From Ianthella basta (taxonomy: Eukaryota > Porifera > Demospongiae > Verongiida > Ianthellidae): a stretch of DNA of 64,000 nt. Each line of letters begins with the position of its first letter. Positions within the stretch are counted from its first letter, which is position 1. The stretch spans positions 5,308,012-5,372,011 of the forward strand of contig OZ025878.1 in assembly GCA_964019415.1 (NCBI GenBank). Direction: 5' to 3'. Below the pieces are notes generated by a model. That model was given only the letters and a program-made list of their open reading frames with translations. It made no database searches and was not told the DNA's origin. The translations under genes and the position numbers were made by a program. Shown piece by piece: positions 1 to 64,000 of the stretch.

Positions 1-483
1 CTCTAATATTTGTCATGAACAGGAAGCATTCTAAATATTTGGCAGAAATGCCTGCAATGTGGCTGCAACGACCAAGGAACAAAGCCTAAGAACAGAGCCA
101 ATAATGCTGGCTGTTATCTTTGTCCTTCTGACACTGTTCCATTCATGTATAAGCCTTCGGATCTCTACCGTATACATTGTGTATGTCGTTCATTTTTCTT
201 TTGGTACAACAATGAAGCCCAGATGTCCTTGTACACATGGTAGTCTCGCATTGCTGTTCACACAGTCAACGTGAAGGAGGCCATTTCAGCAAGGAATACC
301 CCTACTGAAAAGCGCTCTAATGTTTTGTCTTTGCTCTAATGTTTCGTTCAAAAACTCTAAATATTCGTCTCCGTTGACGGTCTTCTTTGTTCCAGCTCTA
401 ATTGCCTCAGAAAGGCAAAATGTTCATTGCACTGGGAGCGACGAATTTTTAAAGCAGATATGGTACACAATTACTGTACAAAC

Positions 484-3400
484 CTTCATTATCTGTAATG
501 AAGACAGTAGCTGTGTTATCAGGTCCTGCAGACACACTGCAACCTCCAGGATAGATGGTAGAGATGGTGGCAGTGAAGTTCTCGGCTTTGGCTTCATAAA
601 CACCGTCATCAATAATTGGAATGTGCACTGTGGCATTGGTGCTTCCTGCCGTGAACATCCCATTATATGATCCTGGCAAATAGTCAGATGGAGCTGGAGT
701 GTATGAAATAAAACAAGTATACAGTATGTGAGTACAACTGAAGATAGTCAGCATACAAGTGATGTATATACTGTATGATGTTATATGTTGGAACACTATA
801 ACGAGTAGGTTGTACAGCCTACATGGAGCTGAACTAACACACTACACACAATCAATATACAAAGTGTCCTCAATTGGTGCACGGTGCATCTACTGAGTGT
901 CAGTGCTTCATGAAAACAGTTCACCTTCGGCTGATCCATCGACTGTTTTCACTTCCACAATGTAGTCAATGTTAATTGGTGCACTAGCCACCAGAGTAAG
1001 GACCACTTCTTCATCATTGTCATCACTGACATTGTACTCGGTTGGGTTGAAGCCCACTGATATGCTGACTGTAGTAACTGTTGTGAATTATCAAAAAATA
1101 TTGCAGAATACACTCCATTACTGTACAGTCAGAAATATAACTTCACGTCTCCTATGAACAGTTATTAAATGGTGCACAACTTCACATCCTCACTCCTCAT
1201 GTGTATTCCCATACACCCTAATGAATACTGGCTACAACAACAACTAAGGTACAGTATGAAAGCAATGATGGGACACCACACACAATCCCAATTCCAATGT
1301 GGAGTATGTGAACAAAGTGAGCTAGTATACCACAAATGCATCATCCACTATATTGATGGTTGCTGTGACATCATCTCCTGCAGAAACACTGGCAAATCCA
1401 GTGTTGTCAGTGGAGATGTTAGCAGTGAAGCTCTCTGGACCTTCCAATTCAGTATTATTCACAATAGTGATGGTAACCGTGGCAGTGGTGCTTCCAGCAG
1501 GGAATGTGACACTGTACGGTCCTGACGTGTAGTCAGATGGAGCTGGGTGGGAGGATGACAAACATTAACACTAGTAAGGAAGACATTCAAGCCTCCAAAC
1601 GTGAACAATTACGCTGTTCAGAGCTACTGTACATATATATAAGTGATTTAGCGGCAATGTATATTACATAGAAGTGTATCATTCTGACTTACCAGTAGCT
1701 GTGCCATCTTGAGTGAGAACTTCCACTGTGTAGTCAAAGGAAGCAACCCCTTTGGCAGTCAGGTTAACTGTAACAAAAACATCACCCTCATTCACTGTGT
1801 ACTGGGTTGGGTTGAAGTTCACAGGGACATATATATAGACAGGGTCATTGTCAATGATAGTTATTCTGACAATGTCAGTGTCTCCCCTGCTGACACCCAG
1901 GGAGGAGGCGTTTGCTGGGATAGTCAGAACTGAGAAAAAGGTCTCACTGAGTTCAGAAAAAATATCGTCTATGATGGGGATGGTCACAGTAGCTGTCGTC
2001 TGTCCAGCAGAGAAATTTGCCTGGAAGCCTCTTGAGTAGTAATCTGCACCATCTGGAGAATAAATTCCAAGTATAAACATGTATAACAATTGCATTAGAG
2101 CAAGCCCCATATCACACTTCAACTTTCATGTAACTAAACTGCAGTCCATACAGACATTTTAAGGTCGGTTGTCGATCGACGCCGACAACGGGTACCAGAG
2201 TTGAACGCATAAGCATTTCTATATAACGTCTATAGTTTGTGATCTACAGTATGTGAACACTAGATTTTAAAATTATCCTGTAACTAAGTGTATGAATCCA
2301 TAGAAAGTCTGCCAGTGCTTCCCAGATCCTAGTACTGGTGTGGACATCTGACTCGAAAAGGTCTATATCACTGACCAAGCATAAGCATAGTCTAAGACAG
2401 TCAGCATGCATATGATGTGCATTTAGGTTGAAACACTAACAGAACAAACTGTACTGCATGATCATGACATAGAGAGTTAAACTAGCACACTACATACATT
2501 CAATTTATAAAGTGCTTTCAACTAATGTAGAGTGTGTCTACACTGAGTGTGAGTGCTTCATAGTTCACCTTCAGCTGATCCATAGAATGTGCCCACATCC
2601 ACAGTGTAGTTACCTTCAAAGGGTGCACTGGCTACCAGTGTGAGCATCACTTCTCCATCACACTCGTTGACAATGTACTGGGTTGGGTTAAACTGCACAA
2701 TCACCTCGTCATCGTCAAGAATGTTGACAGTGGCTGTGTCAGCTGAGACTGCAGACACTCCCAAGTCGGCAGATGCTTGGGGAATGCTCAGAGATCCGGT
2801 GAAGGACTCTGTTCCCTCAAGCACATTGTCATCAGTTATAGGAATGGATATACTAGCTGTTGTTGATCCAGCCTGGAAAGTAGCTGTACATGTGTAAGTT
2901 CCACCAGTGTAATCCTCTCCATCTGCAATGACGAAGGTATTGAGTACAATTCAAGTAAAATGAGTATGTCATGCAGTATAGAGTAAAACACGTCACCCAC
3001 AATGTACTACATTGACAGATCTAATCCAAGTAGAAGTGTACTAGGGATAAGTGATACCCTAGTTACACAATAATAATTGCGATAAATGGAACTGGTAATT
3101 GTCATAGCGCAAAAATTTTCTCTACCGATACAGCATTTCAGCAGTATATCGCGAAGAAAAGCTTCCTTTCTACGTTGCTTTGAGTGTTTTCTTTGTAAAT
3201 GACACACATTGAGTGATTTAGTGTTCTTTCTTCCCTTTGTTCACTTTCCGTGATTACGTCTCTAGCTAACCCTTCTCAATACAATACTGTGTGAGTGAAC
3301 ACTAACTCTTGACGTCATAGAACCATCATCCTGTGCAGCACTTGCAACGAGAGAAGCTGGAGCAGTGGCAGCAGAGATGGAATGATGAGAGAGGGAGAAA

Positions 3401-5358
3401 TATATATGCCCATCTTGACCCCAGCCATTTATTCTGATTGCAGTGGAGACATTGGGGGTGATGGGGCCAGAGGCATGCCATGGTCACTTTGGCGGACCTC
3501 AGCAGGCATATTGTGGTCGCCACTTCAGAGCCACTGTCCCATCTGTACCTTCTACACCATTCTAGTCCAACGTGGCAATGCAGTGGCCATATACTGTATA
3601 TGCATCTTGGGACAGCAGAGAGGAACTCTGCTGCTCACTGCTAGTAGCGTGATTCTTACATTGGTTCAGATGAGTTTGCTGAAATTGGCATGTTTAATTA
3701 TTTACTTATATCAGATTCTGTAAAAATATATTATAATCCTTGGTTATGGTATGAATGTAATAGTCATCTTATAGCCATTCTCGACATGTCACATATTCAC
3801 ATTATCCATATTCCCCTGATTGTTACTATGTCACTCATTCTTTTGAACAAATGCAATGTAAGTGCAGAACAGAATAATTATTGTATTTCTGTATTCAAGT
3901 GCACTTGAGACCACTCAAGAGTGGTGATGATTAAAACATTTCTTGGTAAAACCACAGCATAAAGTATGAGTACAGAAATGATTGAATAGTAAATTTTAAA
4001 ACAAATTGCATTATAATGATACGTTCCATAAACAAGTAATATGTATTACAACATTCCTTCTTGCTCATAGTCTCCAATGACATACACACCCCATGCTCTC
4101 TCCATACTACCATCCTACCTTAACCTTTTCTCATACACCTCAGGAGTAAGTTTCACTCACTATATTTTCAATGCCCCAAACTAAAACTACACAACTATAA
4201 AACTGTGTGTACATGTGAAGTTAACACATCCCTCACCAACAGCTGTGCCATCCTGTGTAGTGACTGTGACAGTGTATGCTGATTGGGCTGCAGAGCTGGC
4301 TGTGAGTGTGAGTGCAGCATTTCCATTGTCTTCATTCACGTTGTATACAACTGGATCAAACTCAACAGTGATGGTCATGGCTACAGGAATGGGGAGGGAG
4401 TACTGACAGATGAAATATGCTTTACTGTCATTGAATAATGTCCCTATTAACAACTGTTATGCATATTTTGCACAAAATTTACACAGTTACTTACCTAGAG
4501 ACATGTACACCAAAGGTAAACCTTATAAACAAGGTACATATCACAGTAGCATGAACATAGAGGCATACTTAGCTTAGATAGCATGAATATGTTAAGCCCA
4601 ATTGACATGCACACGTGCATTGATCATCTCATTCAGAATATATGGCTGTTCATACTTGACTACCACCTGAAGTGATACAAAACCTCCAATACCTGTACAT
4701 ATGAGCAGTACAACAGCCATCTTGCGGAGTGATGGTGGCCTGGAGCTAAAGGCACAAGATTGAAGACCTGGCTACACCTGATGGGATGCCCCAAATGGAG
4801 CCCAGGCAATGGCAGCAGGCTTACAGTGGCAGCACTCCCTGACAACAAACACTGCCCCACCGAACCAAGAACAAACTGATTACACAACACACACAAAGAC
4901 ACGTGCACACAAGCATGCACACACATACACGCACACACTACCATGGCCTGTTCTGCTCTACAGCTACCTATAATAGTCACACTATCCACTACAACTATGG
5001 ATGTAACGGTCAAAGCTCAGGCTGTCAGTTGCAATTGCTGTTCTGATCCAGGCCTATGTCTATGCGTAATCCAGGCCTATGTCTATATGTACATTATGCG
5101 ATGCTAGCCCTCCCTAACTGTAGAACCAACTGCTATACATTCAGGGCACTGAAGAGCACCACTCTGTTCACCTGATTTTGCAGAAGAGGGCAAGAGCGTG
5201 CAGGAAAGAGTCACAGATTAAATTGTTGTAACTGGTAGTTTAGGGTGGGAGTCAAATGACTATTGAAAACACTCTCGTACACACACACGCACACACAGGC
5301 ATGCACACGTACACACACACACACGCACACACATGCACACGCACATGCACACACACAC

Positions 5359-5420
<62 letters not shown>

Positions 5421-5686
5421 TTTATTAAGAGTTTCACTAATTAACAGCATTTGACGTAAATCAAGAATGCTACATCAGTGTATTGTACAGAGCACCAGCA
5501 GTAACTACAAGTAAAGACAAAATGTAGCTAACAATATTAATTGCAGGTGCAATTTTTGCTAGTACAAAGCTACTTACTACAACTCTAAGCACTAGGATCT
5601 GTATAGCTACTACTCTGACCTTGTACAACTCCGCTGCAGATGGCCAGTGCCAGCAAGACAAGGAAGAGAGCTCTCTGTGACAACAT
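484..5686 (-). CDS. Secreted or membrane Calx-beta repeat protein, 3' end outside window
   Basis: Read on the minus strand, exon 1 (5686-5620) encodes a signal peptide starting MLSQRALFLVLLALAICSG and ends in phase 1. It joins in phase to 4380-4237, then 2922-2569, 2052-1693 and 1542-1331, followed by 1068-925 and 693-484. These encode at least four Calx-beta units. Each unit is cut by an intron after a DGTA(T/V)G or GSAEG turn and carries the usual TVNE, GSTTATV..I.DD and (I/V).DDD signatures. Calx-beta domains bind Ca2+ in extracellular adhesion proteins and Na/Ca exchangers. The MLSQ start is chosen because the gene at 9,675-23,324 starts the same way, although an in-frame ATG lies 84 bp upstream. 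The junction 1331/1068 does not keep phase, so a small exon is missed there or the gene is damaged. The last exon seen ends at a donor (GAAG|GTTTGT), so the gene continues left of the window. Whether it also ends in HRM/GPS/7TM cannot be seen. Confidence 0.82.
4722..4884 (+). repeat. SINE-like repeat, truncated copy with tRNA-Leu-like head
   Basis: The head (GGTGGCCTGGAGCTAAAGGC then AAGATTGAAGACCTGG) resembles the D-arm and anticodon region of tRNA-Leu. The following 100 bp match the better copy at 61,490-61,769, including the shared CAGTGGCAGCAC and CTGACAACAAAC blocks. The B-box is eroded here. It lies in the intron between exons 1 and 2 of the Calx-beta gene. Confidence 0.55.
5165..5290. 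repeat. Local duplication, partner of 6,300-6,430
   Basis: This stretch and 6,300-6,430 share an alignable series: a CACCTGATT.TGCAGAAG block, then GTAACTGG(T/C)AGTTT..GGGTGG, then AAAAC and a CA-rich tract. On the minus strand both begin at the position of the acceptor of the IgGFc exon in the intact gene (22,340). They are the flanks of tandemly copied 5' ends of the signal-peptide/IgGFc gene. Behind the acceptor here the reading frame soon stops, so no domain remains in this copy. Confidence 0.6.
5280..5419. repeat. (CA)n microsatellite with GC-rich interruptions
   Basis: About 140 bp of CA dinucleotides with CGCA, TGCA and a CGCGCG stretch. Open frames across it read only His-Thr or Cys-Val repeats and are not genes. 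Confidence 0.97.
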
Positions 5687-6124
5687 CTTGGCTGCTCCTC
5701 TAAGATAAAGAGGACAACCAGTGCTGTAATACAGACAGAGAGGGCAGCACTTCCTAACACCTGCAAGCATTTATAATATAGCCAGTACACAGGAAGTAAG
5801 GTATACTCTAATTAGGCCTACTTCCTGTTTAGGATTATGCATAGGTGACTGTGATATCTTTAATCTACAGGCAAAAGTAAATATAGTTAGAGTTGCATTT
5901 ATAGGCACTCGTGAGTCACATGTGTGTGTATTTCACAATGCACATTAACAGAAGCAAACCAGAGATCATATGCATGTTACATTCTCCCATCCTGCTTATT
6001 AAAGGCACTGAGGTCAGACCAGTCAATGTTCAATAAGCCAAGCATGGGTTGGTTGACTCAGCTTTTACATAAGATCAGAACTATATACATGTGCCAAGCT
6101 TCTTGGGAGAACTATTCTTATCTC

Positions 6125-6340
6125 CTTACCTTTTTGCACAATAAAAGTGTTATTGACAACTCCTGTTACCCTTGTTCCTACAATTTCATTGTAAGCAACC
6201 CAACATGAGACTGTTTCTTCTTCTAGTCACCAACAAAGACGGGTCTAAAGAATCTCCCTGGTTGGGTCTGCAACCAGGAATTCATTGTCTTCAGGGCCAT
6301 GGCTGACACCTGATTGTGCAGAAGAAGGCAAAATTATGCA
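6125..6340 (-). pseudogene. Relic of the IgGFc-binding exon
   Basis: Read on the minus strand this aligns base by base, with small indels and substitutions, to the first 190 bp of the IgGFc-binding exon at 22,340-22,150. It starts from the CAG acceptor and GTG(T)..GCCA and runs through the blocks coding for GGTGACTA, GTCTCAT..TGGGTT and GTTGTCAATAACAC. Indels break the frame, and the rest of the 1.37-kb exon is absent. It lies upstream of the signal exon of the neighbouring Calx-beta gene, so it belongs to a decayed extra copy of the 5' half of the family. Confidence 0.7.
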
Positions 6341-6422
6341 GGTAAGAAATGAATGAGTTGCTGTAACTGGCAGTTTTGGGTGGAAGTTAAATGGCTGCTG
6401 AAAACATCATTCTGCATGTATA

Positions 6423-6506
6423 CACACACATACGCCACACCATACATGCACACACACACGCACAGACACAAGCACACACACACACACACACACATACACA
6501 CACACA
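6423..6506. repeat. (CA)n microsatellite
   Basis: Imperfect CA tract beside the duplicated flank at 6,300-6,430. The copy at 5,165-5,290 also abuts a CA tract, so the tract was probably part of the duplicated unit. Confidence 0.95.
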
Positions 6507-8918
6507 GTCTCACTCACATTACATGACTGTACATGCAGCCCCTCATGCACACAAACTAAAGACAATTAAGCTAAAGGCTAAAGTACCTTCTACCTTGGGT
6601 ACCTTTGGGGTAGTTTTGTCAGCTCCCAGCTCCTCACTTACAGACTTGCTCACTCACTTACATTTCAGAGGTAGTTTGTACACAGCATGATATTATATAG
6701 GCAACCAGTTGTACGTATGTAGCACTCGCTGTAGTGCTATCATTCTTGTATATATTATTCATTGGTACATTCGAACACTGCAAGTGGCTACATCAGATGA
6801 CAAGCAACAGAATGTTCACAATCATGTTCTGTATTAACCCCACATACGCATGTCCATGTGCAGGTGGCTGACAATTCCTAAGTTATGATTAAACAATAAT
6901 ATTATACCTATAATAACAACTGGTACAATAGCAAATTCTGACATAATATAATGATTGTACTAATGAAAATGGTCTACGTACCGTGGTTGCACATAACAAA
7001 GACAACATTGTGAACTACACATGGTAGGAAAGAGAAGGGGGGGGGGGGGGGGAGGGGAATGGCAGACAGAGCAAACATAAAGTACAGAATAATATTTACT
7101 TATTATGACATTGAGTGGTTGCTTTAAGTGGTTATTTAACTAAACCTAATATGTTATGTCTTGGAAGACTGAACGTGGGTTGAACATTCTAATGTGCACA
7201 TTCCAAATTTGTAAACAAGTTGTATATTATTGTGACTATGTGCTGGGCTCATTACCTAAAGTGCAAACTGCACTGATATCCATTAGCTACTGTATGAACA
7301 CAACTTCAATTGCACCTTGACACCTAGGGGCAGTCATACACAGAGTGCACTGCTTTTAGTACGCATGCATAGCAAGACTCCATAATCTTGTTGAACAGTT
7401 TACTACTTCCTGTGCTCATGACTTTTCTATTAACTAAAGTGTTGAGTTATACATACACATGACAAGCTTGTGACTTAGTTTTGTAATGTATTACTTATTT
7501 ACTATGAATGTACGTACCTTAGAGCAGGCCGCTAGTGACACTGTGTTTTCTTTGTTATATGCATGTGTTCTTAGTCTAGTTCTTACCACTATATATTTTC
7601 TGTACTGAGCTAGATATTGTCTCTCTCTCCCTCTGATTGTAGTAATAGTTTGTCCAAAGCTGATGACCAGTTGCATGCCCGACGTGCAACCCTGAGTTAC
7701 AATGACTTCCAGCTTAGTTAAGTAGTCATGATCGATTACATTAGGATGGATGACTATTATGTATTTCTGCCAGTGGGTTGAAGTGTAACTTTTCTCATGT
7801 GTCTAATCCTCACCAGAGAATGTTGTTTCCAATGTGTTTATATTAGGTATATATGTTTATAATTATATTTACTCCATATTTGAATTCATTTTGGTCTTTG
7901 AGCCCTGGCTTATTATAATTCATATAATATTGTGTTTCTCTCTAATCCAGATATGTATGGAGTTGTTTGGGACAGAAGGAAGTCCTGATTTGAGAATATG
8001 AGAGGTGCTTATACATATTTTCAGAGGTAGTGATGTGCACAGGAAAGTAGGAGGACAATAGTTCAGTGCATTTGGTGATTTTAGCTGTAGTAAAGGGGGG
8101 CACAAGGGGAGAGGAGTGACACTAGATTGAGAGAGAGAGTAGCAATTAAAGGACAGATGCACTTGCAGGCTGGCACATCTTCTGCATGCCTAATTCTTAT
8201 CACAGTTCTTCTTTGGTGGTGTGAATCAAGCTTATACTCCACATGCATGCCTGGAACTCACTCTTATTAGCTGTCCATTTAATCTTGCAATGTTAGCATA
8301 GTATTGTTACACACCCTAAACATAAGCAAATTGTCAAGAACATGAACAGGTCTTTGTTCAGCTGTCCAGAGCATGCATGTGATGGTGGGTGCTAACCAGA
8401 CAGTCAGCATTTGGTACACTGTGTACCATGGGATGTATGCCTGTTCTGGTGATTGGTACTCTTGCATGTACCTACCTGATCATGAGTGCTCTTCATTTCA
8501 ATCCAACAAAGCCATCCAAGAATGTGCATGTGCATGCAGTGTGTGTTTGTGTGTTCTGCAGTTGCGTCATGATTATCGATGTGAATTGATTACAATATTA
8601 GGATGAGCAGCTATGATGTCATTAATAAAATGTCACCACATGGTAAACTGTAGCATAATAGTCCACCTACGCTCATGTGTGTCTATGCATATAACTGTAC
8701 ATGTGCTCTATTCTCTGCCAATTATAGATATACTGTAAAGTGTAGCAATGGATAGAATGACTATATACATAGTGAGCCTCAGAACAGATTGTCCTCATCC
8801 AGTTTGGTATTGTTCTGGCAATAGAAAACACTTACTAGGAATGGAAAGTGTGCACATGCATTCACTATACAGTTTATATGAACAGTTTCAAATGGAGCAA
8901 TTGAACGTTGCATAGGCA

Positions 8919-8956
8919 CATTACATAGGCAAGGGTACCCGCTTGCCTATGTAATG
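8919..8956. repeat. Perfect 15-bp hairpin
   Basis: CATTACATAGGCAAG (8,919-8,933) and its exact reverse complement (8,942-8,956) flank an 8-bp spacer. A partial GCATAGGCACATTACATAGGC duplication lies just before it. It may be the remains of a small inverted-repeat element. Confidence 0.85.
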
Positions 8957-9674
8957 TATATGTACAGTAGAAAACACAAGTTTTGAATGCTTGCATTTAC
9001 TTAAGCCAAACATGCTTTTGGCTTCAAACTTGGAAAATTTCCATACTTACCTCAAGGTCTACCAGTGCTGGAAAAAATGGATCTCTAACACACTTGGAAA
9101 GTTTTGGTGGGCTCTATTTGGAACTATGAATAAGTGCCATTGTACCCGCAGAAATTCCCTTTAGAGGAGCAATATTTTTCACACAAAATGCTTAAATCCT
9201 CTAAGTTAGTAGCCACCAAATTGGGGATATTCAGATCACAAATTCAGTTTCTACTAAATTTGTGGCCACACTTTTAGGTAGTCTGACTCCCGAATTGTCT
9301 TTTGCTCAGTGTATACACGTAATGTACATAGTAGGCACATCAGCCTATTGGGAGCATATACATATACGTACATAAGCAGACTGACATAATATACGAAAGA
9401 ACTACGTCAACTGCTGCGATTCATGATAATTGTAGCTGTGCAACAGATGCATGTGTACGCATCCACATCAATCCTTCTCTATTAATATAATGTTACATTA
9501 TTATGGCTTACAAAATTATGAAGCATGGCTGTGTTCAAGTGTGAATTCCTGTATAATACAGGGAGCATATAAAATCCCTGCATGATTCTACACTGTAGAG
9601 CACTGTTAACATTACACTATTGTATGCATCTGCAAGCAGTTTTTAAGATATGCTGTCATGCACTTTTACCCTTT

Positions 9675-10347
9675 TCATGGTTTGCTTCCATTACTGCTCC
9701 ACAGTCCATGATCTGTTGCAGTATTGGCTAGTCCAAAGCCTTCTTTCTCCTTATCCTCTTGTTCATCATCAACCTCCGGCTTTACAAATTCGTCTCCCTC
9801 TGCTGCCTCCTCAAGATCTTCCTCGCCAAATTCTATTGTAATGGTTGCAGTCATACCATAGGCTGTTGTTGTAATGGTGATATATTCATCTTGATCATAA
9901 ACACTGGAAATTTGCCCTTCACTCTCTTCTTCAATGATATTGAGTTTCATGTCAAGATCTCTTCCTTCCTTGATACTGTCCACAACTGCATTCAGTTTAT
10001 GATCTTCAAATCTTGCAAAGGGCTCCGAGTCTGTTGGAAAACTGCCTCTCCTTCTACTGTCCATCCAGGTGGACTTGCTGGAGCGAGTGCCTCCTAGAAC
10101 AATAGGTTTAGAGGGTTGTATAAAAAGTTGCAATTCACAGCATAATTTAAAAAGAGCTCTTGTAAAATGTCTTGCTTTTTCCTGCTGGTGTGCACTTCCC
10201 AACACAGCACTATATACATCCACATATACTCAGATTTGGATTATTATCTAACCACATAATATTCTGGAATGGGCTCTAGTGCAAGGTTGACTGATCTAAG
10301 CTTAACTCACCTAGGGATGAAGAACTATGTCCATTGGTCAATGATAA
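9675..10347 (-). other. Cytoplasmic tail of the adhesion GPCR
   Basis: A 37-bp exon (Ser-rich, GHSSSSLGG) and the last exon encode about 150 residues after TM7. The tail holds an RSSKSTWMDSRRRGSF basic/serine patch with possible kinase sites, an ITITTTAYG stretch and an acidic end (EEDLEEAAEGDEF, DDEQEDKEKEG). No PDZ-ligand consensus is evident at the C-terminus (SNGSKP). Confidence 0.8.
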
Positions 10348-13300
10348 CTGTACAACAAATGGGATAACATCTATTCACAATGCTAGTTCAATTATAAATA
10401 ACAGCACACTGAAGCTTCATATGTGCCTTGTTACAAAGCAAAATGCTTAATTAACAGTAATGACTGACCGACTTCCAGGAGCTTGGAAGTTTGTCTTTGA
10501 TCTTTCCATACATCTTCTCATGTCTCAAAACATGAAACAGAAATATGAACAAACCCTGCAAGACGATTGCAGAATGGAGCAGTTAATAATGACTAGCAGC
10601 CTTAATTACCATCAACTTTACCTACAGTCTAACCTCTGAAACATTGCCATTGGTACGTAAAATACCTTCTCACCTGAAACACATTGGCGATGACAAAAAG
10701 GTAGGCAAAAACTATTCCTCCGTCCCCAACTACAAACAGTCCAATGATCCAGGTGAAGCCCAGCACAGGGAGAAGGATAATGGTGGCCTTCAGCAGAAGC
10801 CTGTGAATGGAAACAAAGACTTTGATATTTAAAAGGTCAAGCATGAACAACCAGTTGGGGGAGCAAAATGCATCCTCCCAGCCAATAGCAGGAAGATCAC
10901 AGAAACAAGGAGGATGAAGCAGTGTCACTCTGGGTAACACAGAAGTATATAACTTAAACAGCTTGCATATACCTGCATTTGAAATTAAGTTAAATGCCCT
11001 ACAATCTTTACAATTCCTACATCTGACAACATCTCTGTATGCTGTAAGATTCATCTACAGATTAGCCTATGTACTATCATATAATTATCTTATTAAGAAT
11101 TTTGAAAATGTATCAGGATATTCTTACAAAGCTTCAACCAGTGAAGAGACCTGCACAGAAGTAGTGCTATTTCTTCATACATGGCACCAGAACATACACA
11201 ATCCACCACCATCCCTACACTGACTGCATTTCCATGGTGTCTAGTTTGCTTCAGCAATTGCAGAGGGAAACTCCCGAAAATGACAAGGCTTCCTAAACCA
11301 TGGAGAGTTCTAACCTGATACACAACCAAAGATGCATGTTCTCACAAAGGAAAGGGGCACACATTACAACATACTGTACACCAAGATTGTGCAAATGCTA
11401 TATAAACCTACTTGCCCACTTTCATGTACTTCTGTCTCTTTTCATCTCTCTTATAGAACATCTTTGATGCCACACGACACTTGGACTTGGCCAGTGACAC
11501 CAAACTGATTATCAGCAATACAGCATTCACCTGCATACAAGTGTGTAATTATACACACAGTACATATAGCCATGTAAACACAAACACACATACATACAAG
11601 CCAGTACAGTCATACAAACCGCCAGCAGTGCACACTTGGCAGGCTATTTTTATACATGCACATAATATTGTTATAACTTATATTTCAAATTGATGCAAAC
11701 ATGCAATTTAGGACCAGCAAATGGTCACAACTAACTGCTAACTCATGGCAATAATTGTGTGCTGAATCAATCCTAATCCCTACAAGATTTTAAATGATTA
11801 TTATAGAATAGTGAATAAAGTCACTTTCGGTGGTATTACATGTAATGATATATATACATAATTATTAAACGAAAACTTAAATTTACTGCACTATAATGTA
11901 CATGCACACCAAAATCACCTCATTAACCATTGATATTTTGATGACATGCCATCCACGACAGGACAATAGTTCAATAATATACAATGATACTAATAATTGA
12001 AAGAAAAAGCTCGGAAGTACACATGGTAAGGAAAGAAGGGGGAAGGAAAAATCCGTATTGGTATATAACGAGGGAATGGATTAGTGGCTGGTGGAGGTCA
12101 CCTGTGACCCGGCTGCTAAAGGGTCGGCTAAAGATCTGGAGGTTGCCGTGCTGGTCCGGTTCACTGCCATTTTCCCCTTCCCCCCTTCTTTCCTTAATAC
12201 CGTGTGCAGTTCCAAACGTTGTCATTCATTTGTGTCACCATGGCACGTAGGCCATCTTAATTGACACCAATAATTGTAGTTCAACAGTTAACATTCAGGA
12301 GCAGTGAACATGCATGCATGAGTATAAATATATTGCCAGTCAGCATTGTTATGAACACTCACCACAATAATGGTCGCCATTGGTCCAATAAAAGCAAAAA
12401 TGACTCCCTTTTCACTGGGCAACCAACACCTAAGGGGAAGTGCATGCATGAATACAATGGGTAAGATACCATAATGTAACCTTGTTCATCCATTCCCAGG
12501 AACTAACGCCTTGATATTTTCATAGTGAGGGTGACTCTGATCAAATGATGATCTAATGAAATAGTAATCATGGCTCACTCCTGCAGTAATCGCCACAATA
12601 GGAATGGGAAGACCTGATGGATAGGAGAAGGGTTTCACTGTTATACCTTACACAGGTAGGTAAAGTAAGGGTGCAGGGAAATGGCCCAATGTCAAGCATT
12701 AAAATACATTACATCACAAGATAAGTAGGTAAGAAAGGGAATTAGCCAAAGCTAAGGCACACATCTGATTGCATTGAGGACCTGCACTGTAACATGGACT
12801 TTCAATCCGAGAATATCTTTGATATAAATTGTACCCTGGTATAATTATGATTGCAGATAAGACAACATATCCTCTAAATGTAAATACTCAATTTACAACT
12901 GACGAGCTGAATGCCCGCCCTACGGGCAGGTTCCAGCTTATCGCTAGCCAGTGAGTCGGTACCTTGCTAGTTTTGAACTATCTGCACAGGTAGCAACGGA
13001 AGCTGGCTGCTATAACGACGGTAGAGTTTAATTCGAACGTTTGCCGACAACGAATAAGATCTTCCGTAATCGAAAGTCCCAGAAACCAATAATTAAAAAT
13101 GGCGTCTCGGCCCGCGGGTAAAAAGGAAGCGCTTTCTTCGGCTGCAGGGCAGCTAGGTGAACGACACCCCTCTAAGCTCATGTCCCCCCACCCCCTTAAC
13201 TGGCATGGCTCGTATCAAGTACGCCAATGACCGGTAGTGGAAGGGCCGGTCGATAATGTTAAAAATGGCGTATCGGCCCGCGGAGAATTGACGAAGGACA

Positions 13301-16300
13301 TCTCCCTTTTCGGCCGCAAGGCAGCTAGGCGAACGGCACCCCGCTAAGAACATGTCCCCCGAGTCCCTCCACTGGCACGGAGCGTCTCGGGCCGATTCCT
13401 GGGAAGGCGCCGATTTTATGGCTGAACAAACATACATCCAAATTCTAGATCCCGTGAATTATAGTAGGATTAACCATAAACCTTTATGAGTACAAAAATT
13501 CATCCTACATATATACCAATGCTGATAATGCTCACCCCATCCCAGTACCAGGTAGAGGTAGATCCAACTTCTATCATTTGCTCCAAATGCTTTCACCAGA
13601 AGAACGTAAATAAGAACTGCTTCACAGAGTGTCCAGGAGAAGGTAGCCAGGAAGAAGAAGTGCAGCAAGGCTGTCACGACCTTGCAGGCATACTAGTGAA
13701 AGGAAGAGAGGAGAATGCAACATTAATAGAAACGTTTAGATAAAGCATACTCTCCAGATGTTAAAACATTGAATTATGCTTAATGCCATGCAGAAATTAA
13801 TGCATAAATAATTATAGCAAATTGCTACCAATGGTTTAGTATACCTGTCCCTTACAATGTTGGCTGTGGCTGTCTGTATTCCAGTGAGGAACAGGAGCAG
13901 TCCCAAGGAAAGGGCAATGCACAGGTTGAGGTGGACAAAGTTGTGGAGCTTTTGAATTAGCTCCTTTCTGCACAGTTAGAGGAACATGAGTGAGAACTGG
14001 CCTACAGACCATAAAGCAGACATCAACTCACCTCAATGACAAGAAGAATATGATGCAGGCAAGCAAGCAGAGAAAGGAAATGCTGCAACCTACGTATGTG
14101 ATGTAGTCTAATGGAAGCTGCAGAAAATAGTAAATGGCGCAGTGATTATGTACAGTGCTTGTACAGGCAAGTCAATGAAGTTTTGAGTAATAAACAAAAA
14201 GGATTGCATGCACTCACTGGGTCTCCCACTACTGGCACGATGCTGACCAGAACTACAAAACTGGTCAGATGTGATGTACTACAGCGAACATGTGTGTCAT
14301 TGATGACCTCAGTCTCCACCCCTCTGTAGGACCACCCTCCAGTCTGGTTGATCCCTCCAGTGAAGTTAAAGAAGGCACAACGGAACAGCTTCATCATTCC
14401 TGATGGGACAGTGAGGTTTTGGGCTCTCTTCTGCAGGAGGTAATAGTTTGATTCCAGTCTCCAAAGACATTAAGGTAAATGAATGCTGAGGTATTCATAT
14501 TCATGACTGGAGTCTACAATTACATGTGGTTGCAGTTGGACTGTAACTTGCAACATACACTTGCATGTGCAACATGCAAATACTTACATTAATAGGGAAC
14601 ATCACTTCCACTGTCTCATTGGTGTCCACCTCCCCACCATCATAGCCAGGAATCTGACTTGACAGTACACAACTGGCAAGATGGGTATCCTCTGCCTCAC
14701 TGTCACTGTTTGCAGCAAGAAATATTGTGTGTGAAGTAAAATGCATCTGAATGCATTAATTATTAATCCTTTTGCACCTTTCCCACAACAGGATTCATTG
14801 TAAACTTTACACATTCATAAAATAATGTTAGATTGCACATAACCTGTTATCACATATCACTGCACTACATACAAGTGAAAGCTTGAAGGCATCCCAACCA
14901 GCTAGCATATGTGCATGTGCATGATCTGTATTCTCTTGTTTCCCTTTCACCTACAGCACGCACGCATGTATGATCAAAATTCTTCATCATTCAGTTTAAT
15001 ATTCTTTTATAACTGCTTGAATGAACCCAACAATGTAAATCCTCCATGCATGTCTCTACTTTTACATCATTTCTTCTCTCTGTTTTGTTTTGTACTGTGT
15101 TCCCTTTTCTTTTCCCCTTTTCCCCTTTACTGGGCACCTGGGAGAATAGCCTACAGCTAAAGGCTCGCCAGTCTAAATAATGATCCCCTGACCCCTGACA
15201 ATAGCAGCACACACATGCGCGGACACTTACATTGCTTCATTTTCTTTGATCACATCACTGGGCAGATAGTTCTCTATGTTTTTCATCACAACATTCACCA
15301 CCTCAACAGTGACGTTATCTGGAGCATAAACCATGCATGTATAATACTTCTTTAAAAATGGACATCATGCAGACACATGAAAAATATTAAATTATGATCA
15401 ACTTACCGGAAGCCATTTTTAACCCCATTGCAGCTAAAAGGAATGATCGAGGCAGCCGAATCTGAGGCAGTTCTTCTGACTTTCCAAAAGATGGCAGAGT
15501 GGCAGTGGGTTCTGGGAACACTACAGCTGTCAGATGACTGCCAAACGAGAATTGCTGCCCTATCATTACTGAAGGGACAAAAGGACAGATTGTGTTTAGT
15601 ACAGTTGTATATACAAAGATTAGCAGAAGTTTAAAGGTGAATTCTAATTCCATAAATACTGCTTTGAAAACACTGTACTTAACATTCGCAAACCTAAATT
15701 TGCTCTTGAAACTGCAAAGGAACCCTGTTTGGACAGTGTAGATGTAATTATATTTGCCACACGTTCTGTGCTGTGAAGGATGTTGGTAGCAGGACTTGTT
15801 CTGCCGTCTTCTGGGTCAGCTGAGGAACTCTGATAAAATACACAAGATGCCGAAACAATGTCAGTTGCACTTACTGGTATAAAGCCTTTGTTGTTAGGTG
15901 TAAAAATGTGTGAAAAGGACTGAAAAGATCACTAGCCAAGGCAGAGGTTTAACTGTCTGCACAGTTATGTATAATATATAGCTAATAAATCCTACCAATG
16001 CTCAGCGCACCGTCCTATTGCAGCATGTCAGTGCTCACCTGTGCAGTAGCTTCAAATGCTGGTGCATTACGTTCATCAAGTACATTGCTCAGGATGTCAG
16101 CCACCACCTACAGTGTGAAGTCAATCAAAGCACTCGATAGTACATCCACACAGTATTGTGTGATGTACTCACTTGTTGAGTCTCGTTTGATTCTTCGTCA
16201 AATAGTCCATTGTTCTCACCAAGGCTACAATCAGGGTGAGAGTTATATGTGATTGAAACATGCAGGAGCTGAACAATTTGTACTTTTGTTCCTTGGATAC

Positions 16301-19089
16301 TGTACAATGGTACCAAAACAAAACACTTACTTGGCCACACCTTCCATAAATTTGGCTACTGTATTCAAGTCCTGAGGAAGAATTGAAATTTCATCACCAG
16401 CTGATGCTTGCAAAGCTGCATTCAATTCCTGCGCAATATTCTGAAAAGCCTTCCGTTGACCATCAGTCAAAGTACCACTGAACCCTTCCAAACTCTTCAA
16501 AAACTCTTCTATCTGCATAATTATGGACATTGAACTGTTTTGAATGGTACCTAACGTCCACTTGAAAGTGTTATCATCACATACAGTGAGTATGATCTAT
16601 CGTACCTTTATTCTTACTGCTCTGAAAGCCACTGATTCACATTCTGAGGCATTAACAGAGCCCCACACACTACCAGCCAGACATCTCCTGTAGGCCAGGC
16701 TCATCCCAGGTGTGTCCCCCTCTCTTTGACAAGCAACAGACTGAGTGGAGTCTGGAGCAGTAGCAGGCCACTGGATCCTCCACACACTGTCCTCCTCATC
16801 GGGACACCAACCAGTTATACTAGGTGTAGTCACTGTTGAAGAGACAAGCATGATTGCACGGTGAGGAAAGCACACAGATCACTCTGTGTTATAGAGTAAT
16901 TTAAGCCACAATAATGCACAGGTCTTCACACACAACATGGATAGAAGTGGTTTTCACAGCAGATCTAGATGCAGTGATGTACAATTATAACGTACTCCAG
17001 CAATAAGTAGATTGGAATGTATATTACAGAACGTTACTAGGATTGGTACATATTTAATGTTAAAATTGATACTTTCATGTGAGGCTGTGCCCTAGCTGGC
17101 ATGCAGCAGGGTATCTGCATGAACTGACCTTACCCACAGCTGACAGTGTTGTTAGCAATAAATGTCATGCACTATAATTGTTATTATAGCTTTTCTTGCT
17201 TATATTTCTTTCACCTAGAGCACCATCACTTAACTACTGCTTGCTAGTACATGACAAGGCAAGCAGTAGTTAAGTGATGGTCCTTCAGGTGAAAGAAATA
17301 TACTATTATACACAATGATATGTGGTGAGTACATCATAATAAACAGAGGTACCTTGGTCATCGTCACCGATGGTTATATTGATAGCCACTGGTTCCTGTT
17401 GTCTGTTCTCATCCTGGACTACCAGTCTGAGGTACTCAGGAGGCTTGCCAATGGTATCATTAACAATCTCAAGATACAAGTCCTGGGTAGTGTCTTCCTG
17501 TGGTTCAAATGTAACCATCGCAAACATTGGCTTGATGCCATCTTCTATAAAGGTACACCAGAGAATAAGAATAGAAGAAAGGACCTCATTTATTAGATAC
17601 ACCTTGGCTAATATGTCACAAGCATTACTCATCCAACATGAGCATCTGCAGAGCATGTAATGACCAAGTGCACATACACACCCCCATCTGTGGGTGACAT
17701 GCAACTGCTGATGGATTACCTAAGGTACCTATGTCTTTAGGTTGTAGCATCACTGATCATGCTGATCATACTCGCAGCTCAGTTCAGCTAATTAAATTAG
17801 TGTCATGAGTAATGCATATAGACTACACATACCATCAGAGATGAATTGAGTTTCAATCTGACAGACAAATGGCATTTCAACTTTCCTACTGATAGCGATG
17901 ACCACGGTAATGTCCCCTTCTGACTGATTAACAGTCACACTATTCTCTACAACAAAACAGATCACATCTGCAAAAGTGAAGAGAGGGAGATGCATATCTG
18001 TAAAGATTCATACCTCATATATAACATTCACTAGTTATTATAATAGTATTGAAGAGTAATTCCAAATTGGAAAATCTATATAGTATCTATCCTGTGAGGG
18101 ATGAATCAGAATCATTTACTACTGCTTGCTATTCGCACGGTATATGTCACCTGTGTCATCATCGTGAATGGTGACGTTGGCTCTGCCCATTGGAGTCAAT
18201 GGAGCCCGCGGTGGTACAACAATATCAATGATGAAGTTTTGATCCCCCTCAAATATTTCATCATCAATGATGGTAATATTTGCACAGGCCATATTCTCAT
18301 CCAGTGCAAAGGTGACTATGTACGGACCTCCATCATAGTCCCCATCGGCTACAGAAAGGTAGTGAAACGCAAGTCATCACACAACACACACACACATGAA
18401 TGCATGTGTATATTTACCTACAAATGCAAATTTATTACAGTATGAGTTCTTCTTCTTGAAAACATTGTTCCGACAGGTAATGACACTAGCTAGTGCATTG
18501 CACCCACCAACAATATCCTACAGCTTCCTTGTGTTATATATAATTATACTACCTTTTCTGATCCTTATTGGTATAGCTATGTGCATTATGTCATGCATTA
18601 TATGAACAATTGCACAAAACTTTGGTTAAGTACCAAAATGACCTGTTGCAGTCCCATCACGGGTGTGTAGCTCCAAACTGAAATCTCCTATGCAGTTTCT
18701 CTCCACCATCAAGCACACTTCCACTGTGCCACTCTGAACATCCTCAGCCACAGAGTACTGGTCAGAATTGAAGGTTATTGCGCACACTGCATGTGTGCAA
18801 GCAGAATCATGATCTGATCACAATGTGAGACATTACAAAAAGGAAGATAAGAGCACTGAGCAAAAGATTACACTATGTATATTACGTATTATAGTAACAT
18901 TTGCTTGGTTATTCATTGAATTTGACCCACAGTGGTCGCTGTACAAGTTCCCTTTCTGCCACAACAGACAGACAGCCATGACAAATTATATGTCATTATT
19001 ATTGAGACAAAATAGCATCCATGCACTGCAGTGGACCTTCGTACTACAGGCATACTTCTTGCATGTACCAATGCACATGCACGCTCTTG

Positions 19090-19163
<74 letters not shown>

Positions 19164-22100
19164 CAGGAAGTGAGAATATACTCAACAGACACATTGATGG
19201 CTACAGTTATGCAGAAGTGCAGAAAAGCTTTGAATAATGTCCATAGTGTAACAGCATCACAATAAAACAAGGCACTAATGATATACGCAGAATTATGAGT
19301 AGATAAACTAATGCCCAATATTTTTAGATCATGACAGGAATTGTCCCATAGTAAGGAATTCCAGTGCAAATGCAATGAAAATGATGACTATAACAAAGTG
19401 CATTTTATGAGACAATCATTTCATGGTCTGTGTGGCACTGTCATGGCAACCACATTAGTGTGTGCCCCCACTTTCATGGACCATAACTGAACAGTGAACA
19501 CCCTGCAAAAGTAAGTACCTTACCCAATTCATGAGGAATCTGCATGGCAGCTGTGCTAGACCACATACAGCTGTGCAGCTATGTGAAGGCTGTAGGGGTG
19601 TAGATGTGTGTGCGTGTCTGCCTGGTAACAGAATCTTAGATACAGCATTCTTAGGCAACCTTGTAACCACTATGGGCAGTGGTTTCCTAAGCTACAGATT
19701 GAGACGTGTCACACAGTAATTGTGTACAGCTTTTGACCTATTCCTATAGATTGGTAAGCGCTGCCCACATTTTGGGAGTGTTTGTAAGATTGTGTTAAGT
19801 CACTAGATTACCTAATAGGAGATATGGGCCCTCAGGGAGACACACCATATTAGGTCATCAACATGTACAATTAGATTAATTTGCAGCTAATCATGCTAAA
19901 TGAACTTACAGTTAGATAACAGAAAGAATGTGGGCAGAGTATATACCAGTAGCTACTACAGAAGTGTCAGCTAAACAGGTAGGTGTAAGAGTCTTGCCAG
20001 CATAATATCTCAACTTACATTTGGTGGGTGCACAAACTGACTGTCCTTCTCTCGGGATTAAACTGATGTTGAGCATGTCATGTGGTTCACTGACAGGATC
20101 ACTGAATGTTATGTTGCAATTGGCCTTTCTGGCACCAGCAACAAAGCAACAATTAGCTAAAATGGAGGTACAGCAATATCACACACAACATTCACACATA
20201 CACACATGTATGCACATGTATCATGAATTTAGGTGACAAGGAAGAAGCCAGATACAGCCATAACCATATCTTATAAGTACTGCACATAGCTAACATTTCT
20301 AACACATACATAATTGTCAGTTTATATAGGTAGAATACACAATCACATAATAGTAAGTGTTCTCAAGTTCACGCACTAAAGAAAAAGTATAATTATATAT
20401 AAACTTATACATGAGACTAACTACCATTGTGTATGTTACAAATGTGCACACAACATGACTTAGTTTGAAATCTCTCAGGTACAAACTGTTATGCAAGTTC
20501 AAATAAGGAGCTTAACAGGCATGCCTATGAGGAGTGAGAAGTAGATCTGTTCATTAGGAGACTATACATCATGGAAGAGCAGTTGAGATCTGAAGCTATA
20601 ATTTAATGCATGAATGATTGAGCATGCAAGAAAGCCTTACTCTGTGCTGTTACATTCATCACTCCCACTCCGATACACCCAGCTTGTCCCACTGGTCCAG
20701 ATCTGGTAGCAGTGAACTGCACTACATCTTCCCCCTCTATCACAGTTAGGCTGGATTCATTTAGACAGTAGGTTGTTGCTAAGGAGTAATTAGGTAGGGA
20801 AGAGAGATAGATGAAATGACTATGAGTCTTGCACAAAAGAATAAAGTAAGAAGGAATGTGAGTATTGTATTAGCTACAGGTAAATACGTATATAAATGGA
20901 GATATTTCATAAAATGGAATATTGCAAGATATTTATCTGTAAATATGAATGAACTGCAATTCCTACCAGCAGTTGAATCCAGTTCCAATCCAGCGACAAA
21001 ACCGTACGAGTTCCTTTCACCCCAACCATAAACACTTAGCATGAACTTGCAAGAAGGGTTGGTATGTGTCACCTTGTGTACTCCAGTGTTAACAGACGGG
21101 TCAAACTGAGCTGCACGGGCAACAATGAAACCTTCACTACCTATGATATCAACAAAGGTTACACCAATGAGTGGGTTTCCATCAAATCGTAAACCACTAG
21201 GGCCACATCCGACTGGGACAACCAAATTCATCTGAGCATCAAACTGCACTGGTACACCTTGAGTGTCGTTACTCTGGCTCTCAAAGAAGACGGTTTCATA
21301 GTCTTTGGAATACTGCCGCACTGGAGGGACCATACTCATGAAGGGATCGGACTGGAGGTTATCATCATAGCCTGAACCCAAACTGTACTGCACCATCAAA
21401 CATGGGTGATTGCACTCAACACAACAGAAGTGATCATTCTGATAAATGAACTGTTTGAAGTCTCCTGCATTCTGCAAGTCAATGGTTTCTGAATGGGAGG
21501 AATTTCCTGCCTTATCATTACATGTTACTTGGCACTGAGTACTATCTTTGCTAGTCATGATGCGGTACCCATCTGCACTGCGAGTTCTGAGCGGCACAAG
21601 GAAGAACTTGAATCCCCAGGTGTGTGTGGGTGGAAAGTACTCCACCATGTGCTCACAAGCTGATGTATTGATTGGAAGGTTTGTACATTCATGGCCACTA
21701 GTGAGTGTGAGTGGCTTGTTGGAGGTGATTTGGGTGCCAGTGAGATCTGTACGACTTACACCTGCAAACAGGAAACCTTTGTTAGGAATAGTAGCAGTTG
21801 TTTCACGACCAGATAAAAATTTGCCTGGAGCGATACTGGCACGAAGCAGTACTTTGGGATTGATTGTAATGGTTGTGTCGTCCTCATTGGTGATAAAGCC
21901 AAAGAATGACTGTGCAAGATTCGAGCCTTCGAGGTTGCTCGATTCAGCAGACATAACAAAGTACTCATATGTTCCAGTCTTAGTCACAATCTTGGGCAGA
22001 GCAAGGAATGCATCAGTGGAAGCCGACTCTTCATTGACTCCCACAACTGTCAGCAACTTGTCATCAAATGCTTTGACAGTGATGGTTTTAAGCGGGTCAC

Positions 22101-22965
22101 TAGTGATGCTTCCAGAGATTTCAAGATCTGTTGGCAGAGTTATTCTTCTCTCACCTCCTTTTTGTACGGTATAAGTGTTATTGACAACTCTTGTTGTCCG
22201 TCCTCCTGTGATTGTTCCATAAGAAACCCAAAATGAGACTGTTCCTTCTTCATCTGTAGTCACCAACAAGATGGGGTGTAAAGAAGCTCCAATGTTGGGG
22301 CCAAATACAACCTGGAATTCGCTGCCCCTGTGGCCAACACCTGATTGTGTAGAAGAAGGTAGCTATAGGCAAGAGTCATTGATAATGGGAATGTTATTGT
22401 AACAGGTACATGGGACTATTAGTTCTACACACATCTGCACTTGTACTACAATACATGTTGTATCTTCACAGTGAAGTCTTGGCTTTGTGTACCCTGTTAA
22501 TGGGGCGAGCCAACAGGTGGAAACAAGACTGGTAGCCCCATTGGCAGCAGGGATGCCAGTCTCCTTTCCCCAATTGCATGGCCCACTTGGTGCAGTAAAG
22601 GTACTCATTTATGTGCTTGCAAGACCAGTGAAAAAGGAATTAAAGCTGGACAACAGAATTGAATGATGGCATCAGAGTATCCATCCTGAATTTTTGGCCA
22701 CAGAGTTTACCACATGCACTATCAGCACCACAGTATCTTGGAAGCTAGCATAAGTTGCACAAGCCATGCTATACACTGAGACATGCACTAGCAGCTAAGA
22801 GAGAATTACACAAGTTGCTATATTCTCCCCAATAGTTTGCTGTTCACAAGCATGATTGGACTTGTATCCAAGCAATCTTATAAACCAAGTTTTAACTTTC
22901 TGAATGCCAGGCTGCACACCTGTTACCTTTCTTGTTCACATAGTTTCTACCAAACACTGGGACAA

Positions 22966-23058
<93 letters not shown>

Positions 23059-23324
23059 CACAGCACACAGCACATAGGTCTTGTGGGAAAATCACTAGAG
23101 ACTAACATTTCATGCGAGAGTGCAAGAACTCACATCATCAGTCTGATGTATTTACAGCAGTTATGAGAACAAGATACAAGAGTGGCTTGTTTTCATAGTG
23201 AATTGTACTTTCTTCCACTTCAGTGCTACCAGGTATGTGCAGGTACTACTCTATACTCACCTTTCACAACTCCAGAGCAGGTGGCCAGTACCAACAAGAC
23301 AAGGGGAACACTTTGAGACAACAT
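9675..23324 (-). CDS. Adhesion-type GPCR with IgGFc-binding, Calx-beta, HRM and GAIN/GPS domains
   Basis: Twenty-seven exons on the minus strand keep phase: 23324-23261, 22340-20967, 20778-20641, 20156-20019, 18786-18643, 18348-18151, 17967-17833, 17544-17353, 16832-16606, 16512-16331, 16224-16173, 16107-16039, 15829-15694, 15568-15407, 15318-15231, 14705-14588, 14430-14218, 14117-14032, 13967-13856, 13692-13536, 12613-12508, 12429-12363, 11530-11412, 10800-10674, 10555-10469, 10347-10311, 10093-9675. They sum to 4,947 nt, exactly 1,649 codons with the stop. Approximate residues: signal peptide 1-22, IgGFc-binding 23-479, Calx-beta 480-571, 572-685 and 686-794, HRM 800-860, GAIN with GPS 870-1,205, 7TM 1,212-1,485, tail to 1,648. 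Such receptors sit in the plasma membrane and self-cleave at the GPS; here the ectodomain suggests binding of glycoprotein or mucus-like ligands. Least certain are the donors at 12,508 (GTTAGT) and 11,412 (GTAGGT), chosen because they alone keep phase. Confidence 0.88.
12012..12214. mobile_element. MITE-like inverted-repeat element in intron
   Basis: About 30-bp imperfect terminal inverted repeats: GGTAAGGAAAGAAGGGGGAA on the left and the reverse complement of CCCCTTCTTTCCTTAATACC on the right. It lies between exons 12429-12363 and 11530-11412. No coding sequence. Confidence 0.65.
12905..13470 (+). repeat. Unclassified 565-bp dispersed repeat, copy a
   Basis: Begins GCTGAATGCCCGCCCT with a short GC hairpin and ends GAATTATAGTAGGAT after a GAACAAACATACAT-type tail. 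It is nearly colinear with 48,480-49,043 and shares modules (GCTGCTATAACGACGG, ATTA.AAATGGC) with 31,556-32,305. Here it sits in the receptor intron between 13,536 and 12,613. No coding potential was recognised. Confidence 0.8.
14218..16512 (-). other. GAIN domain and GPS proteolysis site
   Basis: Eight exons (16512 down to 14218) encode a helical then beta-rich stretch typical of GAIN, ending in the GPS: CAFFNF, GGWSYRG, VRCSTSHLTSFVVLV. The HL|T tripeptide used for autoproteolysis is intact, as are the first Cys, the GGWS tryptophan and the third Cys. The second and fourth Cys of the usual four are replaced by Val and Thr. Cleavage is expected but not shown by the sequence. Confidence 0.85.
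15128..15182 (+). repeat. 3' fragment of the SINE-like repeat
   Basis: Matches the 3' part of the copy at 61,490-61,769 (GGGCACCTGG.AGAATAGCC, then AGCTAAAGGCTC and TAAATAA). Lies in a receptor intron. Confidence 0.5.
16606..16832 (-). other. Hormone-receptor (HRM) domain exon
   Basis: Encodes TGWCPDEEDSVWRIQWPAT, then SVACQ, YRRCLAGSVWGSVNASEC. This is the W/C-rich spacing of the extracellular hormone-receptor domain (G..CP......W......G......C.......R.C...G.W.....S.C) that precedes the GAIN domain in many adhesion GPCRs. The incoming phase joins DDDQ|VTTPSITGWC. Confidence 0.8.
17201..17300. repeat. Foldback (long inverted repeat) in intron
   Basis: The left arm (TATTTCTTTCACCT.. then CACCATCACTTAACTACTGC) and right arm (GCAGTAGTTAAGTGATGG .. 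AGGTGAAAGAAATA) pair over roughly 40 bp with a 13-bp spacer. It is a compact MITE-like foldback between receptor exons. Confidence 0.85.
17353..20778 (-). other. Three Calx-beta domains, each split across two exons
   Basis: Exons pair as N-half/C-half: 20778-20641 with 20156-20019, 18786-18643 with 18348-18151, and 17967-17833 with 17544-17353. Signatures include LTVIEGEDVVQFTATRSG, FNSDQYSVAED, TRDGTATG, ADGDYDGGPY, IIDDEIFEGDQNF and INITIGDDDQG. The first unit is cysteine-rich (CCFVAG...CNITF) and diverged. The intron position after DGTATG matches that in the neighbouring Calx-beta gene, which supports common origin. Confidence 0.85.
19093..19160. repeat. (CA)n microsatellite
   Basis: Pure CA tract of about 68 bp in the receptor intron between 20,019 and 18,786. 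Confidence 0.98.
20967..22340 (-). other. IgGFc-binding (FCGBP N-terminal) domain exon
   Basis: A single 1,374-bp exon encodes about 457 residues. Recognisable family pieces are the SNKPLTLTSGHEC core, CEHMVEYFPPTHTWG, FFLVPL.TR, and near the end CKFMLSVYGWGERNSYGF.AG. This is the N-terminal region of FCGBP (IgGFc-binding protein) and many invertebrate secreted proteins, where it occurs in mucus and adhesive proteins. It follows the signal-peptide exon directly (phase 1 join), so it is the outermost part of the receptor. Fusion to a seven-helix receptor is not an arrangement I know. Confidence 0.85.
22968..23056. repeat. (CA)n microsatellite
   Basis: Pure CA tract of about 88 bp in receptor intron 1, between the signal-peptide and IgGFc exons. 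Confidence 0.98.
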
Positions 23325-23781
23325 CTAGCTTACTCCTTTGGGGACAAATTGAGCAAATGATTTGCTAGCCAACAACTATGTGAATTTGTACTGCCTAGTG
23401 TTCACAGGAAATACAGGCTTAATTACTTCCTGCTCATGCAAAGGACATTGTGTGCTAATACTTATAAACATGTGTGCATTTGGGTGGCAGGAAATGTGTT
23501 GAAACATTTACGGTCTGTGTGTTGCTGAGTGTTACTACATGAAAACAGCTATTTATGGATTAAACTTCATGCAAGTGCAGAGGAAATGTACAGGGTATAA
23601 CTAATGATTATAATTATGAGAAATGGAATAAAGAACAGTTTTGTATCTGCACCTGGTGGCTATACCACATCAAGACCTAGTGAGGTGCCGCTTGTCCTCT
23701 AGTGACCGTCAAACACCTGTCACCTGGTATGCAGGTGCCCAGTGCACGTATGCTGCAAGATTAGCCTGCCCTGTATCCCAA

Positions 23782-23815
23782 CTTCCTGCCCCCGAACGTG
23801 CGTGGGGGCAGGAAG
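23782..23815. repeat. GC-rich 12-bp hairpin
   Basis: CTTCCTGCCCCC and GGGGGCAGGAAG around a 10-bp loop, extended by CCCA/TGGG with one mismatch. Confidence 0.85.
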
Positions 23816-24462
23816 CTGGGAATAGCATGCATGCCAGACTGGCTGCAAGATGTGCACTTTCAAAAAGAATTACTTATCTGTGTTGTGCATGCCTAGCTCC
23901 ATTTTGACATATCCCATAGAGCTTTAGGAATTCTGACACCTGCAAACGATCAGAAGTGATTAGCATGCAAAGAATGCTGGGTTTAACTTCTTTATGTATG
24001 ATGCCTTGTAATGGAAACAAGTCATTGCTTCAGGCATGCAAATGTTGTCACCAGTAATACTTTAAGCCTCATGAACGATCAAATCAGTCAATGAAAGGGA
24101 GCCTCTCTATGATGTCTGTAGATTACTGTTGGCATTAATTTTGCATAATATCAGTTATAGTTACAGTATAATATATTATCCAATAGTTACAGTATCATGC
24201 CATTTTCATGCATAGTTTTACCCCAAACGCACCCCCCCCCCCCCCACACACACCCCATCCCTTTTCTATGCATACCAAAATAGGTTAACGCATACCTATT
24301 GTATGTACCGAAATGATCCCGCGCACTGTGGGTGAAGTCATACAATTGGAAGTGGCGCAAAAGACGCTGCATACATGCAGGTTGAGTATAACATGCAAAT
24401 GCAGCCATAATTAAGCATGTACAGAATATAATTATTATTTATGTAGCATGTGTGCATCATAA

Positions 24463-24680
24463 TTATAGTGTACTCGCTTTAACTTTCACAGAGTTAGAAA
24501 CTTCGTAATTATATTTCTGTAGTTGCAGAGTCTCAGGCTGGCTAGCTAGAGCCTTGTGTAAGTTTTCACAGGATGAAACTTTTGCAGATGGTTGCTGATC
24601 CGTGAAATTGTGAAATTTTAACCCCTCAAAAGTGAAGGTGTATACAGTGTCATAATTATGTATCTTTTGTGTCAAATTAG
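24463..24680. mobile_element. Diverged copy of the 33.3-kb MITE
   Basis: Shares the order of blocks with 33,335-33,528: CGCTTTAACTTTC, GTTGCAGAGTCTCA, AGCCTTGTGTAAGTTTTC and CAGATGGTTGCTGATCCG, then an eroded right end. TIRs are degraded. Confidence 0.8.
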
Positions 24681-25095
24681 TGTAGGGTATAGATTAGTGT
24701 ACTAGTATGCATGTACTCATGCATGCATGGTTGCGGCACTAGCTCTTCGTGTGTTGAGATGGGCACTACAGTACCTTGCTCTAAGCTAAGCATTAGCTTG
24801 CTGGCTGTGCTATCATGTGATCAATATTACACACACTAGAATAGAGTGCTACTACACACACACAGCTGTAGACATAGCAACAGTTTGCTGTAATTATACA
24901 TATGAACATAAGTGTAACGCATAATAAAACAAGAAATGCAACTGTAAACGCTCTACATAGCATAAAACATGCAAGCTAGCCATGCAAGCAAGCAGGATAG
25001 TTTCCAAACAGTGGACAGTAAAAGGCAAGTTATGCACGAATATAGTTCAGAGGGAGTGGTAGAGGCAGCAGTGGTCAAAGTCATCATAGCATGAT

Positions 25096-28418
<3,323 letters not shown>

Positions 28419-28898
28419 CTTCTGATTATTATGCGGTCGTGTACTATACTACAGGAACAGCAGGGGAAGAAGCAGCACATGACAGACAATCAGGGTTTCC
28501 CCTCTGTACTAAAAATAAATACTCACCGTAACCTCTGGCATTTCTGGTTTCAAATTGCACTTACAATTTGGGAATGGGTGCAACCGTTTCCGCTCAGCTT
28601 CTCAGCGCTTCCTGGAAGAGCGGCAAGTTTTCGGCGAACGATTAGGAGGAAACTGTAATATTCTCAATTGTACCACGTTCTTCCACTGAAGTGTACAGAA
28701 GCTGAAAGAAGAGAGTTGGGAGCCCCCGATACACGCATTTACGTCTAAGAAGTTTATTTTGGCAATTGCTAGCTAGTTAGCTAGATTAGCTATAGCTACT
28801 GCGGAAAGTGGTGCACTCATCCGGCTTCCTTTGCAGCTGGCCGCTCCTGTCGTCAACCCAGGGCCCCAGTCGTAGCTTCTTCGTGAATATTCACCGGC
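28419..28898. promoter_or_regulatory. Head-to-head promoter of the Rab and HELZ2-like genes
   Basis: The start codons at 28,418 (minus) and 28,899 (plus) are 480 bp apart, so both promoters must share this GC-richer interval. A block at 28,603-28,625 (core CGCTTCCTGGAAGAGCGG) recurs exactly at 60,075-60,097, at nearly the same distance from the ATG of the second HELZ2-like gene. Nearby TTTCCG is also shared. No TATA box is evident. Confidence 0.65.
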
Positions 28899-29045
28899 AT
28901 GGCCGGGCGCCATGCTAGCGCTGATGATGTAGGGAGACTTCGACCTCTTTGCAAGCAGTGCTTGGCACAAATTGGACCAGAAGCCTTGTGCTCCAAAGGC
29001 TGTTTTACACCACGTAAAGATGAACACAAGAGAGCAGACAGAAAG
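28899..29045 (+). other. N-terminal cysteine motif exon of HELZ2-like gene 1
   Basis: Encodes 49 residues with LCKQCL, LCSKGCF and DEHKRADRK, a CxxC..CxxxC..H pattern suggesting a small zinc finger. It aligns along its full 147-bp length, without gaps, to 60,384-60,530 of the second gene. Both end at a GTT donor in phase 0. Confidence 0.8.
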
Positions 29046-32000
29046 GTTCTTCATTATCTAGCTTCAGTGTGTAAAATACAATGTGCTAGAATAGATTGTT
29101 GTTGTGTTATATATGAAGCATTGATAGCCAGCTACTGTGACAATGGCCATGAGGCATAGCCATACACCAGGAGGTCAGCATGTGCTCCCTGTTGACACCT
29201 TCATTGGTGGACCAATCAGATGCTTATGTCAGTGTCATGTGATGTTATGAATGGTTGTGGTAACCTTTGTGTACAGTTTCTATTTCACATGAATAAACAT
29301 ATTTACCATTACCATTAATATAATAATATATTTATATAGGGCATTGTTGGATGCACACATAATATAATAATAAATTATAGCTGGAGGTCCGGCCTTAGTT
29401 TAGTTCAGTTGCTTACACCTGGAACACTGTAGTCAATAGCTATGTACAAACAGCATCACGGTCCAATCAGATCAAGCATGGTGTAAGAGGATTCTCCCCT
29501 ATGTTTACAGTATACTGCGTATGCTGTGGAATCTCTTCATTTTCAGCTTCGCTTCCTTTGGTATGTTCACTGATGACGATAATGGGCAAGTTGGCATTGA
29601 GTAGGATCTCTGGCAGTAATAGAAAGCAGCACTCTGATTCTCTGTTACTTCCACTATTAGTTCTGTTCAACAGCTATATACTTATTTTATACATCGTGTT
29701 TGTGTAAGAGACATAAACAAGAAATAATAAAAATTTTCTGCAAAAATATTAAGGATGTATACATAGTTACACTGTGGAGCATTAACCATTGTCCCTACAT
29801 GCAAGAATGTCACACCATATAGTCCTACATCCTTGAACTTAGGGACGATGGTTAATGCTCCACTGTGTAGCAGCTTTTATTGTATGGTGATGTCATATAT
29901 AGATCAAAGGCACCGGCACGCAGGTAAGCGTAAGTGCCCCTAACACCTCCATATATATGAAAGGTGGCGTGGGAGCAAAAAGCTTACTAGCAGAGCTGGT
30001 ATGCATTTGTTCCCATACCACCTTCCATATATGGCTACTGTCACAATATTGTAACAGGCACACTCCCCAAAAGTCATGGGGAAGTGTGAAGGGAACCACA
30101 TTCAAACATAGATATCTATGATTCAAACCAGCGAATGACTTGCACAAAAGAGGGGCATGCACGTGCACATGTTTCAGCATTCCAAAGGATGCATTCACAA
30201 CTGAGGATTGACAAGACAGATCTTCGGCAATGATGCAGCGTATCAATTCCTTACCCCTTCACTGCCATTGTAGGTACTGGGCTTTCCAAGCATGCTTGAT
30301 GCAGTAACTGATCTGAAGCCGAAACGTTGCATTTACGCCTTCTGATGCTGCTATTAACTTATTTCTGTATTCCAGGGGCTTGAGGTTTCGGCTTGATAAG
30401 TACCTGGGTTTTGCACTAAGCCACCAAAAAGAACACAGAAATGGCAACCGAAAGCCAACTGGCAGTATTTGAAATGGCGGGCAAATGCATGACCATGAAT
30501 GTCCTTCAAACAACGCTCAAGCTAACTTTGGCCTAGGCTAGCCATGTATGCATCTTCAAACGGCCACATGACAACATTGTGAAGCAATTGAACTATTGTC
30601 CAATTACTTTGACTGAGGCGTAGAGCAATGCGAAGAGCTCCAGTTGTTTGCAGAGCAACGGGAAGGAGTCCAGGGATGTTTTTAACATCTGCTCACAATG
30701 GCAAAGTCTTGCCTGTTTAATTATGTCATCCGAAAATGGCATCCGCCCCCTTTGGTTATGCATTGTGTCAGGAGTCAATGGGTGTGCCATCTTCCGCACC
30801 ATAAACTGTGTCACCTTCTAACTTACAAAGGAATACAGCCAGGCAAAATTGGTGCAATATCGTGCCATTCTTCTGGTCCCTTTGGTTCATGCACTACAGC
30901 AGTCAGAGAAGAAGAAGAAGACGAAACATGGAAAATGTCGAGGTTGTTTCCTGCAGGAGCACACATGTGTAGTGTACAACCAACACTTCCTCATAGGTAG
31001 CCTTTATTGGCAGTTTCGGTCCTATGCGGTAATAGCGCTACCATTCGTTTGTATTACAGCATACCAACAACCACCGCCATCCCTACATAGACAGCACTAC
31101 TGTCTGACTATAGCAACCAGTTCTACTTACTTGTTGTTTAAGATAACATGCTAAGGTAATAGCAATTTCAGCTATAGTTTTGCTAAAGCAGTACTGACTG
31201 ATATAGCTAGTCTATTTATTTAATCAAGCTAGACTCTACATTCACATTAAGGTGCAAATGGAAGTAATGACCCACAGTTATGCCCTTACATGAAAGATGG
31301 ATCTGGCTCGATAGATTATTACTGATGCTAAGCATTACTCCCTTTCATGCTGTGTAGTTGGTGCAAATAACATATGGACGAAGGACTACCTTGGAGGAAT
31401 CCAGGAGAGGTAGGCAAGCTTCAACAGACTGTAGTAAATCTATCATGTGCATTGTAATTGGGGCTACATGTACTACAATTTTAAGTTATAAAAAGTGAGT
31501 AGAATTGACAATGTACATACTGTGCTACTGTAATACGTATAGTTGAATTATTATCTACTAGCAGGGCGCCCGCCTTCGGCTGGCTTCTGCTATGGCGAGT
31601 CGCACTACAGCGAGTCGGGCCCAGGCTGATTCAAAGAATCTGCACTGTTAGCAATGGAGGGTAGCTGCTATAACGACGGCCGAGTTTAAAATCCATCGTT
31701 GGACGACAGCGAATCAGACCGTCCGACAACCGGAAGTAATGGGAATAATAATTAATAAAAATGGCCGTCAACCGCGAACGAAAAACTGGAAACTGAAGGA
31801 TATCTCTTCAAGAACTGCAAGCCGGGCGATTTCAATCCGTGGAGGACACGTATGGAGCCACACGTTATAATGCCTGAGAGTTTGGTGGCTTTCTGTGCGG
31901 TAGTTTTTGCCCGAATGGCGAAAGAACAGACAAACAAACGAACTGAATTATATAACTACCAGAGTGGCCCGCATTCGGCGAGCTACGGCGCCCGACGCCA

Positions 32001-35000
32001 GTCCCCCGATGCGCTAGGCAACCATGATGATTATCGTTTCATATTCGAGCGTGGAACGACGGCAAATCAAGTCTAGTAAAAAACGGAAGTCATGGGAACG
32101 ATAATTAGAAATGGCGGTCGTCCGCTAAGGAAAAGCGGAAATGGAAGGATAACTCTCTGCGAACGCTTAATGGGCGCCGTTAACCCCGCTATAAACTGAC
32201 TCCCGGCGCCCCCAGCAGCCACAGCGAGTTTCCGGGCGACGGAGCAAGAAACGCGTGCGCATAGCGACCACACGCAGAGACACTTTCGGCTTTATATAAT
32301 TAGAAAGATAATGTATAAAAATTCATTTAGAATTAAAGAGATTTAGGAATGGCCAGCAGAAAAAGCATAGAAACAAGCAACAGGAACTCGATACCATGAC
32401 CACATTGCCGTGAAGTTCGCTATGCATTCCTAATTCCTTGTACAGCTAGCTAGCTACATGGGCCCAAATGTCTAGCTAGCTAGTCCCATGTAGCTACAAA
32501 GAAATTAGGAATGCATTGTGAACTTCATAGCAATGTGGTTCATCATGGCATTGAGTTACTGTTGCTTGTTTCTATGCTTTTTATGCTGGCCATTCCTAAA
32601 TCCCTTCAATTCTAAAGGAATTTTTATACACTATTTTGTACAGTTTTTGCATATCTAAAAGACTATGGTTATGTCAGATGGATACCAGTGCTGACTAATA
32701 CCCCTTCCTTAAATTAGCTAAAGATTGTGCAGAGCATCGAGCACAATTATGCCACTTTAGATGAAGCGGCTGTCGTGTACCATACTGTATACCAGAGCAG
32801 CAAAATGGCGGCATTGGGGTATCTTTAATACACGGGGAGGACAAATTTACTGCCAGCTCCAGTGCTGTACTTCTTCGATTGCCACCGCCGCTCAGAACCT
32901 AGTCCTTGACCTAAGTACGTAAGTTCTCGTACACGACTTGGGTCCATAGGTGCCCTGTGTCATGTGCTAGGAGCACGCAAAATTTCTGTGGGAAGGAGAA
33001 TAATAAGATTATGAAAAGAACAAATGGGGTACGAGTAGCCTATGACACTTTTCTCCTATGTGAAGTCCAGGTTGCCTTAGGGTGCACTGCCAACTTCAAT
33101 ATATCCAAAGAAGCCTATCCATAGCCTTTTTTTCTTTGCCACCGCCATTTGTCTAGTTTCGTTGAAGCATGCTAATACATTAAGATAGTGGATGCCATTT
33201 TGAACCGGGCACATTCTTAAATAGACGTCACAAACATGACGTCTGATATAGATGATATTTAGAGCAATTTCATGACGGAAATAATTGAAACACTAATGAC
33301 CAGCCTTGCCTCTGCTACATATAGTGGCTATGTACCGTATACGCTTTAACTTTCGCCAGGTTATACTTTCGTGGTTCGTGAGTTTTCACGTTTTTCACGT
33401 TTTTACTTTCGAGGTTGCAGAGTCTCAAGCACGAGAAATATACATAGCCTTGTGTAAGTTTTCGCGAGGCAAAACATTCGCAGATGGTTGCTGATCCGCG
33501 AAAACCGCGAAAGTTAAAGCGTATACGGTATACTGCCCACCTAAATAATTCCTGCTACGTAGAAGCCCAGGCTTACCTTCTATGTAAATACATCCCTTTG
33601 TCATGGAATTCACACCTACTTATTAAATGGGACTGTCCTACTTATTATCTGTGATCATCCTACTTGAATTAAAACATGATTGCGACAGCGCAATATCAAT
33701 GGTCAACTCTTAGCTAATCATACTGAGAATCTAAATGCTATACATCTTCTGTACCAATTCACACTGTTGTGTACGTAGGGCGTCTGTTCAATAGTGCACG
33801 AGTGTGCCCTTCTGCTTGCCTACCGTTTTACAATGTACTATACAAGTGCCAAACTTGTCCATCTGTTGAGCTGGAACAGAAGGGAAAAGGTCATATTTCC
33901 TGTCCTGGTCTGAACCAAGCTTTAGGGTACCCGTCTACACATGATGTTTTTACCAATAGTGGAATAAAGAACTGGGTCCACTCCACAAGAGAACCCTAAA
34001 TAGCACACACTGATTTTCTAGGAATATCTTTTTGCTTTCAGTTATACAAGAAATGAGCAATGTCGATGCACAAACAGAATTGACACTATTATATATCATT
34101 AGTTATTATATTCAATTTTTCAGTCTGTGTGTACGCTTGTGAGGGCATTTAATGTGAGCATCTGATTGGACAATGCAATCATGTAACCATAACCAACGTA
34201 AAACATGGCCACCATGGCTGAGCTGTATGCTTCAAAGCGAGCAGTCTCTGAGACACTTTGTGTCCCTTTGGTGGAAAGACCCTAGTGTTGCTGTCTTGTG
34301 CAGAGATTTGCTGTTATTCGCTCATGAGAAGGAGCTGTTCTGGCTTCCCACGTGCGGGTATTTTGTCAGCCTACGACAGGAGAAGAGTGAGCACGGCCGA
34401 AGGCCATGCTTGCTTGTATATAATTGTTAATCACACCACCAATATTCCTGAATCAGAGTCATGAGGGGGGTATTAAATTTTCCTCACTGTTTATTGGAAA
34501 TTGTATGGCATGTGCAGCTACCTCTGTAAATGAGTAGACGAATGCATGTTATGCCAAAAGTGAATGAATGAATAGTATACTGTACATATGTTCTCCTGCA
34601 TAGGCACTCCTGTGTGTTCTGTATGCCTGAGGGAGCTACCAGAAGAACTCAGAAGTCTCTCAAAAGTTGTCTGCCGACGAGCTGAGCACAGTACATACTT
34701 CAAACAGGGCTTCCGCTGGATGACACCTTCACCTTCAGATGCTATAATCCGCCCCACCCCCTTCAATGTTTTTCATATGTCCCAGCGAGGACAGAAGTAT
34801 CGTAACAACCATACGTACCAATCTTGCGACCGAAGCAGGAAGGGATATTCTAAAGATGAGTGTATTTTCCCTCACAGTCAAGTTGAAGAGCAATGGTGGA
34901 ATCAGTGGCAGGAAAAGAGCATTGACGAGATAGCCCTCACGCATGTGGGCAAGCAGCTCTACATCAAGTCTAGGAATGGTATGTTCTATATAGGTCTCCA

Positions 35001-36301
35001 CAAATTACATAAAGTAAAATCCATAGTCATATCAATCCGAAGTTGTACACACACATATATAGTCCGTGTAAGGTTGTTATTACAACAGAACCTGTCTAAG
35101 ACAACCGCCTGTGGGCCAGTTGTAACTGACCAGTACAAAGAAGAGGTATGTGGCTAGTTTACACACTGTCAGGTCTAGAATGTGTTTAGTGCAATTTGGG
35201 GCCAGGCAGACTGACTGTTTTAGAGAAAAGGCTGACTTATACGATGACCATCTTAGACAGGTTCCATTGCATCCCACAGTAAATGCATGGATGAAGCACA
35301 GTTGAATAATGACAGATACCTGATGCACACTAACATGTACATTTCTTGTTTAATTGTCCACTGTATGTACACATGCCTGAGAATAAAGCTGCAGCTGATC
35401 ATGAGGAAATGTTGCATTGAATTGTTGTACTAATCAAGTAGTGAATTTACTGATGTGCTAAAGTAGTCCAACAGAGCATCATTCAACTCAGTCTATATCT
35501 ATTAAGCATGCCTAATAGTTTCATGGCAGGAATGAAATGCCTCAAATTTGGGCTATGGCTAGCAGTTGAAGCATTATTCATGCACACAAGTGTACCCTAC
35601 AGTATATGCATGTTCATACAGATATAGTCTGGCTAGATAGACCATCCCAATAAGAGACAGAGCACCCCGTGCTTAATCGGAAATGTCTAGCTAGCCAGAC
35701 TAGTACAGATATGGATAGTGCTGACCACATTGCAAAAGCTTTATTACTGTAGTTAATGCAGTGTGCATGCATGCATGCACTCATGTCATATTGAACAAAA
35801 TTTGCAGAATAATATAATTGTACGGTGATTGCACAATCCTGTAGTTAAGGATAGGACTTAAAATATGATATAGGCCATAGCAACCCCAAATCTTTCTTCT
35901 ACTTCAACAGCTTGAAAGTGTTCCAATAACAGCACTTCAGCGAGACTGAGAGCTCAGGGTTTTCTGGTCCATTGTAGATCGCAAATGTGGCACTTTTTAA
36001 ATTGCATGGTGCCAGAATCTGTCAATCAGTTGAGAGCCGTGTGTTATCAGGAACATAGAGCTTCTTCAATTGACTGATTCCTTCTGCTTCAACAGCCTGA
36101 AAATGCTAAAATAATGGGTGCTTCAGAGAGAGTGAGAGCCTTGGAGTTTTCTGCTCCACAGCAAATTCTACATATGAAATTGGTACAGAATCTATTGCCC
36201 ATGCATGCGCAGATTTGAATGGTTATTAGCGAAGGCGCACACACATGATAGGCACACACAATGCCATGACTTGTAGGGTGAGATTGTGTGTGTGTGTGTG
36301 G

Positions 36302-36340
<39 letters not shown>

Positions 36341-39300
36341 AGTGTGTGTATGTGGTGCGAATAGTTCATATGATCTTATGGTATTTTATAAGTATGCAAA
36401 TGCCATTGTTCCGAGTGCATATAGGTTGCCTAATGGAGCATCTGCGCAGCTGTTGAGCTTTGCTGCCATACAATATAATGTATACTGTAAATATGGAGGT
36501 TGATTGCAAAAATGGTTAACCCTTTGGCTCTGTATCAACCTCAGTGCTCGGTTGATTTAAGTGCCCTCAGTCAATATTTTCGCAATCAACCTCCTTACAT
36601 GCGTTATAATATATATAATAATAATTATTACATAATCATGTACTCCTTCCCACTGCATGCACCTTAATTCAGTATGCTTGCTTGCACATTGTATGATAGT
36701 AATACAAATATTCATATGCTCCTTAGAATCTCAGCAAAAGTCCGTGGTTAGAGTGCAACCAGAGCAGAAGAGTGTCTATGACACTAACCCCCCCGAGGCA
36801 ACATCTGCCCCTGCCCTAGCTCAACAACTGCTGCATGGAGTGTTAACAGCAGCCAACTACAAGAGCAGGTTCCGTAAGCTGATGTACCTTGAAATGGAGC
36901 AAATTAAGAACAGGCTTCGTACTGATGTTGGACAGTGAGTTTCGAAATGGAGGATTGATCAACTTATCTTATTCTTTTGGAAAGTTTCAGCATAGCTAGA
37001 TTCTTGAATTATTGTCACTGGATGAACTGGGGGTTATAATCACATTCTTTCTGTGTAAAACTAAATCACAATAGCTTACAGTACATTTTAATGGTACTCA
37101 GACACAAATTCAAAGAAATTCAGTCAGTCAAGTTAGCTAATGAAAAAGGCCAGAATCAGGTTGGCCTGTGGTGCTCATTCCTGAGGCAAAGTTGCCTTGC
37201 TGAACTGCCAAAAGACAGTCTCTGGATGAGGTAGGTGGTTACTGCCCCCTTCCTCATAGCCGTCGGCAGCTGCCCATCATTGCCAGTACTAAAATTGTTA
37301 TCAAAATAACTGAAAATATGTTCAAACAGGGTCAAACCAGTGGTATATGGTTTGTCCGATATGAGTCCAACCATGCAGCTGCTCATAATTTTTCAATCTT
37401 TTCCACCTTTATCTGCGCATGCATGGGCAGCATTTAAGTGTTATAGATCCCAACGATTGGGCAAGGAGCGGCAGCGAATCAGTTTAACTATTCGTACTTG
37501 CGTCATCACGCGTCTTCTGGAAGTAGTTGGCAATTTCTGACAATGGCCGAGAAAACGTCGTTTGGTTATTGGGTTTGTCATCTCGTAGCAGACGTTCCTA
37601 AAGGCCGGCAGTGGATGCGGCGCGTAAGCTGAACGTAAGCTTACTCACTGACAGCCCCGTCAGCCACAACGTTTCCCAGAGCGGTGTCTTAAGCCTGTTC
37701 CCAGCTCAGAACCAGTTCCTTTCTCGGCTCTGGTTCGTAGGCCGTTGCATGCCGGATTGTTACGTTACCCTGTTTGTCGAAGCAATTAAGCCGAGCGAAC
37801 TGTGCATCGTATGTTGTGGAGTTAGCTACTATTGTTATCGCAGCTGCAGCTTCTCTGCTATAGACCACGGGCCCAAGCCACGCCCATGCTCTAAATCGCT
37901 ATTTAGAGCATAGGCGCGAACGCCGCGCGTGCCACGCCCATGCTCTAAATCGGCATTTAGAGCATAGCGCGAACGACGCACGTGCCACGCCCATGCTCTA
38001 AATCGCTATTTAGAGCATAGGCGCGAACGCCGCGCGTCGAATTAGAACACAGCTAGACGAAATAGACCACGGCGCGAAACAACACCCGGGGTGTCTACGA
38101 CGTTTAGAAATCTCGTTTAGACGCACGTTACCATGGCAACGGGATCTATGTACTGTTAGATTTCCTGTTTACAGCATTCCTCATGCCATGCATGGTACAC
38201 TGAGTTAAAGCATTTTCATTAATTATTCCATTATTCCATTTAATTTCAAAATTTAAACTTCTTGCCTTTACATGATGGAGTTAATATCACTGTGAGAAAT
38301 CTGGTTCAAAACCTTTTTGAACTTTTAGGCCAATCTCCGCCTAAACAATTGCATACGTATAGGAACAATCTGTTTGGTGATGCAGTCCAGGACAGTTGAC
38401 AGTCCTGGATCGAACTTGCATTCATCACATGAGCACATACAGCTCTAGTAGGCAACAAAATATATAAATTATCGCAATTTTGTATGTTCAACCCTGACTA
38501 TATATGCATGATGATGAAGATTTCTTGTTTTCCACAGTATCACAGGAATAGTTTGAGCCTTTCTTCTACCACTTCATGATACTGTATTTGTGGTTGGGCT
38601 TGATATATTACTGTGTTCATTGTGCTAGAGTGGGTGTAGGTGGCTAAGTGATTTTTGTGTTCCTATAATAATACGCATTAATTTTCTTTCACCATTTATA
38701 TCCAATTGTAATGAATACTTCGTTTCCTTCCCATGTAGATGTGGTCACTGCAGATATGGCCATTTAAATTTCCAAGTGAGCATGGTTACATACAATTCAC
38801 TTACTCTGACCATGAGTAGTGAAACTGGCGAGTTTGTCAAACAGAGCTCTCAAGATGTTGTCCTCAGTTGTTGCCAAATTGGGCAGCCTATGCTGGTACT
38901 CAAAGCAGTTATCATTGATGCCAAGGATGGGCTGAAAATGCGAGTACTTCCAATTGCAATTGAAGGGATAAACACCGAGCAACAGTTGCAGAAGATCATG
39001 CGTGGCAAGTACATTTGTGCAACATTCAAGCCCCATCTGACGTACTGGGAATCTCTGCACAATGCCATTGAAGGTCTACCATCTCGCATTATTTCTCAAA
39101 TTCTCTTCCCGGTGGAAAGGGATTTCAATGTAGATGGGAGGTATCGTAAGGACCTTGCTCATTACAAACCCCATGATCAGATGCTGGAGCTAGATGATCT
39201 CTACCAGACAGATGCCCTTAATGCAGCCCTGAGGTGTCCTCCTGGTCCACCATTCTTGCTCACAGGACCTTTTGGCACTGGGAAGACTCGGCTCATTGCT

Positions 39301-42300
39301 CGATTTGCGCACCAGATTCTACATGCCAGAGGAAGGGCTCGAGTGCTGATTTGCGTTCATCACATTCAAACGGCAGACTCTTACCTCGATTCATTTTTTC
39401 TCAAAATGCAAAGCCATCCGCCTCCATGTGAGCCAGTTCGCCTCCTGGGTGAGATGGAGCAGAAACCATCTGAGCGTTTCTTCACACCTGAACGGTATGC
39501 CAAGGATCGCTACTACAAGACCATTGCAGAAATTGCTGAAGCTGAGGAGAAACCAAGACTGGTGGTGGCAACCACTGGGGCCGCTATGCAGTTGAAGAAG
39601 CTTTACAAGCAAGATGGTTTCACTCACATCTTCATAGATGAGGCAGCACAGTGCATAGAGCCTGAGGCTATTGTTCCTTTGCACCTGGCTGGAAAGTACA
39701 CAAAGGTCCTCCTGGCTGGAGACCATCTACAAGTAAGTCCGCATTGCTAGTAGCCGCTGGCATCAAAGATAACATAAACAAAGCAATGTGCAAAATTTTG
39801 CATGGTAGGAATGTAGGATACCCTTTGTGCACCGTGCAATTTGGGTGCACTCTTATAAAAATTAACTGATGAAGTTCCTGCATGTTCATAACCTTGAGGT
39901 CCATTCCTTTTTATCTATAATTTAAGGTTGGTCCTGATGATGCTGTGCAGTGCAGAGAGGCTAAAGATAATGGGCTTGGTGTGTCTCTTTTGAGTAGGCT
40001 TCACTCACTGTACCTTCAGTTGGAGAAGGACAGCAGAGTTGCTGACAACCCCTTCATCAAATGCTTCACAAGTAGCCTCCTCTCCAACTACAGGTGTGAC
40101 CCAGGTATGGCCCTTCCACAATGTGACTATTGTATACATTTTCCCCCAGTTATTGCAATCGGCTTGCAATTGTTAATCATGTATCATAATTATGTGCTGA
40201 AATTTCACCAGGTACAATATGTGTAGATTATTGCCTCAAGCCGAGATCTCAACACCATTTTAGAAGCCAATGGGATATTGCACAATCACTGAGGGTGAAG
40301 CCCGAGGTTATTTATGCAACATCGCAAGGTTTCTAACACCCTTTTCACACAGATCACTTAACCCAGGTTAGCGCGTTCACATTTGAGGTCAAATTCGGGT
40401 CGAATCTGGGTCGAACTCGGATAAATCTGGGATGTCATCCAAGTTCTAAAACCCCTTTCACATGGAACAGTAAAGTAATCCAGGTCAAATCCGGATTCAA
40501 CCCGAACGAAGTGTGTTGAACCCAGATTGTTTTCACATGGGCCTCACGAGCAGCAAGGGTAATGGCGTGTCGACATGCTGGCACCGGGTAGCCTTCCGTA
40601 AGCAAAATGGTGTTGATACATGGGGAGGTATTTTGTTGCTCCTCATTTTGTGGTTCCATATGAGGCGTGCTCAAGTCCGATGCGCTAGGAGGCGCAGGAT
40701 AGCTCGCCGGCAACTGGTGGCACTCGCACGCCTTTAAGCTCATGAACCAGGAGAGATTGTTGACTGCAGCGGCGCTTCTCTCCAGGCGTGTTATCGATGT
40801 AGCTACAGTCGAAAGGCACGCCTGGGCAACGTTGTGCTTAATCCCGTGGAGCTCTAGCGTGTCAATGATGCTCTAGTACACTGCTTCATTCCTGTAAGCC
40901 CCCGAAAGCTGCGCCTGTATCACTTCCGATGACCATATCTCCAGCAGAGCTTTAACTTCGTCATTACGCCACATTGCACCTCTGTCTGCTCTTCTTTTCG
41001 CCATCTTTAATCCGGATTCAATCCAGGGTCGGAAGCAGGGTTTGACCCAGATTATATCCAGGGTTTACTTGCGCGTGTGGAAGGTGTACATCCGGGTCGA
41101 ATCTGCATTCGACTCGGATTTGACCCGCATTTTTGGGTTCATGTGAAAGGGGTTTAACCCTGCTTGCGAGGTGGGTTCGTTCCACATTTATCCGAGTTAA
41201 AAATGGCAACGTGTGAGTAGACGTGGCAGACAAATCGTTATGGCTCTTTTGGGCAGAAAGTTGGACGTAACCATCTGCGCAGAGCTATTGGGATTGTATG
41301 AGAATGATATCCTATTCGGTAAGATCGAGGGTGAGCCAGGCAACTCATGCGTGGGTTGGATGCCCACTTAGAACCCGCGGATTGTGCTTCGTATGCATTG
41401 CGCTACTGCTGTCAGTTGTCTTCTAGCTTGGTCAGGCATAGGCCCTCCAGCGCAGCGAGAAAAATGCTATCAAAAACGTGGTGATTGTCTGCCATTGTTT
41501 AAAACTTGGGTTTGGTACCCTATCGTGAGGTCGCCATGTGAACGCTAATCCGTATTGAACCCGGATTCAATTTGGATCACGATTCCGGATTAAGCGGTCC
41601 GTGTAAAAGGGTTGTAAAAGCAATGAGACAAGTATTGAGGGTTATATCAAATAACAGACATAATAAATTTTTTTTGCAAAAATAGTAAGGAGAGAAACAA
41701 GTAAAGGCTGTTACACAGTTCTTTCTGTCCTGTTTATGCCATCCCTACATTCTTACTATTTTTGCAGAAAGTTTTTACTATCTCTAGTTTCTGCATTTTT
41801 TATGGAGCATGAGCTAAGATGTACTATATAGCTATTTAACTTCTTTTGTGTAGCTAGCTCCTGATAGAATTAGCTGTAATTTGCATTTGAGAAATGGTAA
41901 TGACAATGTAAGTAGTTCATTCCACAGGTTAAATGTCACACTAAGTCATAGAGCAACGCGTGGAACTCCACTGTGGTGCAAAGCAGTAGAAGGAGGAGCC
42001 TCCAGAAGCTGTACACAGAGCTGCTTGTAATGGCACCAGCCACACCTGTTCATCCCGTTGAATTACGTAATTTGCAAATGGCGTTCGTCCTGCTTGGCCA
42101 AGCAAACACGGCAAGAGTTGTGGCAAGTGCTGTCTTCCACATTAACTCACGCCGTCTTCTGCACTAACTCGCACCAACTTCTAACCTACAAAGGAATGTA
42201 GCCAGCCCAGAATGGTGCAAAGTTGTGCGAGAACTATTCTCCTGGTCCCTCTGGTTTGTGCACTACGGCTGTCAAAGAAGAAGAAAAACAGCTGTAGCGC

Positions 42301-45300
42301 ACGAACCAGAGGGACCAGGAAAATATTTCTCGCACCATATTGCACCATTTTTAGCTGGCTGCATTCCTTTGTAGGTTAGAAGGCGGCACGAGTTAGTGCG
42401 GAAGACAGCGCTTGCCACGACTCCTGCTGTGTTGCTTGGCCAAGCAGGACAGACGCCATTTTCAAATTACATAATTAAACCGGAGTGACTGGTGCCATTG
42501 TTAGCAGCTGCAGCAGTTGGCTTGCGCGCCATTTGAAGGACTTTCGGCGGTCGTGCATGCATTTCCCCGCCACGGTTGGCTTCTGGTCGCCGTTTCTCGC
42601 TGGATTAGTGCGGAACCTAGGTGCTAGCCCACACCTTGAGTTCTGGGATTACAGAAATGTAGTATAATGCCCGCACCAATGCCCTATGGTTGAGACTAAG
42701 TGTGTTGCTTCAGCTTAGCTGTCCACTATAAAAAGTACAGAAACTAGAAATAATAAAAATTTTCTACAAAAATTGTAAGGATGTTGGGATGGCATAAAAA
42801 GGACAGAAACAAGTAAGAGACATTTCTACTGTACTAGAGGTCGTCGCGCTTGAACTCTCTGTTATATCATACCCTAGGCTATGTTCTAAGTATAAAAGAG
42901 AGCATTAGACCCTAAGGAACATGGCGGCCGTAGGAGAGCTGCTCCAAATGGAAAACGGTGGCTTAGGGAAATCGCACGGTGCGCACATCTCTCTATAATG
43001 CTTTGGCCTCTCCCTAGTCTCATTGTGAATAGTAAAGAACGCTCTTTCAGATGATGCCAAGCCCAAAACGGTGAGTTTACAACAAAATAAAATATTTTAA
43101 ATTTCGCACGATACTAAAATATGGTCGGGTCCTACCTTAATCTAATCTGTTAAAGATGCAACAAGCATAGACATAGCACCACATAAAATAGTATGGTACA
43201 ATAATACATGATCAAATATAGTAACAGTGCACAATGCACGTATTAATGCATGCTAATTTTGGCTCTACTATTATGGTTCTGCATGCTTCATATTAATATT
43301 TTTGATCTTTAGGTATCCTCCGTTTGCCATCTAATCTCTTCTATGAGTCGTCTCTCTTGCCCCAAGTATACTACAAGCAACATCCTGATGTCAACTATCC
43401 ATTAGTTTTCATCTGTACCTCAATGGCTCAAAATCTCCACCTTGAGCCAAAGAAAGAAGTTATGACTATGCTGGAATTAGCGGAGTCTCTTGCTAATCAT
43501 TGGCCCATGGAATGGAAGAAGTATGGTGACAGTGATGCACTCTGTCTCATGGCAAGGACATATCATCAGGTGAGACATCCTCAGTCATTAGCAATCACTC
43601 TACGTGACTTTGCGCTTAAAATTACTAGAGCATGTAGATATTAAAGATACAAGCAACCTTGCTGAATTAAGGCAGTATATAGGACAAAGAGTATACAATT
43701 GTGAACAGGAAGCAGGAAGTGCACCATAGCTACCCTCTGCTTTTGCTGATTTGTCTGGCTGACAGAACAGTATTCCAGATTTAGTGTGGCTTGCTACCCT
43801 CTAGCAAGCTACACTATAAACCCGAATATTGTTTAGTACAAGCACGTGTATTAATAATGAAAGAGGTAGTGTAAATGTAGCCAGCATGTGCTCATACCTT
43901 GTATATGGAATTGGGCCACGCTGTGCCAATGGCGTTATCCAAACTGAAGAAATCAAGTCAGGCAATTCTAGTTCAAAACCACATGGACAACTACAATGTA
44001 GAGCGTGACATAGCATAGCTATAACAAGGAATTGCTATTCTGTGCAGTTACATGGTTAACATTGACAATAGAATGGTTTTCAACTCTTGAGGCACATACA
44101 TTAATCTTGCACAATTGAGGTGTCCTCAAATGAATGCTGTGGATATATGTGCATACATGCATACAAATGCACAGGGACTCATACACCTTTAATCAGATGA
44201 GTAGATGAGCACTTTGTTGTGCTTCAATAGGTGCTCCCGATCCCAAGGTATGCTTGCTCAAAGTACAAAAGTGTGCCCGGTACAATAATGAGAAAATGGC
44301 TCGTAACCCTTTTGTTATATTAGATCCGTAAACATGGCGACGGCATAACTATTCTTCCTGGTTTTATGGGCAGGAAAGGATTACAGGTTTCAAACTTGGC
44401 CAGGGTGTTGGGATAATACCACAGATACGAATGACACAAAATTCAAATTTACTGAAAACATCACTCAGTTGCATGTTTTCATCCATAGTGACACTTTATA
44501 TATAGCGACAAGTGGACCCTTTTGTCAAATCCACTCACATATGTGTACCAATGATCGGATGTAGTGCAAATAGCTCTCCTGATTCCCTTTCACATGCAGC
44601 TGGATCAGCTGAGGAGGCAGATGAGAAACAGATTCCAGAGCCTAGAAGAGAAGAAGCAAAATGGTCTGATTACTGAAAAGTTAACATTTACTATTCAAGG
44701 TAACAGTTACCACTGTTATGTACATATATTATAATGGATAAAATGCATATGTATATAGCTGATTGTCATGCAGTGTACTTACTGTGCATAACTGGTAAGT
44801 TAGGTCTTTGTCTACTCTTCTTCCATACCCCGTAGGTTTGGAGTTTACTGCAGTGCTTCTGAGTACAGTAGAAGAGACCAGTGGGTCTCAAAGAAACTAT
44901 GGAAGAAGCATTGTAAACGAAAGAGTATTCAACACTGTACTAACTCGCGCTCGTGCCCTCTTTGTAGCCTTTGGTAATCCATTTTATCTGCTTGCAACTG
45001 AAAAGGCGTCTGGAGGAAGACGTTGCTGGAAAGAATACCTCAAACGTTGCGTTGAGTCAAACAGCCTTGTCTTCCCCGAAACAACTACAGAGAAGGAGAA
45101 GCATGACCTGTTTACTGAGGTCTTTGAAGAGGAAGCAGTGGTTCCTACTTCTGATTCCATTCTGGAGAACTATGAAAAGGAATTCAGGCAGAGGCTCGAC
45201 TTTTCCAGGGGACATTGGAAGCTAATTGAAAAAGCTGCAGATGATGAGCAGCAACCAAATTATACTTCTGCTTTACATGCACATGCTTCGCACTATATCA

Positions 45301-48300
45301 TTGAATGCAAAACAGCAAGAGAAGCAGAGGCAGTCCCTCAATCTGGCAGTGGTGAGCGCTTCATTATCACTGGCACAAAATGCAGAGGGCAAGCTCTGCA
45401 TGGTGCTATCGTTGAGGTCCAGCCACTCACACATGGCAGTTCTTCTCATGGGAAACAACGCCAAGGAAAAGTGAGTTGCTTGGTAGAGCAGAGTCCACAG
45501 CGTCTGTTTCTTTGTAAGATGGACCCATTTAATGGCCATCTCTTCATTCCTCTGGATGGCAAAGGGCCCAAGCTTGTCAATTTCCCTCCCATTTCGCGTC
45601 GACTCCTTCAAGACAGTAAGGCTGTGGAAGAGACACTGGGGAAGGACAGGAAGAGCCCAGTAGCTTGTTTTGATAAGCGTGGTTTGGAGAAGGGGATTCC
45701 TCGTTTGAAGGATGTTATCCCTTTTGAGGCTGCAAAGAACCTTATCTTCCTTGTCAAGTTCATAGAGTGGAGAAAAGATCGTATCTACCCCTTGGCAGCT
45801 GTGATTGACATATTCCCTGCAGCCCACACTGCCTTTCACACCGAACGCATGTTGAGGGCCGCCTACTCTGAGATGATGACCCCTCCTCCTGCCATATGTA
45901 TCCCACAGACAAGAGCACTTCTTGTAAAAGTAGATGCTGAAGCTATTACTGTGGATACAAAGGGAACTCGGATTTATGATGATGCAATGAGCATTGTCTG
46001 CAAAGAGGCAAGCAGTACATCTATGCACTTCAATGTAAGTGTTCATATTGCAAATGTGGCATCACACGTGCCAAATGATGTTACCAAGCAAGTGGTTGAA
46101 AGAGGTTCTGCAATCTTCTTGGATTCTGCCAGGGTTATGTCTGCACTACTGCCACAGAATGTGATTGATTCCCTCAGTTTAGCTGAAGGACACATTCAAC
46201 CTTGTATAACTGTATCTGCAGATTTTGTGTTTGCAACCCAAAAGCCACAGCAGGGACCAGCCACAGCTGAGAGATCAAACATACTCAATGACAAGCCTGT
46301 AGTTATTACTGAATCTTGGATAAAGGAATCAAATGTTCAAGTTCTAAAGAACTACTCATTTGATGAAGCTCAGACCACGTTAAACCAAGTTCTAGCTCAT
46401 CAAACTCCCTGTTTGTACACTGGAAACACTTGTGCAGCTCAGCTTTGCAATTTGCACATTGTATCAAGGCATCTAAGGAAGAAACGGCTTGGTCAATCAG
46501 CTGTGCTTCTCCCCTGCTACGAGAAGGAGTCACCTTACACAGTTGACATGCAGGCCATGGTGGAAGAAATGATGTTGTGGGCAAACACTGAAGTTGCAAA
46601 GCATCTATCACGTTCATCTGCAGTGGCACTGCTCCGTTGCCAGCCAGAACCTAGCGGGAAAGACTGGAAAGAACTGGAGGAGCAAAGACGTGCTCTGTGT
46701 AACTCTAGTGATTGCCTGGTAGCTGGCTCTAGAGCCATTCCAACTGTAGTGGTCAAAGCAGCTAGAAACATTCTATGCAGATATCCCATAGATGGAAAAT
46801 GCCTTCTGTCAACACAATCCCACTATCCACAGCTGATGGCATTAGATGAGGAAGTTTTGTCAACCCAAAACAGAGCATCATATCACATACAAGTGTGTAA
46901 GGACAGGAAGGACAGGAAAACTCTCCCTGTACACCACTCTGTTGCATCACTGTACACACACTTCACCTCTCCTCTTTGGCGAGGCTTTGACATACTTGTC
47001 CAGAAGGCTATCTTGGCTATGTGCAGAAGGACTCACTTTGAATTATCATTTGAACCTAAAGAAGCCCTTTCAAATTTGGCCAAGCAGTGTGATCAGAAGG
47101 GAAGGCTCAGCCGCAAGATTTCAAAGGAGTTTCAGCAAATGAAGAAAGCCGTTTCCTGCTTTCACAATCATCAAGCTATTGACACAGTAGTGGTCTCTGT
47201 GAAGGACAAGACTCTGATGGTGAAAGCTCCTACTGGTTTATTTGCATTGGATGCACTGACAGTGTCCATCGCAGCTCTTAACCCCAGTAAATTCAACAAC
47301 GACATGCTAACTTGGAAATTCAAGATCTTCTCAGCTGATCCACTTAAGCCCATTACCCTAAAGGGCTTAGATGTATTTGGCAGCAGTTTTTCATCAACTG
47401 TAAAGATTCGTAAAGTCTCCTTGCACAGTCGTGCTGAAGAGGGTAAACCTGTTGAAGATATCCATGCCTGCATCATGCCTGAGAGTCTGATGCTGCGAAC
47501 CTCACAATGGATGACTGTTGAAAACTTTTTGACTCACCCTTATGCAGAAAACAGAGAAGCACTGCTCAAAATGTTGAGTGAAATTTCTACTGCACATTCT
47601 AGCACTAGCTCTGGAGTGACAGAGCTACATAACCTGGAGGTTGCACAAGTGGAGGTGACCAAACAAGTTTCAGAAGGAAGCATGTTGCGTGTGTGGGTGG
47701 GCAGCACCCATCGGGGCCCTCGTATCTCTACAGAAGTGCATGTGGTGCAGCCAGTGCCCTTCCTCAGCATCTGCCACAAGCACAACACAAGCCCATCAGA
47801 GTGCTTCTCAAATTCTATACTGCAAAATGCCTCACTTGATCACTACTCTTCAATGGAACAGTACATTACCTGTTGGGAAGAAGTTCTTCTAGCGGAGGCA
47901 TCACAAGGGAGCCCCAGTGAAAATGACCTCACTGTTCTGCAGAATGTCACCCTTAACTGGCCGAGAATGAAAAAAGTCAACTCGGCAGTTGATGAATCGC
48001 ACTTCATCCCAGAGGGTACCATTGACTTCAGCATCAAGGAGCAGTTCTGGAGACAGAGTGGATCCTGGCTGTCCATTAGTACTGGTGACTTCATCTGTGC
48101 TCAGTATGACATACCTGATGCAACACATTCAGTGCTTGACCACAGCCAACAAACACTTCTGTTTGCTGCTCCCGAAGCTGTAAGGGGTGTCTTTCACTTT
48201 GTGGTAGCTGCTACAGAAATAATAGCTGGAGTGGGCAAGGACTTTTCCTTGAAGAGTATTGGAAAGCAGAATGCCCCAGTTTCATTGCAAATGCAGCAGG

Positions 48301-51300
48301 TTGTCAGTAGGGGAGACATTCCCTGTACCCTACAAGTCATCCCATGCACAGTATCATATAGGCAAGTACATGAGAAGAAAATTGGGGGGGGGGGGCTTCA
48401 TTCTTAACTACGCTGTAGCCAAATTAGACCTGCTGACCGCGGCCCTTTTGATTAGTTTTAGCATGTATTATATATACTAGCTGAATGCCCGCCCTTTGGG
48501 CAGGTTCCCAGCCTACTGCAAGCCAGTGAGTCGGTCCCTTGCCAGTTTTGAATTATCTGCACAGGTAGCAACGGAGGCTGGCTGCTATAACGACGGTAGA
48601 GTTTAATTCGAACGTTTGCCGACAACGAAACAGATCTCCCGTAACCGAAGGTTCTAGAGACCAATAATTAAAAATGGCGTCTCGGCCCGCAGGAAAAAGG
48701 AAGCGCTTTCTTTGGCTGCAGGGCAGCTAGGTGAACGGCACCCCTCTAAGCTCATGTCTCCTCACTCCTTAACTGGCGTGGCTCGTATCAAATATGCCAA
48801 TGACCGGTAGTGGAAGGGCCGGTCGATAATGTTAAAAATGGCATATCGGCCCGCGGAGAATTGACGAAGGACATCTCTCTCTTCGGCCGCAAGGCAGCTA
48901 GGCTAACGGCACCCCGCTAAGAACATGGTCCCCGAGTTCATCAACTGACACGGAGTGTCTCGAGCCAATTCCCGTGAAGGCGCCGATTTTATGGCTGAAC
49001 AAACATACATAAAAATTCTAGATCCCATGAATTATAGTAGGATATACAGGACTAATTTAGCATCGCTCCAGTGGTACCAAACCCCACCACAACCCTGCCT
49101 GCTGGAATGCTTAAATTTTTGCTTAAACTTACAGTCATAATTATATAAGTCATATGTGTATGCTTTGTGATGCTGACAGTAATTAAGCAAGATTCAATTA
49201 GCTACAAGCTGTTGGAGCTGTATGAGATAATAATATATCTACTAGGAAGTAACAAAAGCACCAGAAGGCTACTTAATTTGGAGCTTGATTTTATCACAGC
49301 AGATAGAATCATCAGAAATGATTAATGGACTACCCGCCATTGAAGAATGATTTGTTTGTTACTTCAGAGATTTGACCAATGCATCCCTTATGGAGAAGTT
49401 ATAATATGTGTACGGTGACAATTTCATCACTATAATTATACGTACAGTGCTCCACTCCTAAAGAGTAAACTATTTTGTTCTGTGAATAATGGCTTGTTTG
49501 ATGGTACTAGGTGATGTTTAAGGCAATTTATATTGTGAAAGAGGTCAACAATGAACAAAGGTAAACTGTGTGGGTGGGAGGGGAGTCATGTGATACGCCC
49601 ACCTCATTAATTACAAAAATGTGATAAAAAGTTTTTAGGAACAATCTCATGAAGGGATAGTAGTCAAGGTCCGCAGTTAACAGGTAGTGGTAATTATCTG
49701 AAACATAAGAAATTGGCTGTTGTCGGAAGCTCTAGCTATTAACCATAACATAAATATTCCCCAAAAAAGATTTTTAGAGGTGTCAAGTTTTTAGGAGCTA
49801 ACTGCCGCAAGAATGCGAGTTAAGATTCAAAAGTTGCTCCCTCAATAGGCTAATGATTGTGCAATCCAATGATACCATGTTGCAAAGGTCCTCGCATGCA
49901 CACAAAGAGTATTACGCTGTCTGCCAATCTTTACCAGTGGTGATGCGAACATGTCGTGCGTGCGCGGTAATTAAAAATGGCGTCTCATTCCTATCCCTTA
50001 AGTATGGGATTGGCCATTTTCACCTTCGTGCGTTTGTCTGTGTAAAGATTATAGCAGAAATGTGACGAAAGACACCCGAAATGATGAACTCGTTACTTTT
50101 ATGCAAATCAACTGTACCCCTAAGTTATTCAAATAGTTTACTCTTTAGGAGTGGAGCACTGTACATACCTTACAGGCAGAACCCCCATAGTGCAGCCTAA
50201 TCCCCTGATATGCTAATTGAACTTCAGTGCTTAGTGTTGCAGATATATATGTTACGCGCAAACCTCCAACATATAACCAGTCTTATTCTGCCCTAAGCGG
50301 ATCGAAGTCTTCAAAACTAAGTTAGGCAATAAGTATCCATTTTACTCTTTGGCTGCTACCTAGTGGGCTGTAGTTAAAATGTCATTTCAGTAGTTCAAAT
50401 ATCTTTTCATACTCCGCACTTTGTCAGTGGAAGATTGACATGAACTCAGTGGTTGGCATTAAAATCCTCACACCTGCAATAATTATAACAACTAGCAAAA
50501 TAGCACAAAGAAACTAAAAGTGCATGCTTGCGTGATATCTTCCATCCTGTTTTTACTGCAGACGTCTTTACCAGTCCCTCCTCTCCTTGCAAGAGCCTTC
50601 TCCAGAAATGCCCCTAGCAGACATTGCTTTGGGAAGCATTGACTTGAAATGTCCTAAGAAGAGCAAGTTTTGTGAGTCAGTTTGTAAAAATTGTTTTCAG
50701 CTCTACAATGATTGTTCATACAGTGTATCGTTTCAATGAAAGGCACCAATCTTTACCAAATGCGTTACTGTGTGTATGTCCTTTTCTCTGCCATAATTTT
50801 TCTGCCCAATACAATGACTATGCTGTGCTAGTTCATAGTGACCGTACTTTATCTGATTATTGCCGAGCATAGCGAGGCTCTGAATCCGGGGTCACAGGCT
50901 CGCATAGCGTTTGTATGTATATGGCCAACGCTTCAATTGCAATTCGTGTAACACTTCAGGAACGCAATTAGTGTAACGCTTCAGGAATGCAATCAAATAT
51001 GGCACCAACTTGGCCATGTTCCTTGGGTGCCCTTCTGCTGTCAGGTAGCAGTTCCACTGGATTTCTCGGTACGGCTTCCTGCCCTCAGCATTCGCGTTGG
51101 CTGGCTACCAGTATCGCACAGTAGCACAGGATCGCAGCTTGGTCCTGCTGGCGTCAGTCAGCCTGGACACGGTTCGCATCCCGTCGGCATCTGGTACAGC
51201 AGGAGTGGCAAAGGGTCACGGTCTACTCTTGTAACCTAGGCCTTTCCAATGACCTAGTCATCATCCTCAGTGGGTGTGGCACCGGTAGCCAGGCCTTCTT

Positions 51301-54300
51301 CCACAAGATCCCAGACAAGACACAACTGCCGGCCCTTCCACGCAATGTATGCGGCCACGTAGGTTTCCATTTTCTGGACTCCCTAAGCTGGCTCAAGTAC
51401 CACAACTGCCCCATCGGCTCGGACACAGCCAGTCAAGGAAGGCCTGCTGGAAAGACCTGGGTTACAATTACTACAGACTTGCCTCAAGCACAAGCGTGCC
51501 CTAACTAGAGACAGAGTGCAGAGGAGCAGACAACAAAAACTGCAAACCACTACTCCTCATGGAAATTAGCTACCATTTTGTAGTGGTCTCCAGCCTGCAC
51601 TCATACACATGCACACCTTGCAAAACTTGCAGCTTTGCGAGTGATGAAGCCTTGCCATTTGTACCTTTATTGGCGTCACCCCCAGCCTCATTCCTCCTTG
51701 AAGGGCCAGTTGTGACAGACAAGAAGATGCTGCATGCTGCACACAAGTGCTGCCTAACTAGAGACAGAGTTTGGCGGTGCAGACTAATAAAACTAGAGGG
51801 TTCTGCTATTGATAGGTACGGCTAGCTGTAGCAGAACATGCCAAGTGCAATAGCATCAGCATGTAGCTTGCTAACACTATACTATTATAGCTCACTTCGT
51901 GAGGCTCCTGAGTTAACTTAAAACTAGTACATTTCAGTAATTTCTGTATGTTACAGACTGTGCATGGGTCTTATAATTCCTTTGGACCTGAACTTTTCCT
52001 TGGGTGACCTGAATATCCATGAAATAATATACAAACAAGAAAAAAACACATGCATAAACAGACATAAACACATGCAGGTGCATGCACACAGAGAGGACCC
52101 AGCCCCAGTCACACAGTGACACTGCTTTGTTTGTGGTGTCACCGTGACTTCACTACACTGACATCATAGCTTACTTCGCAGAGATTGTTTCTGTGTATTA
52201 TTTTCCCACTGGAGTATAATCTTCCCACCTTGGGAACACCAACCAACCAACCAAGGGAACACCTTGATCTGTTCCCTTGGACCCTGTAGTTTCTGCATAA
52301 GCAGCACTGGTTACTTAATCTGCTCAGTTGCCATCAAAAGCCAAGGTGTTGCAGGCTACCTTATCCGCAGCATTAAAAAATTAATGTGATTAGCTAGGCT
52401 GATTATGTTTTGTTCATACAGGCCCAGAGAAATTGGATGACTTTCTGGGCACCCACTCTCATGTACTCTCCTTGTGGAGTGAAGTTGGTGAGGCACTTCA
52501 ACAGAAACTGAACAAGGAGCAACAAAAGGCCATTCGGAGGGCAATGGAAAGCACATTCTTCCTCATTCAGGGCCCTCCCGGTAAGACAAGGGTGTAGGTA
52601 CAAAGCACAGTGAAAGGAATGAAATATACAATATACCCACGCATAGCAGCATGAAAGTTTACATGAATAACAGAACGGTGTTTAATAATTGTATGCATGG
52701 AATGTATTATAGTGAAATAAGCAGGTATTTATTGTGGTTTCCAAAATTTGATATTGTACTGTGTGTATTTCTGCTAGTGCCTGCTCCCTTTCTAACTGTA
52801 TTCCTCACAGGCACTGGTAAGAGTGAGACTGGTGCTCACTTGGCATATGCCTTTGCTCGGTTGAACAAAGTGAAGCACCCGAGAAGGTGTGTCTTGTACT
52901 GTGGACCTTCCAACAAGGCAGTGAATGTGGTCTTGGGTAAGCAACAACATCAAAAGGCATGAAGTGGTGTCCTTGTTTACTTAAAAAGTTACACATTGCC
53001 TACCTTTGTAGTGAGTAACACCATGATCACTTACAATGCTTGTAAAATATCTGCTGTCTATTATATACAACAGCTTTGTGTGGCACCCAATCATTTACTG
53101 GCACAATGTTTCCATAATTATGCGAACGATGCTACCTCTCTTACATGACTGGATGTACTACAGTGAAACCTGTCTAAGACAGCCCCCTGTGGGCCGGTTC
53201 CAACTGACTTTTATAGAGAGGTGGCTGCTGTACAGAGGTGAATTGCATATTTTACTGCTATTTGGACCACAGAGGCACCTGTTTTTTGAGAGGTGGCTGC
53301 CTAACTCAGTGACCATCTTAGACAGGTTCCACTGTAACATATATCATACATACACTTCACAGATCCATTCCCCTTTGCACTGCTACTATATTATGATAAT
53401 TGGTTTCACCCTGCCTTTGCCGGCCTATTACTATAAAGAGCTGATTCTACTATTATGGATGATATAATATCTTAGAGACCCAAAATTATTATGCAAACAT
53501 ATTTCATAATTCATCCTCTTAATGTAGACAAGCTGAACAAGTTGTGTGAGCACCTGAAGGACATCAAAATCCTGCGCATCTACAGCCGTACTGGTGAACT
53601 GGTGGGCCGAACTGGTCCCAAGAACATCCCCAGTCTGTACAAGCCCATGAAGGTGGAAGGATGCCCACCTCATTTGGAGCACCACACGTTACACTACAAG
53701 GTGTTGAACGGCCCTTCTAAGGAGAGGATTAAGAAATTTGAGGATAAATTTGCGGAACTTGCAGAGGAAGACAAGCTGCCGTCGACGGACATGGTTGGTG
53801 ACTACAATGAGTGTAAATTTTATGCTGAACTTAAGGTCTTAAAGGAAGGATATGACATTGTTCTGTGCACATGCAATGAAGCTGCTGGAGAGCGCATTGG
53901 GAAGCATTTCAATGTAGCAGAGTGCATCATTGATGAATGTGGCATGGCCATGGAGCCAGAGAGCATGGCTGTCATTCGACATGCTGAACACGTGGTCCTG
54001 ATTGGAGACCACAAGCAGCTGCAACCTGTACTCCAGAACAGGTCAGTACTGCTACTTGCATGGTTATCATAGCATGGTAGCGCGATGAGAAAGTTCACTA
54101 GCCATCATGGAGCAAGATATTTTTAATGCCAAACGTTCTGGCAGCTATACAGCTGCCATCATCAGTGGCAGAATACAAAGATAGAGATGTGACGCTTCCT
54201 TAATACATACAGTACGACAAGGCAAAAAGGCGAGCTTAAGCTGTGAAAGAGACAGTGTATGGTGTGATGTAAGCATACTGAATCAATTCCTAAAATTAAA

Positions 54301-57300
54301 TAGCTGCTGAAATGTTTGGCAATAAAATTGCCTTGTTCCATGAAGGCTGGTGATTATTTCATCATAATTTTTATTACCATGTCTACACCTAGCCACATGG
54401 GTTCTTTGCATTATTGTACCATATCATGCCTTGTGATTAATTTCATATGATCAGAACAATCTTTCCTACGTTCAACAGAGGTGGCTCCACAAATGTACAT
54501 TAACATATTGCCTGCAGCATTTGCCACATAAATATATACTGATCAAGTGCGTATATTGTACACTGCTTTGCAACTTGTCCCCATTCTTACGGTTAACTTT
54601 GCACCATGGATGCAGGCTAGCAGAGGACAATGGACTAGGGAGGTCCTTGTTTGAACGTTATGCTGACATGTGCGAGGAGGAAAAGGTGAAGAAGGATGGG
54701 TCAGGATGCTTCATTCAACTGAAGGAGCAGTACAGAATGGTACATAATATATATTCTAACCTTCGCATTCACTCAACTAACCACTGGGTGGTTAGTGGCC
54801 GGCTGAAAGACTAATGCAATGTGTTTGGCTGGTACCAGTTCATTGACTGCATATTTGATTCATCGATCTGTTCCTGATGTTCCAGTCACTTAATATTACT
54901 CACTGATGATTTCTTCCCACCTAATATGCAGCATCGTCAAGTATGCCACTTTCCATCCAAACACTTCTATGAGGGTTCGCTTAAGAGTGCCGCAGTCACA
55001 GATAGGCGGTATGCAAGGTTTTGTTCAGATTTTCCAGGCATTGCTCAATTCTGGCCATGGGGCAAGAACTGGCCAACTGTGTTTTACAGCATTGAAGGGA
55101 CTGAGTCATCTCCCACCTCTACTGAGAAGACTCGCCTTCAGTCAAGATGCAACAGACGTGAAGCTAAGTTGATTGTGAGTTTAAATTCATGCTATTGTTG
55201 CTGAGTTGTTAGCAACAGAATATTCATCTCATATAATGCATGTCCATCAAACACCATAGGTATAAATAATGCTGTATATTTAATTAGTCACACAGTACAT
55301 TAAATGTCATGTTCCTTTGAGCTGCATTGTGTACTGTTAAGAAACAGGAGGTATTATACGTAGCACAGGCCAAACGCAAATTCAGTAAATGTAGTGCAAC
55401 AGCTATTTGCTTATCAATTCTGTCCAACTCCTGGCTGCAGATTACATGAACAGTAACTAATGGTCAGGGGTAATCTGTACATGTGCATCCTTAATTTGCG
55501 AGATTTCCTATTGAGTGATCACATTTCTCTGTCATTTTGTTCTCTTTCAGTCGGACATTATTGTTGAATTGATGAATGTTTGCAAGCTGAAGGGAGAGTA
55601 TGTGACAGTGCTGACTCCATACAGTGCTCAAGTGGAATGCATAAAACGAAGTTTGCAGGACCAAAGCACTTCCCATAAGAGGGCCAAGGACTATCGCACT
55701 GCTTCCAAACTGGATTTGGTCAAGGTGCAGACCATTAATGATAGTCAAGGTTGGTATATATGCTTAATTGAACATGTGGTATCTGTATTTGCAAAGACCT
55801 GATTATAATTAAACCATTTAAGTATATTTCCTGTCTGTTTCTTTCTCTTTCGTTCTCTTTCTCTTCTTTCTTCCTGTCCGTTCTCGCTTGACCATTTCAC
55901 CTTCTTCCCGTCTCTCCCTGTGTCTCTACCAATATATATACACCAACCCATCTGCACTCCTACGATATTCAGGGAGTGAATTCCCTTTGGTTATCCTCTC
56001 CCTTGTTCGCTCCATGCCTAAAGCGGACTTTGAGCCTGAACTAGTCCGAGGAGACCGAAGCTGGCTCAATGAGCACCTTGGGTTTGTCACTAACCCACAC
56101 CAAATCTGTGTGGGCATCACTCGGAGCAAGTTTGGCCTCATCATTGTTGGTGAGTTACATGACATTGTGGGCATTCATGTAGCATCTTACAACTGCAACT
56201 TGCATGTAACAAAACTGCAGTTAAAGCTGGCTTGGCAATTTATTTACTAACACTAGTTCTTAATTAACTACGAAGCTCGAAATTCATGATTAATTGGTTC
56301 CTTCAAATGGTGTTGGTGCCAGCCATTACGCTTATAATAAATTATTATTCCTGATGCTGACAGTGAAACTCAGTTTGGTGTAAACAAGGAAAAACTGCAC
56401 CCTAGACCTATCGTCCTTCCTCATCTCTACAGCATCAATTACCTTTATTACACATCAAAAGCAAACCATTCTATTTCCTGGTTTGACTTAAATGCAACTT
56501 GCATCAACGTCCATGCACCATGCAAAGGAAATACTGCAGCTCTTCCTGATGCTGTTTATAGATTCATTCGCACCAGTAGAATAATTCTTTGTAGTGTACA
56601 GTGGAGAGAGAGCTTCTCATTTGGCTCTTGCATGTTAGGACAACGCTTCTCGTGATGCCAATTTTAATGAACAAATTAAAATTGCCAACGTTTTGGCCAA
56701 CTGCTCTAGCCTTCTTCAGGACGAATAGTGAAAAACTAACACAGGAGCTGTCAACTTATAGGCATGCATACAATTTAATGATTCCATGCGCGCAACATCC
56801 AGTGACATCTGACACCATTTAATTGTATGCATGCCTATAAGTTGATAGTTCCTGTATTAGTTTTTTCACTATTTGCCCTGAAGAAGACCAGAGCAGTTGG
56901 CCGAAAAGTTGGCAATTTCAATTTGTCATTAAAGTTGGTATCACAAGAAGCGTTGTCCTAGTGTACAGTGCATGCACTGTATTAAATGGAGGTGTCAAGA
57001 ACATGGTCCATTCCTACCATAATTAATGCATGTGATAGGTAGAAGGGTTCTTGAAATTGCTGTATATTATACATTTTCACTGTTTGTACAACATTGCTAT
57101 ACAAGGATATAGACAATTAACTTTTGAAATTTATTCATTGTTGCTTGCCCCATCTTGGCCCATAGCACTGCTTGAAATGGTGTAGTGACTGTCTTTACAA
57201 TCCATGTTCCACTTTGACTACACTCCACTACAGGCAACCACCGCCTCATGAGCTGTGATGACACTTGGAACAAACTCATTGAAGAGTACCAAAAAAATAG

Positions 57301-57322
57301 ATGCATACGATACTTTCGTTGA
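28899..57322 (+). CDS. HELZ2-like protein: zinc fingers, helicase, RNB, helicase
   Basis: First exon 28899-29045 (MAGRHASADDVG, phase 0). From the zinc-finger exon onward all junctions keep phase: 34604-34978, 36727-36934, 38739-39732, 39927-40104, 43313-43569, 44600-44699, 44836-48361, 50562-50671, 52422-52580, 52811-52936, 53528-54041, 54616-54739, 54932-55174, 55551-55749, 55973-56149, 57234-57322. This part alone gives about 2,458 residues, close to vertebrate HELZ2 in size and order of modules. HELZ2 is an RNA helicase/exoribonuclease-type protein, interferon-inducible in vertebrates and described as a nuclear receptor coactivator. How exon 1 (phase 0) reaches 34,604 (phase 1) is unresolved; an exon matching 60,664-60,715 of the paralogue was not found, and 34,259-34,387 is a candidate. 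The intron after 48,361 needs a GC donor. Confidence 0.88.
29715..31000. repeat. Repeat-rich intron segment, related to 41.6-42.8 kb
   Basis: Begins with the AATAATAAAAATTTTCTGCA block shared with 41.65, 41.75 and 42.74 kb. An inverted repeat follows (29,768-29,796 against 29,841-29,869, TACACTGTGGAGCATTAACC). From about 30,340 to 30,925 the sequence matches the reverse or forward arms at 41,940-42,700 (CTTACAAAGGAATACAGCCA, TCTGGTCCCTTTGGTT). No intact gene. Confidence 0.65.
31556..32305 (+). repeat. Diverged dimer of the 565-bp repeat family
   Basis: Two head-to-tail units (about 31,556-31,957 and 31,958-32,305). Both carry GCCCGC..TTCGGC near the start, an ACGACGGC module and CGGAAGT.ATGGGAA.(A)ATAATTA..AAATGGC. 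The first unit ends in a GAACAGACAAACAAACGAAC tail. Located in a long HELZ2-like gene 1 intron. Confidence 0.65.
32313..32629. mobile_element. Large foldback element
   Basis: A 317-bp near-palindrome: the left arm starts GTATAAAAATTCATTTAGAA and the right arm ends with its complement. Internal AGCATAGAAACAAGCAACAG pairs with CTGTTGCTTGTTTCTATGCT. The centre is AGCTAGCTAGCTACATGGGC and its complement. Confidence 0.9.
33335..33528. mobile_element. TA-flanked MITE with 22-bp TIRs
   Basis: Perfect TIR CCGTATACGCTTTAACTTTC(GC) at both ends, each flanked by TA. 194 bp, no coding capacity. Fits a non-autonomous Tc1/mariner-type element. A diverged copy lies at 24,463-24,680. Confidence 0.9.
34140..34390 (+). 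other. Segment shared with the second HELZ2-like gene; possible exon
   Basis: Closely similar to 63,625-63,860, which lies after rather than before the zinc-finger exon in gene 2. One open frame (KDPSVAVLC, LLLFAHEKELFWLPTCGYF) ends in a GTGAGC donor at 34,388 in phase 1, which would join the exon at 34,604. The acceptor is not clear. In the paralogue a 2-bp indel shifts this frame upstream of KDPSV. Substitutions between the copies fall evenly on all codon positions, so coding status is open. Confidence 0.4.
34604..34978 (+). other. CCCH-like zinc-finger exon of HELZ2-like gene 1
   Basis: Encodes VCSVCLRELPEEL, VVCRRAEHS, YQSC and ECIFPHSQVEEQWW. The C.FPHS..E..W ending is the zinc-finger style of HELZ/HELZ2 N-termini. 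Its 375 bp align to 62,711-63,067 (357 bp) in gene 2, which lacks six residues near YQSC. Both are entered in phase 1 and left in phase 1. Confidence 0.82.
35083..35269. mobile_element. MITE, relative of the 53.16-kb element
   Basis: Ends carry (C)AACAGAACCTGTCTAAGACA and the complement of TGACCATCTTAGACAGGTTC. Matches 53,161-53,334 at both ends and at GCCTGTGGGCC. Located in an intron of HELZ2-like gene 1. Confidence 0.8.
35900..36200. repeat. Imperfect tandem duplication, about 175-bp unit
   Basis: The order CTTCAACAGC(T/C)TGAAA, TGCTTCAG.GAGA.TGAGAGC, TTTTCTG.TCCA, CAGAATCT occurs twice, at about 35,905-36,022 and 36,085-36,195. No coding frame. Confidence 0.7.
36284..36352. repeat. (TG)n microsatellite
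   Basis: TG tract interrupted by GGCCG and TATAAG. Confidence 0.97.
37877..38037. repeat. Three tandem 54-bp palindromic units
   Basis: Units start at 37,877, 37,931 and 37,984 (54, 53, 54 bp). Each has GCCACGCCC, then the palindrome ATGCTCTAAAT-CG-(C/G)NATTTAGAGCAT, then GCGCGAAC and CGCGCGT or CGCACGT. Located in the intron before the helicase 1 exon. Confidence 0.95.
40337..41614. mobile_element. Decayed Harbinger-like DNA transposon
   Basis: Ends are inverted repeats: ACACCCTTTTCACACAGATC on the left and the complement of GTGTAAAAGGGTTGT on the right. A second, inner pair (AACCCCTTTCACATG at about 40,450; CATGTGAAAGGGGTTT at 41,140) surrounds the Myb-domain pseudogene. GGGTCGAATC..GG and ATCCGGATTCAA motifs are repeated near both ends. 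A Myb-like second gene is typical of PIF/Harbinger. No DDE transposase is present. It sits in the intron between 40,104 and 43,313. Confidence 0.7.
40435..41004 (-). pseudogene. Myb/SANT-like transposon protein with in-frame stop
   Basis: From ATG at 41,004 the frame reads MAKRRADRGAMWRNDEVKAL, LEIWSSEVIQAQLSG, YRNEAVY, then a TAG at 40,873-40,875. The same frame then continues SIIDTLELHGIKHNVAQAC to the stop at 40,435, about 190 codons in all. W..DEVKALLEIW and N..VY..I...L...G is the trihelix/Myb DNA-binding pattern found in Harbinger accessory proteins. One nonsense change is the only visible lesion. Confidence 0.7.
41645..42800. repeat. Foldback and flanking inverted 85-bp repeats
   Basis: A long imperfect palindrome occupies about 42,059-42,478 (left arm AATTTGCAAATGGCGTTCGT, right arm its near complement; loop near 42,284-42,296). 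Outside it, the block AAACTAGAAATAATAAAAAT..TTTCTGCAAAAATAGTAAG..GATGGCATAAA occurs facing outward near 41,805 and 42,730. The same block appears near 41,650 and 29,715. Confidence 0.75.
44836..48361 (+). other. RNB (RNase II-like) module exon of the HELZ2-like protein
   Basis: A 3.5-kb exon. After the helicase 1 end it encodes the RNB fold: ITVDTKGTRIYDDAMSIV, FNVSVHIANVASHVP, RGSAIFLDSARVMSALLP, VEEMMLWANTEVAKHL, ALLRCQPEP and YTHFTSPLWRGFDILVQ. Active RNase II/R proteins hold four Asp in the first motif and Arg in TSPIR. Here one Asp position is Ile (ATT at 45,972-45,974) and the TSPIR Arg is Trp (TGG in TSPLW, near 46,976). The fold is clear; 3'-5' RNase activity is doubtful. The rest of the exon resembles the HELZ2 linker. 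The frame runs 15 codons past the true exon end into poly-G. Confidence 0.88.
48480..49043 (+). repeat. Unclassified 565-bp dispersed repeat, copy b
   Basis: Near full-length match to 12,905-13,470 in the same orientation, with the same start GCTGAATGCCCGCCCT and end GAATTATAGTAGGAT. It lies 120 bp downstream of the GC donor, inside that intron. Confidence 0.85.
49443..50163. mobile_element. Tc1/mariner-like element, non-autonomous, about 720 bp
   Basis: TIRs of about 33 bp: CAGTGCTCCACTCCTAAAGA..GTAAACTATTTTG at 49,445 and its complement ending 50,161, each flanked by TA. CAGTG ends with TA duplication are typical of Tc1/mariner. No transposase frame. Confidence 0.85.
51125..51508 (+). other. 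Unidentified open frame in an intron, no start codon
   Basis: A 127-codon frame bounded by stops reads with protein-like composition: HRIAAWSCWRQSAWTRF, SNDLVIILSGCGTGSQAFF, VCGHVGFHFLDSLSWLKYH. GC content is above that of the neighbouring intron. I do not recognise it. It could be a captured gene fragment, part of a mobile element or chance. Confidence 0.3.
53161..53334. mobile_element. TA-flanked MITE, 174 bp
   Basis: TIR CAGTGAAACCTGTCTAAGAC on the left and the complement of CTTAGACAGGTTCCACTG on the right, with TA on both sides (53,159-53,160; 53,335-53,336). Mariner/pogo-type ends. A relative lies at 35,083-35,269. Confidence 0.9.
56636..56960. mobile_element. Foldback element of about 325 bp
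   Basis: Arms TAGGACAACGCTTCTCGTGA and its complement, pairing inward over about 145 bp to a centre of TATAGGCATGCATACAATTT. TAGTGTACAGTG flanks the left side at a distance and the right side directly. Inside, CTTCTTCAGG..GGCC.AACGTTTTGGC resembles the termini of some retroelements. In the last HELZ2-like gene 1 intron. Confidence 0.85.
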
Positions 57323-57607
57323 GAAAAAAATATAGCTTTAGCTTGTCTACATACACCTAACCTGTAATAGTTTATATTAGATATAGTGTGTATAATACTA
57401 TTATGTGTACTGCAGCTACTAGCTACATGTTAACTTTTGTAGAGACTTTATATGCCATCCATAGTTTTCATTCAGTTTGTATTCCTTTGCATACACTAAT
57501 TATAATGGAGTGTATTTTTGCACATGATTTATGCATCATCTGAGCATGCATGCACCATGTCACACGCGGCTTCATAAGTCTTGCAGGGGCCATGCACATA
57601 TGCATGT

Positions 57608-57653
57608 CAGGTGTTAGTCAGACATCGCTTGGCCCCCAACTGACGCCTGACTA
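57608..57653. repeat. Miniature relic of the Mutator-like TIRs
   Basis: GTTAGTCAGACATCGCTTGG is followed within 10 bp by GACGCCTGACTAAC. Both resemble the outer TIR of 61,998-62,569, as if the element had been deleted down to its two ends. Confidence 0.5.
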
Positions 57654-59530
57654 ACGGCCTTAATAGCCAGTTCAAGAAAAAGTTGATGTAGCATGGTCCA
57701 TGGAGGGAGGGGAAGAAAGAGGAGGAGGAAGAGGAACATGAGCTGGGGGCCTCCTCCTCCAGACCAGGCCTAGAGAGCTGGCATCACTGAGTAGGAACAC
57801 CATTGACTGTCTGGCTCAAAACTCAGCAGTTCGAGGAGATTCCGAGCGAAAGGTTAGGGTGACAGGTAACAAAGGAAAGTTAGTGTTCTGGGAGCCGGCA
57901 ATACAGAATCCAAGAGATGTGCAATAGGTGACAAGAGCAAGACACTATTCTGACAAGAGAGGTGGTGTAACAGTCATTCTGCCTTGTGGAGGCAATTAAA
58001 TAGGTCATCAGAGTTCATTAACATGAGATGGCAATTAGTTTTTGCTGATGCACTTCAGAAGCAGCTACCAAGTAGTGGGCAAGGGGCACTGGAGCAAGGT
58101 TGATATTAATGGTTGCTATGGTATTTCCATGACAACTAGAGAACGTACATACATTCAGTGACAGATACGTGGTCCAGCACTCAGACTGTGCTAGTAAACC
58201 ATCACAGCTGTGTCTGTGTACACCACTTGTCATGTCACTGTACAACTGGTCCGGTGTGTGCATCTAATACATGTACATGTACCTGGTCAGTCTGTCTCCA
58301 TGCAGTGCAGCTAGGCCTCCCACTTCACAGCCATGTCGTGTCCACTGCGAGCTCACTGTGTGTCAGTTCACTGCAGCACTTTACACCATCTGCACTGGGT
58401 TGGGTCTGGTCTGGGTGGACATAGACAACACACCAGGTACATGGCATGGCCTGCAAGGATGGGACCAATGAATACTATTAGTGGATGGGGAGGCTGTACT
58501 TCATGAGCAGGCACACACCTCAGCCATGACACATCTGCATGCTAAACATGACACATCTGCATCACTGCTCAATCCCTACAAGTGACCACACCCCATTAGT
58601 GAGCAGTGAGAGTGTGGCTACCACGAAACATGGTGTGTCTTTGGCTACTGATCATGTCAGAGGAGGCAGGCTCTGCAGCTGTGGCACTGAGTCCATGCAG
58701 TATCTGCATGAAGTTGCATGGGATGGCTAGGCATGGGACAGAGTGGGATGACATTGAAGTATGTCACTGTAGCTATAAGCTGTGACACAGGACTACTACA
58801 CATTGCAGCTCAGATAATGTTAACTTTACACATGCATGCAAGCATATAAGCACGCACACAATACTGAATCATGCACCAAATGTAAACTAATCTACTTCCC
58901 TTTTCAAGAACAGCTAGAAGGTAGTGACTATAGTTAGCTAGGTGCAATGAACATGACACTGCACGTGCATGGGAAAGCAACCTGAGGTTCATGGTGACAG
59001 CTCCACCAAGACCAGGACCCGCATCTCTTGCTGCGTGTGCGGAGAAGATCGAACACGACAATATGCAGCTTTTCCACGGTGCTGTACGTGGTACTCGTCA
59101 TGAGGCTCATTTCCAGACATCCATTCTTGTCAGTGAGGCTACAACAATAGGCTCATTCCTGTAAGGTACACAAAAGCGTAGTCTTTCGTCGACCCTGGAT
59201 TAGACACTTGTCCCCTTGACCTCTCCTGCTGTGTATCCTGATACGGTGGAGACGCTGCAGCGCCGCGCATGGAGACTCTTTTGCAAGGCCAATTTACCCC
59301 CCAATCCATTCACAGGCGTCACTGCTCAGTAGCTCGCATGGCAGCCATGGCGAAGTTAGAGGTGTGTCCTGGTCAGCGAACTATGGTGCTACATCAGGTC
59401 TAGGACGGAGAAGGGCCACTCTGCGAGACTGGGTGAGGTGGAGTATATGTGTTTGCTGTCTGCATTGTGTCATGTCTTCTGCTCTTGTCATATAAGTGTC
59501 ACATCAGAGGTGACATGTTTATTGCACAGG

Positions 59531-59880
<350 letters not shown>

Positions 59881-60059
59881 CTTTTGTCTGTCCAGTTTCA
59901 CTGCTAGCTGTTTTGTTGCACATTACTTTTGTGACTGAGCACATGACAGGGGGTTCCCTTTGTTTCTAATAATACATTTTAGTTGCGACTATATACCAAA
60001 TACCTTGTGTCATGCCTTCTGTTCCAAAATGCACTTTGGGAGTGGGTTTTGCCTATTTC

Positions 60060-60383
60060 GTTTCCGTTCTCAATCAGCGCTTCCTGGAAGAGCGGCATTC
60101 CTGAAGGATGATTCAGAAGAATTCTTAGTTGCCACGCGTTCTTCTGAAATAGAGTAAAGAAACCAGAAGAAGACAGTTAGAAGTATTTCTCCACTGTCCC
60201 CGGTGATTCCGTCTGGGTTGGGTTTCGTTTCGCTAGCTAGATAGCTAGCTATTGTGTTTCGCGCGCGCGAACTATAGCCTAGCGCTCTTTTAAGGCTTCC
60301 TTTGCCGTTGCCTACTTTCAGCGTCCTTTCACAGTGAGGTTAGTAACTTACCTCGGCTACTTGCCCCAGGGGAGCGTACCGGC
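60060..60383 (+). promoter_or_regulatory. Promoter/5' UTR of HELZ2-like gene 2
   Basis: TTTCCG and the block at 60,075-60,097 (core CGCTTCCTGGAAGAGCGG) repeat those at 28,588-28,625. GGCTTCCTTTGC near 60,292 matches 28,821. The spacing from block to ATG is 309 bp here and 296 bp in gene 1, so the duplication included the promoter. Confidence 0.6.
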
Positions 60384-63300
60384 ATGGCCGGACGCAATGC
60401 GAGCCTAAAGGATGTCGGGAACCTTCGTCCTCTCTGCAAGGAATGCTTGGAAGAAATTGGACCAGAAGCCCTATGCCGCCAAGAATGTTTCATGCCAGAT
60501 GTAGAGGAACACAGAAAAGCAGTCAGAAAGGTTAACTAGCCATCTCTTTCTCAATTTGTTGGACTCAGTGTGTATAAATGCATGCACTGAGAACGGATGT
60601 AGTTAATCGTTTTACTTTGGAGTTGCCTACTGCAATGAGACTTGTCATTCTGTTTATATCCAGGGAGTGATGATAGCGTACGGATCTGCAAGCGCCTTGG
60701 ATGAAGTTGACGAAGGTAGGCATACTTGAGTGGCTGCGCAAGATCAGAATAAAAGTGCAAACACACCAGTCATGTAAATATTTATGTTACGCGCATATAA
60801 TAGAATCAAGACATTATATGGAAGGAATCGTGAGCAGAATCACAGCAGGAGCCCATTGGAGGGAATTACGTTCCAAGACCAATGGCAAAGGTGTCTATAG
60901 TTAAAGACCCAACCTGAATCATTACTGTCCATGGACCACTAGCTGACAAAGGTCTCAGAAGAGGAACTGCCATGCAGGACACCTCTGCATGGCTAGAGCA
61001 GCCTGTGCTCTGCCATTGCATGAGCTGAATGCAATGCCCAACGGCAACCACCCCCTTCTTGCCTATTCTTGCCCTTATAATAGTTATTTAATGTGACTTG
61101 CTTAAGTTTGTTGTTGATAGATACAGGATGAATGCTGTGTGGAGTAAGGTAAAGTAGGGGTTTCCGAACACTGCGCCGCGCTCCGTCTGCATTCGAAGGA
61201 ACAGCTTCTCATTGTGTCAGTTTATACATTGACTCTTGTGCTAACTGCATACAGAAAAGGAAGTTGTTCTACTGAGTGCAGGCGAAACGCGACGCCCTGT
61301 ACGGAGACCCCATCTTGTTCGGAAACCCCCTCCCCTACCTTATGCATAGAATCGTGATTGCTGGTTTTATGTTGATCAGTGTATAATAATTAGAGGAGGT
61401 TAGCCACGATTTTGCACAACCCCTTGATTACTTCACTGTGTAAGAATGATTCTATGCATGTATGTTGCATCCCAGTGCTATTGCTACATGAGGAGGGGTG
61501 CTGGTGGTCTGGAGCTGAAGCACACGATTCAAGAGCCGTGATTATGGGATGTTTCCGGTTCAAGCTCAAGCCAGGCCATGGCAGAGAAGTTTTCAGTGGC
61601 AGCACCCCCCTGACAACAAACAGCCCCACTGAACGAATAACAAACTGATTTACTGTATGCGTGTCTATGTGGTTTGTACTATGAATGTATTGTGGGTACC
61701 TGGAAGAGTAGCCTTCTGGCTAAAGGTTCCCCACATTAAATAAGATCAATTATTATTATTATTATTATAGGAAGCTCCCCTTTTCTTCGCCACCTACCAC
61801 CACAGTGACATAGAGGAGGAATAGGAGGGTAAAGTCAATTTTAGATTCAGCTTTACGAGCGCTTCCAAATGGTGCATGTGCAATGTGTCTGAACACCTGC
61901 AAGCTCAAGCAAGAAAGAGAAGGGTCATCTACAGTACAAAAGTTCACAGTGTGAAATGTCTATAAATTTGCTGCATGCATGCTTCCTCACAGCTCACTAG
62001 TCAGGCGTCGCGTGACCCCTCCTTGCAGAAGGGTCAGGCTAAGTCTAATACATTGACTTGTGCAGCACACCACAATGGTTGCGTGCCCAATCAGATTGCA
62101 GGAAAGGTGTGAAATATATATTGCTCGCGTGTCCGCAAGTGACAGCAGCTGCAGACCAGAGCATGGACCAGAGAGTGCTATACACTGTGACGGAAGCCAT
62201 CCAGGGCCTTGGTTAGTCTACCATGAAGCCACAGCAACTTCAGGTCGCGTCTGGCATGGGAGGGATGTTTTCGGTGTTTTGCCGACCAGCTTCAGCAAGA
62301 GCCTGTGCTACGCGTGCTTGCCGACAGTGTTCGGCCTGGTGTTGCCAGTCGAAGGGGCATTGATAGTCCTTGCTGTTGCTCCTTTGACGGCTATTATGAA
62401 AGATAAGGTAAGTGTCGTGAGCTGTCGCGCGTACTGGAGGCCACGAGCGAGGCACAATGTTGTGCAATAATTACATTTCACAGCGCATAATTGCATTCCG
62501 CGTGGACAAGTGAATGTATTAGACTTAACCTGACCCTTCCGTGTGGAGGGGTCACGTGACGCCTGACTAACAGCTCACATTCTATGTGGCCAACCTCCTC
62601 TGATGTATAATGTTATTAAATTATTGTACAGTCATGCACACTGAAACACAATGTCATAATGAATACTTAGATAACTGGAGATTAGACTAATTTTACTTTC
62701 TCTTGTATAGGTGTCAAAGTGTGCTCTGTATGCCTGAAGAATATGCCCAAGAATCTCGCAGATCTCTCAACTGCAGTTTGTAGAAGGGTTGAGCATAGTA
62801 AATTTTTCAACCAAGGCTTCCGATGGCTTACTCCTTCAACTACTATACTCCGTCCTACTCCGTACAATGTGTTTAGAATGTCTGAAAGGGGACTGACGTA
62901 TCGCAACAACCATGATTACCAATCCTGTCACTGGATCCCCTGGTATGAGTGTATTTTCCCACACAATCAAGTTGAAGAAAAGTGGTGGAATCTGTGGCAA
63001 GAGAGACACATTGATGAGAATTCCCTCACAGATGTGGGCAAAATGTTCTATATCCAATTCAGGGAAAGTATGTACTATATATGGTACATGGCATGCGGGG
63101 ATATATATTGCACTACAGCATTAATGTCTCATTTACACTAGTAATTTACCATTCATCCCAAGTTGCAATGAGTGCCAGGTTTGTGGCAATGGGTACCTTA
63201 ATTGGGAATTGTTAATGGCTGCAAGTAAATGCACTATTCTCAGCCATATTAATTTCAATTGCAGCTGAATTGTTTTTGCTGAAATATAATAGTAATGGTA

Positions 63301-64000
63301 GTTGACTACGTTCATGTATTTGGTAAACATAATTACACAATTACACATAATTTAATTCATCCTCTTTTGTCCCTAAGTCCCCTAGACTTCTGGAGCATAA
63401 AATCCACTGATTAGTGATAATCCTACTCTTTCAATCTAGCTCAGGTATTCATTGTACCAGTTGCATCTGCGACAAATTAATGTGTATTCAATCAGGTATG
63501 GAAGATATAAACTTTTCATTCCACTAAGGTGTCACATGCTTCCAAAGAGCTCCAAAATGCTGCTATTTTTGAAGATGAACACCGTACTAGTATTGGGAAT
63601 TGATTATTTTTAAGTTTAATCGTTTCCAGTCTGTGCGTACGCTTGTGCGGGGCATTAAAAGTGGGCATTTGATGGATGATGCATGGCTGCTGTGGCTGAG
63701 CACATATGCTTCAAAGCAAGCAGTCTCTGAGACTCTGCGTCCTTTAGGTCGAAAGACCCTAGTGTTGCACTCTTGCACAGAGGTTTGTTGTTATTCGCTT
63801 ATGAGAAGGAGCTATTCTGGCTTCCGACATCTGGGTATTTTGTCAGCTGGTGACGTGAGGCTCCTCGTATATATCAGTGCTGCTCTGTGCTACTAATGTA
63901 TACCGAATAACCCTAATTATTGTACCTACATTTCCAGACAACTGTTCACACTTATGAAATTCACTTGCAATGTCTTCAACTAAGAGGAATCATGCTCTTA
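60384..64000 (+). CDS. Second HELZ2-like gene, 5' part only
   Basis: Exons 60384-60530 (MAGRNASLKDVG, LCKECLEEI, LCRQECF, EEHRKAVRK), 60664-60715 (GVMIAYGSASALDEVDE) and 62711-63067 (VCSVCLKNMPKNL, YNVFRMSERGL, YQSC, ECIFPHNQVEEKWW) join in phase 0, then 1, and leave in phase 1. These are the paralogues of the zinc-finger exons of the gene at 28,899. The segment 63,625-63,860 resembles 34,140-34,390 of gene 1 and may hold a further exon. The helicase and RNB parts would lie to the right. Intron 2 carries a SINE and a Mutator-like element. Confidence 0.8.
61490..61769 (+). mobile_element. tRNA-Leu-like SINE, fullest copy
   Basis: About 280 bp. The head has TGGTCTGGAGCTGAAGCAC (A-box-like), an anticodon-like loop ATTCAAGAG, and GGTTCAAGCTC (B-box-like) at 61,558. 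The body contains CAGTGGCAGCACCCC, and the 3' end is TGGGTACCTGGAAGAGTAGC..TAAATAA, finishing in (ATT)n. Related pieces lie at 4,722-4,884 and 15,128-15,182. Class II (long variable arm) spacing between the boxes fits tRNA-Leu. Confidence 0.6.
61998..62569. mobile_element. Mutator-like MITE with 9-bp target duplication
   Basis: Terminal inverted repeats of about 65 bp start TAGTCAGGCGTC(G/A)CGTGAC on both ends. They are flanked by identical ACAGCTCAC at 61,989-61,997 and 62,570-62,578. Long TIRs with a 9-bp duplication fit the MULE superfamily. A 136-codon open frame inside has no recognisable domain. Confidence 0.88.

Follow-up and report, generated by a model that had tools for sequence, protein, structure and literature searches.

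Adhesion G protein-coupled receptor (GPCR) families are distinguished largely by their heads. A stretch of 64,000 nucleotides from the sponge Ianthella basta (assembly GCA_964019415.1, contig OZ025878.1, positions 5,308,012 to 5,372,011 of the forward strand; hereafter the window) raises the question whether an IgGFc-binding domain can serve as such a head, since a first-pass annotation had placed there an IgGFc-binding domain fused to an adhesion GPCR. The gene in question, designated P1, was rebuilt and compared with at least three further loci that have the same order of parts (P2, P3, and P4) and were found in a paralogue search of the organism's own genome (209 Mb). We regard it as quite likely that P1 encodes a class B2 (adhesion) GPCR with the IgGFc-binding head outermost.

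Gene structure of P1

P1 is read on the minus strand of the window from 23,324 to 9,675. An independent rebuild from the sequence gave 27 exons, GT-AG borders at 26 of 26 introns, and an open reading frame of 4,947 nt (1,648 amino acids plus stop), with the first codon at 23,324 and the end of the stop codon at 9,675. The single frame of 1,649 codons over 27 phase-compatible exons claimed earlier was thus recovered, that figure counting the stop codon. The order of parts in the predicted protein is IgGFc head, Calx-beta-type units, HRM, GAIN with an HL↓T site, 7TM, and an acidic tail.

Exon 1 (23261..23324) contains the start codon and the putative signal peptide (MLSQSVPLVLLVLATCSGVVKG), which had been claimed before and was judged here by eye only; the first exons of P2 and P3 are similar. 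The entire IgGFc-binding head (458 codons) lies in exon 2 (20967..22340), which is symmetrical with phase 1-1. Exons 3 (20641..20778) and 4 (20019..20156) encode the first and second halves of a Calx-beta-like unit, exons 5 (18643..18786) and 6 (18151..18348) the two halves of a Calx-beta domain, and exons 7 (17833..17967) and 8 (17353..17544) a third unit. The HRM is located in exon 9 (16606..16832) and GAIN in exon 10 (16331..16512; Pfam) and, according to Pfam and paralogue comparison, exons 11 (16173..16224), 12 (16039..16107), 13 (15694..15829), 14 (15407..15568), 15 (15231..15318), and 16 (14588..14705). Exon 17 (14218..14430) carries the GPS. The 7TM region begins with its first helix in exon 18 (14032..14117), continues through exons 19 (13856..13967), 20 (13536..13692), 21 (12508..12613), 22 (12363..12429), 23 (11412..11530), and 24 (10674..10800), and ends in exon 25 (10469..10555; Pfam and paralogue comparison). 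The exon chain closes only with the weak donor of exon 21 after 12,508 (GC↓gttagt); all three paralogues have a donor at the same codon and phase (gtgagt, gtaagc, and gtgagt). The cytoplasmic tail is formed by exon 26 (10311..10347), which was placed by phase fit alone and has no credible counterpart in the paralogues, and by the acidic exon 27 (9675..10093), which includes the stop codon and shows 36% (P2) and 33% (P3) identity.

Domain content

When the predicted protein was run against Pfam, IgGFc_binding and 7tm_2 were found together on one frame. The IgGFc_binding match (PF17517; 4.2e-48, 164.6 bits versus a cut-off of 25.6) covers profile positions 1-297, i.e. the full length; the family name is no proof of IgG Fc binding. 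The matches to 7tm_2 (PF00002; 8.3e-51, residues 1213-1472), GAIN (PF16489; 1.5e-7, 31.5 bits, residues 894-1118), and GPS (PF01825; 2.9e-7, 31.3 bits) are likewise over their cut-offs, which bears out the IgGFc-binding, GAIN/GPS, and 7TM domains of the first-pass annotation. Its HRM is under the cut-off of 26.2 bits in P1 (14.1 bits in the whole protein, 21.0 bits alone) and over it in P2, P3, and P4 (28.4, 33.0, and 30.5 bits). From its three Calx-beta domains one was recognised, as a single stretch over the cut-off (PF03160; 3.1e-21, residues 574-684, exons 5 and 6); the unit of exons 3 and 4 fails in P1 and passes in P2 at 38.2 bits, and exons 7 and 8 gave no Calx-beta match. As to an ADGRV-like Calx-beta array, there is thus one Pfam unit in P1, and 20 places in each of P2 and P3 match the Calx-beta exon 6 of P1 in tblastn. 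In FCGBP, VWD-C8-TIL repeats come after the IgGFc domain; none were present among the nine families reported for P1 at E ≤1.

According to the HL↓T/S rule for the cleavage motif of adhesion GPCRs, the sequence HLTSFVVLV in exon 17 contains a predicted cleavage site, of which HLT is kept in P2, P3, and P4, and the following TSFVVLVS is presumably a tethered agonist with the same role as in known receptors. Of the features of class B2, a secretin-type 7TM, GAIN and GPS, and HL↓T with a tethered agonist sequence were found in P1 by Pfam and motif. Compared by eye with the usual GPS cysteine pattern, P1 lacks one cysteine pair, a loss that might lower cleavage. A passage of PMC13062082 gives the cleavage motif as H-X-S/T.

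Paralogues with the same architecture

P2 (minus strand, about 5,262,500-5,298,393) and P3 (plus strand, 5,915,908-5,941,898) are located on the same contig as P1 (C11), and P4, which has a different head lineage on the same body type, on contig C18. Identity to P1 amounts to 75% (P2) and 73% (P3) in the head and to 89% and 63%, respectively, in the GPS exon. P3 is without exons 3-4; in P4, the roughly 3.7 kb between the head and the HRM were poorly recognised, and no signal exon was found, the first 351 bases of its stretch (L009) reading N. Exon boundaries mostly agree between the copies, with splice boundaries at the exact expected codon and phase for 18 of 22 exons in P2, 17 of 20 in P3, and 7 of 18 in P4; the comparison takes the nearest in-phase AG or GT within 30 codons, so that phase agreement is partly built in and the exact-position counts, which exclude spurious rows for exon 26 (P2, P3) and exon 27 (P4), are the informative ones. 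The automatic P2 tail end overruns a stop. In comparisons of P1 with P2 and P3, dN/dS was below 1 in head, HRM, GAIN, GPS, and 7TM; the P1-P2 values were 0.44 for the head, 0.29 for the 7TM, and 0.18 for the GPS exon, and the 1.8 of the signal exon comes from only 21 codons. For the P4 head versus the P1-P3 heads, dS was saturated. Given that the paralogues share the architecture, chance is no reasonable account of it.

Two head lineages and a second receptor class

The P4 head shows 55-57% identity to four heads from C6 (see below) versus 31-34% to the A heads. It groups with the B heads in the head tree (support 87/77), and P4 groups with P1-P3 in the body tree (support 100/100); each tree is small, with long branches in that of the heads, and the body-tree bootstrap is not settled. 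In P4, the head points to one set of relatives and the body to another, so that a single body type carries two head lineages. A phase 1-1 head exon is present in six of six A heads and in P4, the heads whose phases were settled by script (those of the other 14 were not); the head exon of the C6 receptor L011 was seen by eye to have phase 1 at both ends.

C6 carries a subfamily of distantly related receptors in which an IgGFc exon also stands in line with HRM-like, GPS, and 7TM parts; L011 is the one C6 receptor whose head and body were both read throughout, the other C6 parts being in line and unspliced. The heads C6a/C6b (99.8% identity) and C6c/C6d (99.5%) could stem from recent duplication or from haplotype duplication, and at most three distinct C6 kinds were counted. 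Upstream of several C6 bodies there is more than one head (one body is preceded by three; other cases are at 992,191 and 1,033,222), so that the assignment of heads to bodies is unsure there. At three C6 places of this genome, IgGFc exons are followed by a VWD match. The IgGFc family search scored 74 of 74 candidates and gave 71 matches, and the VWD search scored 66 of 66; for GPS, 7tm_2, and PTP the best 150 of 208, of 427, and of 689, respectively, were scored. Pairing of heads with bodies took the 71 IgGFc, 51 listed GPS, and 15 listed 7tm_2 places, and the pairs are a lower bound.

Adjoining one receptor copy, a helix and two tyrosine-phosphatase parts (PF00102; 4.2e-13 and 6.1e-9) come after the same head exon. 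The loci R28 and R31 rest on tblastn and open reading frames, R28 also on Pfam. The occurrence of the head on a different receptor class suggests a mix-and-match combination of recognition heads with signalling bodies.

Judged from the genome sequence, the IgGFc-headed adhesion GPCR is a real, repeated architecture because of the paralogous loci, the agreeing exon boundaries, dN/dS below 1, the C6 subfamily, and the phosphatase-borne head. The fusion proposed at the outset is supported by Pfam and the paralogous loci, and its single-copy details (the HRM and two Calx-beta domains) are below threshold. The architecture was probably made by exon shuffling, by which heads would have spread, with mosaic exchange or conversion to follow. 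More tentatively, and with less than even confidence, we propose that phase 1-1 IgGFc head cassettes are dealt among adjacent GPCR and receptor tyrosine-phosphatase bodies, that one surface cue could be read via a G protein or via dephosphorylation, and that head exchange may be ongoing within the cluster, like in self/non-self or microbe recognition.

Alternative explanations

Exon chaining might have joined two adjacent genes, one for a short secreted IgGFc protein and one for a separate Calx-beta adhesion GPCR. The exon joins are predicted from sequence, and exon 2 read past its donor stays open for 62 amino acids, so that a short form is possible; however, this read-through is short in five other A heads (14, 2, 2, 2, and 19 amino acids), intron 2 of P1 measures only 188 nt with compatible donor and acceptor phases, and P2 and two phosphatase-bodied genes have an exon 3-like exon, with matching acceptors, after their heads. 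We therefore hold two genes to be very unlikely. The intact frame across 27 exons, the dN/dS values below 1 in the five regions named, and the same part order at other loci on two contigs leave only a slight chance that P1 is a defective gene, an assembly error, or a functionless chance chimera, even though the region is tandem and fast-changing, with a decayed head at 6,095-6,266 of the window and a GPCR tail remnant in L031.

It is also unlikely, if less so, that P1 is basically a receptor of the ADGRV type (Calx-beta arrays, GAIN, 7TM) to which a new head was added. The HRM, which is not known from ADGRV1, is over the cut-off in three of four bodies, Pfam reported no EPTP repeat in P1, and the closest solved 7TM is that of ADGRL3, in a set from which the ADGRV 7TM is perhaps missing. 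In favour of such an origin are the exon 6 matches in P2 and P3 and a passage of PMC12716839, according to which ADGRV alone among the metazoan families has an orthologue in choanoflagellates. A class B2 receptor with an IgGFc-binding head is the reading that we prefer.

Comparison with known receptors

The nearest solved bodies are ADGRL3 (best, 8e-53) and ADGRD1; for the IgGFc head, no solved relative was found by sequence. GAIN, a GPS with HL↓T, a secretin-type 7TM, and, in the paralogues, the HRM are shared with these adhesion GPCRs, whereas an IgGFc-binding head is described in none of the literature matches listed and P1 is, by eye, one GPS cysteine pair short. The Calx-beta units of the ectodomain, in long arrays in P2 and P3 (tblastn), resemble those of ADGRV1 (VLGR1), but the P1 type has an HRM plus an IgGFc head. 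FCGBP and PRIT-type IgGFc-domain proteins of mucus or glue are secreted, whereas the domain of P1 heads a membrane receptor.

The sponge adhesion GPCRs of Amphimedon, which are SRCR-headed (PMC4302439), and of Halichondria panicea (PMC8242945) also have an HRM and unusual extracellular domains. Neither IgGFc nor Calx is mentioned in the main text of PMC4302439 on the Amphimedon receptors. In the legend of Fig. 1 of PMC8242945, the 'other domains' of the drawn receptors include IgGFc-binding, Calx-beta, and GAIN, and the receptor that bears them is not specified. The claimed novelty of an FCGBP-headed receptor stands to the extent that none is described among the literature matches listed; the legend calls for caution, and an IgGFc-headed adhesion GPCR may be undescribed among these matches save possibly for that figure.

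Possible function and significance

If P1 behaves as adhesion GPCRs generally do, the receptor would be cut in the GAIN domain, the fragment with the head would stay attached to the 7TM part, and the Calx-beta units would form a Ca2+-dependent rod. The head could hold an immobile ligand in surface mucus, in the matrix, or on microbes, and binding or pull would expose the tethered agonist and switch on the G protein. The receptor may thus sense mucus or microbes, as first suggested.

The P4 conflict, the symmetrical A-type head exon, and two adjoining receptor kinds with the same head make the swap of an adhesion GPCR head readable from one genome, which bears on how new adhesion GPCR heads arise. 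They also offer a concrete gene set for studying the ligands of IgGFc-binding domains in an animal that presumably lacks antibodies, and for finding out whether G proteins serve to sense surface mucus, matrix, or microbes.

Gene model and domain composition

The IgGFc-headed adhesion GPCR (P1) was modelled by listing the frames and chaining the exons on the minus strand, from the start codon at 23,324 to the end of the stop codon at 9,675. The first-pass annotation, which gave no strand, had read 27 exons in this interval as a single frame of 1,649 codons, which was borne out by a rebuilt coding sequence of 4,947 nt (1,648 residues plus stop) with 26 introns, all of them GT-AG. The sole weak splice site is the exon 21 donor (GC|gttagt, after 12,508), whose counterpart sits where predicted in each of the three paralogous loci (P2, P3, and P4); exon 26 had no credible counterpart in any of them in the splice-site comparison.

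When the spliced protein was run against Pfam, the proposed IgGFc_binding (4.2e-48, profile positions 1-297), Calx-beta (3.1e-21, residues 574-684), GAIN (1.5e-7), GPS (2.9e-7), and 7tm_2 (8.3e-51) domains were matched. Three Calx-beta domains had been claimed, but only the one at residues 574-684 was recognised; exons 7-8 gave no Pfam match, and exons 3-4, unrecognised in P1, match Calx-beta in P2 (38.2 bits). The HRM domain stays under the cut-off in P1 (21.0 bits alone vs 26.2), whereas the same exon exceeds it in P2, P3, and P4 (28.4, 33.0, and 30.5 bits). The GPS exon reads RCAFF...RCSTSHLTSFVVLVS, and its HLT is also present in P2, P3, and P4; a GPS usually carries two cysteine pairs, one of which, judged by eye, is missing in P1. 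The closest solved bodies are those of ADGRL3 (8e-53), ADGRD1, and ADGRE5.

Paralogues and IgGFc exons across the genome

The exon peptides of P1 served as queries against the genome, and all identities of the paralogues refer to them. P2 extends on the minus strand of C11, the contig of P1, from 5,298,393 to about 5,262,500 and begins with a signal exon, followed by the head (75% identical), exon 3 (71%), exon 4 (48%), and, within 5,270,073-5,290,714, 20 matches to exon 6; its body comprises the HRM exon (76%), GAIN, the GPS exon (89%), the 7TM exons (68-95%), and the tail exon. P3, on the plus strand of C11 from 5,915,908 to 5,941,898, likewise has a signal exon, a head (73%), again 20 matches to exon 6, HRM (57%) and GPS (63%) exons, and 7TM and tail exons; the peptides of exons 3 and 4 found no match in it. 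In P4, on contig C18, the head is just 31% like that of P1, no signal exon was found, and what lies between head and HRM resembles Calx-beta (17.7 bits) and HRM (20.1 bits) only weakly, in pieces that do not reach the cut-off; the HRM exon (66%), GPS exon (78%), and 7TM follow. Splice boundaries match the predicted codon and phase exactly in 18 of 22 P2 exons, 17 of 20 P3 exons, and 7 of 18 P4 exons. Between P1 and P2, dN/dS is 0.44 for the head (456 codons), 0.67 for HRM, 0.39 for GAIN, 0.18 for the GPS exon, and 0.29 for 7TM; the signal exon gives 1.8 over 21 codons.

The window corresponds to C11:5,308,012-5,372,011. In the whole 209-Mb assembly (96 contigs), PF17517 matches 71 times, many matches being clustered on contigs C11, C6, C18, and C4. 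These were paired with 51 of the GPS and 15 of the 7tm_2 matches listed; among the matches so paired, a same-strand GPS follows the IgGFc exon at 6.6 kb (P1), 29.5 kb (P2), 20.5 kb (P3), and 6.0 kb (P4), and at least five C6 bodies have one, with the nearest head 2.1-9.9 kb away. At the C6 locus L011, a signal peptide and one IgGFc exon precede an HRM-like exon that scores 0.00028 and 21.7 bits (under the cut-off of 26.2), a GAIN-like stretch recognised by eye, a GPS reading CGCDHLTHFAILL, and a 7TM region in which 7tm_2 exceeds the cut-off in the last part (23.4 bits). Similar HRM-like, GPS, and transmembrane pieces stand behind heads at other C6 loci, where some bodies have several heads upstream and some copies are 99.5-99.8% identical. 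The L011 body, just 34% like that of P1 in the exon 20 region, belongs to a distant receptor subfamily.

Heads on other bodies and their history

The same head also occurs on receptor-type tyrosine phosphatases. One such gene adjoins P3 (L028:123-8502, C11:5,943,822-5,952,201, plus strand) and carries, after a signal peptide, a head with 72% identity to that of P1, exon 3, a Ser/Thr-rich stretch and a hydrophobic helix (both by eye), and two phosphatase pieces (PF00102, 4.2e-13 and 6.1e-9). A second, found by tblastn, extends from L031:2404 to L032:570, its head being about 72% like that of P1. The two lie in a row beside P3, with a GPCR end remnant between them (L031:309-1126; exon 25 65%, exon 27 42% identical).

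IgGFc followed by VWD is the arrangement closest to FCGBP, and on the minus strand of C6 IgGFc exons are followed in this order by a VWD match at three places (925,198/922,145, 932,652/929,588, and 946,683/943,806), at most about 3 kb apart. These pairs share a cluster with IgGFc-headed GPCRs.

Heads and bodies differ in history, as judged from their divergence and trees. Between P2 and P3, dS is 0.12 in the head vs 0.95 in GAIN, 0.94 in GPS, and 0.39 in 7TM. Four C6 heads share 55-57% identity with the P4 head, vs 31-34% for the lineage of A heads, which comprises P1, P2, P3, the two phosphatase genes, and one unclassified head. In a tree of 21 heads, in which the programme flags long branches (n8, P4), the six A heads stand apart at 100/100 and P4 joins the other lineage, the B heads, at 87/77; the body tree, built from eight sequences over 161 columns with a bootstrap that had not settled, groups P4 with P1-P3 at 100/100. 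P4 accordingly combines a B head with an A body. The head exon has phase 1-1 in all six A heads and in P4 (the script settled no phases for the other 14), the form that a shuffled exon should have.

A sibling adhesion GPCR body, unspliced, with HRM over the cut-off and a GPS exon 82% identical, lies in L029 and L030 (C11:5,238,400-5,258,399, minus strand). Upstream of it are a Sushi match over the cut-off and a weak Ig match, so heads may vary within the family.

Neighbouring genes

A frame-broken remnant of an A-type head (6,095-6,266, minus strand; pieces 63% and 71% identical) is located upstream of the signal exon of the neighbouring gene (485-5,686, minus strand, continuing into stretch L020), which has an exon 1-like signal peptide (68%) and several Calx-beta exons. 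The end of this gene appears to lie near C11:5,303,773, where neither a 7TM match nor any Pfam match over the cut-off occurs. Part of a Ras-family small GTPase gene lies at 25,096-25,533 (minus strand; PF00071, 5.2e-17). By eye, long frames at 38,629-39,750, 44,799-48,407, and 53,476-54,072 resemble RNA enzymes of helicase and RNB type, and a CSVCL-type zinc-finger-like frame is repeated at 34,576 and 62,686.

Putative mechanism and novelty

The IgGFc-headed adhesion GPCR is real and repeated; its architecture is under constraint, and the HLT site of P1 is intact. The receptor would cleave itself, the head would bind something fixed outside the cell, the tethered agonist would then be exposed, and G-protein signalling would result. 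In a separate case, a sponge adhesion GPCR of incomplete sequence is reported to be up-regulated after microbial stimuli (PMC6208332).

The first-pass annotation knew of no such receptor. As far as found, it is undescribed in text: no title or abstract start among the literature matches listed names it, most subscription journals lying outside this coverage. In the available portions of the respective sources, the main text of the Amphimedon GPCR paper mentions neither IgGFc nor Calx and describes SRCR repeats as well as HRM, the latter in eight or more receptors (PMC4302439), a study of choanoflagellate GPCRs names Calx-beta and not IgGFc (PMC12716839), and the first 300,000 of 412,533 characters of a 2026 review do not contain IgGFc (PMC13197933). 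The claim is qualified by PMC8242945, in whose receptor figure the other domains include IgGFc-binding, Calx-beta, and GAIN, so the architecture may have been drawn earlier. As far as found, the IgGFc-headed receptor is a new variant of adhesion GPCR, and the sequence comparisons provide evidence of head swapping that extends to receptor phosphatases.
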